Origin: Thermodesulforhabdaceae bacterium
GTDB taxonomy: Bacteria > Desulfobacterota > Syntrophobacteria > Syntrophobacterales > Thermodesulforhabdaceae
NCBI GenBank assembly: GCA_037482015.1
Contig: JBBFKT010000001.1
Span: 62,001-126,000, forward strand
Length of the DNA stretch: 64,000 nt
Direction of reading: 5' to 3'
The translations under genes were made by a program, and so were the position numbers. Shown piece by piece: positions 1 to 64,000 of this stretch; within the stretch, counting starts at the first letter, position 1, and each line of letters begins with the position of its first letter. The notes below the pieces were generated by a model. That model worked only from the letters and a program-made list of their open reading frames with translations. It did not search any database and was not told where the DNA came from.

Positions 1-1
1 A

Positions 2-142
2 GCTACAGTGATGGCGGAAGTCCCCAAAGAAGCAGGGGAATATGTTTTGGAGCTTACCATGGTGCAGGAAATGGTCTGCTGGTTTGAAGAAAGGGGCTTT
101 GATACAGAAAAGGTGATGGTTGAGGTTGTTAGCTATGAGTAG
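2..142 (+). CDS. C-terminal fragment of an envelope-glycan related protein
   Basis: An open frame enters from the left edge and ends at TAG 140-142, giving 47 residues. It contains a PKEAGEY-x-LEL-x-MVQE-x3-CWF pattern. This resembles the short beta-sandwich tail (PG-x-Y-x-L...VxEGxxWF) seen at the C-terminus of some polysaccharide export and modification proteins; that link is from memory, not from a search. The stop overlaps the start of the next glycosyltransferase gene, so the two are probably co-transcribed. The main domain lies outside the window, so no function can be assigned. Confidence 0.5.
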   Translation, partial: ATVMAEVPKEAGEYVLELTMVQEMVCWFEERGFDTEKVMVEVVSYE

Positions 143-1124
143 TAAATATTGCGAGATTAACAGGGAAAATCCCAAACTGGCTATAGTGGTGCCCTGTTAC
201 AATGAAGAAGAAGTTCTAGATAAAACTATAGCTACTTTAAGAAGTGTTTTAAGTGATCTTGTTTCGAGCCGTAAAATTTCTGAAGAAAGCTATATGCTTT
301 TTGTGGATGATGGTAGTAGAGATCAAACCTGGAACATTATAGTAAATCATTCAAAAAAGTTTCCTGTGGTGAAAGGAATAAAGTTATCAAGAAATAGAGG
401 GCATCAAATAGCCTTAATTGCTGGAATGCAATATGCAAAAGATAGATGTGATTGCTTGGTTACGATTGATGCTGATTTGCAGGATGATGTCGATGCTATC
501 AAACAGATGGTAGAAAAATATATTGAAGGCTATGATGTGGTCTATGGTGTAAAATGGGAACGCAGGGCGGATAGTTTTTTTAAGAGATTTACTGCAGAAT
601 TTTATTATCGCATAATGAATTTGTTTGGAGTAAATTTGGTTTTTAATCACGCAGATTTCAGGTTGCTATCTAGTAAAGCCACACGATATTTGCTAGAATT
701 TAAAGAAAGAAATGTTTTTATTAGAGGACTGGTTCCTCTAGTTGGTTTAAAGTCAACTTCTGTTTATTATAAAATAAATGAAAGACTTGGAGGGAAATCG
801 AAGTACACACTTAGGAAAATGTTTAGTCTTGCATGGGATGGTATTACGTCGTTTAGCATATTGCCTCTTAGGGTTATTTCTATCATTGGCTTTTTTATAT
901 TTATTGTTAGCATATTTATGGAAATTTGGGTTTTGGTGGTAAAGTTATTTACTGATGAAGCACTACCTGGGTGGGCATCAACAGTTTTGCCTATATACTT
1001 TATAGGTGGAGTGCAACTTCTTGCTTTGGGGGTTGTTGGAGAATATATAGGAAAGATGTACTATGAGGTAAAAAATAGACCATTGTATTTTATAGAAGAG
1101 GTAACATGGAATGCAAAAGACTAA
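135..1124 (+). CDS. GT2-family glycosyltransferase, GtrB/DPM1-like
   Basis: This is a predicted inner-membrane polyprenyl-phosphate sugar transferase of about 329 residues. The GT-A fold opens with AIVVPCYNEEEVLDKTI, then FVDDGSRDQTW and the catalytic-type TIDADLQDD. RNRGHQIAL lies between them. Two hydrophobic segments at the C-terminus (SIIGFFIFIVSIFMEIWVLVV and VLPIYFIGGVQLLALGVVG) match the GtrB/ArnC/DPM1-like layout. ATG 135 is chosen over an upstream TTG because GAGG lies about 10 bases before it and it overlaps the preceding stop. With the GtrA-like gene downstream, it probably charges undecaprenyl phosphate with a sugar for transfer outside the membrane. Confidence 0.85.
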   Translation: MSSKYCEINRENPKLAIVVPCYNEEEVLDKTIATLRSVLSDLVSSRKISEESYMLFVDDGSRDQTWNIIVNHSKKFPVVKGIKLSRNRGHQIALIAGMQYAKDRCDCLVTIDADLQDDVDAIKQMVEKYIEGYDVVYGVKWERRADSFFKRFTAEFYYRIMNLFGVNLVFNHADFRLLSSKATRYLLEFKERNVFIRGLVPLVGLKSTSVYYKINERLGGKSKYTLRKMFSLAWDGITSFSILPLRVISIIGFFIFIVSIFMEIWVLVVKLFTDEALPGWASTVLPIYFIGGVQLLALGVVGEYIGKMYYEVKNRPLYFIEEVTWNAKD

Positions 1125-1812
1125 ATTTGATGATTTCGCCATCAATTACGATGACCTGCTGCAAAAGCAGCATTCAACGTTTGGTGATATTTCTTATTAT
1201 AGCGAATATAAAATTAAGTTGGTTCATCAAATATCGGAGAAATATTTTGGAAAGAATTTGAGGTTAAATATACTGGAATATGGTTGTGGCACCGGTAGAA
1301 ACTTGCAATATTTTAATATGATGTTTCCAGAATCAAATATATTTGGATTTGACATATCAAGAAATAGTTTAGAAATAGCAAAATCTCGAAATGATAAAGC
1401 GATATTTTTGTGGAGCGAAGATGAATTGTTAAAATATTATAATAATTATTTTGATCTTGTATTTGTAGCAGGTGTATATCATCATATCCCTCCTGCTATG
1501 AGAAATTATGTCACGAGCGTTATTAAACATATTACGCAAAGACACGGGATTGTGATGGTCTTTGAACATAATCCATATAATCCTATTACAAGGCATATGG
1601 TAAATACATGCGAATTTGATGATGATGCTATTCTGTTATCGAAAGGTGAATTGATAAATCTTTTTGAGATCCTGGGATTTTATTTCTTAAAAGCTGGATA
1701 TACATTATTTTTCCCTCCCAGATTAAAAAAAGTGAGTTTTATTGAGAAGTTTATACATTGGATTCCACTAGGTGGGCAGTATTATGTTGTTTTTAAAAAG
1801 AGCGAACAATAA
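1111..1812 (+). CDS. class I SAM-dependent methyltransferase
   Basis: The protein has 233 residues with a Rossmann-type SAM site: ILEYGCGTGRNLQYF (motif I) and IFGFDISRNSLEIAK (acidic end of strand 2). DLVFVAGVYHHIPP (motif IV region) and a later MVFEHNPYNP follow. It starts at ATG 1111, overlapping the glycosyltransferase by 14 bases, so translation is probably coupled. Its place inside a glycosyltransferase/flippase operon suggests it methylates a sugar or lipid-linked glycan intermediate, but the substrate cannot be read from the sequence. Base composition is AT-rich like its neighbours. Confidence 0.8.
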   Translation: MQKTKFDDFAINYDDLLQKQHSTFGDISYYSEYKIKLVHQISEKYFGKNLRLNILEYGCGTGRNLQYFNMMFPESNIFGFDISRNSLEIAKSRNDKAIFLWSEDELLKYYNNYFDLVFVAGVYHHIPPAMRNYVTSVIKHITQRHGIVMVFEHNPYNPITRHMVNTCEFDDDAILLSKGELINLFEILGFYFLKAGYTLFFPPRLKKVSFIEKFIHWIPLGGQYYVVFKKSEQ

Positions 1813-1814
1813 AA

Positions 1815-2225
1815 ATGTCATATCAAGCTTTGTTTAATCAATTAAAAAGATTCGAGAATTTTTATAAGTATCTTATTGTTGGTTTTTTAATTACACTTAT
1901 TGGTTATAGTATAATATTCTTGTTGATGTATATTGGTGTATCTCCTGAAACAAGTAATATTATAGGATATGCTGTAGGCATAACGGTATCTTACATTTTG
2001 AACAAGGTTTATACATTTAAAAGCAAGGCTCACCCAAAAAAGGAATTTCCCAAGTTTTTGTTTTCACTTTTAATATCATATGGATTAAATCTTTTAACTT
2101 TAATTTTATGTGTGAGAACACTTTACATTAACATGTATATCTCTCAAGTCATAAGTGGAACTGTATATACATTAAGTGGGTTCTTTCTGGCAGAGTATTT
2201 TGCGTTTAGGAGGAAAGATGTTTAG
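1815..2225 (+). CDS. GtrA family membrane protein
   Basis: This 136-residue protein has four hydrophobic segments and matches the GtrA (PF04138) pattern: an N-terminal FYKYLIVGFLITLIGYSIIF, then GYAVGITVSYILNKVYTFKS and a C-terminal AEYFAFRR. GtrA proteins are thought to flip undecaprenyl-phosphate-linked sugars across the inner membrane. GtrA, a GtrB-like enzyme and a large membrane transferase in one operon form the three-part layout known from O-antigen glucosylation (gtrABC). The start ATG 1815 lies two bases after the methyltransferase stop. Confidence 0.85.
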   Translation: MSYQALFNQLKRFENFYKYLIVGFLITLIGYSIIFLLMYIGVSPETSNIIGYAVGITVSYILNKVYTFKSKAHPKKEFPKFLFSLLISYGLNLLTLILCVRTLYINMYISQVISGTVYTLSGFFLAEYFAFRRKDV

Positions 2226-4767
2226 TTCGAAGGAGAAGAATTATTACGCTTTATTAATATATTTTATTTTAACTATGGTTTTTTGGGGAGCACCATTGAA
2301 GTTTGATTTTATAAATAGTCTTCATATAGCTATGGATCCTGCGTTTTATCTTTGGAGTTTTAAATGGTGGCCCTATGCTCTATCTCATGGACTAAATCCC
2401 TTCCTAACAAAGGCTTTTTGGGCTCCATTTGGTCAAAATCTGGCATGGACTACATCTTGTCCTAGTATAACTATAATGTTGTGGCCTATTACTAATTTAT
2501 TTGGCCCTATTTTTTCATATCACTTTATAACTATAATATCTCTTGCCCTTGCTCCATATGGCATTTATTTAATCAACAAACAACTTGATTTAAAGAAAAT
2601 AAATTCTTTTATAGGTGGTTTGATATTTTTCTTTTCTTCTTATGTATGGGGTCAACTTTTAGGGCATCTAAACCTTTATGTTATATTTGCAATACCGTTT
2701 TTCCTTTACCTGACAGTCTTGAGGTTGAAGAGATCAATTGGGTCTAAAAGGTATGTTATTCTCTCAGCCTTATTGCTTGCATTTCAATTTGGTATATCCA
2801 ATGAGATATATGCTACCTTTGTATTGTTTGGATTTTTCGCTTTGTTTGTTTCGTTTTTAATTTTTATTAATGATGAGAATTGTAGGAAACTAATTTTTAA
2901 GATTTTTTTAGAATCTGTCTTGATTATTTTAATTAGTATTATTTTATTAAGCCCTTATCTATATTTTGTCTTTTATGAATATGTAAAAGAACAACTAAAC
3001 AGTCCACATGCTTTTTCAGCAGATCCCTTGAACTATCTGATCCCCACACCTATAACTATGTTATTTGGCGATTTATTTAAATTTATAAGTGTAAAATTTA
3101 CTGGCAATTTTAGTGAAGAAGGAGCATACCTTGGTTTGCCCTTAATATTTATCGTTGTTAGTTTTTTTGCAAAGTCATTTTCGACCAAAAATAAGTTTTA
3201 TATATTTCTTTCGATTATGTTTTGTGTGATTTTAATTTTTAGTTTTGGTCCATACCTAAGGATATTAAATTACCCAATAATACCAATGCCATGGTATTTA
3301 TTTACTAAATTACCGTTAATCCATCAAGCCTTACCAACTCGCTTTACTCTTTATACTTCAATGATTACGGCTATCATGGCCGCGATATGGTTGGAAAAAA
3401 CGAATATCAGCATAAAGTTAAAATATTTCGTAGCTATATTAGCCATTATTTTTCTAATTCCAAATTTGAATGTGTATAGAGGTCATAAGATAACATATCC
3501 TGCATTCTTAATCTCAGGTCAATACAAAGACTACATAAAATCGGGAGAAAATGTAATTATATTTCCTACATATGTTATGGGCGGTTTTCAAGGACCACTC
3601 TGGCAGCAAAGAACAGATTTTTATTTTAATGTCTCTCAAGGGTTTGCAGGTCCTATCCCATCGAGTCTTAAAGAAGATAAAAATGTTGCTATAACGCTAT
3701 ATAAGCTTATTTACGGAAAACCTACCCATATAAATGATCCTTTAATTTACTCTTTCATTCACTACCTTATAAAATGCGACGTAAGGGCTATTCTGTTACC
3801 AGATAGTTACCACAACAAGATCTTGGACGCCTTACTAAAATCCTTAGATATTGAGCCCATTCATACTGGTGGTGTTATTTTATACAAAGTAGACAAAGAA
3901 CAATTGCTTAGTAAAACTTTACCAAAGTATCATGAAAAAATTGCGAATTATTATGTCGATATTTTTGAAAACCTTTTTACTTCCTCCCAAAAATTTCTCC
4001 TGGACGGGGGGAGTTTATCCAGCCTTATTCCTCAATACCTTGAAGAACACAGTTATCTTGATAAGTCTTTTGGCTATCAAACAGGGAAAGCCGTTAACTG
4101 GACTCAGAATGGCGGCTGGATTGGAAAATGGGGTTGTCCTGATCGAAAAGGAGAGTGCTTCGGAGTGGGTATAGTTGGCGATGTAGACATGTTAAAACCC
4201 ATAATTGATAAATACAAATCTCAATCCTTGCAAATATTTTTCCCCTATCCCAAAACTTACACTCCAGACACTAAAGAAACCAATGGTCAGCTTCTTATGA
4301 TATTTAGAGCGCCAAAACCGGATAATGCAATCTCACAGATACCGTATACAATTGATTTTAGAGCAGGTGGCAATGCTGGTAGATTCATAAATAGCGGCTT
4401 TTGTAATCCGGAAAACTGGGGCACATGGAGTTGTGCTAAAGAAGCATTGCTTTCCTTCAGGCTAAAGGAAGTGCCCAGGCCGCTTTATCTAAAACTACAT
4501 TTCCATACGCTTACCACACCAAACCATTTCCAGAGAATTCAGTTTTATCTAAACGGAAATCTTTTGAAAGAGGAAAAATACACGGACTCAGGGAATAAAC
4601 AGCTAACCCTGGATGTCTCAAATTTGATTCAGCAAGAGAACATTTTGCTAATTAAAGTGCCGGATGCGGCTACGCCGAAGTCGCTTGGAATAAACACTGA
4701 TAGGAGGGAACTCGGCATAGGAATGGTTAGGTTGGAAATCAGTCCTGACGCTGGTGATGTAAAGTAG
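2218..4767 (+). CDS. large GT-C-like membrane protein with C-terminal soluble domain
   Basis: About 849 residues. The first ~430 hold some ten hydrophobic segments. The N-terminus has AMDPAFYLWSFKWWPYAL followed by a NPFLTKAFWAPFGQNL stretch, the D-x2-x-x-W / NP-x-T-x4-P-x-G pattern typical of uncharacterised GT-C-fold transferases. The last ~400 residues are soluble and probably extracytoplasmic, ending in a beta-rich segment with FYLNGNLLKEE. ATG 2218 is used because AGGAGG sits at 2209-2214; the 14-residue upstream extension is unlikely. It overlaps gtrA by 8 bases. By position it is the GtrC-like transferase that adds the sugar outside the membrane; substrate unknown. Confidence 0.65.
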   Translation: MFSSKEKNYYALLIYFILTMVFWGAPLKFDFINSLHIAMDPAFYLWSFKWWPYALSHGLNPFLTKAFWAPFGQNLAWTTSCPSITIMLWPITNLFGPIFSYHFITIISLALAPYGIYLINKQLDLKKINSFIGGLIFFFSSYVWGQLLGHLNLYVIFAIPFFLYLTVLRLKRSIGSKRYVILSALLLAFQFGISNEIYATFVLFGFFALFVSFLIFINDENCRKLIFKIFLESVLIILISIILLSPYLYFVFYEYVKEQLNSPHAFSADPLNYLIPTPITMLFGDLFKFISVKFTGNFSEEGAYLGLPLIFIVVSFFAKSFSTKNKFYIFLSIMFCVILIFSFGPYLRILNYPIIPMPWYLFTKLPLIHQALPTRFTLYTSMITAIMAAIWLEKTNISIKLKYFVAILAIIFLIPNLNVYRGHKITYPAFLISGQYKDYIKSGENVIIFPTYVMGGFQGPLWQQRTDFYFNVSQGFAGPIPSSLKEDKNVAITLYKLIYGKPTHINDPLIYSFIHYLIKCDVRAILLPDSYHNKILDALLKSLDIEPIHTGGVILYKVDKEQLLSKTLPKYHEKIANYYVDIFENLFTSSQKFLLDGGSLSSLIPQYLEEHSYLDKSFGYQTGKAVNWTQNGGWIGKWGCPDRKGECFGVGIVGDVDMLKPIIDKYKSQSLQIFFPYPKTYTPDTKETNGQLLMIFRAPKPDNAISQIPYTIDFRAGGNAGRFINSGFCNPENWGTWSCAKEALLSFRLKEVPRPLYLKLHFHTLTTPNHFQRIQFYLNGNLLKEEKYTDSGNKQLTLDVSNLIQQENILLIKVPDAATPKSLGINTDRRELGIGMVRLEISPDAGDVK

Positions 4768-5205
4768 TTCTTTTTGTTGCTTAGTGGAACGGCGGATATA
4801 TAGGCTTTATGTCTGTTGACCCTGCCCAGGAAATAAATTAGCCGAAAACACCCGAAAATTTTCTTTGCCCAAATAGACCTGACCCGCAAATGCCAGAAAT
4901 ATCCCTGGATGTAGCTATAGAGCTTGTTTTTTGTCGTGAAATTCCCGTTATTAAATTTATCATAAAGAGTCGTTTTCTATCAGTGCAAGGTTTGTTTATA
5001 AGCAAGTTCTACACTTTGTTATTCTGGTTTTGGGTTCAAACGTAGAGTCAGAAAATTGAAGAATTCTCTTTTTATATCCCAAAAATTCAACACTAAAAGG
5101 TACAACTCCTGATTCTCTTCATTTTATAAGCGGCAGGAAAGTTTAAGATGTTTTCCTGCCGCTTTCATTGCTTTCATTAACAGAGAGCTTTTTCAGTGGC
5201 CATGA
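4768..5205. other. intergenic region between convergent genes
   Basis: This 438-base gap lies between the glycan island and the convergent protease cassette. Apart from the hairpin at 5128-5165 I see no gene, tRNA or repeat. Short open frames here lack ribosome sites and recognisable peptides. It also marks the shift from the AT-rich island to the average composition of the rest of the window. Confidence 0.6.
5128..5165. terminator. bidirectional hairpin terminator
   Basis: Perfect 13-bp arms, AAGCGGCAGGAAA and TTTCCTGCCGCTT, enclose an ~11-base loop. The right arm is followed by a T-rich stretch on the + strand, and a TTATAAAAT run follows on the minus strand. It is placed to end the minus-strand protease gene and any read-through from the + strand glycan operon. 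Confidence 0.7.
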
Positions 5206-7326
5206 TTATGGTGTTTCCGAAGGATTATAGTAATAATGGACTCCGCTGATAGGACTGAGCTGAGTTGATCCAACAAGATTTTGCCAGGAAGACCAGGATG
5301 TACCGTTGTAAGACCTGAGATAAACATCACCACTTGTTCCTTTTACAGTTATGTACATTTTATTGGTCTGGGGCATCACTGTAAGTCTTGGAGCTTTATC
5401 AGTTGCGCCACTTAAAGTACTCCAGCCGCTCCAGGCTTCGCTTGTATTTAAATAGCCATAGTAAATAGCAGTGCTACTGCCCGATCCTTTCACAGCTACA
5501 TATAACTTGTTGTTATAAACCGCTACTGCCGGTTCATGACTGGTTGATCCTGGAATTGTTTTCCAGCTTCCCCAGGTTCCTGATGCATCCATACTCCTGT
5601 AATAAATGCCACCACCGGTACCCCTTACGAATATGTAAAGTTTATTGTTAAAACTCACCAGGGCCGGCGAGTGATTAGTAGCCCCCGACAAAGTTGACCA
5701 GGAAGACCAAGTGCCAGAAGCTGACCTATTTCTGTAATATATGCCAGTACTTGATCCTCCACCTTTTACGGCTAGATAAAGACGGTTATTGAAGCTTGCA
5801 AGAGATGGTGCCGCAGATGTTCCTCCAGAAATAGATGTCCAGCTCGTGCTTTCCCATCCTTTTCCGTCTCTTGAAGCCATCCATAACGATTCGCTTCCAT
5901 TTCCTTTAACCACAACATATTGCCTGTTTCGAAAGACTGCTACGCCAGGAGTTGCATCGGTCGCCCCATTTGGGATTGTTTCCCACGATGATTCAAGAGT
6001 GCCGGAATAAGTCATGTATTTAAAGTATATTTTTTTATCGCCTCCAACGACATATGTGTATAACCTGTTTAACGGTTGAATATTTACCATCGCATATTCA
6101 ACATTGGGGGAGCACCCTGACCAGGGACAGTAGAGGTTGTCAACAGCATACCAGGCATCGTATGATCCACCCCATCCGTAATTCACGTGCATATACTGGG
6201 TGGTTCCGTCCCTTGCCCCATCGCATACAATTGAGTGGTTCTGTATTCTATACTGAATGGGGCGTGGCAGGTAACTGTCAAATTGTGGTTTTATAACCTC
6301 GTTAAACCAGGCAGTGGAAGAGGCATAGCTACTTCTGTCTTTCTTTTGAATAACATTGGCGTATTTGAAATAGGTCGGAAATACCGTTTGAGCATCACCC
6401 GTATAAGCACCAGATGCACAAACACCATAGTCCATTGAAAAAGCTACACCCATTTCATAGCAGAGTTCCGCTACTGCCGCCGCCTGGGTAGAATTATAGG
6501 ATCCGCTATAGGAATCCAGCATGTTATCCCAATCGTAAGAATCACTATAGGTAGCACTTAAAGTCTGAGGGCCTGGCGTATGTCCGCAGGAGTCATCACC
6601 ATCCCAGGTGTAGGATTTGCTTCCGGTGCCGCTATATGGATACTTCCAGTAATAGGCAATTTGAGAAGCCGCTGTAGCTACACAACCAACTACCGTCCTG
6701 GGGGGAGAACAGCTAGGATTTGTACATGATGTGTCCCCAATAGGACAGTTATCGTTAAAAGGAGTTCCTTGATGCCATGTGGATGAAAGAAGAGGTCCCC
6801 AGTCAGGAGCCATTTCCATTGAATCACTTGAGGAGTAATCCTCCAGCAACTTTTTCCATGAAGGATGCCTTGATAAAACACCGAGATCCTGTTCCGGTAT
6901 TGCCTCTAGGGAACCATAACGGTCCTTTAAGGCATCTATAGTGGCACCCAGGGTATCCTTGATTAAGGCCGAATAGCTCTCTTTCCTTGGATCATTCACA
7001 TCAAAGTCTTCAGTGGTGGAGTAAGACTTTACCGCTGCAAGCTGGGTAATTCGAGGAACCACTATGTGACCAGCTGGATGAATTGAAAATTTATAGCCAA
7101 GAAGTTCTCCGTCTTTTCCCCTAATTTCGGCGCTGTCCTTGATGGAAGGAGTTTTGCTACCTCCCCAATCGCCGTAAGTCGTAACGATTTGATGTAACCA
7201 TTTTTCAGCAACAATTTGAGCATCTGAAAAGCTTACAATCTCGCTCCAAACATAGGAAGGAATTAATAGAAAAATAGACAGCACCAGAGATCTAAGCAAA
7301 TTTTTCAAAAACCCTTTTTCTTGCAT
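5206..7326 (-). CDS. secreted C10 (streptopain-like) cysteine protease with propeller-like repeats
   Basis: The protein has 706 residues. Residues 1-28 are a signal peptide (LVLSIFLLIPSYVWS). A pro-region follows, then a C10 catalytic domain with the nucleophile in VVGCVATAASQIAYYWKYP (Cys215) and the catalytic His in NHSIVCDG (His364). HVNYGWGG comes next at 380-387, as in SpeB. From ~420 to the end come six repeats of about 45 residues with the pattern LY-V-VKG...IYYR...W-SSW-x-x-(I/L)-x-GAT...P. These look like blades of a PLL/sialidase-like beta-propeller that could bind glycans. The start has GGAGGA upstream. The same repeats end the C1A protease next door. Confidence 0.85.
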   Translation of the reverse strand: MQEKGFLKNLLRSLVLSIFLLIPSYVWSEIVSFSDAQIVAEKWLHQIVTTYGDWGGSKTPSIKDSAEIRGKDGELLGYKFSIHPAGHIVVPRITQLAAVKSYSTTEDFDVNDPRKESYSALIKDTLGATIDALKDRYGSLEAIPEQDLGVLSRHPSWKKLLEDYSSSDSMEMAPDWGPLLSSTWHQGTPFNDNCPIGDTSCTNPSCSPPRTVVGCVATAASQIAYYWKYPYSGTGSKSYTWDGDDSCGHTPGPQTLSATYSDSYDWDNMLDSYSGSYNSTQAAAVAELCYEMGVAFSMDYGVCASGAYTGDAQTVFPTYFKYANVIQKKDRSSYASSTAWFNEVIKPQFDSYLPRPIQYRIQNHSIVCDGARDGTTQYMHVNYGWGGSYDAWYAVDNLYCPWSGCSPNVEYAMVNIQPLNRLYTYVVGGDKKIYFKYMTYSGTLESSWETIPNGATDATPGVAVFRNRQYVVVKGNGSESLWMASRDGKGWESTSWTSISGGTSAAPSLASFNNRLYLAVKGGGSSTGIYYRNRSASGTWSSWSTLSGATNHSPALVSFNNKLYIFVRGTGGGIYYRSMDASGTWGSWKTIPGSTSHEPAVAVYNNKLYVAVKGSGSSTAIYYGYLNTSEAWSGWSTLSGATDKAPRLTVMPQTNKMYITVKGTSGDVYLRSYNGTSWSSWQNLVGSTQLSPISGVHYYYNPSETP

Positions 7327-7387
7327 TTTTTTCTATCCTCCTTTACGTTGCTTAAATCAGACACTATTCCTGCTATTCTTGTGCCTT

Positions 7388-7879
7388 TTATTGATCCGGA
7401 AGCATTATGTGCTCCGGATGTGCCCTAATGCGAAGCAGTCTCAAAGGCCCTTTGTTTGTATAGGCATTGACTCCCTCGATGGTGCCTTCCACATAAATCA
7501 GCTTCCGAGAGGATATTTTCTGAAGTTTTCGAAAAAAAGGAATCGTGTTATTTCCGGAAACATAGATTTCTATAGAGTCAGATGGATCATGATAGGGATC
7601 TGGTTTCCCCGTAATAATAAATTTTTCGTAGTCCAGCCAGGGGTGTTTTTCTCTGTACCAGATGTTAACAGGATCGAGGTAGCCTTTTAACTTAACTGTT
7701 TTTCCTTCACAGCAAAGAATGTTTCCGCATTTTCCTAACTTTTCACATAGAGAGTGCACTTCCTGTATAGTCATGTAAGCTTCTTGGTTTTCCGCTTCGA
7801 CTCCACCTGGCTGGAATGCGCAAGCTCCAACTAATACAACCAGGAATATCGTAATTGCAAACTCACTAACAACTGCCAT
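7388..7879 (-). CDS. small lipoprotein, hypothetical
   Basis: The protein has 163 residues. An N-terminal hydrophobic stretch ends in the lipobox LVGAC, so it is probably lipid-anchored and periplasm-facing or on the outer membrane. The mature part carries paired cysteines (LCEKLGKCGNILCCEGK) and then a beta-rich region with VKLKGYLDPVN and KLIYVEGTIEG. The latter resembles a small OB-fold, which is inference. It sits between the two protease genes on the same strand, 61 bases before the C10 protease and 39 bases after the C1A protease. I do not recognise the family. A role as a protease partner or inhibitor is only a positional guess. Confidence 0.6.
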   Translation of the reverse strand: MAVVSEFAITIFLVVLVGACAFQPGGVEAENQEAYMTIQEVHSLCEKLGKCGNILCCEGKTVKLKGYLDPVNIWYREKHPWLDYEKFIITGKPDPYHDPSDSIEIYVSGNNTIPFFRKLQKISSRKLIYVEGTIEGVNAYTNKGPLRLLRIRAHPEHIMLPDQ

Positions 7880-7918
7880 TCCTTATCCTTCAAGAGAATA
7901 GCAATGTTTTTAATCGCT

Positions 7919-9841
7919 CTAAGGTCCACCAAAATAATAGGTGCTAATAGCAGGCGATGCCGAAGTAGCTCCTGACAGGGTTGTCCAGTTAGACCAATTT
8001 TGTTCAATGCTGTCATAATATCTGTAGTAAATAGCAGTGGAAGATCCGGATCCTTTCACACTAAGAGAAAGAATGTTAGCTGTTGGACCTGCTGTTACCA
8101 TAGGGGTGGAAGATGTGGCACCACTTATTTTTGTCCAGCTAGACCAGGAAGTTCCATTAAAGGTTATATAAGAAATGTTGCTGGAAAGTGGAGTTGTCGT
8201 GTCCCCTTTTGCAAATACCCATAACTGATTTTGAAAGACTGTTGCGGAGGGAATGTGCGTAGTTTGCATCTGGGTAAAATAATACCACCCTCCCCAGGCG
8301 CCCGAGCTATCCATTTGCTTAAAATAAATCTTATGATCACTTCCCAGATCAAACACCCAGAGCCTGTCGTCATAAACAATGGCAGCAGGGGAATCTAAAG
8401 TATTGGAACCGGGGACTGTAGCCCAGGAAGACCAGGTGCCTGAGGTGGTCATACTTCTATAATAGATTGGTGCGTAACTGGAGTTGCCTTTTACGAACAC
8501 ATAGAGTTTGTTGCGATAAACAACCATAGCCGGTGCTGATGGAGTGACCCCTCCAATGTTTGTCCAGGAAGACCAGGTCCCTGGTACCAGGTAATCTTTT
8601 GAACGAACGAAAGTGTTGCCATTAGTACCCCTCACAGCCATGTAGAGTCGGCTATTAAAGGGAACCAAAGCGGGAGCATGGGTGGTTGCTCCATCAATGG
8701 TCTGCCATGAACCCCAGCCACTGGAGGTTTTGCTCCTTACAAAGATATTGTTTGATGTTGAACCTTTGACGGCCATGTACAGACGATTGTAATTGTTATA
8801 AGTAGTATTTAAAGTCATAAATTGTCTAGAATACCACGAGCTTCCCCCTTCTTGAATTGTGCACCCATAATTCATGTACATCTTCATGCGGAACAAACCG
8901 TTAGGTCTGTTTCCACCAGAAGTTCCCCAGCTGTTCAATACAATCCAGTAATGGTTGTTGGGATCTGCATCATCGTCATTGTATCCTACAATCAGAACAG
9001 CATGTCCTCCCCCTTCATTATCTACCCAGGTGTGGCCACAATAGGGATCGGGATTCCAGAGGGTGGATTCATTCTGGCTCCAATAGGTATAAAAAGCGTT
9101 CCAATCAGTATTATTTGCAAGCCAGAAAGCAAACCATACACCCTTATATTGCATGAGCACATTTTTTATATTGTTGATAGCCGTGGTCTGGGATACACCT
9201 GTTGTAGTAATTGTTTGAGCTGTAACACCTCCACCGGGTATTCCATAAAAGGGATTTGCACCAATAGAAGAGCATGCAACATTACTTGAACCATTGTTAC
9301 AAGTTCTGGAGCCATCGGCAAACTGTCCATTGGTATTAGACCAGGGACGTGGATTGGAAGATGTGCTATAGTAGTTAGCAAAAGTATTTAAATTACCTCC
9401 ACAACAGGCATAAGAAGAGCTGAAGCAAGAATTAAACCACTGGATTGATAGACGGTCTCTTACGAGGTTGTTCAAGCTGTGGGCAATTTCCATAATACCG
9501 GTTCCTGTCCATACCCAGCAATTGCCGCAAGATCCCTGGTTTCTTTCCGAAGGGGTATAGACTATGTAGTCAAGAAGTAAAGGCTTTGGTATTTGGGCGG
9601 TCTCACCATATTCTTTGGCTTCGAGCAAGGCATTGATAGTATCATCTATTGGAGCCTTAGGGGCTCGAAGATAGTCATCATACCAAGATCGCCTCGTTGC
9701 CTCGTCGGGTCTCATGATTGACTGATCAAGGACATCAAAATTGATACTTGAAGTGGCTTCTTCAGAGGCGAAAACTTGAATGGCCAGCAGAGTAACAAGC
9801 AAAAATAACAAAAGACCCAAGGAACCCTTCATTTTCTTCAT
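7919..9841 (-). CDS. secreted C1A papain-like cysteine protease with propeller-like repeats
   Basis: The protein has 640 residues. A signal peptide (LGLLLFLLVTLLAIQVFA) and a short pro-region precede a papain fold. NQGSCGNCWVWTG holds the nucleophile Cys108, GGGHAVLIVGY holds His280, and IVLNSWGTSGG holds Asn303. A cysteine-rich insert (YACCGGN) lies between them. From ~350 on come six repeats with the W-SSW-x-x-(I/V)-x-GAT signature, closely matching those of the C10 protease at 5206-7326. The start is supported by AGGAGA upstream. It is probably exported and bound to cell-surface or environmental glycans by the repeats while it digests protein; this role is inferred from the domains. Confidence 0.88.
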   Translation of the reverse strand: MKKMKGSLGLLLFLLVTLLAIQVFASEEATSSINFDVLDQSIMRPDEATRRSWYDDYLRAPKAPIDDTINALLEAKEYGETAQIPKPLLLDYIVYTPSERNQGSCGNCWVWTGTGIMEIAHSLNNLVRDRLSIQWFNSCFSSSYACCGGNLNTFANYYSTSSNPRPWSNTNGQFADGSRTCNNGSSNVACSSIGANPFYGIPGGGVTAQTITTTGVSQTTAINNIKNVLMQYKGVWFAFWLANNTDWNAFYTYWSQNESTLWNPDPYCGHTWVDNEGGGHAVLIVGYNDDDADPNNHYWIVLNSWGTSGGNRPNGLFRMKMYMNYGCTIQEGGSSWYSRQFMTLNTTYNNYNRLYMAVKGSTSNNIFVRSKTSSGWGSWQTIDGATTHAPALVPFNSRLYMAVRGTNGNTFVRSKDYLVPGTWSSWTNIGGVTPSAPAMVVYRNKLYVFVKGNSSYAPIYYRSMTTSGTWSSWATVPGSNTLDSPAAIVYDDRLWVFDLGSDHKIYFKQMDSSGAWGGWYYFTQMQTTHIPSATVFQNQLWVFAKGDTTTPLSSNISYITFNGTSWSSWTKISGATSSTPMVTAGPTANILSLSVKGSGSSTAIYYRYYDSIEQNWSNWTTLSGATSASPAISTYYFGGP

Positions 9842-9855
9842 TGGCTTCTCCTTTT

Positions 9856-10275
9856 TTAAAGATTGTTTTTTGACCAGGGGAATACAAAAAAAACAGGGGT
9901 ACAGGAACCTAATTCTATTACCATTAATTCACAATTAATAGCACTTCCTTCTCTGATACGATACTTTTCAAGAAACCATTTTTTGGGTAAAGATCCGTCT
10001 TCTAAAAGGAGAGGTAGATCACCCTTAATCATATTTAGGGCAAAGGGTTCCTTGATCTCTAAATTAGAATGAAATACAAATTTAACCTCAAATTCGTCTT
10101 CGCTTTCAATACGACCTGGTCCCACCTTTTTTACGGAAACAACTTTTGCCACACCGGGGTAGCTTTTATAATTACAGGCTCCCCCTACATTTTTCACCTC
10201 CTTTCCCTCAGGGGAAGAAAAACATCCCCATAACACAACGATATAAGCTACTAATAATGCTACACTTACTTTCAT
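9856..10275 (-). CDS. small lipoprotein, hypothetical
   Basis: About 139 residues from ATG 10275, preferred over a 20-residue longer start because AGGA precedes it and it begins directly with the signal segment VSVALLVAYIVVLWGC. LWGC is a plausible lipobox. The mature part has YPGVAKVVSVKK, an EFEVKFVFHSNL strand pair and a C-terminal GSCTPVFFVFPW. I do not recognise the family. It lies 14 bases upstream of the C1A protease on the same strand and is probably the first gene of a four-gene unit (lipoprotein, protease, lipoprotein, protease). Confidence 0.6.
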   Translation of the reverse strand: MKVSVALLVAYIVVLWGCFSSPEGKEVKNVGGACNYKSYPGVAKVVSVKKVGPGRIESEDEFEVKFVFHSNLEIKEPFALNMIKGDLPLLLEDGSLPKKWFLEKYRIREGSAINCELMVIELGSCTPVFFVFPWSKNNL

Positions 10276-10379
10276 AAAAGATCCTAGAGTGTGACGTTTA
10301 TTGTAAACTGGAACATTCTTTATATCCTTAGTCAAGAAATATTTTAGGGTGTTCTAAAAATCCCCTCACGGATAGGATA

Positions 10380-10868
10380 TCAGCCTCGATTTTGACCTTT
10401 TGAGTGTTTCATCACAAAATTAACCCTTTGAAACAGTAACAAAATAAGGAAGAGTGTAACCAGGAGGTACATGTTATAAAGCACGAAGACAGCCAGGGCT
10501 TTGTTTTGAGTTATATCATCTACTTTTACCCTGAAATTAGGATCTATTTTTTGTTTTATTGTCCCGAATAGGCTTTCGATAAGGTATCTTTGATCTTCAT
10601 ATTCTTTCCAAAGAGCCTTAGAGGCTTTCCTGAGAGGATGCCCTACTTTCTGTCTTGGGGTTTCCTTTACCCTTATGACATGTTTTAGCCTAGCTTTCTC
10701 AAATATTTCCATCAAACTAATACTGTCATAACATTTATCCGCTATAAGACATTGATTTTCCAGGTTTAACCAATCAATTTGATCCAGAGCCCTCATAAGA
10801 AGTTTTACTTCACTGGCATAGGCACTTCCCGTCTCAACTGTAGCAATAACTCTTTGGCTCATGTTCAA
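10380..10868 (-). pseudogene. C-terminal remnant of a DDE transposase (IS4/IS5-type)
   Basis: About 160 residues corresponding to the C-terminal half of an IS transposase: TVETGSAYASE, CLIADKCYDSISLMEIF (second catalytic Asp region) and RYLIESLFGTIKQKID (catalytic Glu region). A hydrophobic tail follows (LAVFVLYNMYLLV). The N-terminal half with the first catalytic Asp is missing. The frame begins exactly inside the left inverted repeat of the adjacent IS1595-type element. The missing half is not found on the other side of that element, so this is a decayed remnant, not a gene simply split by one insertion. It should be inactive. Confidence 0.75.
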
Positions 10869-10879
10869 AAGTAGTGCAA
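10852..10879 (+). repeat. left terminal inverted repeat of the IS1595-type element
   Basis: It reads CTTTGGCTCATGTTCAAAAG and onward into the element. It pairs with the right copy with four mismatches, at repeat positions 14, 19, 20 and 22. It also supplies the first codons of the truncated neighbouring transposase frame. Confidence 0.65.
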
Positions 10880-11789
10880 CCTAACCAACTGAGAGATAAA
10901 AGCAGGGGAGATTCGTTTCAAGTTGATCCGGAACTCACACATCGCCACATAACCGGCCAGGTACTTTTTGTGCACGCCACGGAAAGGACGCAGAAAATTG
11001 CGTACCGTTGTCCATAACCCCTCACAGGTATTCACATGTACCTCTCGCTTCCCATCACCGTCATCATCCCGTGCCCACTCTCGCTTGCCATGGTATACCG
11101 TTTTGTGAACCCGAACGATGTGATCATACCCCTGCCATTCATCGGTGAATACCACCGCCTGAGCGCAGGTAAATCGGTAGACATGGTCTTCCAGTATCTC
11201 CCGCGTGGTCCGATGAACGACCCGCAGCCGTACCTGCCCACTCTCCCGGCCAACTGTCCCCACAATCGGCGGACGATCCTTATCGTATGTCCCGTGCCCC
11301 CGCCGCTTGTTTCCCCGCCGCCGAGGTGGATCAGCCGGATCGGCGTGTTTCTCACCTTTTTTCCCCCGCATTCTGAAACAGTTCATCGGTTTCCGTCTGC
11401 TGATCTCCCAAAGGGATCTCTGGCTGGATCTTCTGGGCGTTTCGTTGAATCCTTTGCCGAAGGGTATGGACGGTGGTTCGGCTTAGCCCCAATTCCCCGG
11501 CCAGAACCGCTGAAGATTCCCCCTTGCACACTCCTCTTAAAAGGAGAATAACCTGAGACGGGCTGAGTTGTTTTCCCTGAAAGAGCGTCCCGCTATACAC
11601 GTTGTAAATTCGGTGACAGTGACGACATCGATAAACGGTCAAGTTACTCCGACGAGTGCGCCGGAAGATGCGAGCGGCTTCTATTCCACGTCCACAGCCT
11701 GGGCACTTCAACCCATTGGGATGGAAGTATTTCATCAGCCACTGTTCACTGAGTTCATCATCTAAAAGGTCAACTATCGGGAACTCCAT
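10865..11789 (-). pseudogene. IS1595-family transposase, frameshifted
   Basis: The N-terminal part (from ATG 11789, MEFPIVDLLDD) has a zinc ribbon, CPGC...CRHC, and a helix-turn-helix, LGLSRTTVHTLRQR. It reads up to TETDELFQNAGEK and meets TGA at 11352-11354. The C-terminal part continues in another frame with KHADPADPPRRRGNKRRGHG, VVFTDEWQGYDH (second Asp) and NTCEGLWTTVRNFLRPFRG. Family members read ...NAGEKG... straight through. Here the run of six A (T6 at 11357-11362 on the + strand) is one base too long. A +1 shift is needed, so this is not a classic -1 slippery site. It is probably inactive, unless transcriptional slippage restores the frame. Confidence 0.8.
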
Positions 11790-11829
11790 ACATAAACTCC
11801 AAGAAAAAAGTCCAGTATAGTATACTCTA

Positions 11830-11857
11830 TTGCACCAGGTTTGTACATGAGCCAAAG
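11830..11857 (-). repeat. right terminal inverted repeat of the IS1595-type element
   Basis: The reverse complement begins CTTTGGCTCATGTACAAACC and matches the left copy at 24 of 28 positions. It lies 41 bases upstream of the transposase start at 11789. Confidence 0.65.
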
Positions 11858-11879
11858 TTTTTTTCGCTTTCGTTTTCAA

Positions 11880-12052
11880 TCTGATGCATAAGACCTAATT
11901 GTTCAAGAAGCAATTTTATAGGCTAAAAACTCCATTTTTGTTCTAAGTTGATAAAAAACTTGGATGGGCTGGTATATGACAAAAAGTTGTGGTGGATGGA
12001 TCTTATAAAACTAGTGTTTCCCTCAAATCTTTTTAAATCACTCTCAGTATTT
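11880..12052. other. array trailer region, no gene seen
   Basis: These 173 bases lie between the IS element and the last degenerate repeat. The stretch is AT-rich, with no convincing gene and no further recognisable repeat copy. Confidence 0.5.
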
Positions 12053-12082
12053 GTTTCGATCTCACAGTGGTTCAATTTGAGC
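12053..12082 (-). repeat. degenerate terminal CRISPR repeat (trailer end)
   Basis: This is the last repeat of the array in transcription order. It differs from the consensus at four positions (GTTTCGATCTCACAGTGGTT then CAATTTGAGC). The next copy at 12120-12149 has one of these changes (CAATTT for CGATTT). Decay at the leader-distal end is typical of old array ends and supports the assigned direction. Confidence 0.85.
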
Positions 12083-15000
12083 TATCCAGCCGTTGGGGAG
12101 AAATATGCCTTAGATTACAGTTTCAATCCCACAATGGTTCAATTTGAGCCCGAGAGCCAACTTTTCTATCACGAAAGGCAAAAAAGTTTCAATCCCACAA
12201 TGGTTCGATTTGAGCAAGTGAAAAAGATCCACCAGAAGAGCATACATTCGAGTTTCAATCCCACAATGGTTCGATTTGAGCCCTACTCCTTTAGTCCGTA
12301 GCCCTTATTTTGACTCTGTTTCAATCCCACAATGGTTCGATTTGAGCCCAAGAGTTTCCCTAAGTTCGTTTGGTTTATTACTTCGTTTCAATCCCACAAT
12401 GGTTCGATTTGAGCTGTAAAGATCTTGGTCTGCTGGGTCAGAATAGAGATGTTTCAATCCCACAATGGTTCGATTTGAGCTGAGTAGTAAAAACAATATT
12501 TTCTGAAATAACAAAGTTTCAATCCCACAATGGTTCGATTTGAGCCGGTTTCGGGCTTTCTGTCTTTCAGCTTAAATGTTGTTTCAATCCCACAATGGTT
12601 CGATTTGAGCACGATGATCTTTCTGTGCTCATTAGTCAATACAAGCGTTTCAATCCCACAATGGTTCGATTTGAGCTGATTAACGCCTTGAAGCAGATAA
12701 AGAAAATCAGCGTTTCAATCCCACAATGGTTCGATTTGAGCACTTGCGGTTTACACATCCACTTCAATTGTATCTTCTGTTTCAATCCCACAATGGTTCG
12801 ATTTGAGCCATACAGTCTCTTACCGTCCACTATGTGTATAACACTGTTTCAATCCCACAATGGTTCGATTTGAGCGAATACCCTCCGACCTCGGTTGACG
12901 AGCTCCTTCGGCGGTTTCAATCCCACAATGGTTCGATTTGAGCGAGTCCTGACGCCGCCTCCTCAGCGCCACTGATGGAGTTTCAATCCCACAATGGTTC
13001 GATTTGAGCACGGTGGTGTAAGAGATATGGCCGCCGTGATATCAGTTTCAATCCCACAATGGTTCGATTTGAGCCTGGGCTCAGGGATTGCGATCCCGGG
13101 GATGTTCTAGTTTCAATCCCACAATGGTTCGATTTGAGCCGAATCCAGCTTCAAGTGAGCCATCATGTTTGCAATGTTTCAATCCCACAATGGTTCGATT
13201 TGAGCCAGATTGATTGCGGTTAGCCAAGTGGGAATGTCTTCGTTTCAATCCCACAATGGTTCGATTTGAGCGTATCTTCTTGGGAGATTCCCAAGAAGAA
13301 TTTCTGAGTTTCAATCCCACAATGGTTCGATTTGAGCTTCTCAAGTTCTATGGGAACCATTGCTTTGTCCTCTGTTTCAATCCCACAATGGTTCGATTTG
13401 AGCTATTGCCGATGCCGTTGGTATAACGAAGACGAAGACGTTTCAATCCCACAATGGTTCGATTTGAGCTTTTCGACCCAGGAGCAAAACAACACGTTAG
13501 AGCACGTTTCAATCCCACAATGGTTCGATTTGAGCTGATCCAGCTCGCTCTTAGATCTGGACAATACAAGGTTTCAATCCCACAATGGTTCGATTTGAGC
13601 CGCAACAGCTCGAGCGGGCGTGTCCTTCCCACCCGTGTTTCAATCCCACAATGGTTCGATTTGAGCTCAAAGAAGGTGTCACTATCATTCTCATTGATAC
13701 CTAGTTTCAATCCCACAATGGTTCGATTTGAGCGCTAGCATATCCTCCAGTTATTCTAAGGTCTTTCCAGTTTCAATCCCACAATGGTTCGATTTGAGCT
13801 CCAACCTCTATCAGACTATCTTAATACTGATTGTCGTTTCAATCCCACAATGGTTCGATTTGAGCCCTGAGTCCCTGCCCAGTATAATAGGAATCCTTAG
13901 CCGTTTCAATCCCACAATGGTTCGATTTGAGCCGAAGGACAGAAAAATGAAAGAGTTTTTTGAATCAGTTTCAATCCCACAATGGTTCGATTTGAGCTTT
14001 GTTGTTTTATATTATATTGCGAAGATAACATCAGTTTCAATCCCACAATGGTTCGATTTGAGCGTGTTGGTAGTATTTAATGAGTTGTTAAAGAAGTAGT
14101 TTCAATCCCACAATGGTTCGATTTGAGCCTGAAGAGAGAGTCTGAGCGTAGAAAAGCAATGTTGGTTTCAATCCCACAATGGTTCGATTTGAGCGTTCGC
14201 CTTACCTTCCGTATCAACCGTCACAAGCTCGTTTCAATCCCACAATGGTTCGATTTGAGCTGTGCATAAGGAGTCGGGGAGGACGGTAGAGGTAGTGGTT
14301 TCAATCCCACAATGGTTCGATTTGAGCGGAGTGGAGATAGGGTGTGATGGGTGTGTGACTCCTGGTTTCAATCCCACAATGGTTCGATTTGAGCAGTAGA
14401 ATTTCAGAGGTGGTAGGGGAGAGGTGGGTTAGTTTCAATCCCACAATGGTTCGATTTGAGCAAGCATCAATCTTGTCTCTCATGTTTAGCCCTCCTCTGT
14501 TTCAATCCCACAATGGTTCGATTTGAGCTAAGAGTATTTTAGACTTACCAGAGGGAATCAAAAGTTTCAATCCCACAATGGTTCGATTTGAGCCAAAATA
14601 CTCCCACTCCCCAACTCAAGAACAAAATCGTTTCAATCCCACAATGGTTCGATTTGAGCTAGCGATAGAGTTATTGCCGATTCCACACAAAGACGTTTCA
14701 ATCCCACAATGGTTCGATTTGAGCAGGGAAAACTGGACGGAATTTAACGCCGTCTCTCCTGTTTCAATCCCACAATGGTTCGATTTGAGCCTCCGAATCC
14801 TTCTCACTATCGCCCCTACTACCGCGTTTCAATCCCACAATGGTTCGATTTGAGCTGATAATCCTTGTAGGCATTCCATTTTACAAACAAGGTTTCAATC
14901 CCACAATGGTTCGATTTGAGCCATATACCTCTACCCTTAAAGGCGTCTTGACTAGAAGGTTTCAATCCCACAATGGTTCGATTTGAGCCCAAGCATGAGT

Positions 15001-18000
15001 GTTTCCGTGTAGTCGAACTTTCCCGTTTCAATCCCACAATGGTTCGATTTGAGCTCGAGCTTTACGAACAAATCTTCCTCGCTCACCCAGGTTTCAATCC
15101 CACAATGGTTCGATTTGAGCTGCGCTTCTTGCAGTTGGTAATCATTCTCAAGTTCTAGTTTCAATCCCACAATGGTTCGATTTGAGCTCCGTGGGAAAAA
15201 GCCTTCGATTACCTGCTAGCAAAGTTTCAATCCCACAATGGTTCGATTTGAGCGTAATACTTTTCTTCACGAAGTCAATTTCCCATTCGGTTTCAATCCC
15301 ACAATGGTTCGATTTGAGCTGAAGACCACGCCGAAAACGTCCTCACCATTCTAAAGTTTCAATCCCACAATGGTTCGATTTGAGCCATTTTTATTTCTTC
15401 CTTCCTTAGATATCCATTCCGAGTTTCAATCCCACAATGGTTCGATTTGAGCATCATAGTTTCATAGTTTTCAGAGTCAGTTTAGGAGGTTTCAATCCCA
15501 CAATGGTTCGATTTGAGCCATTACCAGTCATAATTGTGTCATCATACATATATAGTTTCAATCCCACAATGGTTCGATTTGAGCAGTGTTCGAGCGAGAG
15601 GCTAGGATATGGCTAGGCGAGTTTCAATCCCACAATGGTTCGATTTGAGCCGAACGGGACCTCTCATATAGTGGAACTCCTTCCTGGTTTCAATCCCACA
15701 ATGGTTCGATTTGAGCCAAACGAGATCAGGATCTATAGCTCTAGTTCTGAGAGTTTCAATCCCACAATGGTTCGATTTGAGCTGGTATGGCGGTCTTGGT
15801 GCTTATAATATCACCTGCTCGTTTCAATCCCACAATGGTTCGATTTGAGCTACCGTGGAAAATCCAGCTTGGTTACAGATGAGAAGGTTTCAATCCCACA
15901 ATGGTTCGATTTGAGCCAATAATGTTGCCTTTGTCGTCTCTAATGAAATCATGGTTTCAATCCCACAATGGTTCGATTTGAGCCTTTTACTCGGTATCGA
16001 TTATGACGAATACACGCTCGTTTCAATCCCACAATGGTTCGATTTGAGCTCAATCATAGTTTCATAGTTTTCATAGCTGCAGCCCTGTTTCAATCCCACA
16101 ATGGTTCGATTTGAGCCCCATAGACGACTATGACGAGAACGTAGATATTCCAGTTTCAATCCCACAATGGTTCGATTTGAGCGCTTACCTTCTGGAATAC
16201 GCAAGCTGGACAAGCTGCGTTTCAATCCCACAATGGTTCGATTTGAGCTCTAGAGCTACCAGCTGAGAACGTCAGGATCGTCCAGTTTCAATCCCACAAT
16301 GGTTCGATTTGAGCAGACAACTCGATCTATCTTGTGAGTGAGTCCTTCCTGTTTCAATCCCACAATGGTTCGATTTGAGCTTTGCGAAAGCGGGGCGCCT
16401 TGCTTCCTCTTCTCGTCGTTTCAATCCCACAATGGTTCGATTTGAGCTAGCAGAATTATTTTAGTTCCAGATGGGATTTATAAGTTTCAATCCCACAATG
16501 GTTCGATTTGAGCGGGGAGCCCGAAGGCTCCCAGATTTGCGGTTATTCCGTTTCAATCCCACAATGGTTCGATTTGAGCTAATCAATAATGACGGTGCTG
16601 GTATCGGCTATGTTAGTTTCAATCCCACAATGGTTCGATTTGAGCCCAGAACGCGCGCACTGACGAGATTAGAATCTTTAGTTTCAATCCCACAATGGTT
16701 CGATTTGAGCGGGAAAATGACGTCGCAATCCTCGCAAGTTAACCTCCGTTTCAATCCCACAATGGTTCGATTTGAGCTGTTTACCGTTCCCGATAATCTT
16801 TTCTCCCCACACTGTTTCAATCCCACAATGGTTCGATTTGAGCTACTGTTGCCAAAGAAAATCCTATTGAAGTGAATAGTTTCAATCCCACAATGGTTCG
16901 ATTTGAGCTAGACAATAAGTTTCAACTTTTTCTAAAAATCCCCGTTTCAATCCCACAATGGTTCGATTTGAGCGTCAGCGAGATACGGGGGCGAGTTAAT
17001 ACGTGTAGAGTTTCAATCCCACAATGGTTCGATTTGAGCGATTTTCTTTGGCAACAGTAAGGAAGCAATCCTCGCGTTTCAATCCCACAATGGTTCGATT
17101 TGAGCGACTAAGTACAAGGCCGGATTGGTATTATTTCATAAGTTTCAATCCCACAATGGTTCGATTTGAGCATAGTCGGAAAATTAGCTTCACCTCACCA
17201 TTTTCCCGTTTCAATCCCACAATGGTTCGATTTGAGCGAGGACCACGCCGGGAATGTTTCGGAGATTCTCAAGTTTCAATCCCACAATGGTTCGATTTGA
17301 GCTCTAATTTCATAGCTTTCCCTCCTTTAGTAATTTGTTGTTTCAATCCCACAATGGTTCGATTTGAGCGGGCTTTTATGGTTATTCATAGTTATCGTTA
17401 TAAGCGTTTCAATCCCACAATGGTTCGATTTGAGCCTAATAGCTGATTTAATTTCGCTATGTTCCCGCTCAGTTTCAATCCCACAATGGTTCGATTTGAG
17501 CTCATGTTTCATGTAACTAATCTGAGCTTCTTGCACTGTTTCAATCCCACAATGGTTCGATTTGAGCAAAGGCTCCCACTTCTCGAACACGTCTTCCAAG
17601 ATAGTTTCAATCCCACAATGGTTCGATTTGAGCAAAAGATCCCGTGGCGAGAAGCTTTTGATTATCTTTGTTTCAATCCCACAATGGTTCGATTTGAGCT
17701 AATAATCTGCGCCAACAACCCTTCCGCTCTACCTTGTTTCAATCCCACAATGGTTCGATTTGAGCACGAAAAGTTACAACTTTTTCTGAAAATCCCCCCG
17801 GTTTCAATCCCACAATGGTTCGATTTGAGCCACTCCCAGAACTACCCGCCCCATCCGAATCTACAGGTTTCAATCCCACAATGGTTCGATTTGAGCATGA
17901 GCTTAAAAAGATTCCTGTGTATCATACACCTGGTTTCAATCCCACAATGGTTCGATTTGAGCCCAGCTCGCTCGATGGGTCGATCCCCTTAAGCGTAGTT

Positions 18001-19022
18001 TCAATCCCACAATGGTTCGATTTGAGCTTTTCTCTCGCAAGGCGTCTTTCTTCCTCTTCTTGTCGTTTCAATCCCACAATGGTTCGATTTGAGCTTAGAC
18101 CCATTCTTGAGGGGATTTGGGCACTTGTGAGTTTCAATCCCACAATGGTTCGATTTGAGCCAAGGTTGGATATGTTCCTCAACGATCCGCAAATTGGTTT
18201 CAATCCCACAATGGTTCGATTTGAGCAGCTGTTAACACCCCCCGAAGGGGGGCAGATTTTTTTGTTTCAATCCCACAATGGTTCGATTTGAGCCCATTGA
18301 ATTCTTCCTTAGTGAAGAACTGAAGAAAGTTTCAATCCCACAATGGTTCGATTTGAGCTTTCTCTGACGACGAGCACGTCGCTGTGTGGCGTTTGTTTCA
18401 ATCCCACAATGGTTCGATTTGAGCCTCCCTGGAAGAGAGCGCCGCCCTAAGCAATACACCGTTTCAATCCCACAATGGTTCGATTTGAGCGATGGAGAGC
18501 AATTATATTAGCCTAACAAATTACTAAGTTTCAATCCCACAATGGTTCGATTTGAGCCGCTACAGCGTGAGCTAGAGCGGTCTTCCCCACGCCGTTTCAA
18601 TCCCACAATGGTTCGATTTGAGCTTTTAATGTGCTCCGGCAGGCGTCTGAATATTTCAGAGTTTCAATCCCACAATGGTTCGATTTGAGCCCAAAACGAT
18701 CTTTCAAAGCATCAATCTTTTCTCTCAGTTTCAATCCCACAATGGTTCGATTTGAGCAGCTGCTAACTACGTTAGTAAAGCGCTTGCTAGCGAGGTTTCA
18801 ATCCCACAATGGTTCGATTTGAGCGATAAAAGTTATCGAGAAGCTAAGCAGATTGTCGATGTTTCAATCCCACAATGGTTCGATTTGAGCCAGACGAGTC
18901 CCAGTTGGGTACTCGTCCGAGCCATGTTTCAATCCCACAATGGTTCGATTTGAGCCAGAACAAGACCGTCATCCCATCTGAACGACAAGACAGTTTCAAT
19001 CCCACAATGGTTCGATTTGAGC
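12053..19022 (-). CRISPR. type I-B CRISPR array, 106 repeats and 105 spacers
   Basis: A 30-bp repeat begins GTTTCAATCCCACAATGGTT and ends CGATTTGAGC on the + strand. It recurs with a period of 65-68 bases from 12053 to 19022; counting by eye gives 106 copies with spacers of 35-38 bases. Read on the minus strand the repeat ends in GGGATTGAAAC. Its last eight bases, ATTGAAAC, are the classic 5' handle of type I-B crRNAs, so transcription runs from high to low coordinates. The only degenerate copies seen are the first two at the low end. This agrees with a leader at the high end next to cas6. All short reading frames inside the array are repeat artefacts. Confidence 0.98.
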
Positions 19023-19152
19023 CAAGGTTAAAATACAGTATTTTCAAGGAACGGGCAACTCAAAATTGCGGCAAATGTCAAGTAGCCAGAATTTGCCCAG
19101 AGATCGACGGCAACGATTGCGTAGTGTATAAGATGGAACTCTGGATTGATTT
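19023..19152 (-). promoter_or_regulatory. CRISPR leader
   Basis: These 130 bases separate the leader-proximal repeat (18993-19022) from the cas6 stop codon. By repeat orientation and by the decayed opposite end, this is where new spacers should enter and where array transcription should start. A TTGACA hexamer occurs on the minus strand (19076-19081). TTGAGT with TACTGT 17 bases further is another possible -35/-10 pair nearer the array. It is less AT-rich than many leaders. The promoter itself is a guess. Confidence 0.6.
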
Positions 19153-19905
19153 TTATTTGTCTAAGGGTTCGTTTTTAATGCGGAACATCCCAAAACCTTG
19201 CATGTTCCTTTCTCCAAGCCCAGCTTCGTAAGCTAGAAGAAGGAGGCTCTTTTCTCCTTCCATGGTAAATTGCCCTTCGTAGCATTTCACTTTTGTTCCC
19301 TGCACTATCACCAACCTGGATCGCCATCTTCCCACCTTTTTGAAACAAACCGCCTCTTTCTCCTCAACCTGTAATCCCAAAGCCCGGGCTTTTCGGCGTA
19401 GATTCGCTTCCACTATTTCCCAGAAGCGTTTTTCATCGGGTGATAAAAATTGCTTTTTTAGCTTTTCCCCAGATAAAACTCCCGTAGAAACCACAACAGG
19501 TGAAATGGTTTCGCACAATACGTGCCCGTTTAGTTCAGGAACTGGCTCTACTTCTATTCTTTTCACCATCAGGCGACTGTCTTGTAAAAATACTTCTCCT
19601 TCAGTTAACAAAGTTGTGGCTAGAGCTTCCACAGGGGCAGTAAGAGGGGATGAAACCCACCAGTGAATGGGTGGTTCCAGAATCAATCCAGTCTCGCAAG
19701 TGCTGGCACGTCTAGGATAAAACTTTGAAAATACAACCATTTTATATCGATGATTTTCAGCTACAAAACCCTGTTCATGTAAAAAGCTACCTAATTGCGG
19801 GCGAGATCTGGCGATGGCTCCATAGAGAAAACCGTGCAGTAAATGCTGATAATTCCAGGGTAACTTTATGGGTTGTTCGGTGTTAAAAACAATGTGTAAC
19901 CGCAT
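19153..19905 (-). CDS. cas6: Cas6 CRISPR pre-crRNA endoribonuclease
   Basis: The protein has 250 residues. It cleaves the repeat transcript to give crRNAs with an 8-base 5' handle. A likely catalytic His lies in the N-terminal YQHLLHGFLYGAI, and the C-terminal glycine-rich loop is GLGERNMQGFGMFRI, the hallmark of the RAMP fold. The start ATG 19905 has GGGGTG upstream. It is the last gene of the cas operon, 9 bases after cas2 and directly before the leader. In many type I-B loci cas6 is first, so the order here is a variant. Confidence 0.93.
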   Translation of the reverse strand: MRLHIVFNTEQPIKLPWNYQHLLHGFLYGAIARSRPQLGSFLHEQGFVAENHRYKMVVFSKFYPRRASTCETGLILEPPIHWWVSSPLTAPVEALATTLLTEGEVFLQDSRLMVKRIEVEPVPELNGHVLCETISPVVVSTGVLSGEKLKKQFLSPDEKRFWEIVEANLRRKARALGLQVEEKEAVCFKKVGRWRSRLVIVQGTKVKCYEGQFTMEGEKSLLLLAYEAGLGERNMQGFGMFRIKNEPLDK

Positions 19906-19914
19906 TCTAAATTT

Positions 19915-20181
19915 TCACCCCAGGATCTGGTCTATAATAACTTTCTCCCGGCCTATGGTCTCTTTTCGCAAATACTTCTTGTGCGGTAAGCGATATATGT
20001 AAACACTATCATGTTCGGGATCGATTAGTTTTTTTAATTCCATCTTCAAACGTTCCAGCTGCGATTCACTCAGGTCTCCCTCAAAAGCACTATTTTGCAC
20101 CCAGTGTAAAAAGCGTCTCAGACATTTGCACACTTTATTAACGCGTATCTGTTCCACATCATAGACTATAACCACATACAT
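19915..20181 (-). CDS. cas2: Cas2 adaptation protein
   Basis: The protein has 88 residues with the ferredoxin-like Cas2 start MYVVIVYDVEQIRVNKVCKCLRRF, including the conserved YDV. It also has HWVQNSAFEGDLSESQ and the strand VYIYRLPHKKYL. It forms the Cas1-Cas2 spacer integrase. It sits 15 bases after cas1 and 9 bases before cas6. Length and motifs are normal for type I-B. Confidence 0.95.
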   Translation of the reverse strand: MYVVIVYDVEQIRVNKVCKCLRRFLHWVQNSAFEGDLSESQLERLKMELKKLIDPEHDSVYIYRLPHKKYLRKETIGREKVIIDQILG

Positions 20182-20196
20182 ACGTCTTCAACACCT

Positions 20197-21216
20197 TTAC
20201 CACCATGCTCTCAAGGATCTGTAAGGTTCCATGCCTATTAGATGTCTTATTATTTTATAAGCCTCAAAACGAATCAAATAGCGATAAGAGACATTGCGTT
20301 TAAGCCCACGATGATAGACCGTTGTTTGTAGTGTTTCTTCAAGTTCGCGAACCACTGTCTTCCGAGCATTTTCTTTAAGGTAAACTGCCGGGGATTCGCC
20401 TAAACCCATAAAGTCCTCTTCACCAATAACGCCTCGATTGAGCAGACGAAAAAGCACGCGGTCTCCAACTAGCGGCTTAAAAATTTCAGATATGTCCAGT
20501 GCTAAGGAAAAACGACGCTTAGAAGGCTCGTGCAGGTAACTGATTGTGGGGTTTAGCTGGGTTACATAAATTTCTGATAGGGTTGCCGTGTAAATAAGAG
20601 TATTGATGAAAGAAATTAGAGCGTTAATCATATTGTCTGGTGGGCGTCTGACTCGCTTTTCGAAGGGTTCTTTCAAATCCAAAATTTCGTTAAAGGCAAC
20701 ATAATAGGCTTCCCTGGCTTGCCCCTCTTCGCGCATCAGTTCAGGAATAGTCTCGCATGAAGCAATTCTATCCATGCACTGCTCCACGATATTTAGTGAA
20801 TTTCTCACATCTTTGCCGCGGTGGCTGTAGTAATTAAGATTACGCCTTATGTGGTAGAGAGCACTGCTGACAAATTCACGAGCAAGAGAAAGCCGTTTTG
20901 TCGGATCCAGGTAATGCTCAACCTGTTTTACTATCAAATGACCGCTTACATTGGTTTCTCGAGGGTAAAAACTACCAGAATAGAATCCGTAGTAGTTAAA
21001 ACAATGGACGATTACCCCGTTTTGGGCAAGAAAGTTAAGCAATTTCGTGTTCAGATCAATCTCCCCGAAAAGATAGATATCCTGGACATCCTCGATAGGG
21101 ATAGGATGGCGAATGATATCACCATTTTCGCCTTCTTGTTCAAGATAAAGGGTGTTTTGTCGCCGTCTTAAGCGGCCATTTCGGAAGATGTAGTAACTGC
21201 GGGCTGATTCAGCCAT
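20197..21216 (-). CDS. cas1: Cas1 spacer integrase
   Basis: The protein has 339 residues. The metal-binding set can be followed: Glu in REEGQAREAYYVAFNEIL, His in TISYLHEPSKRRFSLALD, and Asp in the following LDISEIFKP. The N-terminal beta domain starts YYIFRNGRLRRRQNTLY. It works with Cas2 and Cas4 to insert new spacers at the leader end of the array. The start ATG 21216 follows GGGGGT. The gap to cas4 is 3 bases, so the adaptation genes are tightly coupled. Confidence 0.96.
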   Translation of the reverse strand: MAESARSYYIFRNGRLRRRQNTLYLEQEGENGDIIRHPIPIEDVQDIYLFGEIDLNTKLLNFLAQNGVIVHCFNYYGFYSGSFYPRETNVSGHLIVKQVEHYLDPTKRLSLAREFVSSALYHIRRNLNYYSHRGKDVRNSLNIVEQCMDRIASCETIPELMREEGQAREAYYVAFNEILDLKEPFEKRVRRPPDNMINALISFINTLIYTATLSEIYVTQLNPTISYLHEPSKRRFSLALDISEIFKPLVGDRVLFRLLNRGVIGEEDFMGLGESPAVYLKENARKTVVRELEETLQTTVYHRGLKRNVSYRYLIRFEAYKIIRHLIGMEPYRSLRAWW

Positions 21217-21219
21217 TTT

Positions 21220-21732
21220 TTACCCCCAGCATAGTTCACAATAAGAGCATGCACGACAAATAGAGGTGAATTCGGCTTGAGGGGGTGACGGCATTTGCTC
21301 AATTTCATGCACACCCTTTAGAGCCTCCATAACCGCGGCTTCCAGTTCAGGCGTGAGATGGACTTCCTCTCTGCGTCGCTCCTTCGGGAATCTCAATTCA
21401 CCGATTAAAGTTCCAACCCCTAGCTTTTTCAAATAAAGAAGATAATAAGCTATTTGTAACCTGGCAGCATCCTCTAGTTTCCGTGAATACTTAACCTCCA
21501 GCACTTTTCCTTCTTTTTCCAGCAGGTCTATTTTAATGAGATTGTCGATAAGCACTTCTCGCCTGGACAAGTCAGAATAAGCACGTTCGTGAAGAAGTCG
21601 TCCCAGTGCTACTCTATCCGACAGATGTTCCATGTGCAGCCCTTTGGCATACAGCCATACTTTTCGGTGGCAGATTGCCCAGTAATTGATTTTAATTCCG
21701 TTTGTTCTCAACTTGATGAATTCTTCATCCAT
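21220..21732 (-). CDS. cas4: Cas4 RecB-like nuclease (protospacer processing)
   Basis: About 170 residues from ATG 21732. The family pattern NGIKINYWAICHRKVWLYAKGLHMEH begins shortly after this ATG, which favours it over a TTG at 21795 that overlaps the cas3 stop. A RecB-type core (VLEVKYSRKLEDAARLQIAYYLLYL) and a C-terminal cysteine cluster (CRACSYCELC) follow, to hold an iron-sulfur cluster with the first Cys. Cas4 trims prespacers and checks the PAM before integration. If TTG 21795 is used, the protein gains 21 residues with no family match that I recognise. Confidence 0.9.
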   Translation of the reverse strand: MDEEFIKLRTNGIKINYWAICHRKVWLYAKGLHMEHLSDRVALGRLLHERAYSDLSRREVLIDNLIKIDLLEKEGKVLEVKYSRKLEDAARLQIAYYLLYLKKLGVGTLIGELRFPKERRREEVHLTPELEAAVMEALKGVHEIEQMPSPPQAEFTSICRACSYCELCWG

Positions 21733-21791
21733 ATCAAATGATGAAATCCGATAACAGACCTGACATTCGCTACTAAAAGGTGTCTTTAGAA

Positions 21792-23984
21792 TCAATCAAT
21801 TAGCACATATTCTGGGGATCCTTGTTCCTTTTTTGGCACGATTAATCCCAATTCAGAGCTATATTCCAGTGTTGTTTTAATGCAATCCAGATCCTCAATA
21901 GGCGTAAAAAATTCACTTCGCTTTAGCCAGTAAACTGGCACAGGAACCAGCAATTCTGGTAGTCGCCAGCTTTCACCACATTCCTTGAGTTTGTAAGCTT
22001 CACGCACAAATTCCTGAGGCAGTACATCCACTGACACATGACCTCTACGGGCAGTAAAGCGCTGTCGCATTTCTTCATCTGAAAGATTAATAGTATAGCA
22101 GCCCAAGATACGTTGTATTTCTTTCAGCGTTTGACGTCCTTCCTCAAATTCTTTTTTCCAGTCTTCCGAGGACATGGCATATTCGTAGAGCTTGCTGGTA
22201 GCTTCGGCTAGTTCATAATCAGTTGGTGTTTTCGATAAACTATTCAAAAGTTTCAGGCTCCATTCGAGCATTTCCTTGCCATAAATTCTTTGAGCTCCAT
22301 TGGACCATTGGCAATACACAATGACGGGAGCCGGTGGTTTTTCACCGCGACGGTTTACTCGCCCCATACGCTGTACCAAAGCATCAATGGGTGCAATTTC
22401 GGTTATCAGCACATCGTAAGATATGTCCAAACTAACTTCTACTATCTGTGTAGCAACAAAAATTGTGCCAGGTAGAGGTTTTCCTACTTGCTCCTCTTTG
22501 ACTTGTCGGTCACGAAAGATGAAACGAGCATGTAACAAGTAACAGCGCTTCCAATCAAATTCATTCTTAAGCAATTGGTAAAGGGATTGGGCATCACTAA
22601 TGGTGTTGGCGACCATGAGTACTGTCTTGCCCTCGCTAGCGTATTCTATTGCTTTCGGCAGACCGTCTTTTAACAAGTTATTTTCAAGTAGCAGGCGGTG
22701 GCGAGTGCGCTGCCATAACTTGTTTTCAGCCTCAATAAGTTCCCCTTTGGGAAATAAATTCAACAGCACGGGCGGGAGAGTTGCGCTTGCTAGGGCAAGA
22801 CGAGAGGGCATCTCCCGCTCTAGAGCTTCTAACAAAAGCCCAAGTGTGTAGGGTTCATAAGCATGGATTTCATCCAGGATTAGCGTTGCGTTTCTAGAGA
22901 GACTCCTTCGTTCTTCCCAGTGTCGTCCATTGAGGTGTGCCAGAAGGTATTGATCCAGTGTTGCTACGGTAACAGGTTTGGCGAACACTGAGCCCAGAAG
23001 GCGTTTATCCAGGGTATTTTCATCCGATTCTCTGCGTAGCATGTAACTTGCCTTACCGTGTGCCAATGCTACGGAGTCGTCGCCGTAAACCCGACGTAGC
23101 CGCATCCACATCGCATTGACAGTGGCTTGAGTAGGAAGAAGATAAAGCAGGCGTTCCGTGTTGCCCGCCCATAAAAGTAATGCCTCGGTTTTTCCCGTGC
23201 CAGTTGGAGCGCGAAGCCAGATTACATCAGCAGAACTTTTGGTGGCACGGTATTGAAATTCGCGAAGTGAAAACTTGCCGTATTCTTCACGCTTACGGAT
23301 GTCTGATTCAATCTTTGTCCTGCCATCTTCCAGAAAGAGGATAGAAGGATTGTATTCCTTGGCTGAAGCCAGCCAATCTGCGAGATGGAGAACAGCCTTA
23401 ACCAGAGCAAATTCTATCGTGGGCAGGCTCTGCAAAATGCCCCGGATTGTTTTACCAGGAATTAATCTTCTGTCGTCCAGTATAGCCGCTGGAGCTTCGG
23501 TTAAAAGAGAATTTGCAGTCCTTATGAATTCTTCTTTCTCCGGTAATTCTTCAATTCCAGTGCGCTGAAGTAATTCCCAGACCGATTTCAAAGTGTCAGA
23601 CAAACCAGGATGGAATTTCGGCACAGAATCACTGTAACCAACATACAGCTCAGGGCACAGAGGCGAATGATGGGTTAACACTGCAGCTGTGGCGATCAAA
23701 TCATGTTTATCTTGTCGATAATGTTTTGATAAAAGACTTTCTGCTACCAGCACGAAAGGCATGGATGCTAAAGGGTGAGGATAAGCCTTTCGACGCTTTC
23801 CACGGATGTATTCTTGAAAATCCACAGTTGCTTTGCCGATATCGTGCAGAGCACATGCTAGGATGGCTTTTGTCCGCAAGTGACTATCAAGTTTTAGACG
23901 ATGTGCGACTTCATCGCCCAGTTGCATTACGTCCTGTAAATGATCTAATAGAAAGACATCCGGTTTAGCTAGGAGTTTATCCAT
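21792..23984 (-). CDS. cas3: Cas3 HD nuclease-helicase
   Basis: About 730 residues. The N-terminal HD domain shows LHDIGKATVDFQEYIRG and later LTHHSP. The SF2 helicase follows with Walker A LRAPTGTGKTEALL, ILDEIHAYEPYTL as the DExH box, LASATLPP (motif III) and QRMGRVNRRG (motif VI). It degrades DNA marked by Cascade. The start ATG 23984 is preceded by GGAAGGAA at good spacing, better than a GTG at 24005. It overlaps the cas5 end by 16 bases. Nuclease and helicase are fused, the usual Cas3 form. Confidence 0.95.
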   Translation of the reverse strand: MDKLLAKPDVFLLDHLQDVMQLGDEVAHRLKLDSHLRTKAILACALHDIGKATVDFQEYIRGKRRKAYPHPLASMPFVLVAESLLSKHYRQDKHDLIATAAVLTHHSPLCPELYVGYSDSVPKFHPGLSDTLKSVWELLQRTGIEELPEKEEFIRTANSLLTEAPAAILDDRRLIPGKTIRGILQSLPTIEFALVKAVLHLADWLASAKEYNPSILFLEDGRTKIESDIRKREEYGKFSLREFQYRATKSSADVIWLRAPTGTGKTEALLLWAGNTERLLYLLPTQATVNAMWMRLRRVYGDDSVALAHGKASYMLRRESDENTLDKRLLGSVFAKPVTVATLDQYLLAHLNGRHWEERRSLSRNATLILDEIHAYEPYTLGLLLEALEREMPSRLALASATLPPVLLNLFPKGELIEAENKLWQRTRHRLLLENNLLKDGLPKAIEYASEGKTVLMVANTISDAQSLYQLLKNEFDWKRCYLLHARFIFRDRQVKEEQVGKPLPGTIFVATQIVEVSLDISYDVLITEIAPIDALVQRMGRVNRRGEKPPAPVIVYCQWSNGAQRIYGKEMLEWSLKLLNSLSKTPTDYELAEATSKLYEYAMSSEDWKKEFEEGRQTLKEIQRILGCYTINLSDEEMRQRFTARRGHVSVDVLPQEFVREAYKLKECGESWRLPELLVPVPVYWLKRSEFFTPIEDLDCIKTTLEYSSELGLIVPKKEQGSPEYVLID

Positions 23985-24685
23985 GTGAAATTCCTTCCCT
24001 GGCACTGTAAGGCGTGTATCCGTGGTTCTTCTATTTCCAGTTCCACACCTAGAGGGAGAAAACTCAGAGTAACCTGGCGCTGGGGATGGCGTATTCTTTT
24101 ATCATCCACAGCGAAACTCAGGGGCAGGGTTTCCACTACCGGTGGCTCAAAACGAATGCCCGGTTGTAGCAGTGGACGAACTCGCATCCGTCTGAAGTCT
24201 CCCGGGATCACTGTCCCTCGAAATGACGGTCTACCTTCCGTAGCCGCATCCAGACTGATTTCTTCTATAAAGAGCAACTCATCTTCTCTACCCAGTGAAA
24301 GAGGATAAACGGGGTCGTAAAAAGCATGCTCCATTTTCTTAAGAAGAACTTCGTCTCCACCGTAGATCAGAGTGTAACGCACAAAGAATAGAAGTTCCCG
24401 CATATACGGTGAGCGTTCTATTTTTTTATTGTCTTTGATTTTGAGCACAGTCCACATATCGCGTGTAAGTCCAGGTTCAGCATCCATCCAGACAGCAACT
24501 TTAACTTGCCGAAGAATGCTGTTTCCCGACCATAGTTCCCTATCCGATAAGCCCATTGCTGCACCAGCTATGCCTACCAGAGTTGTAGGGGGAGGCATTG
24601 GAAGGCTTCTCTGAAAATTGTGTTCCAGTGGTCGTCGGAACGATGCCACCGGTGCTCGGACTTTTATGCGGAGGACTCTTTCCAT
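23969..24685 (-). CDS. cas5: Cas5 Cascade subunit
   Basis: The protein has 238 residues with the Cas5 N-terminal signature VRAPVASFRRPLEHNFQRSLPMPPPTTLVGIAGAA (only the first part is the conserved RAMP strand; PPPTTLVG is the hallmark loop). Cas5 caps the crRNA 5' handle in Cascade. It overlaps cas7 by 22 bases and cas3 by 16, so translation is coupled. It belongs to the group that accompanies Cst1/Cst2. Confidence 0.92.
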   Translation of the reverse strand: MERVLRIKVRAPVASFRRPLEHNFQRSLPMPPPTTLVGIAGAAMGLSDRELWSGNSILRQVKVAVWMDAEPGLTRDMWTVLKIKDNKKIERSPYMRELLFFVRYTLIYGGDEVLLKKMEHAFYDPVYPLSLGREDELLFIEEISLDAATEGRPSFRGTVIPGDFRRMRVRPLLQPGIRFEPPVVETLPLSFAVDDKRIRHPQRQVTLSFLPLGVELEIEEPRIHALQCQGRNFTWINS

Positions 24686-25599
24686 AGTCCGTCTATATCT
24701 CCCTTTGCTTTAGCAATAGCTTCGTGAACTGTGACCACTTCACCATATTGTCCCAGAACTTCTCTGATTTCATCTTCATTGCTGTAAATGCCTGAATCCA
24801 AGCCAAAAACTTTGTACTCAAAGTAGTTATCAAACTTGTTAAGAGCGTTTTTCAGCGGTTCTAACTCAAGCCTATATTTATTGTTTTCGTAATGCGCCAC
24901 GAATGCTTCCAGAAATACCGGGTGTTTAACTTTTAGACGAGCGTAAGCTATAAATTTTGGCGAGAGATCAGACAGCATTCGCGCTGTGCGTCCTCCACCC
25001 CAAAGTAAATTTAGTGCTTCTATTAGATCCCTGACACGCCTTTTACGTTCACTATTGTCCAGTGATTTTCCGTTATTTTCACCAATTTCATTTTCCCTGA
25101 ATATACCAACCCGGTCGAGCTCTATGAGGATAGTTCCTTTGAAAAGATTGGCATAAAGTTCGGTTTCAAACATGTTGCCACCGGCGGTCATATTTTGTCC
25201 GAATCGCTCGAATGATCGCGTTCCAAGGTCACGATCTCCCTGAAATGGGAACAACCCAACAGCTGCCGAAACCCTGACAGGAGATGTTCGACGTTTACCT
25301 CCAGAAGGATCTAAGTATCCGAAAAGGTCTTCGTCCACAAATTCCCATGGGCGTACGGGAGGTGTTACTTCCTGCCCTTTAACACTGGCAAAAAGGTCTG
25401 AAAGCTTATATCCCAGGTCTTCAAGACGGTCGCGTAGCATACGGCGTATGGCTTGACCAGAAATATATGGAATTGTGCTACCGTCTGGAAGTGTCACTTT
25501 TTTTGCTACAACTACATTTCCTTCCGTATGGGAAGCATTAACGTTTGCTGCAGAGATCTTGGCCAAATAGCCGATGGTTATGGCTTTGCTGATGTTCAT
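24664..25599 (-). CDS. cas7: Cas7 (Cst2/DevR-type) Cascade backbone subunit
   Basis: The protein has 311 residues. The start MNISKAITIGYLAKISAANVN and the loop LPDGSTIPYISGQAIRRMLRDRLED are typical of the DevR/Cst2 branch of Cas7, whose copies line the crRNA. A mid-protein GGNMFETELYANLFKGTI segment also fits. GGAGGAG precedes ATG 25599. It lies 3 bases after cas8b, so the two are likely translated together. Confidence 0.93.
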   Translation of the reverse strand: MNISKAITIGYLAKISAANVNASHTEGNVVVAKKVTLPDGSTIPYISGQAIRRMLRDRLEDLGYKLSDLFASVKGQEVTPPVRPWEFVDEDLFGYLDPSGGKRRTSPVRVSAAVGLFPFQGDRDLGTRSFERFGQNMTAGGNMFETELYANLFKGTILIELDRVGIFRENEIGENNGKSLDNSERKRRVRDLIEALNLLWGGGRTARMLSDLSPKFIAYARLKVKHPVFLEAFVAHYENNKYRLELEPLKNALNKFDNYFEYKVFGLDSGIYSNEDEIREVLGQYGEVVTVHEAIAKAKGDIDGLWKESSA

Positions 25600-25602
25600 G
25601 GT

Positions 25603-27108
25603 TTACTCCTCCTTTTCTGTGTCCGAATCTGTTTTCTGAGGTGCGTTTTTGCGCAAAAATGTGTTCATGGCATAAATGGATAGCAGTGTTTTGACTCGCA
25701 CCCATGGAACTCCAGAAATACGTTCACCTTTTTCAATCCTGAGCAAAGCTTCCGGAATTGTAATTTCTAGTCGAAACTGGACATCGTTGAGCACACGATA
25801 GAATTCCTCAGGGTTTTTCGCATTACGCAGAGCATAAAGAAGTCCCATTTCTTTATGCTCATGAGCGGCTTCGCCAAGGCTGTGTCCAAAGCCTGCCAGT
25901 ATACGTTGAAATTGCTCGTCCATATTCAATACCTCCTGCACATAGTTTCCAAATATTTCCAGGGTACCATAGACCAACGGTCTAGGGTTTTTATCCTTGG
26001 CTCTTACGTCAAAAAGAAAAAGTTCTATAAAAGGTAAGGGGTCGCTAAATTCCAAAATTGCCCAGGCAATCTTGTCACGCCAGAGTGTTTCACGTTTATT
26101 CCCCTGTTGTGCTTCGAACTGTCGCAAGATTTGAATAATGCGCTGATGAGGATTAAAATCTATTTGTTTATCGAGTAAAACTTCCGTCCAGTTTTCGTAG
26201 AGTCGGTAAAGCAACTGGAGTTTGGAAAATTCCTTCAGGGCTTTCATGCTGAAAGATTGTCCTGGTTCACCTGTTACTGCGTAAAGGGTAATAGGAGGAG
26301 GTGATCCATGTGATGGAGTGGCACCTAAAAGTGATGCCAGATAAATACGACCACTTTCAGAAAGCCGATCGGACTGTCTAACATGGGCAAATAATTCTAA
26401 CAACATGCCCAGAGTGGTTTCGTGAAGATAGGCGCCGGAAAAAGCGGAGCTGAAATTACCACTTTTATCTCCTTGTATACGTAGCGGTTCCAGTACTTCA
26501 CGATGAAGACGCTCCATTTCCTCTGGCTCGGAATAGAAAATAAAAAAGTGAAAGGCATCCCGTCCCTGAGCTTTCCACAGCCAGCCAAAATAGCCTGCTA
26601 ATCCTGACAGAGCACACTGAGCGCATAACCGCAAACCCCGTTTGGCTCCTGAGTAAAAGGTTCCGAACTTAGCAGGGTCTACAATAAAGGGGAACATCCA
26701 CATTTTGGCATCAGTCAGAGGAGCTTCGTAACCGCAAAGATCGCAAATTCCAGGCTTTTTAGAGAGTTTTAGATCAAGCTTAAATTTGGGTGGCTGTGTT
26801 GGATAGTCCTTACCCTCTATTTTTACTTTCTTACCCGGAGCACCAGATACTTTGATAAACAAATTGATAGGGTAGACCCAGTTTTCTTTCTCATATTCCC
26901 GAAGTTGATTGCTTTTTTCATCGTAATATGAGCCTTTATTTCCAGTTTTTTGTATCAATCTATCAAGAAGCCACTTCAGCACATCGTTTACAGTATATTC
27001 GCCTTCCCCAAGCTTGCGTGTAAGAACTACCATTCCCGTATCCACCCAGAAATTACCAGTGGGACGGTTTAAATCAATCTTTACTGTTTGATGTTTGTTG
27101 TTGCTCAT
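25603..27108 (-). CDS. cas8b: Cas8b (Cst1-type, CXXC-CXXC) Cascade large subunit
   Basis: The protein has 501 residues. It has two CXXC knuckles, CDLC at ~122-125 and CAQC at ~162-165, the signature of the CXXC-CXXC (Cst1) group that accompanies Cst2 in the Tneap variant of type I-B. Cas8b recognises the PAM and recruits Cas3. The rest is poorly conserved, as is usual for this subunit. It is the first gene of the cas operon, and a promoter with a 19-bp palindrome lies just upstream (27195-27233). The ribosome site is weak (GGGGAC about 12 bases before ATG 27108). Confidence 0.88.
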   Translation of the reverse strand: MSNNKHQTVKIDLNRPTGNFWVDTGMVVLTRKLGEGEYTVNDVLKWLLDRLIQKTGNKGSYYDEKSNQLREYEKENWVYPINLFIKVSGAPGKKVKIEGKDYPTQPPKFKLDLKLSKKPGICDLCGYEAPLTDAKMWMFPFIVDPAKFGTFYSGAKRGLRLCAQCALSGLAGYFGWLWKAQGRDAFHFFIFYSEPEEMERLHREVLEPLRIQGDKSGNFSSAFSGAYLHETTLGMLLELFAHVRQSDRLSESGRIYLASLLGATPSHGSPPPITLYAVTGEPGQSFSMKALKEFSKLQLLYRLYENWTEVLLDKQIDFNPHQRIIQILRQFEAQQGNKRETLWRDKIAWAILEFSDPLPFIELFLFDVRAKDKNPRPLVYGTLEIFGNYVQEVLNMDEQFQRILAGFGHSLGEAAHEHKEMGLLYALRNAKNPEEFYRVLNDVQFRLEITIPEALLRIEKGERISGVPWVRVKTLLSIYAMNTFLRKNAPQKTDSDTEKEE

Positions 27109-27194
27109 TACTTTTTGTCCCCTTTACTCAATAGCGTTGGCACTGTTTGCCACTCAGGTAACACTTATTCCTGCTCTGGCAACGATGTTCACCT

Positions 27195-27226
27195 ATTATA
27201 TACGGTTATTTATGACCAATTTTCAA
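27195..27226 (-). promoter_or_regulatory. candidate cas operon promoter
   Basis: On the minus strand, TTGAAA (27221-27226) is followed after 18 bases by TATATA (27197-27202), or after 20 bases by TATAAT (27195-27200). This reads toward cas8b at 27108. Spacing is acceptable for a sigma-70-type promoter. The -35 lies inside a palindrome. It is predicted from sequence only. Confidence 0.45.
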
Positions 27227-27233
27227 AATTGGT
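27215..27233. promoter_or_regulatory. perfect palindrome, candidate operator
   Basis: ACCAATTTTCAAAATTGGT has perfect 9-bp arms around one central base. It overlaps the -35 of the candidate cas promoter and lies in the divergent space between the cas operon and the + strand gene at 27390. This is where a dimeric repressor would sit. No T-run follows it, so a terminator is unlikely. Confidence 0.45.
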
Positions 27234-27389
27234 GACTATTTTTTAACGTCAGTTTTATTCTGCTCTGCGAAATCTTGAGATGCTTGCCCATCTTCCGGCT
27301 TGCTGATATCTTCCCTGTATGAGTGGCTACTTTTACGTATATTGACCGTTGTTGTAGATGGGCATAATCACGGAAAACGAGGTAGAAGT

Positions 27390-28829
27390 GTGGACGATAT
27401 CATAATTATCGCAAAGATAACGATTTTCCTGTGGTGGATTCATTTTGTGCCCCCATTTCTATCTGTAATTTTGGCTAACAGGTGGAATTTGCCTCTGGAT
27501 CTTAACCGGCGCTTTTGGGATGGAAAGCCTATTTTTGGAGCACATAAGACGATTCGGGGCATTGTAGGGTCAATTATTGGCGGAACATTTTGTGCTCCGG
27601 CTTTTGGATGGTCTCCACTTGAAGGGTTCATTTGGGCTTCCCTGGGTATGCTCGGCGATCTTATTACAAGCTTTGTAAAACGAAGACTCAACAAACCAAG
27701 TGGAACCATCGTGCCCGGCCTGGATCAGTTCCTGGAAGGTTTATTGCCGCTTGTAGCTTTTGAGAGACAACACCAAATTGGTTTGTTATTGGTGGCTATT
27801 GTGCTTCTGGTATTTTCGGTGGGTGCCTATTGGGGATCAATTTTCTATAAAAGAATTCTTCTGGTCAGACCTGTAGAGAATTACCCCAGAAACCTTAATC
27901 CGCGGCTTAGACTCAGAGAATGGAAAGCCTGCCAGATACGCCATGATCCCTTGAGAATATTTCTGAACTTTGAAGATGCTATCTATTACCACCTTTGCCT
28001 TAAAGCCGTTTTGAAAATGCTTGGTTATTATAAACGCGGAATCCAGAACGCGCTTGACATCAAGGTAAGATCTTTGACGTTTTCATTCCCCAACCTTCCC
28101 CAGGCCTTCCACGGTTACTCTATACTGTTTCTTACGGATCTTCACATAAACGGCCATGAGAGACTTCCTGAAAAAATCAAAGAGGTTCTTGGTAAACTTC
28201 CTGCTTTTGATATATGCATTCTTGGCGGGGATTATCGTATGGAAGATGTTGGATCCTATCATTCCCCTCTGGAACACCTGAGCCGGGTTATCCCTCTGCT
28301 TAAAGAAAAAACCCGAGATGGCGTTATAGCCGTCCTGGGAAATCATGACTGTATTGAAATGGTAACCTGGTTTGAACAGCAAGGGGTCAGGGTGCTTGTT
28401 AACGAACACGTGGCGATATCCAGAAAAGGCGAGACAATTTATTTTGTCGGTGTGGATGACCCTCACTATTTTAAATGCCACGACGTAGAAGCGGCTTTTT
28501 GCGGAATTCCACGACAAGCCTTTTCTATCTTCATTGCTCATTCTCCAGAAGTTTACAGGGATGCTGCCCAGTACGGAGCAAGTTTATATCTCTGCGGGCA
28601 TACTCACGCTGGACAAATTCAACTTCCTCGTTTAGGAGCAATTTTTACCCACAGCAGAACAGGATGGCGATTCGTTTATGGACGGTGGAAGTATAAATCG
28701 ATGTGGGGTTATACGTCGTCAGGAGTAGGAGCATCGGGAATTTTTGTTAGGTATAACACCAGAGGAGAAATTGTTCATATTACTCTTTTGAGAGAGGATC
28801 TGGAAAGCCATGACGGTAGAAGCATTTGA
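27390..28829 (+). CDS. fusion: CDP-archaeol-synthase-like (CarS/DUF46) domain plus metallophosphoesterase
   Basis: About 479 residues from GTG 27390, chosen because GAGGT lies 7-8 bases upstream; an earlier TTG at 27300 is possible. Residues ~1-155 are membrane-embedded and match CarS/DUF46: LPLDLNRRFWDGKPIFGAHK, TIRGIVGSIIGGT and GMLGDLITSFVKRRL. Residues ~235-475 form a YkuE-like calcineurin phosphoesterase with TDLHINGH (~250), GGDYR, GNHD (~317-320), AHS (His384) and GHTHAGQ (403-406), so all metal ligands appear present. It overlaps the next gene by 20 bases. It may both make and hydrolyse a nucleotide-activated or phosphate-bearing lipid; the substrate is unknown. Confidence 0.8.
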   Translation: MDDIIIIAKITIFLWWIHFVPPFLSVILANRWNLPLDLNRRFWDGKPIFGAHKTIRGIVGSIIGGTFCAPAFGWSPLEGFIWASLGMLGDLITSFVKRRLNKPSGTIVPGLDQFLEGLLPLVAFERQHQIGLLLVAIVLLVFSVGAYWGSIFYKRILLVRPVENYPRNLNPRLRLREWKACQIRHDPLRIFLNFEDAIYYHLCLKAVLKMLGYYKRGIQNALDIKVRSLTFSFPNLPQAFHGYSILFLTDLHINGHERLPEKIKEVLGKLPAFDICILGGDYRMEDVGSYHSPLEHLSRVIPLLKEKTRDGVIAVLGNHDCIEMVTWFEQQGVRVLVNEHVAISRKGETIYFVGVDDPHYFKCHDVEAAFCGIPRQAFSIFIAHSPEVYRDAAQYGASLYLCGHTHAGQIQLPRLGAIFTHSRTGWRFVYGRWKYKSMWGYTSSGVGASGIFVRYNTRGEIVHITLLREDLESHDGRSI

Positions 28830-31746
28830 ATTGCTAAGAAAGCAAGAAATTAAGGAACTAAACTCTCAGGCTTTTCTTTACGTGCACCAACAGACAGGTG
28901 CAGAAGTTTTACTTTTGAAGAATAGTGACGAAAATAAAGTTTTCGGTATCACTTTCAGGACTCCTCCAAGAGATGGTACGGGACTCCCTCACATTCTGGA
29001 ACATTCGGTTTTGTGCGGATCCAGAAAGTATCCTGTGAAAGAACCCTTTGTTGAGCTTCTTAAAGGTTCTCTTCAGACCTTTTTGAATGCCTTTACCTAC
29101 CCGGATAAAACCTGCTATCCTGTAGCAAGCCCTCACCCGAAGGATTTTCATAATCTGGTGGATGTCTATCTCGATGCTGTGTTTTATCCTCTCATTACTC
29201 CGGAAGTCTTCCGCCAGGAAGGGTGGCATTATCATCAGGAGTCACCGGACGCTCCCGTGGAAATTCGAGGCGTGGTCTATAACGAAATGAAAGGAGCTTA
29301 TTCATCACCTGAGAGAATCCTGATGGAAACGGTTCAGCAATCTCTCTTTCCGGATCATCCCTATGCCTTTGATTCAGGAGGGGATCCTCGTTTGATTCCA
29401 CAACTTACTTACGAACAATTTCTAGACTTTCACCGAACTTTTTATCATCCATCTAATGCGAAGGTATTTTTTTATGGTAATGGATCAATAGATGATGAAC
29501 TGTCCCATATTGCTGAATATCTTAAGGATTTTTCGCATCTGTCTGTAAATTCTGCTATTCCACCGGTTAAGCCTATAAATGGGATCAAACTGGTTGAAAA
29601 ACCCTATGCAGTACTTCCTGGAAGCGGAGACGGAAGGTTTTTTGCGACTCTTAATGTGCTTTTAACGGAAACAAAGGATGTTGAAAAAAACTTGGCTTTT
29701 CAGATGCTCTATTACATTTTGCTTGGCATGCCTGGTTCACCTCTTAGAAAGGCTCTGATTGACTCCGGACTTGGAGAAGATATCACCGGTGTGGGATTGG
29801 AAACCGAACTGAGGAACCTATATTTTTCCGTAGGGCTTAGAGGCATAAAAAGACGAGAACACGTGGATGAGATGGTATCTCTTATTGATGATACTTTGAG
29901 AAAGCTTGTCCGGGATGGCATTCCGCGTTCCACCATAGAAGCTGCCGTAAATACCATCGAATTTCGCTATCGAGAATGCCACACAGGTGGTTATCCTCGA
30001 GGGCTCATGCTTATGCTCATGGCGCTCACAACCTGGCTGTATGACGGCGATCCTCTTTCTCTTATCGCCTTTGAAACACCTCTTGAACGCGTAAAATCAG
30101 ACATCGAAAAACATCCTTCTTCCTACTTTGAAGGTCTTATTGACGAGTATATCCTCCAGAATCCTCACAAATCTCTGGTAACGCTCTTTCCTGACGAGAA
30201 ACTTTTAGAGCGTTTCGCCATGGAGGAAAGAGCTTTAATAGAAGAGCGAGTTGGACTTCTTTCGCCGGAGGAACGGCTGAAAATTGTGGAAGAAACCATT
30301 TCTCTCAAAGAGCATCAAGAAAAAGCCGATAGTCCCGAAGCTCTTAGGACTATACCTCGCCTTGAAAGAAAAGATCTCTCAGTAGATCCACCGGTTGTTC
30401 CCTGTGAATTTAAAGAATTATACGGCGGTGGAACTCTTATAACTTATCCTCTTTCTACCCATGGTATAGTCTATCTGGATGTAGGATTCAGGTTCGATCA
30501 CCTGAGTAGCGACTTATTGCCATATCTTCCTCTCTTTTGTTCGGCTCTTATGGAGATGGGCACAAAAAAGCGTGACTATGTGGAAATGTCAGAGCGCATA
30601 TCAAGGCTTACCGGGGGTATTCGCCCAAAGATTCTGATAAGAAGACGATTTGACGATGATTCTTCCGGTGTTTTTTACCTCTTTCTTAGAGGCAAAGCTC
30701 TCATAAAGAGATTTCCGGATATGGTTGATATTATTAAAGAAATTGTTGTGGATTCAGTATTCGATTCGAAAGACCGATTTTTCCAGATTCTTCTGAAGCA
30801 CAAAGCTTCTCGTGAACAAAGGCTTGTGCCTGAGGGACACAGGATGGTTTTACGTCGCATTAGATCTCACTTTGGAGAGCCAGAGCGGGTTAAAGAACTT
30901 CTTTCTGGTATCAGTCAATATATTTTTTTGAAAGAATTAAGTGAGAACTTTGACGAATCCAGGTGGGATTCTCTCAGGGAGGCTCTTTACAGGATTCGCG
31001 ATTCTATTTTCCGTAAGCCATATATAATTGCAAATCTTGTATGTGACGAAAATGGACTTTCTGAAGTATTGCAACAATTTGAGGGGTTTCTAGAATCTGT
31101 TCCCACAGGGGAAGTAAGCGGTCGGTCTAACATGTGGGTTTTACCCGAAATTTCTCCCCATGAAGGCTTTGCTGTGCCGGCTCAGGTGCATTATGTAGGC
31201 AAAGGAGGGAAGGTAAGTTTTTCTGGAAATCTCCCACCCGGATGGTTTCTCGTAGTGCTTCATCATGTAAGGACGACATGGTTATGGGATAGAGTTAGAG
31301 TGCAGGGAGGGGCTTACGGAGCCCATTGTTTCTTTGATAGAGCTTCAAAGATTCTTGTTATGACGTCTTATCGGGATCCTCATCTTGTCGAAACGGAAAA
31401 GGTTTTTGATGATACGGTGGAGTTTCTAAAAACGACCCCTTTCAATGATGAAGATATCACTAAGAGTGTTATTGGAACCTATGGGAGACTTGATCCTCCA
31501 ATGTTTCCTGATGATCTTGCTTACAATCACACTATTCGATTTATTACCGGAGAAACCAACGATATGAGACGGAAGCTAAGGGAAGAGATTCTGGAAACGG
31601 GAATATCCCATTTTAGAGAAGCGTCTGAGATTCTGGAAGAATGGAGAGGATCGTCTTTAACCAAGGTTCTTGGTCCTTTAGATAGCCTTGAAAAGGCTGT
31701 CCAGTCAGTGTGGCGCGACAGAGGCTTTAAGATTGTTCACTGTTAA
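28810..31746 (+). CDS. M16C zinc metalloprotease (presequence protease/insulinase family)
   Basis: The protein has 978 residues, the usual length of single-chain M16C peptidases such as PreP and Cym1. The inverted zinc motif HILEH is at residues 61-65 in GLPHILEHSVLCGSRKYPVKEPF, and the distal Glu region is YNEMKGAYSSPE. A second, inactive-type M16 half and the M16C-associated middle region follow, including an RVQGGAYGAHCFFD segment near the end. These enzymes degrade small unfolded peptides inside a closed chamber. No signal peptide is seen, so it is probably cytoplasmic. It starts inside the end of the phosphoesterase fusion gene. Confidence 0.92.
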   Translation: MTVEAFELLRKQEIKELNSQAFLYVHQQTGAEVLLLKNSDENKVFGITFRTPPRDGTGLPHILEHSVLCGSRKYPVKEPFVELLKGSLQTFLNAFTYPDKTCYPVASPHPKDFHNLVDVYLDAVFYPLITPEVFRQEGWHYHQESPDAPVEIRGVVYNEMKGAYSSPERILMETVQQSLFPDHPYAFDSGGDPRLIPQLTYEQFLDFHRTFYHPSNAKVFFYGNGSIDDELSHIAEYLKDFSHLSVNSAIPPVKPINGIKLVEKPYAVLPGSGDGRFFATLNVLLTETKDVEKNLAFQMLYYILLGMPGSPLRKALIDSGLGEDITGVGLETELRNLYFSVGLRGIKRREHVDEMVSLIDDTLRKLVRDGIPRSTIEAAVNTIEFRYRECHTGGYPRGLMLMLMALTTWLYDGDPLSLIAFETPLERVKSDIEKHPSSYFEGLIDEYILQNPHKSLVTLFPDEKLLERFAMEERALIEERVGLLSPEERLKIVEETISLKEHQEKADSPEALRTIPRLERKDLSVDPPVVPCEFKELYGGGTLITYPLSTHGIVYLDVGFRFDHLSSDLLPYLPLFCSALMEMGTKKRDYVEMSERISRLTGGIRPKILIRRRFDDDSSGVFYLFLRGKALIKRFPDMVDIIKEIVVDSVFDSKDRFFQILLKHKASREQRLVPEGHRMVLRRIRSHFGEPERVKELLSGISQYIFLKELSENFDESRWDSLREALYRIRDSIFRKPYIIANLVCDENGLSEVLQQFEGFLESVPTGEVSGRSNMWVLPEISPHEGFAVPAQVHYVGKGGKVSFSGNLPPGWFLVVLHHVRTTWLWDRVRVQGGAYGAHCFFDRASKILVMTSYRDPHLVETEKVFDDTVEFLKTTPFNDEDITKSVIGTYGRLDPPMFPDDLAYNHTIRFITGETNDMRRKLREEILETGISHFREASEILEEWRGSSLTKVLGPLDSLEKAVQSVWRDRGFKIVHC

Positions 31747-31755
31747 TAAATCAAA

Positions 31756-31789
31756 CGGCGGGATGGAAGATCTTACTTCCTACCCGCCG
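31756..31789. terminator. bidirectional hairpin terminator
   Basis: CGGCGGG pairs with CCCGCCG, and GGAAG pairs with CTTCC further in. It lies between the end of the M16C protease (+) and the small ORF (minus). On the minus strand it is followed by TTTGATTTATT. Confidence 0.6.
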
Positions 31790-31814
31790 CTTGAAATTTA
31801 TAGCAACCTTAATA

Positions 31815-31973
31815 TCAATGTTGAGCAGGGAAGAAAGTGTAGCTTACCCACACAAGAACACCAATCAGCACCACACCAAGAATTAAACTCCATGCAATGA
31901 GCTTTTTCTCTGCCGGTATAAGTGGCTCATACTCCATTGTTTTGATTTCTTCAGCAAACTTAGGATCAGCCAT
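31815..31973 (-). CDS. small single-span membrane protein, 52 aa
   Basis: This small gene is easily missed. It starts at ATG 31973, with GGGAGGG at good spacing, and ends at TGA 31815-31817. The peptide has a charged N-terminus (MADPKFAEEIKTMEYEPL, PAEKKLIAW) and one membrane helix (SLILGVVLIGVLVWVSYTF). It ends shortly after at Gln-His. It lies 19 bases after the YeiH-type exporter on the same strand, so the two are probably co-translated. It may be a small subunit of that transporter; this is positional inference, and I recognise no named family. Confidence 0.75.
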   Translation of the reverse strand: MADPKFAEEIKTMEYEPLIPAEKKLIAWSLILGVVLIGVLVWVSYTFFPAQH

Positions 31974-31992
31974 TTTTAAATCCCTCCCTTAA

Positions 31993-33741
31993 TCAACCGG
32001 TTATTACCGGTGGTTTTACACCATGGAAGAAGATCCAGGAAATCAAGAGGCCTATCCAGATAATAAACCCGAAGAGGCATACGAGGTAAACTACAGCAAG
32101 ACGTCCAATACCTTCTTCCCACAATTTCTTGAAGTTAGAAACAACACCTATGGTGAAGAATGTAATAAGGAAGAAAAGAACTCGGAATGCATTTGTTCCG
32201 TTAGTAGCCATTGTAGATTCTTTTACTATTTCCTTCGGACCTTTTATTTGAGCTTCCATAGCTTTTATCTGATCTTTCTTTTCTTTTATCTTAGCGGTCA
32301 ATTCTTCCTGCTGAGCTGGATCGGTTATGGTGGGAAGCTTTTTCTCCATAGCGGTAATTTCTTTATTCAGGGCTTTTATTTTGTTTTCTACGGGCGTGAC
32401 TTTGGGGACAACCTGAGCGGCAATAATCAGCATGATGATAAAAGTTATAGCATAGGCGAGAACGAACTTGGGAAATCGTCTCCAGATTTCGATGGCTTGA
32501 ACCTGTTCGCCGGGTTTGCATTCAATGCGAGCACACCAGATGATGGCAAGAATAAACGCCCAGATGCTGATGAAAATATCGATGAAGAGCTTTGTTGTGG
32601 TGGCAGCCATCATGATCCAGCCTTCTTCGTATTTTATGCCTTGAGCGATTTCAGCTTTAGCTCGAATCAAAGCATCGGTGACTGCACCAGCGGCAAAAGC
32701 TGCTCCATCAGTTTTGACTGCAAGTCCCATCCAGGCTCCAGCTACCATGGGTTCTTTATAAAGGAAAATCTGGGCAAGGAATGGGAGAATAAGGAGTTCC
32801 ACCACGGCGAAAATCACCACGAGAGACGATACCATGATGGGAACTACAGGTCTTGCCTTTATGGCACCTCCTGTCGCAATGGCAGCAGATACACCGCATA
32901 TAGATATACCGGAAGCTAAAGGTGCCGCCCATTCTCTGTTGAACTTAAAGTATTTTCTAGAGATAAAGTAAACCAAAGCCCAGTAGATAAGATAAGCTTC
33001 AATTATTGCGCAGAATCCTCGGAATAGAACAGCAGATGCAAGCCCGAAAGCCTGAGCGGACTTTAAACCGAGAAGAGCTCCCATGAGCCCGATTCCGGTC
33101 TTGATGTAGAGTTCGGGTCTTACTGCTTCTTTAATGAAATTAGCAAAACCGGGAAGGAAATTGCCAATGATAAGTCCAGCGATGAGGGCTATGATGAAGC
33201 CAGCTTCTCCCGTGAGCTTTAACGACCAGGGGACACCAGCCTTTTGAGCATTGGTTGCGGCTAGATAAGCGTTGTGACCCAGTAACCAGCATCCGTAACT
33301 TATCCAGAAAACGAAGGTAAAACCAATGATAAACTTCCCAATGTTGGCTCTGAGAAATGCAGCAGCAATGGTTAGAATTGCGAGCATAAAAAGAAAAGTC
33401 AAAACAAGGGAGACAAATCCTGAAATACCGGGCTTTTCGTAAGTGTCTCCAACCTTCAGGGCGGAGGCATCTTTAACCGTTATGGTTTCTTCTTTACCGT
33501 CGGCTTTTTTGATGGTCACTTTGTTGCCGTCGATTTTGGTGATTTGACCCTTTACGGGCAAGAAGGAACTGGAAACAGGGGTGATAGCTTTGGAAATATT
33601 TGTCCACTCCTTTGTGGACACTGCCCATCCAAAGATATCTAATCCGGTGTAGGACAGTAGAGAAATACTAAAGATAACAATTGCAAGCAAGAAAGCTAAC
33701 CAATCCTCTCCAATAATTTCTCGTTTCTCCTCTCCACTCAT
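31993..33741 (-). CDS. YeiH-family (PF03601) putative sulfate/anion exporter, enlarged
   Basis: The protein has 582 residues against roughly 350 for typical YeiH proteins. The family core is clear: AGLIIGNFLPGFANFIKEAV, TGIGLMGALLGLKSA, ASGISICGVSAAIATGGAI and WMGLAVKTDGAAFAAGAV. Two additions stand out. A small beta-rich soluble domain lies at ~61-105 (PVKGQITKIDGNKVTIKKAD) between the first membrane spans. A charged predicted coiled coil lies at ~450-507 (ENKIKALNKEITAMEKK) in a late loop. It is probably an inner-membrane transporter; substrate unproven, but sulfate or sulfite export would fit a sulfur-respiring host. The start ATG 33741 has a good AGGAGGA site. Confidence 0.82.
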   Translation of the reverse strand: MSGEEKREIIGEDWLAFLLAIVIFSISLLSYTGLDIFGWAVSTKEWTNISKAITPVSSSFLPVKGQITKIDGNKVTIKKADGKEETITVKDASALKVGDTYEKPGISGFVSLVLTFLFMLAILTIAAAFLRANIGKFIIGFTFVFWISYGCWLLGHNAYLAATNAQKAGVPWSLKLTGEAGFIIALIAGLIIGNFLPGFANFIKEAVRPELYIKTGIGLMGALLGLKSAQAFGLASAVLFRGFCAIIEAYLIYWALVYFISRKYFKFNREWAAPLASGISICGVSAAIATGGAIKARPVVPIMVSSLVVIFAVVELLILPFLAQIFLYKEPMVAGAWMGLAVKTDGAAFAAGAVTDALIRAKAEIAQGIKYEEGWIMMAATTTKLFIDIFISIWAFILAIIWCARIECKPGEQVQAIEIWRRFPKFVLAYAITFIIMLIIAAQVVPKVTPVENKIKALNKEITAMEKKLPTITDPAQQEELTAKIKEKKDQIKAMEAQIKGPKEIVKESTMATNGTNAFRVLFFLITFFTIGVVSNFKKLWEEGIGRLAVVYLVCLFGFIIWIGLLISWIFFHGVKPPVITG

Positions 33742-33936
33742 AATTCATTCCTCCTTGTAAGTTGTGAAAGTTAATGCACATATAAACAACGAGAAACCCC
33801 CAGTTAAAAACGCAATCAATATAATAAAATTGCGAAATTGAATATTCAAGCCCCAACAATCACAAGCCGGTTATAAATTTGTTTTTTACCGACAAGATTT
33901 GTTATAAAAAAACAATGTTCGAGGGAGGCTTAACAA

Positions 33937-34560
33937 GTGGACAATTGGGAGTATTTTCTTAAGTCTTTTATATCTCTTCTCGTTATTATGGATCCTTTGG
34001 GAAACCTTCCTTTGTTTTTGAGTTTTACCGCTGACTATGATTCGACGGCTAGAACTCAAACGGCGATGTGGTCTGCCATCTTCGCAGCAGTTATTCTCAT
34101 CATTTTCTGTCTAGGCGGTGAAAAGGTTTTGTCTTTTTTTGGCATCTCTATTCCGGCTTTCCAGATAACGGGGGGAGTGATCTTTTTTCTTTACGCTCTT
34201 CAAATGCTCCAGCTCCTGCCAAGTGGTATGAAAACCACTTCTGAAGAAGAACAGGAGACCATGGAAAAGGAAAACATTGCTCTTGTTCCCATGGGGATCC
34301 CATTTATTGCAGGTCCTGGAGCTATAACCGATGTGCTTTTATGGCGTCAGATGGCAAAAGACTTAGCGCAACTTTTTCTGCTCATAGGAGCCATCTTTTT
34401 GGCTTCTTTGGTGATCTACCTAGGCCTTAGATTTAGTATTACCATAAGCAGATTTCTTGGATATAGCGGCATAAGAGCAATTTCAAGACTGATGGGGCTT
34501 CTTCTTGCTGCTATGGCTGTTCAGTTTATCGCTCAGGGTGTTCAGGCTATCATCAAATAA
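33937..34560 (+). CDS. MarC family integral membrane protein
   Basis: The protein has 207 residues and six hydrophobic segments. MarC/UPF0056 features include LLVIMDPLGNLPLFLSF near the N-terminus, IPAFQITGGVIFFLYAL, and VPMGIPFIAGPGAIT in the middle. GTG 33937 is the start, with a strong GAGGGAGG at 33921-33928. The role of the family is uncertain; early links to antibiotic resistance were not confirmed. It is divergent from the YeiH-type gene. Confidence 0.9.
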   Translation: MDNWEYFLKSFISLLVIMDPLGNLPLFLSFTADYDSTARTQTAMWSAIFAAVILIIFCLGGEKVLSFFGISIPAFQITGGVIFFLYALQMLQLLPSGMKTTSEEEQETMEKENIALVPMGIPFIAGPGAITDVLLWRQMAKDLAQLFLLIGAIFLASLVIYLGLRFSITISRFLGYSGIRAISRLMGLLLAAMAVQFIAQGVQAIIK

Positions 34561-34564
34561 AAAA

Positions 34565-34592
34565 GCTAACCGGTGGGGCTAGGCCGGTTAGC
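34565..34592 (+). terminator. hairpin terminator after marC-like gene
   Basis: GCTAACCGG and CCGGTTAGC form perfect 9-bp arms around a 10-base loop, starting 5 bases after the stop codon. The T-run is weak. Confidence 0.55.
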
Positions 34593-34738
34593 TACACGAG
34601 GAGGAAAGGGTTGTTCTTTCTCGTTTACTAATTTTAGCAGCAAATATAATGCCAAGTCTGAAGTTGTCAGTCTAATGTTGAGATTTCTTCATCCCAATGT
34701 ATTGACAACCTGAAAATTTGATGAGATTTAAGTCATAA

Positions 34739-35296
34739 TCAGGACATATCACGACACACTACGACATTTCCAGACTGCGCCCCCAGAATTTTCGCTGAAA
34801 CATGATTATAAAGCCAGGAAATAACCGCCAACCCAATAAGTAATTCTTGTCCCACAACCTTCAAAATAAGGCTTTTGGCATCAGCGCCGAGTTTTCGCTC
34901 AATGTTGGGACAAAGGAAATGGACGCAAAAATAATGACGGGCTTTAAGAAGACAACCCCTTTCACCAAGAAATAGACAATGACCTAGGTAAAAGGGCGAT
35001 GATGGTAGTTCACATCCCATTAAAACATTAACTGTAAGAGTTTCAACGTCATACCACAGTGCTACCTCTGGAGCACAACAACTTCCTTTGGGAGATTTAC
35101 CGCAAAGAGCACATTCATCCCATACGCCGAATTCTTTCATCGCTTTGGCAGTGTCATCTATGGCAGACTCATATTCTCTGATTAGATTTCGGAATTCTTC
35201 CTGATAAGAAGTGGAAGTATTTCTCAGAAAACAAGCTATTTCCTGGGCTTTAAGCCATCGATTTTTTACTTCTTCAATCAACTCTTTTTCATCCAT
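34739..35296 (-). CDS. cysteine-rich hypothetical protein
   Basis: The protein has 185 residues. The N-terminal third is helical and charged (MDEKELIEEVKNRWLKAQE). The middle has CALCGKSPKGSCCAPEVALWYD, then GCELPSSPFYLGHCLFLGERGCLLKARHYFC and FLCP. At least nine cysteines and a His are spaced as for an iron-sulfur cluster or zinc site, somewhat like YkgJ-type proteins. I do not recognise a named family. It stands alone between two + strand genes, with no operon context. Confidence 0.65.
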   Translation of the reverse strand: MDEKELIEEVKNRWLKAQEIACFLRNTSTSYQEEFRNLIREYESAIDDTAKAMKEFGVWDECALCGKSPKGSCCAPEVALWYDVETLTVNVLMGCELPSSPFYLGHCLFLGERGCLLKARHYFCVHFLCPNIERKLGADAKSLILKVVGQELLIGLAVISWLYNHVSAKILGAQSGNVVVCRDMS

Positions 35297-35442
35297 TTAT
35301 TTTGCTCCCGCTTTTGATGTGTGATTTTAGAAACTGAACGTTTTAAGTTTTTGACTTTTTCTATAAACTTTGTCTAGATAGTTTCGTTGCTAATCATATT
35401 GTTTTCGTGAAGCGATCCAGAAACCTAAAGGGAGGGTTACAA

Positions 35443-36006
35443 ATGTCGCATCATTTGGTAAGCTATCGGGTATCTGGTATTAATCGTGAACTCCTTAAAA
35501 AAGTTGGGATTATAGGGGCTGTCGTTGTTGTGATAGCCGTAGCCGTGTTCCTTGCCATACCGACAAAGTATTATTTTTGCTTAAAAGATGGACGCTTGGG
35601 ACTTTACGTAGGACGCATCGGCTGGTTTGATGCTCTGAAAGATAAATCATTTGAGCCAGTATATTTTGGCAAGGAAAAAGATCCAGAACTTCAAGCTTTG
35701 CTAAATCAACGTTTTAAGACTCGTGATGAAGCTTTGGAAGCTTTGCGCCCTGTGGCTCTCCATAGAATCCACCGCCATATTGGAGCTCTTGCAGAGATCG
35801 AAAAAACGCTTTTTGAACAGTATCAGGTCCTTTTAGGTGAGTATCTTGCGGCGCATCAGGCTGGAGTTAAAGGATTTGAAATTCCCATCGAGGCTCTTCA
35901 GACCTGGCTGGAAATGTATGAAAATCGTGAAAGTTTCAAGAAAATCTGTGAGCAAAGCGGGGTAAAACCTGAAAAACCAGTTCCTTCCCAGAAAGCTTCC
36001 CACTAA
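35443..36006 (+). CDS. hypothetical single-span membrane protein
   Basis: About 187 residues from ATG 35443, which has GGGAGGG just upstream. A longer form from 35407 lacks such a site. One membrane helix (VGIIGAVVVVIAVAVFLAI) is followed by a probably extracytoplasmic part with TKYYFCLKDGRLGLYVGRIG and a helical region rich in Glu and Leu. No enzyme motif or named family is recognised. It is followed by a bidirectional terminator, so it is probably transcribed alone. Confidence 0.65.
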   Translation: MSHHLVSYRVSGINRELLKKVGIIGAVVVVIAVAVFLAIPTKYYFCLKDGRLGLYVGRIGWFDALKDKSFEPVYFGKEKDPELQALLNQRFKTRDEALEALRPVALHRIHRHIGALAEIEKTLFEQYQVLLGEYLAAHQAGVKGFEIPIEALQTWLEMYENRESFKKICEQSGVKPEKPVPSQKASH

Positions 36007-36024
36007 TTTTTTAATGGGAAACGT

Positions 36025-36066
36025 TAGCGCAAGAGCTATAGGATCTCTGTAGCACTTGCGCTAATT
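36025..36066. terminator. bidirectional terminator between convergent genes
   Basis: TTAGCGCAAG and CTTGCGCTAA form perfect 10-bp arms, with a run of seven T after the right arm. It sits between the + strand hypothetical gene and the stop of selA on the minus strand. Confidence 0.75.
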
Positions 36067-37485
36067 TTTTTCTGTTTGCTGAATCCATTCTTTCCATGCC
36101 GCCAGGATAAATTCGTCATCACCCTTTTGCAGAGTTCTTATGTCTATGATCAGCCGATCTTCATCTATGCGGGCTATTATAGGTGGGTCGAATCTGCGAA
36201 AGAATTCTTCCAGTAACTGGGGAGCTTTTTCGCTGGAACGAATACTTACAGCCCAGGATGGGAGATCCACTTCAGGAAGGGAACCTCCTCCCGTTCGGGC
36301 TGTGCTTGGGATTGCTAAAACTTCCCAAGAATTACCAGATACGAACGCCCTTAATTTTTCTGCCAGTTCTATAGCTCGACGTTCTATCTCTTCTTGCGGC
36401 GTAGCAATCATCTTCAAAGTAGGCACGCGTTCAAAAGCCTTTTGTTCGTCATAGTAAAGTCGCAGGGTTGCTTCTAGTGCTGCAAGGGTCAGCTTGTCCA
36501 CTCGAAGTGCTCTGGTTAAAGGGTTTTTCTTGAGCCGTTCAATAAGATCCTTTCGCCCCACGATTATTCCTGCCTGAGGTCCTCCAAGTAGCTTATCCCC
36601 GCTGAAGGTTACAATGTCCATTCCTTTCTGGAGTTCTCCCTTAACGGTGGGTTCCCCTTTAAGCCCAAATCTGGAAAGATCTACAAAACAGCCGCTTCCC
36701 ATATCTTCCAGCGCAAGAAGTCCTCGGCTGTGAGCAAACTTTGCAAGTTCTTCCGCATCCACTTCGTGAGTAAAGCCGATGATCCTGTAGTTACTCTTGT
36801 GCACTTTCATCAAGGCTACAGTAGAATCACTGATGGCTTGTTCGTAATCACGCAGGTGAGTTCTATTAGTGCAACCGATTTCTCTAAGAATAGCTCCGCT
36901 CATTGCCATAACTTCTGGAATTCTGAAAGAGCCGCCAATTTCCACGAGTTCCCCTCGGGATATGATCACCTCTTTGCCTCTGGCGAGAGTATTTAGAACA
37001 AGAAGCACAGCCCCCGCATTATTGTTAACCACCAAAGCACCTTCAGCACCGGTAATGTCCCGAAGAAGACGTTCCGCATGAACGTATCTTGAACCCCTTT
37101 TACCCTGCTCAAGATCATATTCAAGCGTGCTATAGGATCGAGCGACTCGCTCCATCGCTTCGATTGCCTCTTCCGGAAGAATAGACCGTCCTAAATTGGT
37201 GTGGACAATCACGCCAGTAGCATTAACGACGGGTTTTAGGGTTGAGCTGGAAAGAATGTGTGCAGTCTTCAGGATTTTATTAACAAGATCTTCATCTGTG
37301 GAGGGATCTACCCCCATTTCCATAATTTTCCTTCGTTCTTCATCAATCACTGTTCTAGCTGCTTCAGTAATTATCTTTCTTGGGAAAATCAAATTTAAAG
37401 CCACAATTTTAGGGTTTTCTATTAGCACGTGGATGCTGGGAAGTTGTCTAAGTTTTTGCTGAATATTTTCACTAATTTTGCCCAT
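36061..37485 (-). CDS. selA: L-seryl-tRNA(Sec) selenium transferase
   Basis: The protein has 474 residues, a normal length. It converts seryl-tRNA(Sec) to selenocysteyl-tRNA(Sec) with selenophosphate. Visible family features are VVNATGVIVHTNLGRSILPEEA, YDLEQGKRGSRYVH, and VNNNAGAVLLVLNTLA. The PLP lysine is in TFSGDKLLGGPQAG (Lys298). Its presence implies that the organism makes selenoproteins. selB, selC and selD are not in this window, and no tRNA was seen in the 215-base upstream gap. Confidence 0.95.
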   Translation of the reverse strand: MGKISENIQQKLRQLPSIHVLIENPKIVALNLIFPRKIITEAARTVIDEERRKIMEMGVDPSTDEDLVNKILKTAHILSSSTLKPVVNATGVIVHTNLGRSILPEEAIEAMERVARSYSTLEYDLEQGKRGSRYVHAERLLRDITGAEGALVVNNNAGAVLLVLNTLARGKEVIISRGELVEIGGSFRIPEVMAMSGAILREIGCTNRTHLRDYEQAISDSTVALMKVHKSNYRIIGFTHEVDAEELAKFAHSRGLLALEDMGSGCFVDLSRFGLKGEPTVKGELQKGMDIVTFSGDKLLGGPQAGIIVGRKDLIERLKKNPLTRALRVDKLTLAALEATLRLYYDEQKAFERVPTLKMIATPQEEIERRAIELAEKLRAFVSGNSWEVLAIPSTARTGGGSLPEVDLPSWAVSIRSSEKAPQLLEEFFRRFDPPIIARIDEDRLIIDIRTLQKGDDEFILAAWKEWIQQTEKN

Positions 37486-37700
37486 TTCTTCACCTTTTCA
37501 AAATTATGCAAATGATGTAAAGCTAGCATTGAAAAAAAGAGTGATTGCAAGGCTATTCTTATCCTGTAACTTACAAATGGTGTCAAGTGGTTGGGGTGGG
37601 GGAGTTCGGGAACCACTTCTTATTATGTGATTTCAGGATAGTATTGCGGTCTTCACAGGATTGATCTTTGAGACAGAATGCGGGAGGTAAATGTCTGATC

Positions 37701-40700
37701 ATGCTGACATGTTCTAAGGGTAATTTTGATCTTATTCGTAAACCGTCCTCTTCTGGTGGACTCAATTATGTTACTTCGCTTATTTCTGAAGGACATCGTT
37801 ATATATCTATACACCATGTCATAAGACCGGTCTTTTCCTACATTGTTGGTTACCTTGCTCACAAGTTCCCGAAAACTATGCTAATAGCCGTTGCACCCAC
37901 CGATCGGGAAGCTCGAACTGTTTACCAAGAACTTGCCTTTTTTATGGGGCTTGATGTTGACAAAAGCAGGACCGACCCTTTTGAGAAAAAACTCCTTCTG
38001 CTTCCGTCCAGAAGTCTTGTTAAAAGATCTTTAGAAGATACCGTTTTTTCTAAGAGCGAAAGAATACAGACTCTTGCTAGGTTGGTTTGGACTTTAGAAC
38101 CCGGTGTTTTAGTAACATCGGCGGTTTCTCTCCTTGATCGATTGCCTCCTAAAGATGTTCTCGAAAGATCAACCTTACACATCCGGGTTGGTGAACTTAT
38201 CCCGGAAGACTTTGCCGAAAAACTTCTAAGCTGGGGATATCTGGATGTGAAACTCGTTGAAGTCCCGGGAGACTTCAGTGTTCGTCGAGACATTATCGAT
38301 TGCTTTGTCCCCCTTTATCCTTCGCCGGTTCGAATTGAACTCTGGGGACGAGAAGTTGAATCTATTCGGCTTTTTAATCCGTCCAGCCAGAGATCCTTTG
38401 GTGAATTGAGCGAAGTATTTTTTGTCCCTTCGGGAGAAGTGGTTCTTGATAAGGAAGCAAAAAGTCGGCTGGAACAACAACTTATTAAAGACGTGCAGGA
38501 AGGTTTGGTGGATTCATCGGATGTGACGCGATGGATAAGAAATATATCCAGAGGGGAGATTACAGACTGGGAGAGATTTATAGGGGTAGTTTATAACAAG
38601 ACGGAACTTCTGCACGATTATCTTCCCCCGGAATCCCTGTGGATTTGGTTTGACACTGACAGAGCCTTTAGCGAAATGACCGATCGATACCACGCCGAAT
38701 TAGCATCCAAGACGGATGCATCAAAATCCAGCCAATGGTTTCAGCCTCCAGAACGGCGAATTGAACATCCTGATGTCGTTATCGAAAAATCGAGAAAGGA
38801 GCGGGCGATCTGGTGTGATGATTTCCGAGTTACCTTAGAGTCGAAACATTTCTCACATCTACAAGCTAGCGAAAAAGTTCCTACAGTTGTTCTAGCTACA
38901 AGAAGTCTGAAGAATCTCCGTGATGAAATAGCTTCCGAGGAGACCCGGCAGGATGGTTCTCCTTCTTTCATGGAGTGTTTTGCTAGAAAACTTTCCAGTT
39001 GGCAGGATGAAAGCCACCGAATTGTTATCGTTTGTGCCCATATTCATCAGTGTGAACGACTCAAAAAAGTTTTGGAACGTTATGGCATTCCAGCCAGAGT
39101 AATTACGGGTTTCTTTTCATACAAAGATTTGGATCTGTGGGATAGTGGAAGCCTTCGACAGATACTGATATTTGCCGGATCTCTGGAAGATGGTTTTCTC
39201 CTGCCCGAAGAACATATTGCTGTAGTAGCAGAAAAGGAGCTTTTTGGGGGAGTTCCTGTCCGCCGAAGCAGACCATCTTTGAAAGGACTGGCTCTAAGTT
39301 CTTTCCAGGATCTTTCTGAAGGGGATTTTGTGGTTCATGTTCAGCATGGAATTGGTATCTACCGAGGGTTAGCTCATTTGAAGGTGGGTGATATCGAGAG
39401 CGACTTTCTCGTCATAGAGTATGAGGGAGGGGACAAGCTGTATGTGCCTGTGGACAGACTCCGAAGAGTCCAAAAGTATATCGGTTCTGAGGAAGGCCCT
39501 CCCCGCATAGATAGACTCGGGGGCACTCGATGGGAAACTCTCAAAAGAAAGGCTAAAGAATCGGCTGAAAGAGTTGCGGAAGAGTTGCTGCGCATTTATG
39601 CCCTGAGACAAGTAAAGGAGGGATATCCCTTTTCACCACCCGATGAAATTTATCGAGAATTTGAAGCGACTTTCCCTTTTGAAGAAACCCCTGATCAACT
39701 CAAAGCCATAGAAGATGTCATAAACGACATGATGTTACCACGCCCTATGGATCGGCTTATCTGTGGGGATGTGGGATTTGGAAAAACGGAAGTCGCTCTT
39801 AGAGCTGCCTTCAAGGCTTTTCTGGATCATAAACAGGTGGCGATTCTAGTTCCAACAACGGTGCTTGCTGAACAGCATTACCGCACTTTTTTGGAGCGTT
39901 TTACTAGATTTGGTGCTAAAGTAGAAATGTTGAGTCGATTTAGAAGCCATGCTCAACAGAAAAAGATTATCGAAGATATTCGAACGGGAAAAATAGACAT
40001 TGTTATTGGCACTCACCGACTACTTCAAGATGATGTGCAGTTTGCAAATCTCGGTCTGGTTATTATCGATGAAGAACATCGTTTTGGAGTAAAACACAAA
40101 GAGAAGCTCAAGCAGCTAAGAGTTTCTGTGGATGTTTTGACTCTCACCGCAACCCCCATACCTCGCACTCTTCATATGGCTCTTTCCGGTGTCAGGGAGA
40201 TGTCGGTCATTGAAACTCCACCGGCTGATAGGAAGGCTATAGAAACTTACGTTGTTGAATTTGACGGGGGGATAATCCGCGGAGCGATACTGAAGGAGTT
40301 GGAAAGAAAGGGGCAGGTGTTTTTTGTTCACAACGTGGTTCAGACCATAGAGTCTGTTGCTAACAGGATTAGAGAACTGGTTCCTGAGGCGAGAGTGGCA
40401 GTGGCTCACGGTCAAATGCCTGAACGGGAGCTGGAAAAAGTGATGTTAAGCTTCGTTCGTAAAGAGATTGATGTTCTAGTCTGCACGACTATCATAGAAT
40501 CAGGGTTAGACATTCCAAGTGCTAATACCATTATTATTAATGACGCTCATCGCCTTGGGCTTGCTCAGATGTATCAGTTAAGGGGTCGAGTGGGGCGGTC
40601 TGGAGAACAGGCTTATGCTTATCTTGTGGTGCCAAGAGAAGAACTCCTTTCACAGGAAGCGAAGAAACGTTTGATGACTCTCGTGGATTTCAGCAGTTTG

Positions 40701-41357
40701 GGTAGCGGATTTAAAATAGCTCTGAACGATTTGCAAATTCGAGGCGGTGGAGCTATTCTCGGTTCAGCCCAATCAGGACACATCGAAGCCGTTGGGTATG
40801 AACTCTACCTTGAACTTGTCCAGGAGATGATCAAAAAACTCAAAAACGAAGCTGTAGAGGAAGACTACGACCCAGAGATAAAAATCCCCGTATCGGCTTT
40901 TATTCCAGAGACTTACATGCCCGATTCTCGCCAACGACTTCTTGCCTATAAAAAGCTGGCTTCAGCTGCTTCTTCTGAAGAGATTAATGAGATTGTGAGA
41001 GAATGGAGAGATCGTTACGGATCCCTACCACCAGAGACCAGGTTTCTTGTGCTTTCAGCAAAAATTCGCCTTTTTATGAGGAAACTCAAAATCTTAAGAG
41101 CCGAAAACATTTCCGAAGGTTGGAAATTGACCTTCGTTCGTTCGGAAAATTGTGATCGTTTGAAAGAATTTTTTGCTTTGCAAGGCATTGTGGCTTTGAC
41201 TTCTAATGATCCAAGTGCTGTAATAGTGCCGGTTAGGACTCCCGATATTTTTGATAGATTGGTAATATTGAAAAAATATCTTGCAGGCATAGTGGCAAGT
41301 GATGAAATGGAAGAAAGCGAGGAAGAAGATAAAGTCCTAGAAAGGCGAAAAAAATGA
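37701..41357 (+). CDS. mfd: transcription-repair coupling factor Mfd
   Basis: About 1218 residues. Mfd removes stalled RNA polymerase and recruits UvrA. The RNA-polymerase-binding domain shows [20 protein letters not shown] and [15 protein letters not shown]. The translocase has Walker [20 protein letters not shown] (~689), [10 protein letters not shown] (~789), [16 protein letters not shown] and the TRG motif [19 protein letters not shown] 37701 is chosen; GGAGGT lies 12 bases before it, slightly far, and a TTG at 37668 is the alternative. The stop overlaps the next start as ATGA, so it heads a long co-directional run. Confidence 0.96.
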
Positions 41358-42289
41358 GAACAAAGTTTTTCTTCTTTGCTGTATTTTTTGTTGTGTTTTT
41401 TTCAGTGGCATCGGTTGGGAGAAGTTTTGCTGAAAATGTTGACCGCATCGTTGCGGTTGTAAATGATGATATCATTCTTTACAGTGACGTTCGGAAAAAG
41501 GTGAAAGAGATCAAGGATAAAATTCGTTCTGCTCTTCCTGTTCCTGAATCTGAACTGGAACGCCAGATACTGGATCAGATGGTCGAAGAAAAGCTGATAC
41601 AGCAGGAGATGAAAAGGTTGAAAATCAATGTAGATGATCAGAGTGTAGAAAGAGCTATAGAAAAAATTAAGAAAGATCAGGGACTTACGGATGACCAGTT
41701 TTTTGCCATGATTCAGAAGGAAGGGTTTACACTGGAGGAGTTTAAGAAGACTATTCGAAAGGAACTTGAGAGGGCTACCCTGATTGAAAAGGTCTTTCAG
41801 TCTAAAACGATAATAACCGACGCTGACATAGATCAGTATGTAAAAAAGCATCCTGAAGAATCCGTTCCAAGAGCTAAACTGTCGGTTATCTTTATTCCAA
41901 AAAACTCTGGAATATCGGGAGAAGAACTGTTGAAGAGAATAAAATCGGGAGCGGATTTTTACGAGCTAGCTAAAAAATATTCTAAAGGTCCTAATGCATC
42001 TGAAGGTGGAAGGGTAGGCTGGGTAAATGTTAGAGATCTTGCCGGGAAACTCCAAGAAGTGGTTATAAATCTTCCACCGGGGCAGATTTCTCCTGTCCTT
42101 TCTTCCGATGCTGGCGATTTTATCGTAAAGGTTGAAGAAAAGACGGTTGAAAGTGTAGCGCTTAATCCTTCGGATCCTAAGGAGCGAGAAAAGATCCGTA
42201 GAATGCTTATGCAAAGAGAAATAGAAACAAAATTCAAAGATTGGATGAAGAACTTGAGGGAAAAGGCTTACATAAGAGTTTCTCTCTAA
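41354..42289 (+). CDS. periplasmic peptidyl-prolyl isomerase, SurA/PpiC type
   Basis: The protein has 311 residues. A signal peptide (FFFFAVFFVVFFSVASVGRSFA) is followed by a SurA_N-type chaperone domain (VDRIVAVVNDDIILYSDVRKKV). One parvulin domain (RAKLSVIFIPKN, DFYELAKKYSKGPNASEGGRVGW) comes next. It helps outer-membrane proteins fold in the periplasm. Only one parvulin domain is present, whereas E. coli SurA has two. Its start overlaps the mfd stop by four bases. Confidence 0.9.
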   Translation: MRTKFFFFAVFFVVFFSVASVGRSFAENVDRIVAVVNDDIILYSDVRKKVKEIKDKIRSALPVPESELERQILDQMVEEKLIQQEMKRLKINVDDQSVERAIEKIKKDQGLTDDQFFAMIQKEGFTLEEFKKTIRKELERATLIEKVFQSKTIITDADIDQYVKKHPEESVPRAKLSVIFIPKNSGISGEELLKRIKSGADFYELAKKYSKGPNASEGGRVGWVNVRDLAGKLQEVVINLPPGQISPVLSSDAGDFIVKVEEKTVESVALNPSDPKEREKIRRMLMQREIETKFKDWMKNLREKAYIRVSL

Positions 42290-42300
42290 AGGTGGGGAAG

Positions 42301-43254
42301 ATGACAGAGGAACAAAATTTGAGTTCGCCAAAGGATATTGGGGCGTATCTTAAAAGATGCCGGGAAGAAAAGGGCATATCGCTTTTATATATTTCAGAAA
42401 CAACGAAAATTTCTCCCCAGCTTCTTAGAGCTATCGAAGAAGGGCAGTGGGAGAAGCTTTATTCATCTTTTTTCCTGATTAATTTTCTAAAGGCTTATTG
42501 CAAGGTAATAGGGGAGCCTTATGAACCGATTGTTAGGTTTGGGAAAAGGTTTTTTCTACCTATAGAAAAACAAAAAGCAGAGCGATACAAAAGTCTCCTT
42601 GTTCAACGGGCACCTATTTTCCCTAACCGTGGAAAGGTTATGTTTTACCTTTCGGTCGTTGCCATTTCGCTCCTTATGCTTGTGGGGGGACTTTTTCTCT
42701 CAAACAGGACCAATGAAGTAAAACAGATCCAAATGTCCGAAAAAGTTGAAAATCCGGTCGATGTGCCCCAAGAAGTTGTAAAAGTTTTAAAAGATCATTC
42801 CCCTGTGAGGAACTCTTCGGAATCAAAGGATTCTGGAACCAGCATTCAAGAGCCGGAAAAAACCCAGTTAGCTTCTTCTGCATCGGGAAAACAGCAAGGA
42901 ACTTCTCTTACAACTTCCGCCCCACTTGTAAATATTGCTGGAATAGACCCTAAGCAGAAGGCTGTTGAAGCTGGAGTGTCTTTGAACGTCCATAGGCTGG
43001 TTATAGAAGCCACAGATGAAACCTGGGTTAAGGTGTGGATAGATAATAACGATACTCCCGTCAGCAGGCTTTTGGCTGACAGCGAAAGAATTGAATTTGA
43101 AGTTAAGGAACGAGCGAAAGTAAAAATAGGTAATGCTGCCGCAGCCAGAATTATCTGGGATGATAAGACTTACGAAAAACTTGGAAAGAAAGGACGAACT
43201 ATAATAGTTAATCTTCCCAAAATACCGAAGTCTTCTGAAAAACATGCTCGCTGA
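42301..43254 (+). CDS. RodZ-like helix-turn-helix membrane protein
   Basis: About 317 residues from ATG 42301, with AGGTGGGG upstream. A cytoplasmic XRE-type domain (DIGAYLKRCREEKGISLLYISETTKISPQLLRAIEEGQW) precedes a single membrane span (VMFYLSVVAISLLMLVGGLFL). A low-complexity linker and a C-terminal beta domain (DUF4115: VIEATDETWVKVWID) follow. RodZ links MreB to the cell-wall elongation machine. The layout matches RodZ proteins of this size. Confidence 0.88.
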   Translation: MTEEQNLSSPKDIGAYLKRCREEKGISLLYISETTKISPQLLRAIEEGQWEKLYSSFFLINFLKAYCKVIGEPYEPIVRFGKRFFLPIEKQKAERYKSLLVQRAPIFPNRGKVMFYLSVVAISLLMLVGGLFLSNRTNEVKQIQMSEKVENPVDVPQEVVKVLKDHSPVRNSSESKDSGTSIQEPEKTQLASSASGKQQGTSLTTSAPLVNIAGIDPKQKAVEAGVSLNVHRLVIEATDETWVKVWIDNNDTPVSRLLADSERIEFEVKERAKVKIGNAAAARIIWDDKTYEKLGKKGRTIIVNLPKIPKSSEKHAR

Positions 43255-44020
43255 TGCCACCAAACTAATTTCGGAAAAACCGACAGCCATAATAATTACT
43301 GTTAAGCAACTGGGAGAAGCAGATCTTCTGGTCTTTTTTCTGGATCAGCTTGGAGTCCTTCGGCGTGCTGTTGCAAAAAACGCTCGCAGAAGCATGAAAC
43401 GGTTCCTTAACTGTCTAGAACCGCTCAGCGTAGTTAGTCTTTCCTATGAGCAAGGACGCTCAGGTGTTTTTCTTAAAGAGGCTCAGCTTCAGGAAGGATT
43501 TTATGTTTTCAGAGAAGACCCCATAATTATGGGGTTGGGCAAGCTTATAGAAGAACTTCTTATGGCTTTCCTTCCAGAAAATGATCCTCACGAAGAAAGT
43601 TTTAATCTTACGATGCGGGCTCTAAACAATATCTCGGTACGAAAGATGGATCCCTTGCTTGTTATAGTCTTATGGATTCTTCGTCTAATGACCCTTACAG
43701 GTTATGCCCCTTTGTTCGATCGTTGTGATCTTTGTGGAGTAAGCCTGGACAAGAAAAAACGCTGGGTATGGCAGTTGGAACCTCTTCGTTGTGTCTGCGC
43801 TGATCATTATCTTACAGGGAGTTTTAAATGGGAGTGGGATGTGGAAGTGTTAATGTTTCTTCGATCCGTTAGAACTCTACCACTTGATCGAATATGGAGG
43901 TTACGACTTTCTTCAACAAAGCTAATGGCTCTTTTCAGAAATATCTGTTGCTGGTGCGAAACTATTCTGCAGGCGGAAATTAAGAGTTATCGTTGGTTGG
44001 AACGACTGATGACAAAATAA
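43244..44020 (+). CDS. recO: DNA repair protein RecO
   Basis: The protein has 258 residues. The N-terminal OB fold includes VKQLGEADLLVFFLDQLGVLRRAVAKNARRS. The C-terminal zinc site has CDLCGVSLDKKKRWVWQ and a later CVCADHY. RecO loads RecA with RecR and anneals SSB-coated DNA. The start overlaps the rodZ-like stop by 11 bases. Length is normal. Confidence 0.9.
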   Translation: MLADATKLISEKPTAIIITVKQLGEADLLVFFLDQLGVLRRAVAKNARRSMKRFLNCLEPLSVVSLSYEQGRSGVFLKEAQLQEGFYVFREDPIIMGLGKLIEELLMAFLPENDPHEESFNLTMRALNNISVRKMDPLLVIVLWILRLMTLTGYAPLFDRCDLCGVSLDKKKRWVWQLEPLRCVCADHYLTGSFKWEWDVEVLMFLRSVRTLPLDRIWRLRLSSTKLMALFRNICCWCETILQAEIKSYRWLERLMTK

Positions 44021-44032
44021 GGATGATATCTT

Positions 44033-44734
44033 ATGGACTGGGGGTTAATCCAGCTTCAGAACTGGTTTATGAACTGGTCGGTTGCCGCTTTAGCTGTAGC
44101 CTTTGGCGGGGGAATTATCGCCAGCTTTACTCCATGCATATATCCGGTCCTTCCGATTGTTGTTTCCTATTTGGGATATCAGTCGGCCAAGAGAGGCAGG
44201 AGAGTCTTTATACTTGCCTTTATTTACGTTATGGGACTTGCTAGTACCTACGGGATGCTCGGTGTTGTGGCGATCCTTTCTGGGAAAGTTTTCGGGTTTT
44301 GGGCAGGAAGCAAATGGCTTTACATATTTGTAGGAAATGTGTGCCTCGTTGCCGCCTTTGTAATGCTTGAATGGATTAAGCTTCCGAACTTTTTCAACCG
44401 ATCTTTAGTGTCTGTTTCGTCCAGAGAAGGATTGTCGGGAGCTTTCTTTATGGGGGCGGCATCTGCCCTTGTGATGGGACCATGCACTACCCCAATTTTC
44501 GGAGCCGTCCTGTCTGCTGCGACGGTGAGTGAAAATCCATTACAAGGGATGTTAATCATTTTTAGTTTTTCTCTGGGTATTGGGTTACCCATACTTGTAT
44601 TCGGAACATTTACGGGGTTTATGGCGTCTTTGCCAAAGTCGGGACCCTGGCTTGTTAAGGTGCAAAAAATATGTGGAATTGTTATGCTTGCTCTCGCCCA
44701 ATACTTTTTCGTAAAAGCTGGAACACTCTGGTAA
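44033..44734 (+). CDS. CcdA/DsbD-type thiol-disulfide membrane transporter
   Basis: The protein has 233 residues and six predicted spans. The two redox cysteines lie in SFTPCIYPVLPIVVSYLGYQ and MGPCTTPIFGAVLSAAT, as in CcdA and the DsbD core. It carries electrons from cytoplasmic thioredoxin to the periplasm. The next gene encodes a TlpA-like thioredoxin, its likely acceptor. Together they would keep periplasmic cysteines reduced, for example for cytochrome c maturation. Confidence 0.9.
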   Translation: MDWGLIQLQNWFMNWSVAALAVAFGGGIIASFTPCIYPVLPIVVSYLGYQSAKRGRRVFILAFIYVMGLASTYGMLGVVAILSGKVFGFWAGSKWLYIFVGNVCLVAAFVMLEWIKLPNFFNRSLVSVSSREGLSGAFFMGAASALVMGPCTTPIFGAVLSAATVSENPLQGMLIIFSFSLGIGLPILVFGTFTGFMASLPKSGPWLVKVQKICGIVMLALAQYFFVKAGTLW

Positions 44735-44754
44735 GGAAAGGATTTGGGTAGAGA

Positions 44755-45279
44755 ATGACTAGAGGTAAAATATTGGCTTTTATAGTTGGCTTGATTGTTG
44801 GTATTTTTAGCCTGATGTGGTTTACTACACCAAGGTTTCAGGAAATTGACCTTGGCAAAAAGCTTCTTCACGAAGGCGACCCTGCCCCCGATTTTTCCTT
44901 GCCATCGATTTTAGATGGTAGAACAGTCTCATTGTCAGATTTTCGAAATTCAAAGACCGTTCTAATATATTTTTGGGCTACCTGGTGCCCCTCATGTCTT
45001 GAAGTTCGACCGGCAGTAAAGGCTATTAAAGAAAGGGTGTCAAATGATAGGCTTGAAGTGATCGCCATAAATATTGGAGCTGGGGATACGCCTGAATCTA
45101 TACGTAAATTTGAGCGACTTCACCCTCTGAATGTGCCCGTCCTTTTTGATAAAGAAGGAAAGGTGAGCCTGACCTACGGTGTGCGAGGTGTGCCGTTCTT
45201 TGTTATCATAAATCCAGAGGGTAAAATTACTTATCAAGGGCATGAACTGCCCCAGGAAATCGAAAGGTATCTGATGTGA
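44755..45279 (+). CDS. TlpA/ResA-like membrane-anchored thioredoxin
   Basis: The protein has 174 residues. An N-terminal anchor (ILAFIVGLIVGIFSLMWF) is followed by a TlpA fold with DPAPDFSLPSILDG and the active site YFWATWCPSCLEVRP. The cis-Pro region is YGVRGVPFFVIINPEG. It is predicted to act in the periplasm, receiving electrons from the CcdA-like protein encoded 20 bases upstream. The stop overlaps a possible GTG start of glgC. Confidence 0.9.
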   Translation: MTRGKILAFIVGLIVGIFSLMWFTTPRFQEIDLGKKLLHEGDPAPDFSLPSILDGRTVSLSDFRNSKTVLIYFWATWCPSCLEVRPAVKAIKERVSNDRLEVIAINIGAGDTPESIRKFERLHPLNVPVLFDKEGKVSLTYGVRGVPFFVIINPEGKITYQGHELPQEIERYLM

Positions 45280-45293
45280 GAAGGGTTACATTT

Positions 45294-46571
45294 ATGAAGG
45301 ACGTTATCGCTGTTATCATGGCAGGAGGACGAGGTGAGCGGCTGAGGCCTCTTACAGAAGACCGCTGCAAACCCGCTGTTCCTTTCGGTGGAATCTATCG
45401 TTTGATAGATATTCCGCTCAGTAATTGTGTAAATTCAGGCATTTACAGAATTCTTGTCTTTCCTCAATACAAATCCCAATCACTTGTGGAGCACCTTGAA
45501 GATGGTTGGAGCCATCTTTTTTCCAGGCCTTTTGGTCATTACATGAGAATAGTAGCTCCCCAACAACGTTTTGGCGAACGATGGTATATGGGCACGGCAG
45601 ATTCTGTTCGCCAGAATATATCGCTTATCAGTAGAGAAAGATCGGAACATGTTTTGATCCTTTCCGGTGATCATGTCTATAAGATGGATTATGCGGCATT
45701 TCGAGCTTATCACGAAGAAAAAGAAGCAGATATTACTATTGGGCTTTTTGAAGTGCCGAGAGATTCGGGCCGCGAATTTGGTATTGCTCAAGTTGACGAT
45801 GACTTTCGAATTATAGACTTTGAAGAAAAGCCGGCAGATCCAAAGCCCATCCCTGATGATCCGGAGCACGCTCTGGCATCAATGGGAATATATATTTTCC
45901 GATTTTCGATTTTAGAAAAGCTTTTGACAGAATCAGACGCTGAAGACTTCGGAAAACATATTATTCCGCAGGCTATTCATCGGTTTAGAGTTTATGCCTA
46001 TCCCTATCGTCGCTTGAATAGTATCAAAGATTATGTCTATCAGGTAGATCCTGCCGATGGCACAAGGCGTTTGGTGCTTGTGGATAGAACTAGAGATTCG
46101 GCTTACTGGCGCGATGTGGGCACCCTGGATGCTTACTGGAATGCCAACATGGATCTTACCGGCATCGAACCCTTTTTCAATCTTTACGGACAACTTTGGC
46201 CTATCAGAACTTTCTATAAACCCTACCCACCGGTAAAGTTTGTCTTCAGTGAGCGCAATCAGTTTCCCCAGAGGCTTGGAGCGGCCTTTGACTCGATAGT
46301 TTCTCCTGGATGCATCATAAGCGGAGGTATCGTTCGTTCTTCGGTTCTGTCATACAACGTTTTTGTGCACAGCTATGCAGAGGTTGATGAGTCGGTCATT
46401 CTCGACAACGTGGAAATAGGGCGATACTGCCGAATAAAAAAAGCTATCATAGATAAAGACAACAAAATACCACCGGGAACACAAATTGGCATAAATCCAC
46501 TTGAAGACAGAGAGAGATTTCATGTAACTCAACGTGGAATTGTGGTGGTTCCCAGGGGGTATTTCCGTTGA
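45294..46571 (+). CDS. glgC: glucose-1-phosphate adenylyltransferase
   Basis: About 425 residues. It makes ADP-glucose for glycogen. The nucleotidyltransferase signature VIMAGGRGERLRPLTEDRCK is followed by PAVPFGGIYRLIDIPLSN, GTADSVRQNI and LILSGDHVYKMDY. DFEEKPADP and a C-terminal left-handed helix region (SYAEVDESVILDNVEIGRYCRI) come later. ATG 45294 is preferred, with AGAAGG upstream; GTG 45276, which overlaps the tlpA-like stop, is the alternative. No other glycogen gene is adjacent. Confidence 0.93.
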   Translation: MKDVIAVIMAGGRGERLRPLTEDRCKPAVPFGGIYRLIDIPLSNCVNSGIYRILVFPQYKSQSLVEHLEDGWSHLFSRPFGHYMRIVAPQQRFGERWYMGTADSVRQNISLISRERSEHVLILSGDHVYKMDYAAFRAYHEEKEADITIGLFEVPRDSGREFGIAQVDDDFRIIDFEEKPADPKPIPDDPEHALASMGIYIFRFSILEKLLTESDAEDFGKHIIPQAIHRFRVYAYPYRRLNSIKDYVYQVDPADGTRRLVLVDRTRDSAYWRDVGTLDAYWNANMDLTGIEPFFNLYGQLWPIRTFYKPYPPVKFVFSERNQFPQRLGAAFDSIVSPGCIISGGIVRSSVLSYNVFVHSYAEVDESVILDNVEIGRYCRIKKAIIDKDNKIPPGTQIGINPLEDRERFHVTQRGIVVVPRGYFR

Positions 46572-46605
46572 ATGATTTCTTAAAGAAGGAGGAAATTTTA
46601 GCACA

Positions 46606-47013
46606 ATGCCTATTGTTCGCTGGGATGACAGCTTTAGCGTGGGGATTGCTGAAATAGATGCTCAGCATAAGCGACTTGTTGAGATGATTAACGAACTATA
46701 CGATGCTATGCGGCAGAGAAAAGGAAAAGATGTTCTTTCCGAAATTCTTGATGGAATGATGAGTTATGCGGCGGTGCATTTTGCTACCGAAGAAAAATAT
46801 TTTGTGCAGTATTTTTATCCCGAAACTGAAAGTCATAGAAAAGAGCATAGAGATTTCAAGAAGAAAGCTGATGAATTCAAGAAACGATTTGAATCGAACG
46901 AAATTGGGGTTGCCGGCGAAGTGGTAGATTTTCTGGCTACGTGGTTGAAAAGTCACATAAAAGGATCAGACAAAAAATATGGTCCTTTCCTGAACGAAAA
47001 AGGCCTTCGGTAG
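46606..47013 (+). CDS. bacteriohemerythrin
   Basis: The protein has 135 residues, the full length of a stand-alone domain. The di-iron ligands are all present: His in WDDSFSVGIAEIDAQHKRL, HFATEEKYF, HRKEH, and HIKGSDKKY with the final Asp. It binds oxygen reversibly in the cytoplasm. In anaerobes this may serve oxygen storage or sensing. It lies alone between glgC and the YggT gene. Confidence 0.92.
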   Translation: MPIVRWDDSFSVGIAEIDAQHKRLVEMINELYDAMRQRKGKDVLSEILDGMMSYAAVHFATEEKYFVQYFYPETESHRKEHRDFKKKADEFKKRFESNEIGVAGEVVDFLATWLKSHIKGSDKKYGPFLNEKGLR

Positions 47014-47039
47014 TTTAAAAAACGGGAAGGAGAAAAGAG

Positions 47040-47339
47040 ATGTTTGTTGCTAGCAGGTTGATTGAAGGACTTGCGGTGGTTATTCAGATTGTGCTGAATG
47101 TTTATTTTTGGATCATCATAATCCGGGCGCTCCTTTCGTGGGTAAATCCAGATCCTTACAACCCCATTGTGAGAACTCTTTACAGTATTACTGACCCTTT
47201 ATTAAACGCTATCAGACGTAGAGTTCCCTTATCAGTAGGTCCAGTAGATCTTACACCGCTTATTCTTATTCTTGTGATCTACTTTCTCCAGGTGTTTCTT
47301 GTGGGAACTCTGCACGATCTTGCCTGGAAGCTAAGATAA
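47040..47339 (+). CDS. YggT family membrane protein
   Basis: The protein has 99 residues and two hydrophobic regions with the YggT pattern: YFWIIIIRALLSWVNPDPYNPIVRTLYSITDPLLNAIRR and VDLTPLILILVIYFLQVFL. The family is linked to cell division and membrane-stress phenotypes, but the mechanism is unclear. A good AGGAG lies before ATG 47040. Confidence 0.88.
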   Translation: MFVASRLIEGLAVVIQIVLNVYFWIIIIRALLSWVNPDPYNPIVRTLYSITDPLLNAIRRRVPLSVGPVDLTPLILILVIYFLQVFLVGTLHDLAWKLR

Positions 47340-47357
47340 GAAAAAGGGAGAAATGGC

Positions 47358-47531
47358 ATGAGCATTTCAAAAGAACTTTTAGAAATTTTAGCTTGTCCTA
47401 AGTGTAAATCTTCCGTCGAATTAGATGAAAACCGACAGGGGCTTATTTGCAAATCCTGTAAGCTTCTCTATGAAATAAGAGATGGTATCCCCATTATGCT
47501 GATAGACGAAGCAAAGCCCATTTCTGAGTAG
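47358..47531 (+). CDS. UPF0434/Trm112-like small zinc protein, 57 aa
   Basis: This short gene starts at ATG 47358, with GGGAG upstream, and ends at TAG 47529-47531. The peptide reads SKELLEILACPKCKSSVEL, then ICKSCKLLYEIRDGIPIML. The two CxxC pairs and the RDGIPIML motif are typical of the YcaR/UPF0434 (Trm112-like) family. In several bacteria this family sits among LPS genes, here directly before rfaE1. Its exact role is unknown. Confidence 0.9.
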   Translation: MSISKELLEILACPKCKSSVELDENRQGLICKSCKLLYEIRDGIPIMLIDEAKPISE

Positions 47532-47551
47532 TTTTGAGAAAGATTCAGAAA

Positions 47552-48565
47552 ATGTTGAAGATTCGCAGAAAACTTCTTGATAGTCTGGACAGGTTTTCGT
47601 CGGCCAAAGTTTTAGTTATCGGTGACGTTATGCTGGATGTGTTCCTCTGGGGAACAGTTAATAGAATTTCTCCAGAAGCTCCGGTTCCTGTGGTTGACAT
47701 AAAACGGGAAACTTACCATCTGGGCGGAGCCGCTAATGTGGCTCATAATATATCGGCTCTTGGGGGAAGAGCTTTTCTCTGTGGAAGAATTGGTAACGAT
47801 TCATCGGGAAAAGAGTTACTAAACCTACTTAAAGAAAAAGATATTGATGCGTCGGGTGTTTTTGTGTGTCCCGAATCTATTACGACGGTAAAAACGAGAG
47901 TTATCGCTCATAGTCAGCAGGTTGTCCGGTTTGATCGAGAAGTAAGAACGCCCTTGAAAGACAGAATACTGGCTCAGGTAGTTAATTTTCTCGAATCGGT
48001 TGAAAAGCCTGATTTGATTATCGTCTCAGATTATGCCAAGGGCGTTATTACGGATGTTCTCATGGATAAAGTTAAGATTATATCTAAACAGATGAATATA
48101 CCTTTGGTTGTGGATCCCAAGGTCTCGAACAAACATCTTTACCGTGGTGTTACTGTCCTCACGCCAAACCAGAGCGAAGCTGTTCAAATGGCTGGTTACA
48201 GCGCTACTAATTCAGAAGCGGATCTTGCCACCGTCGCTTCTGCTATCATAAAAGAGCTGGAGTGTAAGTTTTTGCTAGTAACTAGGGGTTCCGAGGGAAT
48301 GACTTTGTTTGATGATGACTGCAAGCCTATTCATATTCCGGCATGCGCAAGGAAGGTGTTTGACGTTACAGGCGCCGGGGACACCGTTGTTGCTCTGCTG
48401 GCTCTCGGTATGGTTGCTGGACTGTCAATCCATGAAGCCGCTTATCTTGCTAATGTAGCCGCAGGGTTTGTGGTTGGCGAAGTGGGAACAGCCGTCATAA
48501 CTCCCCAACAGCTAAGAGCGCTTCTTAACGACGATCAACTCGAGTTCCGCTATGAGCGTCCCTAA
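47552..48565 (+). CDS. rfaE1: D-glycero-beta-D-manno-heptose-7-phosphate kinase (HldE domain I)
   Basis: About 337 residues of PfkB/ribokinase fold. It phosphorylates heptose-7-phosphate for ADP-heptose and LPS inner core. Motifs: VLVIGDVMLDVFLWGTVNRISPEAPVPVV, LGGAANVAHNISALGG, SDYAKGVIT, and DVTGAGDTVVALLALGM with the catalytic Asp. The nucleotidyltransferase half of HldE is absent, so a separate rfaE2 is expected elsewhere. ATG 47552 is chosen; a TTG at 47534 is possible. It ends in a 14-base overlap with the DUF4416 gene. Confidence 0.9.
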   Translation: MLKIRRKLLDSLDRFSSAKVLVIGDVMLDVFLWGTVNRISPEAPVPVVDIKRETYHLGGAANVAHNISALGGRAFLCGRIGNDSSGKELLNLLKEKDIDASGVFVCPESITTVKTRVIAHSQQVVRFDREVRTPLKDRILAQVVNFLESVEKPDLIIVSDYAKGVITDVLMDKVKIISKQMNIPLVVDPKVSNKHLYRGVTVLTPNQSEAVQMAGYSATNSEADLATVASAIIKELECKFLLVTRGSEGMTLFDDDCKPIHIPACARKVFDVTGAGDTVVALLALGMVAGLSIHEAAYLANVAAGFVVGEVGTAVITPQQLRALLNDDQLEFRYERP

Positions 48566-49088
48566 GCCGCCTCTCCCTTCAAAGCTTTTCGTAGGACTTC
48601 TTTTCTCTGATCTGCAAAAAGCCCATGAAGCCGTTAAAAAACTTTGTGATCGCTTTGGAAGTTTGGATCTAGCGACGTGCCCCAGGATCTTCACAGAAAG
48701 TAACTATTACGAGCGGGAAATGGGGCAGCCTATATTTAGAATGTTTCTGAGTTTTCAACATCTTGTGGATCCACAGGAGATTGTTGAAATCAAACTATTC
48801 ACGAATGATCTGGAGCTTTCTCTGGCTCGAGATGGTCATCGAGTAGTTAATATCGATCCCGGGCTACTTTCTGAAGAACGTCTTATTCTTGCCACAGGGA
48901 AAAACTACACTCACAGAATTTACCTTAGAAACGGCATTTATGCCGACCTTACCCTTATATATCGGCGGGGAGCATACCAGCCTCTTGAATGGACTTACCC
49001 CGACTACAAAAATCCCTTTCTGCTTCATCTTTTGAGTATCCTGAGGCGTAAGCTTATTGCGTCGAGAAAAGGAACAATCCCTTCCTGA
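48552..49088 (+). CDS. DUF4416 family protein
   Basis: The protein has 178 residues and matches the DUF4416 pattern common in Desulfobacterota: PSKLFVGLLFSDLQKAHEAVKKL, TESNYYEREMG and NIDPGLLSEERLILATGKNYTHRIYL. YADLTLIYRRG and a final FLLHLLSILRRKL are also present. Function unknown. Its constant place near yicC, remA and gmk suggests a housekeeping role. It overlaps the end of rfaE1. Confidence 0.85.
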   Translation: MSVPKPPLPSKLFVGLLFSDLQKAHEAVKKLCDRFGSLDLATCPRIFTESNYYEREMGQPIFRMFLSFQHLVDPQEIVEIKLFTNDLELSLARDGHRVVNIDPGLLSEERLILATGKNYTHRIYLRNGIYADLTLIYRRGAYQPLEWTYPDYKNPFLLHLLSILRRKLIASRKGTIPS

Positions 49089-49105
49089 AGAAAGGAATTT
49101 AGACC

Positions 49106-50014
49106 ATGATTGTAAGCATGACCGGTATTAGTCGCCATAATGTGTCTGAAGAAGGCTATATTGTGACTTGCGAAGTTAAGTCCCTTAACAGCAAGTATCT
49201 TGATTTGAATGTGAAGCTTCCGCGAAAGGTGAACATCTGCGAAGAAGAAATTAGGTCTCTAGTTCGATCAAAGTGCCGAAGAGGAAGAATAGACCTCTTT
49301 GTTAACGTTGAAGCCGTTGAAAAACCTAGAAATATACCTTCTATCGATCCTAACGCTTTTCGCATGTATTGGAACGAACTTGTCTTTCTGTCCAAGATAA
49401 TCCCTGATCTTCAGCATCCAACTATTAGCGATGTGTTATCAATACCTTACATTTTTAGTGCCCCCACGATGGAATCCCTTGAAGATTTGGAAAAGGAGGA
49501 AAAGCTTCTATGTTCAATCGTTCTGAAAGCTTGTGAAGAAGCCTTGGAAAAGCTTGGGGCAATGAAACGACGCGAAGGTGAACTACTTGAAGCTGTTTGC
49601 CAAAAACATCTTAGCATAATTGAATCTATTCTGAACAGTATAGAATCCAGAAAAAGCGAAGTCTTGCTGGCTATGAGAGATCGCATGAGAGAGCGAGTAT
49701 CTCAACTTCTTGCTGATTTATCCGTTAAAGTTGATGAACATCTCATTCTTCAGGAGATTGCGATCCTTGCCGATAGAACGGATATTTCCGAAGAACTTGC
49801 GCGGCTTCGGGCTCATGTTAACCATTTTCGCACTATCGCATTTTCCAATTCAACTCCAGCAGACGGTAAACAACTGGATTTTATCGTCCAGGAGATGCAT
49901 CGTGAAGCCAATACCATAGGATCTAAATCGGCTGATCTTGCTATTTCAGAATTTGTTGTGACATTAAAAACAGAAATTGCAAAATTGAGAGAACAGGTTC
50001 AAAATATTGAATGA
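49106..50014 (+). CDS. yicC: YicC family endoribonuclease
   Basis: The protein has 302 residues. The start MIVSMTGISRHNVSEEGYIVTCEVKSLN is followed by YLDLNVKLPRKV and CRRGRIDLFVNVE. The C-terminal DUF1732 region has ILADRTDISEELARLRAH and QEMHREANTIGSKSAD. These are the family signatures. YicC proteins are recently described RNases. The gene precedes remA and gmk, the usual order. Confidence 0.92.
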   Translation: MIVSMTGISRHNVSEEGYIVTCEVKSLNSKYLDLNVKLPRKVNICEEEIRSLVRSKCRRGRIDLFVNVEAVEKPRNIPSIDPNAFRMYWNELVFLSKIIPDLQHPTISDVLSIPYIFSAPTMESLEDLEKEEKLLCSIVLKACEEALEKLGAMKRREGELLEAVCQKHLSIIESILNSIESRKSEVLLAMRDRMRERVSQLLADLSVKVDEHLILQEIAILADRTDISEELARLRAHVNHFRTIAFSNSTPADGKQLDFIVQEMHREANTIGSKSADLAISEFVVTLKTEIAKLREQVQNIE

Positions 50015-50065
50015 AGGGGCTGTTTGGGCTTGTTAAACAGATTTTTTGGTCAGTTTGGGGGGTTT

Positions 50066-50386
50066 ATGGATATTAAATTGCTTAATATAGGGTTTGGTAA
50101 CTCCGTTGTGGCAAATCGGATAATTGCTATTGTCTCTCCGGCGTCGGCGCCGATGAAAAGGCTAAAAGAAGACGCTAAGCAAAACAATCGACTCATTGAT
50201 GCCACCATGGGAAGAAAAACGAGAGCCATAATCATCACTGATAGTAACCATGTCATTCTTTGTGGAGTTCAGCCAGAAACCATTGCACAGAGACTTATGG
50301 CAGAACACGACGTTAAAGAAATTAGCCTTATTTCTGCCGGATCAGGTGGTAGAAAGTCGCATGATACGGATATGGACGAGGAGTGA
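50066..50386 (+). CDS. DUF370/RemA-like regulator
   Basis: About 106 residues from ATG 50066, with GGGGGG just upstream. The sequence [52 protein letters not shown] and PETIAQRL defines the family (RemA regulates biofilm genes in Bacillus; the role in Desulfobacterota is not established). Its TGA shares bases with the start of gmk (TGATG), so the two are translationally coupled. Confidence 0.9.
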
Positions 50387-51033
50387 TGGAGCAGAGAGGA
50401 TCTCTTTTCATCGTTTCGGCTCCATCTGGTGCCGGTAAAACCACCATTTTAAAGGAAGTCCGCCTTAGACTTCCCGATCTTAAATTTTCGATCTCATACA
50501 CCACTCGCCCGCCTCGTTATGGAGAGGAACACGGTAAGGATTATTTTTTCGTTTCCAGAGAAGAATTCCTTAAGGGTATTGAAGACAGTCGCTTTGTCGA
50601 ATGGGCTTACGTCCACGGAAACTATTATGGAACCGACAGAAACATGATTGAAAACTGGATCGCTAATGGTCAGGATGTGATCCTGGATATAGATGTTCAG
50701 GGAGCACGTGAAATCAAATGCCAATATCCCCAGTCGGTCACTGTCTTTATTTTACCGCCATCGTGGCGCGAACTGGAAAGAAGACTTCGCCTTAGGGGCA
50801 CCGACTCTTCGGATGTGATTGAAAGGCGCCTTCAGAATGCGGTAAAGGAAATCGAAGAATCTTTCTGGTATGATTATCTAATAGTAAACGACGAAGTGTC
50901 GAAGGCGGCAAGCCAGCTTATGGCTATTATTACATCTTTCAGATGCCGCACCAGCAGACAGTTTGGTTTCCTAAAACGTATTTTTTCTGACCTTAAAGAT
51001 TACTCCAGTAACGTCAAAGGATCTTCTCCCTAG
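50386..51033 (+). CDS. gmk: guanylate kinase
   Basis: About 215 residues. It phosphorylates GMP to GDP. Walker A FIVSAPSGAGKTTILKEV is followed by the GMP-binding SISYTTRPPRYGEEHGKDYFFVS and VHGNYYGT. DVILDIDVQGAREIK and the lid RLRLRGTDSSDVIERRL complete the fold. ATG 50386, in TGATG with remA, is preferred over the GTG three bases earlier. Confidence 0.96.
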   Translation: MEQRGSLFIVSAPSGAGKTTILKEVRLRLPDLKFSISYTTRPPRYGEEHGKDYFFVSREEFLKGIEDSRFVEWAYVHGNYYGTDRNMIENWIANGQDVILDIDVQGAREIKCQYPQSVTVFILPPSWRELERRLRLRGTDSSDVIERRLQNAVKEIEESFWYDYLIVNDEVSKAASQLMAIITSFRCRTSRQFGFLKRIFSDLKDYSSNVKGSSP

Positions 51034-51106
51034 CATGTGTCCTTCAGGTGAGTAATTACGGTGAAAACCCGGATTTATTCTTTGTCTGCAAAATGAGGTT
51101 GTTTAA

Positions 51107-51823
51107 ATGTGGATTTCTGGAGTGCATGTTGTTAAAGAAGTGCTTAGCAAAAAGCCCCATCTGGCTATTGAGGTTGTCTTTTGCCGCAAGGACAGCGCGG
51201 TAATGGAGATTGTTGATCAAGCCAGAGTTTGCGGACTTGCTGTAAAAGAACTGAGCCGCGCGGATCTAAATCAAATTGTTGGTTATCGACAACACCAAGG
51301 AATTGCTTTGAAAATTAAAGCTTTTCCTTATGCGGATTTTGATGATTTGCTGGATCAGCCGCCTGAAAATATTTCCCCTCTTGTGCTGCTAGATGAAATT
51401 GAAGATCCTCAAAACTTCGGGTCTATCCTTAGAAGTGCCGCTTTTTTTGGCTCTGGTGGAATCATCATCCCAGAGCATAGATCTGTTTCGGTTACAGATG
51501 CGGTAAGCCGGGTTTCAGCAGGGGCCATCTCTATGGTTTCTGTTGTAAGAGTCCCCAATCTTGTTCGTGCCATGAAAGCTCTTTCAGACAGAGGATTTAC
51601 TATTGTTGGGCTGGATGCTCACGCCGAGCTTTCAATATATGATTCTGAACTCCTCCATCCTGTTGCTCTTGTCGTGGGAAATGAACATCGAGGCATGAGA
51701 CGACTCGTAAGAGAACACTGTCATCGCATTGTAAAGATTCCAGCTAGAGGTGAAATGGAATCTCTAAATGCCGCAGTTGCAACGGCTGTGGCTCTGGCTG
51801 AAGTGCTTCGCCAGAATTCCTGA
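51107..51823 (+). CDS. rlmB: TrmH-family rRNA 2'-O-ribose methyltransferase (RlmB-like)
   Basis: The protein has 238 residues. The SpoU fold has an N-terminal substrate domain (GVHVVKEVLSKKPHLAIEVVF). The knot motifs are LVLLDEIEDPQNFGSILRSAAFFG, LVVGNEHRGMRRLVREHC and IPARGEMESLNAAVATAVAL. It most likely methylates G2251 of 23S rRNA, as RlmB does, though other SpoU targets are possible. It is the last gene of the long + strand run. Confidence 0.9.
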   Translation: MWISGVHVVKEVLSKKPHLAIEVVFCRKDSAVMEIVDQARVCGLAVKELSRADLNQIVGYRQHQGIALKIKAFPYADFDDLLDQPPENISPLVLLDEIEDPQNFGSILRSAAFFGSGGIIIPEHRSVSVTDAVSRVSAGAISMVSVVRVPNLVRAMKALSDRGFTIVGLDAHAELSIYDSELLHPVALVVGNEHRGMRRLVREHCHRIVKIPARGEMESLNAAVATAVALAEVLRQNS

Positions 51824-51838
51824 CATATTGCAACTGAC

Positions 51839-52549
51839 TTACTGCGATGGTTTTCTTTCGCCAAATAGCGCTGTTCCTATTCTGACCATGGTGGCTCCTT
51901 CTTCAATTGCCACTTCAAAGTCGTGACTCATGCCCATAGAAAGTTCCGTGAGTTGTTCGGGAGTTCGAGAGAAAAGACGTAGTTGCTCAAGAAGTTCTCT
52001 TGTTTTGCGAAAGAAAGGTCGCACCATTTCAGGATTTTCAAAAAAGGGTGGAATTACCATAAGCCCTTTTACCAGAATTCCCTCGAAGACTGATATGGTT
52101 TCGTAAAAGCTTCTGAGTTCCTCCGGTATTATCCCGCTTTTTGTTGGTTCTTTTCCTATGTTGACTTCAATTAGCACCGGAAGAGGTTCAGTTCTTAGGT
52201 TTAGCGAAGCTTTGTCCAGCTTCTGAGCAAGTTCGATTCTGTCCACCGTTTGAATCCAGTCGAAAAGTTCCACGGCAGCTTTAGCTTTGTTTGTTTGCAA
52301 ATGACCGATAAAGTGCCAGGTAAGCCCAATATCCTTTAGCACAGCTTTTTTAGTTTTAGCTTCCTGGACGTAGTTCTCGCCAAGATGTTTTAGTCCGCTT
52401 ATAGCGGCTTCACGAATTCTATCTGGGGGCATCGTTTTTCCTACCCCGATTAGAGTTACCGAGGATGTTTCACGCGAAACACGCTTGCAGGCAAGTTCAA
52501 TACGATTCAAAATTGCTTTGAGGTTTTTCCCAACCTCCGTTTCTACCAT
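51839..52549 (-). CDS. yggS: YggS/PROSC-type PLP homeostasis protein
   Basis: The protein has 236 residues. The PLP lysine lies in TLIGVGKTMPPDRIREA. Other family motifs: HLGENYVQEAKTK, WHFIGHLQTNKAKAAVELFDWIQTVD, VLIEVNIGKEPTKSGI, ELSMGMSHDFEVAIEEGATMVRIGTALFG. It holds PLP and buffers vitamin B6 pools. It is convergent with the TrmH-type gene, with only 15 bases between them. Confidence 0.94.
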   Translation of the reverse strand: MVETEVGKNLKAILNRIELACKRVSRETSSVTLIGVGKTMPPDRIREAAISGLKHLGENYVQEAKTKKAVLKDIGLTWHFIGHLQTNKAKAAVELFDWIQTVDRIELAQKLDKASLNLRTEPLPVLIEVNIGKEPTKSGIIPEELRSFYETISVFEGILVKGLMVIPPFFENPEMVRPFFRKTRELLEQLRLFSRTPEQLTELSMGMSHDFEVAIEEGATMVRIGTALFGERKPSQ

Positions 52550-52866
52550 ATTTACTCCCTACATAGATTTAGAAAAGCTGGGTGGTTATTAATTTTTTCT
52601 CTGTGTTCTCTGTATCCCTGTGGTTAGTCATACCTTAAGTTGTTTCCTCTCTCCCTACCCCCGGAAAGGTCTTCCGGATAGGGGGAGCCTGTAATTTCAT
52701 CCAATAACAAGAATTTTTGAACACCCTCCTTCGTTCATTGACAAAACCTTTTATCTTCGTCTATCAAAGAGTCACTCTGAAGCGAATCCAGATTATTTCA
52801 TCGCTTCGGGATGACTGTATAGGGAAGCCATAGAAAAATATCACGGTAAGCAACGGGGAGCAAACA
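52550..52866. other. intergenic region with hairpin
   Basis: This 317-base gap lies between the divergent yggS and phosphorylase genes. It holds an imperfect C/G-rich hairpin around 52651-52687 (CCGGAA...TTCCGG core within CTACCCCCGGAA and GGATAGGGGG). No gene or tRNA is seen. Promoters for both flanking genes should lie here, but I cannot point to convincing boxes. Confidence 0.5.
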
Positions 52867-53688
52867 GTGTTTGAGGCATACAAAAAGGTCGAAGAAGCGA
52901 AGGCTTTTATTCTTAAGAAGATTTCATCTGTTCCCGAAGTTGCTATTATACTCGGAACAGGTCTTGGGGAAATTGCGGAAGTAATGGAACGCGAAGCCAT
53001 AATTCCTTATGAACGTATTCCGCACTTTCCCGTTTCGACCGTTGAGGGGCATCAGGGACGAATGATAGTAGGGCGCTTCGAGGGAACACCGGTAATAGCT
53101 CTCCAGGGACGGTTTCATCTTTACGAAGGCTATGATGCAAAGGATATCGCATTCCCCATCCGAACTTTAAAGAGCCTTGGAGTGAATGTGCTTATCATAT
53201 CCAACGCTGCCGGAGGACTTAACCCTCTTTTTGAACCCGGAGATCTAATGCTTATTGTGGATCACATAAATTTTACAGGCAGGAATCCACTTATAGGACC
53301 TAATCTGGAAACCTGGGGACCTCGCTTTCCCGACATGACGGAGCCTTACAGCAAGAGACTTCGAGCGATTGCGAAGGCGGTAGCACGGGAGCATAAAATA
53401 CCGCTTAGAGAAGGAGTCTATATCGGAGTTACGGGTCCCAGTATGGAAACGGCCGCAGAAACTCGCATGTTTCGCCTCCTGGGAGCTGACGCTGTGGGAA
53501 TGTCCACTGTTATAGAGGTTATTGCTGCTGTTCACCTTGGCATGGAAGTTCTTGCTATATCTGTTATTACCAATGTTAATCGCCCAGATTGCTATGAACC
53601 TGTCCCGCTGGAAAAAGTGATTGCTCAGGCAAGTAGCACGGCTCCGACTTTGCTAAAACTTATTTCACTTGTTTTGAAACGACTTTAG
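52867..53688 (+). CDS. purine nucleoside phosphorylase (PNP-I/MTAP family)
   Basis: The protein has 273 residues. It cleaves purine nucleosides with phosphate. Motifs: IILGTGLGEIAEVM (phosphate loop), TVEGHQGRMIVGRF, LQGRFHLYEGY, IISNAAGGLNPLFEPGDLMLI, and TGPSMETAAETRMFRLLGADAVGMSTVIEV. GTG 52867 starts it, with GGGGAG upstream. The next two genes are MTA/SAH-deaminase-type amidohydrolases, so methylthioinosine or inosine-type nucleosides made by them could be its substrates. This is inferred from context. Confidence 0.9.
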   Translation: MFEAYKKVEEAKAFILKKISSVPEVAIILGTGLGEIAEVMEREAIIPYERIPHFPVSTVEGHQGRMIVGRFEGTPVIALQGRFHLYEGYDAKDIAFPIRTLKSLGVNVLIISNAAGGLNPLFEPGDLMLIVDHINFTGRNPLIGPNLETWGPRFPDMTEPYSKRLRAIAKAVAREHKIPLREGVYIGVTGPSMETAAETRMFRLLGADAVGMSTVIEVIAAVHLGMEVLAISVITNVNRPDCYEPVPLEKVIAQASSTAPTLLKLISLVLKRL

Positions 53689-53731
53689 AGATAGCTGGTT
53701 TAAGAACTTCCTTTTAACAAGGAATAACCCT

Positions 53732-55054
53732 ATGTCGAGAACAGTTATCGCAAAAGGAACGGTTATCACCATGAACGACCGGGATGAAGTGTTTGATCCC
53801 GGAATGGTTGTCATCGAAGAAGAAAAAATCGTCGAAGTCGGGTTGTGGGATAAAAATAAAAAGGAGTTGATTAGTTCAAAATATGCCGGTTCTCATTTTG
53901 TTGATGCGAGCGGTTGTGTTGTGCTTCCAGGGCTTGTTAACGCTCACACTCACGCCGCAATGACCATTTTTCGAGGCCTTGCCGATGACATCCCTTTGAG
54001 AGAGTGGCTCGAAGAACACATATTCCCGGCAGAAAAAAAACTTACGGAAGAGTGGGTCTTTTGGGGAACTCTTCTTGCCTGTGCAGAAATGATCGCTTCC
54101 GGAACCACAACCTTCTGTGACATGTATCTTTTTGAGCATAAGGTGGCGGAGGCTGTGGATAAAGCAGGGTTGCGAGCGGTGGTAGGAGAAGTGCTTTACG
54201 ACTTCCCATCGCCTCACTACGGCGAATTGGAAAATGGATTTGCTTTTACGAAAAGATTCATTGAGGACTGGATGGGGCATGAGCGCATCAGGGTTTCGGT
54301 AGATCCTCATGCTGTATATACCTGTTCGCCAGAACTTCTTCTTAGGAGCTTTGCTATTGCAGAGCATTACAATGTTCCATTTGTGATCCATCTTTCTGAA
54401 ACTGAAGATGAAGTTCAGGAAAGTATGAGACGTTACGGAAGGACTCCCGTAGCTCACCTTGCCAGCCTGGGAATTCTTTCTCCACGTGTAGTTGCCGATC
54501 ACTGTGTGTGGCTATCTGAAGAAGATCGATCGCTTATAGCAGAAAAAGATGTGAAGATTGTCCATAATCCCGAAAGCAACCTTAAGCTTGCTTCCGGTAT
54601 TGCTCCGATTGCTGATCTCCTTGGTCGTGGAGTAGTTGTATCTCTTGGAACGGATGGATGCGCCAGTAACAACGATCTTGATATGTTTTCGGAAATGGAT
54701 ACCTGCGCCAAAATTCATAAGGGTGTTCTGAAAGATCCGACAGTGCTCTCGGCTAAGGAAGTCCTTCGTATGGCAACAGTTTATGGAGCAAAGGCTCTAG
54801 GGCTGAGTGATAAAATAGGGCGCTTTGAACCTGGAATGATTGCTGATATTATCGTAATCGACTTTAACAAACCTCACCTCACACCCTGCTACGATCCCGT
54901 AAGCCACATTGTTTATTCAGCTCGAGGAAGTGACGTAAGAGACGTTATGGTTCACGGAAGATGGCTTATGAGAAATCGAGAGCTTACAACAATAGACATG
55001 GATGAAATCAGAATTCGCACTAAAGAAATTGCTGGGAGAGTGAAAGGTGCCTGA
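53732..55054 (+). CDS. amidohydrolase, MTA/SAH deaminase type (first of a tandem pair)
   Basis: The protein has 440 residues. Metal site and family motifs: LPGLVNAHTHAAMTIFRGLADDIPLREWLEEHIFPAEK, GTTTFCDMY, PHAVYTCSPELL, HLSETEDEV, VVADHCVWL, HNPESNLKLASGIAPIADL and GTDGCASNNDLDMF. These fit MtaD/SAH deaminase, which converts adenosine-containing by-products of SAM to inosine forms. It follows the phosphorylase by 43 bases and overlaps the next, related gene. Confidence 0.9.
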   Translation: MSRTVIAKGTVITMNDRDEVFDPGMVVIEEEKIVEVGLWDKNKKELISSKYAGSHFVDASGCVVLPGLVNAHTHAAMTIFRGLADDIPLREWLEEHIFPAEKKLTEEWVFWGTLLACAEMIASGTTTFCDMYLFEHKVAEAVDKAGLRAVVGEVLYDFPSPHYGELENGFAFTKRFIEDWMGHERIRVSVDPHAVYTCSPELLLRSFAIAEHYNVPFVIHLSETEDEVQESMRRYGRTPVAHLASLGILSPRVVADHCVWLSEEDRSLIAEKDVKIVHNPESNLKLASGIAPIADLLGRGVVVSLGTDGCASNNDLDMFSEMDTCAKIHKGVLKDPTVLSAKEVLRMATVYGAKALGLSDKIGRFEPGMIADIIVIDFNKPHLTPCYDPVSHIVYSARGSDVRDVMVHGRWLMRNRELTTIDMDEIRIRTKEIAGRVKGA

Positions 55055-56396
55055 GTTGGTCGATTTAATTCTTGCGGATGCAGATTATTTAGTGACCTGT
55101 GATGAAGCTAATTCTGTGATAAAAAAAGGAGCTCTGGCTATCCTCAACGGGAGTATTTTTGATCTGGGTCCATCGGATGAAATTAAAAAGTGCTATCTGG
55201 CTCGTGAAGTTTTTTCCCTGGAGGGACACATCCTCATGCCAGGGCTCACAAATGCTCATGTCCATGCCCCTATGAGCCTTTTCCGGGGTCTGGCTGATGA
55301 TTTACCTTTGAATGTATGGCTTTCTGAAGTGATATTTCCAGCTGAAGCGAAGTGGATCACAAAGGAAACGGTTTATCTGGGGAGCCTTCTTTCTTTTTGC
55401 GAGATGCTTCTTTCGGGAACGACCTGTTTTTGTGACGGCTATTTTTTTGAAGAAGAAGTCGCCAGAGCCGCAAGGGATATTGGTATTCGAGGTGTGGTAG
55501 GGCAGGGCATATTAGACTTTCCAACGCCTGATGTGCCGGATTCTCGAGAGATGTTTAAGCGCGCCGAAGGGTTTTTGGATACTTTGGCAGGATTTGATCT
55601 TGTAAAACCATCTCTTTTTTGCCATTCGCCCTATACCTGTTCTGATGATACGATACTTAGAACAAAAGAATTGTGTAGAGCCGGTAACGTAATTTTTCAG
55701 ATTCACCTTGCCGAAACAGAATGGGAACGGGAAGTGATTTTAGATCGCACTGGTAAAACTCCTGTTAGGTTTCTGCATGATCTCGGTGTGCTGGACAAAA
55801 AAAGTCTCTGCATTCATGGAGTATGGCTTGACGAAGAAGACGTGAAGATACTTCGAGACTGTAGAACAGGGCTTGTGCATTGTGCTGAAAGCAATCTTAA
55901 GCTTGGTTCTGGTATTGCTGATCTTCCTTTGTGGATTGCAAATGGACTTGAAGTGGGGCTTGGAACCGACGGTCCCGCAAGCAACAACAATCTGGATATT
56001 TTTGGCGAGATGAGACTGGTTTCCAAGCTTCATAAGGGCATTAAAAAAGATCCTGAGGTATGTTCCCCGGAGGAAGTGCTTAGATTGGGAACTTTGGGTG
56101 GCGCAAAAGTTATAGGGCTGGCAGAGGAAGTGGGAAGTCTTGAGAAAGGAAAAAAAGCTGACTGTGTTGCTATTTCGCTGGGCGATCCACACACTTTGCC
56201 CCATCTTTTTTTCCGCTTTGAACCAGCCGAAGGATTTCTTCCCGCTTACATCGTTTATTTTGCAAAAGCTTCCGATGTAAAGCACGTATGGGTTAATGGT
56301 ATGTTAGTGGTAAAGGATAGAAAGATCGTAACTATAGACGAGACAGAACTTCTCAGGGAAGTGCGAAGAATTGCTAGAAAGATTAAGGAAACGTAG
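55047..56396 (+). CDS. amidohydrolase, MTA/SAH deaminase type (second of a tandem pair)
   Basis: The protein has 449 residues, a clear paralogue of its upstream neighbour: MPGLTNAHVHAPMSLFRGLADDLPLNVWL, GTTCFCDGY, HSPYTCSDDTI, HLAETEWEREV, CIHGVWLDEEDV and GTDGPASNNNLDIFGEM. Metal-binding residues appear intact. GTG 55047 overlaps the first gene's stop by eight bases. The pair has diverged well beyond a recent duplication, so different substrates are likely, for example MTA versus SAH or another nucleoside. Confidence 0.88.
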   Translation: MPELVDLILADADYLVTCDEANSVIKKGALAILNGSIFDLGPSDEIKKCYLAREVFSLEGHILMPGLTNAHVHAPMSLFRGLADDLPLNVWLSEVIFPAEAKWITKETVYLGSLLSFCEMLLSGTTCFCDGYFFEEEVARAARDIGIRGVVGQGILDFPTPDVPDSREMFKRAEGFLDTLAGFDLVKPSLFCHSPYTCSDDTILRTKELCRAGNVIFQIHLAETEWEREVILDRTGKTPVRFLHDLGVLDKKSLCIHGVWLDEEDVKILRDCRTGLVHCAESNLKLGSGIADLPLWIANGLEVGLGTDGPASNNNLDIFGEMRLVSKLHKGIKKDPEVCSPEEVLRLGTLGGAKVIGLAEEVGSLEKGKKADCVAISLGDPHTLPHLFFRFEPAEGFLPAYIVYFAKASDVKHVWVNGMLVVKDRKIVTIDETELLREVRRIARKIKET

Positions 56397-56457
56397 AGAA
56401 CTGGGTAAATTAGACTCGCCTGAAACGTCACAAAAGATTATCAAGTAAAACCTGCTG

Positions 56458-57489
56458 GTGAAGACGAACACATTACGCAAATTTGAAAAAATCACCGTCT
56501 TTCATCAGGGAGCTCTGGGTGATTTTATACTTGCCTGCTCGGTTTTTGAATCTCTGTCCGGATTAGCAGAGTCCGGGCGTCTTTTTTTCTGGACACGCCG
56601 CCAACATGCAGAACTGATTGAATCTGAACCTTTTTTTGGGGGTTTTTTCCCTCACGACGATCCTTCTATTTTGGCTTTTTTCGATGATGCCTTGTGGATG
56701 AAAGCTTCAATCCCCAAGCCCTGTTATGGTGCGGATCTGGTGATCTTTTTTGGAAAGCAGAGCATAAGAATTGTTGCGGATCGGCTAAATAAAAGAATTG
56801 GCGAAACTGGTGGTATTTGCCTGTGGGTTCCTTCTTTTCCAGAAGGAGACGAAACCAACATTCCGGTGCCCCTGTTTGTGGCAGAAAATCTAAATAAGAA
56901 GCTTTCTTGCCCGCTCTCGATAAGGCCTTTCAAAATTAATCCGCCCGAAAAAGCACTTGCGCAGGCTCGGGATATGCTGGGAAATATCCAGAATCCCATT
57001 TGCATTCATCCCGGAAGTGGTGGAATCCGAAAAATCTGGCCCCTTGCTCGATGGATGGGACTTGTTGAATGGTTGAAAACAACTTTTCCTGCTGAATCCA
57101 TCGTTGTTATTACCGGCCCTGCTGATAATGCGGTAGAACCCTTTGTAAAGTGGGCTGAAGAACGGCACGGTGTGTTGAGACTCCAAAATGTATCTCTTTT
57201 AATTCTTTCTGCTGCACTATCTATGGGACGGCTTTATATTGGAAACGATTCGGGCATCAGTCATCTTGCTACAGCCTGTGGTGTGCCTGCTCTGGTTATT
57301 TTTGGTCCCACAAATCCCGCCGTATGGGCTCCCTGGGGAGAAAATGCCATTGTTTTAAAACGTCAATGGAAAGAAGAAGATATTCTGGCGTTCCCAGCCA
57401 AAATCTCAGCCGATTTTTATGATGATAATTTCCCTGACCAGGAAATAAGAAACAAGATTTGTGAAATAGTTTCCCGAAAGACTTCCTAG
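56458..57489 (+). CDS. GT9-family heptosyltransferase-like protein
   Basis: The protein has 343 residues. GT9 features: N-terminal VFHQGALGDFILACSVFESL, the middle ICIHPGSGGIRKIWPLARWMGL, VVITGPADN and YIGNDSGISHLATACGVPALVIFGPTNPAVWAPWG. Such enzymes add heptose from ADP-heptose to LPS core on the cytoplasmic side. rfaE1 in the same window makes the precursor. The start is GTG 56458. The acceptor sugar cannot be predicted. Confidence 0.85.
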   Translation: MKTNTLRKFEKITVFHQGALGDFILACSVFESLSGLAESGRLFFWTRRQHAELIESEPFFGGFFPHDDPSILAFFDDALWMKASIPKPCYGADLVIFFGKQSIRIVADRLNKRIGETGGICLWVPSFPEGDETNIPVPLFVAENLNKKLSCPLSIRPFKINPPEKALAQARDMLGNIQNPICIHPGSGGIRKIWPLARWMGLVEWLKTTFPAESIVVITGPADNAVEPFVKWAEERHGVLRLQNVSLLILSAALSMGRLYIGNDSGISHLATACGVPALVIFGPTNPAVWAPWGENAIVLKRQWKEEDILAFPAKISADFYDDNFPDQEIRNKICEIVSRKTS

Positions 57490-57548
57490 AACCTGTTTAT
57501 TTTGACTGATCGAGCAGCGAGGGTCTTCTAAAAAACTCCGTAATAAAT

Positions 57549-57578
57549 TGTAGGGGCACGGCATGCCGTGCCCCTACA
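57549..57578. repeat. perfect 30-base palindrome (REP/MITE-like, possible terminator)
   Basis: The left half TGTAGGGGCACGGCA is the exact reverse complement of the right half. A degenerate relative, TAGGGGCAC...GTGCTCCTA, lies at 58691-58716. It starts 60 bases after the heptosyltransferase stop and has no T-run. It could act as a terminator or be a mobile palindromic repeat. Confidence 0.6.
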
Positions 57579-57716
57579 GTTATGTGGTGCATCTCATATA
57601 TTGAGGTCGTTTTTAGCTACCTGAGTCTGGGAAGGTCTTCCAGGCTGAGATTCGTCCCTGCCTTTTCTATGTTTCGCCATCCTGTAAGGGAAGTTTTAGA
57701 ATACCCTCTAGAACAG

Positions 57717-57744
57717 TTGACTGTAGTAAAGGCATGTTTATTTT
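57717..57744 (+). promoter_or_regulatory. candidate hsp20 promoter
   Basis: TTGACT (57717-57722) and TATTTT (57739-57744) are separated by 16 bases, about 55 bases upstream of the hsp20 start. No CIRCE or similar heat-shock operator was recognised. Confidence 0.35.
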
Positions 57745-57798
57745 ATTTGTGGATTTGAAAATATCCAGTAAAATCAAGCACAAAGGAGGTGTTGTATT

Positions 57799-58257
57799 AT
57801 GGCAAGAGTGCGCTGGCTGGACACTCCGGACGTTTTCCGTCCTTTCGAAGAACTTCGTCAGCTTCGAAGAGAAATGGACAGATTATTTGAAAGTATTATG
57901 GGCCGAAGAAGCTGGCCTGTAACTGGTAAGGTTTTCCCGCTGGTTAATATTACAGAAGACAAAGATGCTTATTACATCAGGGCAGAACTTCCAGGGGTAA
58001 AGCCAGAAGATATTGAAATCTCCATTGAAGCTGATAGTGTGACGATAGGCGGAGAAAGAAAGCCCGAAGACATTGGGAAAGAGGTATCGTATCACAGGAA
58101 AGAAAGGGAATTTGGGAAATTCAGGCGAGTGATCACACTGAAAGGTGGTTTTAATGCGGATGCTGCTGAAGCTGTCTTCAAGAATGGCATACTAACCATT
58201 AAGCTTCCCAAGGTGGAGGAAGCCAAACCTCGTCAGATCCAGGTAAAGAGTGAGTAA
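57799..58257 (+). CDS. Hsp20 small heat-shock protein (first copy)
   Basis: The protein has 152 residues. The alpha-crystallin domain runs from ~45: PLVNITEDKDAYYIRAELPGVKPEDIEISI, REFGKFRRVITLKGGFNADAAEAVFKNGILTIKLPK. The C-terminal IQV is the usual IxI/V oligomer motif. It holds unfolding proteins in the cytoplasm. AAAGGAGG precedes ATG 57799. The second copy follows 31 bases later. Confidence 0.94.
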   Translation: MARVRWLDTPDVFRPFEELRQLRREMDRLFESIMGRRSWPVTGKVFPLVNITEDKDAYYIRAELPGVKPEDIEISIEADSVTIGGERKPEDIGKEVSYHRKEREFGKFRRVITLKGGFNADAAEAVFKNGILTIKLPKVEEAKPRQIQVKSE

Positions 58258-58288
58258 ATAAAACATCCTGGATAAGGAGGTGAACAAC

Positions 58289-58681
58289 ATGAGCGAAATT
58301 AAAGCCAGAGAAAAACAGGAAGTACAGAGAGCGGCGGAAAGCACTCGAAATGTGCCGGTCTACATACCGGATGTTGATATCTATGAGACAAGCGATGCCC
58401 TTGTTGTGGTTGCTGACATACCGGGGGTGTCTCCAGAAAATGTGGATATAGACTTGCGAGATGATACTCTCGCTATAAGGGCAACAGTGGATCTCTACGG
58501 GGAAAATGAGCGACCTGTTCTTATGGAATACGAAGTGGGCGACTATTATAGACAATTTGCCCTTGGGAGAATCATTGACCAGTCTAAGATCGAAGCTTCT
58601 ATGAAGGATGGAGTGTTAACTCTCGTTCTGCCCAAAATAGAAAAGGCAAAACCAAGGAAGATTACGGTTAAGACCGGTTAG
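58289..58681 (+). CDS. Hsp20 small heat-shock protein (second copy)
   Basis: About 130 residues from ATG 58289, which has AAGGAGG 8 bases upstream; the GTG at 58280 falls inside that site. Alpha-crystallin features: VYIPDVDIYETSDALVVVADIPGVSPENVDIDL, YYRQFALGRIIDQSKIEASMKDGVLTLVLPK, and C-terminal ITV. It differs strongly from the first copy, so the pair may form mixed oligomers. Both are followed by one terminator. Confidence 0.93.
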   Translation: MSEIKAREKQEVQRAAESTRNVPVYIPDVDIYETSDALVVVADIPGVSPENVDIDLRDDTLAIRATVDLYGENERPVLMEYEVGDYYRQFALGRIIDQSKIEASMKDGVLTLVLPKIEKAKPRKITVKTG

Positions 58682-58690
58682 TGTTAAAAA

Positions 58691-58716
58691 TAGGGGCACT
58701 TTGTAATGTGCTCCTA
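58691..58716. repeat. degenerate copy of the TAGGGGCAC palindrome
   Basis: TAGGGGCAC and GTGCTCCTA form 9-base arms with one mismatch around an 8-base loop. The left arm is the same as in the perfect palindrome at 57549-57578, about 1.1 kb upstream. Confidence 0.5.
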
Positions 58717-58721
58717 CTTTG

Positions 58722-58756
58722 AAGGCGTGGTGAAAAATGCCACGCCTTTATTTTTT
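58722..58756 (+). terminator. strong intrinsic terminator after the hsp20 pair
   Basis: AAGGCGTGG and CCACGCCTT form perfect 9-bp arms around a 9-base loop, followed by TATTTTTT. This is a textbook Rho-independent terminator. Confidence 0.85.
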
Positions 58757-58841
58757 CAGGACGTCTTAAAAACCGTTGAAACAGCTTTTTATATGACTTA
58801 TTTTTGCAATGGTTTTGCAAATTCTGATGGAGCGCCCTGTT

Positions 58842-59492
58842 ATGAAGAAGTCTCCTGAAAAATCTATTCACTTTCCCATTTCTCAAACCATTAAAATGGC
58901 TGTATTATCCCTTAAAATTCGATGGCAGAGATCTCTCCTTCTTGCAATTTCTCTTGTGCTGGCAATATCTTTTTTTGCTTACACTGTTGAAACCATCATG
59001 ATTTGTAAAGTTGTAGTAAAAACCGGTGAAGATGCTTCTTTGAAATATAAGTCTATTCGTAAACTTTGTCCGTCTGGAACTAAGACCCCGTCTAGAGATT
59101 TATGGCTTATTGCCATGTCGCTTCTTATTTGCCTTGCGGGGATCACAAATGCTCAACTTATGGCGGTGACGGAGAGGTTTAGAGAGATCGGCACTTTAAA
59201 ATGTCTAGGAGCTCTGGATCGATTTATAGTGAATCTACTGGTTGTGGAGACCTGTATTTATGGGCTTTTTGGTGGCATTATAGGGGGGCTGCTAGGGATG
59301 ATCACAGCGGTCATTAGCTTTTTATTAAAAGCAGGAGGCATTGGTCTCTCTGGTATCTCCTTGAATATTGTTAGTGCTCCAATTGGGCTTAGTGTCTTAG
59401 TTTCTATAGGGCTTTCTATGTTGGGGGCGATTTATCCTGCAATTATTGCCGCACGTATGACCCCTTCTGTGGCATTAAGATACGAGGAATAA
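58842..59492 (+). CDS. short FtsX-like ABC transporter permease
   Basis: About 216 residues from ATG 58842, with GGAG upstream. One N-terminal membrane helix (SLLLAISLVLAISFFAYTVE) is followed by only ~40 residues before the C-terminal FtsX domain: LLICLAGITNAQLMAVTERFREIGTLKCLGALDRFI, ETCIYGLFGGIIGGLLG, and ...AARMTPSVALRYEE. The large extracytoplasmic (MacB-type core) domain that normally separates the helices is missing. It lies four bases before the ATPase gene. It probably pairs with the giant permease downstream. Confidence 0.82.
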   Translation: MKKSPEKSIHFPISQTIKMAVLSLKIRWQRSLLLAISLVLAISFFAYTVETIMICKVVVKTGEDASLKYKSIRKLCPSGTKTPSRDLWLIAMSLLICLAGITNAQLMAVTERFREIGTLKCLGALDRFIVNLLVVETCIYGLFGGIIGGLLGMITAVISFLLKAGGIGLSGISLNIVSAPIGLSVLVSIGLSMLGAIYPAIIAARMTPSVALRYEE

Positions 59493-59496
59493 TAAA

Positions 59497-60201
59497 ATGC
59501 CAGGCGAATCTAGAACTGTAGTGAGACTCATTGGGGTCAGAAAAGTCTTTCGGTTGGGAAAGCATGAAGTGGAAGCTCTTCGGGGCATTAACCTTGAAAT
59601 TAAGGAAGGTGAATACATTTCTATCATGGGCCCTTCTGGTTCCGGCAAAACCACTCTCTTTAATATCATAGGGGCTCTGGACAAGCCTACTGAAGGACAG
59701 GTTTTTATTGATGATGTGGACGTGTCACAGCTAGATGCTTACGAACTGGCTTGGCTTCGATGTCGAAAGGTAGGCTACATATTCCAGACCTTCAACCTGA
59801 TTCAGGTTATGACAGCTATAGACAATGTAACTCTTCCCATGATTTTTGCCGGTATGTCTCGTGATGAATACATGGAACGAGGTATGAAGCTGCTTGAGCT
59901 TGTGGGGCTTAAGGAACGAGCCTGGCACAGGCCTCCTGAACTCTCAGGTGGGCAACAACAGAGAGTTGCCATAGCAAGAGCTCTGGCGAATGATCCCTCT
60001 ATTATTCTTGCCGACGAACCAACAGGAAACCTCGATCTTAAAACAGGCGAAGAAATTATTGACCTTCTTAAGCAACTCTCTGTTGAACGAAAAGTTACAG
60101 TTATCTCGGCAACCCACGATCTTAAAATGGTAGCTGTGTCGGACAAAGTTGTTATGATTCGAGACGGGCGAATAGAACATATTGAAGACAAAAGGAATTA
60201 G
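59497..60201 (+). CDS. ABC transporter ATPase, LolD/MacB type
   Basis: The protein has 234 residues. Walker A SIMGPSGSGKTTLFNIIGALDKP, Q-loop GYIFQTFNLIQVMTAIDNV, signature ELSGGQQQRVAIARALANDP, Walker B IILADEPTGNLD and H-loop SATHDLKM are all intact. This group works with FtsX-like permeases in export or mechanotransmission across the envelope, not in import. It is flanked by an FtsX-type permease gene on each side. Confidence 0.95.
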   Translation: MPGESRTVVRLIGVRKVFRLGKHEVEALRGINLEIKEGEYISIMGPSGSGKTTLFNIIGALDKPTEGQVFIDDVDVSQLDAYELAWLRCRKVGYIFQTFNLIQVMTAIDNVTLPMIFAGMSRDEYMERGMKLLELVGLKERAWHRPPELSGGQQQRVAIARALANDPSIILADEPTGNLDLKTGEEIIDLLKQLSVERKVTVISATHDLKMVAVSDKVVMIRDGRIEHIEDKRN

Positions 60202-60403
60202 GGATTACACATGTTTTGCTATCTTTACTGAAAATATCTGCAAAAATCCTTTAAGGACGCACGGCTGGAAACCCTTTTGAAAAATTTCCGGGAGAATTCA
60301 TGGTAAAGAGCATAAGCATCTTCTAAAAATAACCTTGCATGGTTGTCCATATGTTAAGGGATTTTCAGAAACCTTTGGAAAATTTTGCAAGGAAGGCAAA
60401 AAA

Positions 60404-63400
60404 GTGATTTTGAGAATTTTACTTTTTCTCTTTGTCCTTCTGCTGGAGAGTTCCACTCTTTACGCTGTCAGCGTTAAAACCAGCGAAGATATTCGGTTTT
60501 TTTCTTCTTTGAAGGATCGCTCTGCTGGTTCTCCTGAATCTCTAGAAGTAGCGGATTATATAGCCAAAGAGTTTAAGGAAGCGGGTCTTAAAGATGTCGA
60601 TTTCTTAGATTTTGATCATCCTGTGCCTCGCATTAAAGAAGCCTTTATGGAAGTTTTTTCTTATCGTATTCCACTGCGACTTCTTCAGCCGAATCTTGTT
60701 GTGTTTTCTGTAACCTCTTCTGATGGTACTGGGGGCGATCTGGTTTACGCTGGAAAGGGGGAATGGTGGGAAATTAATGGAAAAGATATCAAGGGAGCTA
60801 TAGTCCTTTGCGAGATGGACTCATCGCCGGATTTTTGGCTCCACGCTGCCGCTCTGGGAGCTAAGGCTCTGATTTATCTTGGGAGCGAAGGTGACTATTC
60901 TAAGGTTTATTTAGAAAAACTTACAAAAACCCCTATATCTTTTCCAAGATTCTGGGTTTCTCCTGATGATGCTGCATGGCTCAGAACGCTTCTTGGTAGC
61001 GGACAAAAACTTCATGCTCGCCTTTCATCATCTGCCCAATGGGAGCGTGCAATACTTCGAAATGTCTATGGAGTTGTTCCTGGAACGGATAAAAAATTGT
61101 CAAAAGAGCTTGTCGTTATCGAAGCCCCCTATGATGCTTCAGGGCTAGTTTTGGGAGAATCTCCGGCCATGGACGAAGCCACTTCAATCATGGTTTTTCT
61201 TAATCTGGCTAGGTCTCTGGCTCATAATCCCCCGAAGCGGTCGGTTATGTTCATTGCTACGGCCGGGAAGAATGAAGCTTTGGCAGGGGCAAGAGTTGTT
61301 GCCTGGGAGATGTCGGCATCGAAAAAGGAAAGAAAAAAGGAGCTTGGTCAGCTTAGTAAGTCCCTGGATACGGTAAAAGCTCAGCTTGAAGCTATAAACC
61401 TTTTTCTAGCTTCCCGGGAATTAAACGATGAAATCGATCGTCTAATACACCCTCTGGTGATATCCAAGTCTAAAGATCTTATAGACGATCTGGTCAATAT
61501 TAGAAAGAATCTTGATGAAGTAGATGAGGAGAGTAGTAGAGGATTTTGCAAGTCGCCCGGGGATGAAAAATGTTCTAAGGAGGGCATGGAAAAAAAGCTT
61601 CTTGCGCTTAGGACTCTTTCTGCTAGACCATCTCTCAAAGGGCTCCAGGAAAGTGAGTCTCGCCTTGTTAGAAGGCTTATAAAGGACATCAGGACTGACC
61701 TTCGCAACGCAAGATCTGAGCTTTCTCTCAGGTTATTAACCCGCAAGTCGGGGGAAAAATTCAGGAAATTGATCGATTCTTATGATGTTGTGCTTTCTTT
61801 GAGTCTGAATCTTTCCAGTTTTGATCCTTTTCTGGAATTCAAGCAGCAAGGTGCTCTTTTTCCTTTGAAAGACGAAGTTGCGAAAAGAAATCGTATTTCG
61901 TCTCTGGTGAATTTCGTCAGCACTGTAAGTTCTAGTATTTCTTCCGAAAAGCGAATTCCAAATTTGATGACTTCCGCCAGAAAAGAGCCTGGAGGTTCAT
62001 CTTTTTCTTTCAAGATCCTAAACGTTGCCCAGCAGCCCCTGTCATCAGATGTTCTATCCATTGCAGGTTTTCCTGCGGCAGCAATTACTTCTCGATATGG
62101 AGTGTCGCCATTTTGGGGCACACCGTCAGATAGCCTTGAAAGATGGAATGCCGTGAATTTTTTTCTTATTAGCGACTTTCTCGAGCATTTAATGCCCCGC
62201 ATAATAAATGAAGATGTTTTGAAAGGATTGGTCAAGCCGGGCGTAAAAGGGTTGGCGATTCTTGATGGTTCAACAATGTTCGTTAGGAGAGGAGAACTCT
62301 TTCCTGATAGACCGGCTTCAGGAACATTAGTAAGTATTATACAGGGTGATACGGTCTTTAGAGCAATGTCCTACCATGACGGGAGCTTTTCTATCCCCGG
62401 TGTGGCTAATAAGAAGGTTTCCCACTATAAGTTGATCATTGAACCCTATGGTTTATCTGGAGATAGTGGAACCATCACCTGGGCAGCCAATAAGCGTATA
62501 TTGAAAAAGGATAGTTACCGTCTTCAAATTCCCGCCAAAAGAGGCTTTACCACTCTTGTTATGTTCCCCTGCGTTCAGACTGATATTGTCGACGTTTTTA
62601 AGCCCCAAAAACTTTCTCACATCACAAAAGTAACTCTTATAGATGCTGTAACTGAAACTATGCCTTCCAGTTTCTGGTATAGTCGCATGGATGGACGAGA
62701 TACCTTCGCTTTGTCGGTATTTCTTGAACAAAATCGAAGATTTAAGTTGCTTCTTGCCGATTCCATTGTTGGAAGAGATGTGCTTTTTATAAATGCGGAT
62801 TCTAAAAAACCTGAAGGTAGAGGGTTTGTTGCTGGGCAGAGCATTATTGATCCACTCCAATCTGCTTTGGATATGAAGGAATTGGTGGGAACTCGTCTTT
62901 CTTACCTTAGAGATCATGGAGTCATCGACCAGCCCCTTGAAGAACTTTACCACCAGGGTGGTGAACTCACGGAAAGTACTAAGAGTGAGCTGGATGTTCG
63001 AAGGTATGATCGATTTTGGGAATTCCTTGTAAGAGGATGGGCTCAATTAAGTGCGGCTTACAATGCGATTGACAGAACTCAGCGAGACATCCTGGCGGGG
63101 GTGATGTTTTTCATTGTGCTTGCCGTGCCGTTTGCCTACTGCCTGGAGCGGTTCCTGTTTTGCTTCGTTTCGGTTTATCATCAGATTGCGGGATTTTTAG
63201 GAATATTGTTTATAACAGTAGCTATTATTGGATGGCTTAATCCCGCCTTTGCTCTGACTTATAGCCCCGTTATGGTTGTGGTTGCCTTCCTTATCATGAG
63301 CCTTTCAGTTGTTGTTATCTGGATCATTTTTACAAGATTTGAGCAAGAAATTGCCATTGTAAGGAGGGCTTTAGCTGGGTATGGTAAAACTGGGCCGGTT

Positions 63401-64000
63401 TCAAGTGCCTCGATCGGGCATATTCAATGGGGACAAGCTATAGCGATTGCTTTCGGTATTGGCACATCGAACCTTCACAGAAGACCTCTTCGCACGGTTC
63501 TTACTTGTCTTACTATCGTTTTACTTACCTTTACTGTTATGTCCTTTACCAGCGTAAAAAGCTTTGAAAAACCGACTCATATTGAGACTGGGCGGAAGGC
63601 TAACTATACGGGGATCACAATTCATCATCCTTTCTGGTTTTCTTTTAATGATGAAGCCTGGAGAACGATTCGAACGATTTTCTCCGAAGGGGCAATTTTT
63701 ATGCCTCGAGCCTGGGTGGATCCTAAAAACACAGCGGGTATGGTTATTAGAGCTAATCCTTTCGGTAAAAATGCGGAGATTGAAGGGCTTCTCGGATTAA
63801 GCCATCATGTGCCATCATCCCTTGCTGATGTGGTTGTTGAAGGAAGATGGCTGGCTCCAGCAGCCACTAATGAAATACTTATTCCTTCATCTCTGGCGAA
63901 ATCTCTTGGGATTTCTCTCAGGGATGTGTCGGTTTCTGATGTGACCATTAGAGGTATTACCTTTGTTGTGGTGGGTATATTTAACGAGGAGAGACTTGAA
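60404..64000 (+). CDS. giant FtsX-type permease with N-terminal M28-peptidase-like domain (partial)
   Basis: The frame is open from GTG 60404 (AGGAAGG upstream) to the window end: 1199 codons, no stop. Order: signal peptide (1-23); M28-like fold with SAGSPESLEVADYIAKEFKEAG and EAPYDASG...SPAMDEATSIMVFLNLARSLA; a long helical insert; a small beta module (FRAMSYHDGSFSIPGV). Three membrane spans follow at ~895-985, then the N-terminal helix of an FtsX/MacB unit at ~1028 with the start of its outer domain. In the M28 part the first zinc His (AHYD in active enzymes) is Pro242 and the EE pair is Lys289-Asn290, so it is probably not catalytic. It follows the ATPase after 202 bases. Confidence 0.75.
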   Translation, partial: MILRILLFLFVLLLESSTLYAVSVKTSEDIRFFSSLKDRSAGSPESLEVADYIAKEFKEAGLKDVDFLDFDHPVPRIKEAFMEVFSYRIPLRLLQPNLVVFSVTSSDGTGGDLVYAGKGEWWEINGKDIKGAIVLCEMDSSPDFWLHAAALGAKALIYLGSEGDYSKVYLEKLTKTPISFPRFWVSPDDAAWLRTLLGSGQKLHARLSSSAQWERAILRNVYGVVPGTDKKLSKELVVIEAPYDASGLVLGESPAMDEATSIMVFLNLARSLAHNPPKRSVMFIATAGKNEALAGARVVAWEMSASKKERKKELGQLSKSLDTVKAQLEAINLFLASRELNDEIDRLIHPLVISKSKDLIDDLVNIRKNLDEVDEESSRGFCKSPGDEKCSKEGMEKKLLALRTLSARPSLKGLQESESRLVRRLIKDIRTDLRNARSELSLRLLTRKSGEKFRKLIDSYDVVLSLSLNLSSFDPFLEFKQQGALFPLKDEVAKRNRISSLVNFVSTVSSSISSEKRIPNLMTSARKEPGGSSFSFKILNVAQQPLSSDVLSIAGFPAAAITSRYGVSPFWGTPSDSLERWNAVNFFLISDFLEHLMPRIINEDVLKGLVKPGVKGLAILDGSTMFVRRGELFPDRPASGTLVSIIQGDTVFRAMSYHDGSFSIPGVANKKVSHYKLIIEPYGLSGDSGTITWAANKRILKKDSYRLQIPAKRGFTTLVMFPCVQTDIVDVFKPQKLSHITKVTLIDAVTETMPSSFWYSRMDGRDTFALSVFLEQNRRFKLLLADSIVGRDVLFINADSKKPEGRGFVAGQSIIDPLQSALDMKELVGTRLSYLRDHGVIDQPLEELYHQGGELTESTKSELDVRRYDRFWEFLVRGWAQLSAAYNAIDRTQRDILAGVMFFIVLAVPFAYCLERFLFCFVSVYHQIAGFLGILFITVAIIGWLNPAFALTYSPVMVVVAFLIMSLSVVVIWIIFTRFEQEIAIVRRALAGYGKTGPVSSASIGHIQWGQAIAIAFGIGTSNLHRRPLRTVLTCLTIVLLTFTVMSFTSVKSFEKPTHIETGRKANYTGITIHHPFWFSFNDEAWRTIRTIFSEGAIFMPRAWVDPKNTAGMVIRANPFGKNAEIEGLLGLSHHVPSSLADVVVEGRWLAPAATNEILIPSSLAKSLGISLRDVSVSDVTIRGITFVVVGIFNEERLE

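Follow-up and report, generated by a model that had tools for sequence, protein, structure and literature searches.

Papain-clan cysteine proteases encoded beside a small partner protein have been described before. In Bacteroides, C10 proteases are co-transcribed with lipoproteins or periplasmic proteins, Bfi and Bti, that are candidate inhibitors (PMC2873492, PMC3462683). In the SpeB-Spi and staphopain-staphostatin systems, too, a cysteine protease has a small partner to which it is linked genetically, and the cytoplasm is the presumed site of action of Spi and the staphostatins (PMC2873492, PMC3462683). Here, we analyzed a four-gene cassette within a 64,000-nt stretch of DNA (hereafter, the window) from a Thermodesulforhabdaceae bacterium. 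It resembles the Bacteroides arrangement in that the gene of a secreted papain-clan protease adjoins one for a small exported protein, either a lipoprotein or soluble in the periplasm. It differs in that the conserved pair involves a C1A enzyme, in its propeller tails, and in having two protease families per cluster. Moreover, its two small predicted lipoproteins, named L1 and L2 here, match no known inhibitor family, and no sequence relation of either to Spi or the staphostatins was detected. A first-pass annotation of the window had stated that no system with such a layout is described; this is only partly right, given the published Bacteroides C10 proteases and their candidate inhibitors. 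A cysteine protease with a linked small exported partner is an arrangement already known, and the cassette varies on it. The new element is L1, which represents an unnamed family with a conserved connection to C1A proteases.

Table 1. Positions of the cassette, its parts and neighbors in the window, and of features at other loci mentioned in the text.
Sequence	Feature	Positions	Strand	Remarks
Window	Four-gene cassette	10275-5206	minus	
Window	L1, small predicted lipoprotein	9856-10275	minus	139 aa, ATG start
Window	C1A (papain-family) secreted protease	7919-9841	minus	640 aa; PF00112, 8e-14
Window	C1A C-terminal six-repeat beta-propeller, PLL/PHL-type	7919-8812	minus	
Window	L2, small predicted lipoprotein	7388-7879	minus	163 aa
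Window	C10 (streptopain-family) secreted protease	5206-7326	minus	706 aa; PF01640, 4.5e-46
Window	C10 C-terminal six-repeat beta-propeller, PLL/PHL-type	5206-6108	minus	
Window	15-bp hairpin	5128-5164		Directly past the C10 stop
Window	Insertion-sequence remnants	10380-11879		Beside the cassette
Window	CRISPR array, then type I cas genes	12053-27108		
L071 (Chloroflexota)	Lipoprotein-like gene	4559-4945		44 bases upstream of C1A
L077 (Chloroflexota)	Lipoprotein-like gene	478-1329		50 bases upstream of C1A
L134 (Rhodocyclaceae MAG)	C10 and C1A proteases	237-3884		
L153	Secreted protein gene	3604-4368		Directly ahead of C1A
L154	Secreted protein gene	4907-5683		Directly ahead of C1A
G414 (L156)	Broken C1A-PLL gene	3243-4618	minus	

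The four tightly packed genes follow one another in the order L1, C1A protease, L2, and C10 protease, with intergenic gaps of 14, 39, and 61 bases from the first gene to the last (Table 1). Good ribosome-binding sites precede the C1A (AAGGAGAAG), L2 (AAGGATAAGG), and C10 (AAAGGAGGATAG) genes, and a weaker one precedes L1. These sites, together with the short gaps, fit co-transcription of the four genes as one unit. The hairpin is a possible end of the operon transcript; it is a weak intrinsic terminator at best because its minus-strand tail is not T-rich. Gene order, strand, and protease families are as first annotated, and the motifs QGSCGNCW and VVGCVATAA are both present. Calling the two proteases unrelated was an overstatement, however, since C1A and C10 are different families within the same papain clan CA.

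The 2.7 Mb genome contains a single match to PF00112 and a single match to PF01640, and these are the C1A and C10 proteases of the cassette. The second genome sampled from the genus yielded nothing related to the four proteins above the thresholds used, hence the distribution of the cassette is patchy. In an empty-site comparison, the DNA flanking the cassette was not found in close relatives. A plasmid search with L2 returned no match, and one with the C1A protein returned 26 records (from Streptomyces, Deinococcus, and Tolypothrix), all below 60% identity and, among the matches listed, only via the tail. Viral contigs contained no relative of the C1A protein. The insertion-sequence remnants beside the cassette include a C-terminal piece of an IS5-type transposase and an IS1595-like transposase that is divided between two overlapping frames and has inverted arms of 35 bp.

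The C1A protein is composed of a signal peptide, a conserved MRPD pro-region, a catalytic domain, and a PLL-type tail. It scores 52.6 bits against PF00112 (cut-off 20.7), and its catalytic domain matched cathepsin and cruzipain chains in the PDB. The catalytic residues Q102, C108, H280, and N303 are intact and fall in invariant columns of alignment A3. The C10 protein consists of a long propeptide, a catalytic domain, and a PLL-type tail; its PF01640 match (158 bits, cut-off 26) covers the full length of the model, and C10 chains were matched in the PDB.

Each tail comprises six repeats of 45-52 residues. The W-x-x-W motif is found in all six C1A repeats and in four of the six C10 repeats; overall identity between the tails is 38%. 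The earlier description of closely similar W-SSW repeats was therefore correct in their number and slightly strong in the word 'closely'. By sequence, the C1A tail matched PHL (PDB 5mxe) with E values of 1e-36 to 2e-36, and the whole C10 protein matched the same entry with an E value of 9e-27, the best stretch (residues 536-686) lying in the tail. The C1A tail, modeled with AlphaFold2 from two sequences only, had a pLDDT of 85 and a pTM of 0.87, and its top fold matches in the PDB were PHL and PLL2 (E 9e-14, TM 0.80). These lectin matches exclude a generic secretion-related sequence as the nature of the repeats and bear out the proposal of a PLL-type propeller of common origin. Mean blade-comparison scores were 79 between the two tails, 63 and 83 within them, and 35 against the PLL-type blades of another genome, G414. 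Since blades are as alike between the two proteins as within them, and far less like those of G414, the tails come from a common source. No register shift gave a clear ancestral blade order common to both tails, so blades were likely gained and lost once the tail had been acquired.

PLL lectins have seven blades (PMC6943638). The cassette tails resemble the Photorhabdus PLL/PHL lectins (PDB 5mxe, 5c9o, 6rfz, 6t96) in sequence family, in fold (a propeller), and in their W-motif repeats, but they have six repeats rather than seven and are fused to proteases. Repeat counts and the C1A model, in which the last (closing) strand is of low confidence, suggest a six-bladed PLL variant. Judging from the retained W-x-x-W motifs, sugar binding by the tails is plausible, as is joint targeting of both proteases via the common tail. 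Tail exchange is common in the C1A clade, because its members bear differing tails: CARDB, Big_5/BACON, SdrD_B, PKD, or unassigned in the six other members scanned. The PLL tail on both proteases is thus a local feature, save for one decayed gene. This gene, in G414, is the sole other C1A-PLL gene found; it is broken into two pieces in different frames, and most of the catalytic domain, including the region of the catalytic cysteine, is missing. The special feature of the window is that two protease families carry one tail type in a single operon-like cluster.

Of 395 genomes sampled from the phylum, 19 encode an L1 homolog. Six of these (the window's own genome, G086, G374, G234, G389, and G317) have the L1 gene immediately ahead of a C1A gene in the same orientation, and in a seventh, G340, it lies just downstream of two C1A proteases. 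A further search of GTDB r220 contigs, for which window-type C1A domains were aligned as the query, yielded 68 loci. L1 adjoins C1A in 12 of them (L067, L068, L072, L073, L075, L076, L078, L081, L098, L105, L113, and L115), two of which duplicate G340 and G317. In total, L1 is upstream of C1A at 16 distinct loci, window included, with gaps that range from an overlap to ~400 bases, and downstream at one. L1 therefore shares with staphostatin-like and Bfi/Bti proteins a gene position next to a papain-clan protease. The expectation that homologous proteases elsewhere would have lipoproteins alongside was borne out for L1, which stands beside C1A proteases in distant genomes. Among the 395 genomes, the C1A clade is present in 11, and both L1 and the clade in five (Fisher p = 5.7e-5; 5.5e-4 when the window's own genome is excluded; counts uncorrected for shared ancestry). 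L1 has no adjacent protease in 12 of the 19 genomes; in one, G015, a window-type C1A protease is present elsewhere in the genome.

The association differs between lineages. Among clade members with upstream sequence, 12 of the 21 from bacterial phyla excluding Chloroflexota (Nitrospirota, Thermodesulfobacteriota, Myxococcota, and five more) have L1 next to them, as against none of the 30 from archaea or Chloroflexota (p = 1.9e-6, uncorrected for ancestry). Archaea and Chloroflexota have no outer membrane. When the L1 label was mapped onto a quick tree built from 64 C1A domains, nine changes were required, compared to 12.9 for shuffled labels; this count is inflated by two rows from G340 (L061) that are the same as L072 but were wrongly labelled 'none'. 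The number of changes indicates that the L1-C1A pair was repeatedly gained or lost. Two Chloroflexota loci (L071 and L077) carry lipoprotein-like genes directly upstream of C1A that are unrelated to L1.

Near-invariant motifs of the L1 family are GGxCxYxxYxG and, further on, GTCTP, the latter within a conserved GTCTPvlFdFP. The window's L1 has a lipobox, VLWGC as read by eye, in which the cysteine is present and the W at -2 is unusual. However, the lipid-attachment cysteine is missing in four of 13 aligned L1 proteins (L067, L072, L078, and L113). The family is thus a mixture of predicted lipoproteins and anchor-less secreted proteins, which argues against a membrane anchor as its common function. 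Searches of L1 against Pfam and PDB sequences gave no match. An AlphaFold2 model of L1 (pLDDT 83) had no significant match in the PDB and viral fold libraries; the best E value was 0.13, and the weak matches include OB-like barrels.

L2 also has a lipobox with its cysteine (LVGAC, read by eye), and its strand pattern appears OB-fold-like. Searches against Pfam and the PDB gave no significant match. Similarity to known protease inhibitors was not found for L1 by sequence or fold, nor for L2 in Pfam and the PDB. No homology between L1 and L2 was detected (HHalign probability 0.3%). We found one clear homolog of L2, in G340 (E 1e-15), a genome that encodes L1, L2, two window-type C1A proteases, and two C10 proteases; there, L2 and C10 lie apart. 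The 18 other C10 loci examined all lack an adjacent L1 or L2 relative (nine judged by reading neighboring frames, the other nine also by profile search). By gene neighborhood, then, the L2-C10 pairing is not conserved and is seen in this window only, so that of the two lipoprotein-protease pairs first proposed, L1-C1A is supported and L2-C10 is not.

We propose that the cassette is one operon, and that its two cysteine proteases would leave the cell via Sec and act outside it. The common PLL-type propeller would tether both to a glycan-bearing target, such as cell debris, a polymer, or the surface of another cell. L1 would be exported along with the C1A protease, reside in the periplasm or on the membrane, and there bind and block any C1A enzyme that is activated before it exits the cell. 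By its position and by analogy, L2 may perhaps play the same role toward the C10 enzyme. We consider the chances of this account as a whole to be evenly balanced. Since the clade lives without L1 in monoderm organisms, L1 is not required for folding or activity of the C1A protease; rather, it is the presence of a periplasm that seems to create the need for L1. A guard role fits a protein that is linked to the periplasm, whether lipidated or soluble, and is encoded just ahead of a secreted protease. Bfi and Bti, the proposed inhibitors encoded next to C10 proteases in Bacteroides, likewise comprise both lipidated and soluble proteins (PMC2873492, PMC3462683). On the other hand, no inhibitor fold was recognized in the predicted model of L1, the L1 genes without a neighboring protease may point to a wider role, and ancestry by itself could explain why archaea and Chloroflexota lack L1.

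The same gene order and periplasmic location would equally be expected if L1 were a periplasmic chaperone or secretion escort for C1A, assisting its folding, disulfides, or outer-membrane passage, instead of an inhibitor. L1 is missing where the outer membrane is missing, and its cysteines are conserved, both in keeping with an escort. Nevertheless, nine of the 21 clade members outside archaea and Chloroflexota lack an adjacent L1, which indicates export independent of one, and L1 matches no known chaperone; we therefore regard this alternative as rather unlikely, though worth weighing. We think it improbable that the cassette reflects chance, with unconnected degradative enzymes and small lipoproteins brought together in a region that insertion sequences have shaped. 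The adjoining insertion-sequence remnants and the absence of cassette relatives from the genus's other sampled genome are compatible with chance, but L1-C1A adjacency is seen again in distant genomes, and both proteases are single-copy here with a tail that is rare among their relatives. Least probable of all is that the lipoproteins are anchors, one of the first-pass suggestions, or docking partners, keeping the proteases on the producer's outer membrane: both L1 and L2 of the window have a lipobox-like cysteine, but the L1 proteins without one weaken this reading, and proteases accompanied by L1 bear wholly different tails.

If L1 blocks its neighboring C1A protease, as we predict, an unnamed family of small periplasmic proteins gains a candidate function. 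More tentatively, and with the odds somewhat against it, L1 could be the type member of an unrecognized class of periplasmic guards: small beta-barrels unlike chagasins, cystatins, or staphostatins that would shield Gram-negative anaerobes from their own papain-family enzymes, with monoderms and archaea doing without such a guard. The secreted C1A proteases themselves form a clade with freely swapped tails that spans syntrophic bacteria, methanogens, ANME-related archaea, and Bathyarchaeota, and its enzymes may be relevant to extracellular protein breakdown under anoxia.

The MRPD-type C1A clade (L079-L125) is common to syntrophic bacteria (Syntrophaceae, Smithella) and archaea (Methanothrix, Methanospirillum, ANME-2, and Bathyarchaeota), suggesting transfer between domains. 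In the Rhodocyclaceae MAG, C10 and C1A proteases are encoded on the same strand with ~400 bases between them, and L1 was not found at that locus. Two related genomes (L153 and L154) have a secreted protein gene directly ahead of C1A, and the L153 protein carries a Peptidase_S74 (endosialidase chaperone) domain. Further along the window is a CRISPR array of 106 repeats (GTTTCAATCCCACAATGGTTCGATTTGAGC) at a spacing of 65-68, followed by type I cas genes that encode Cas6, Cas1, Cas4, Cas3, Cas5, a Cas7/DevR-like protein, and a 501-aa protein.
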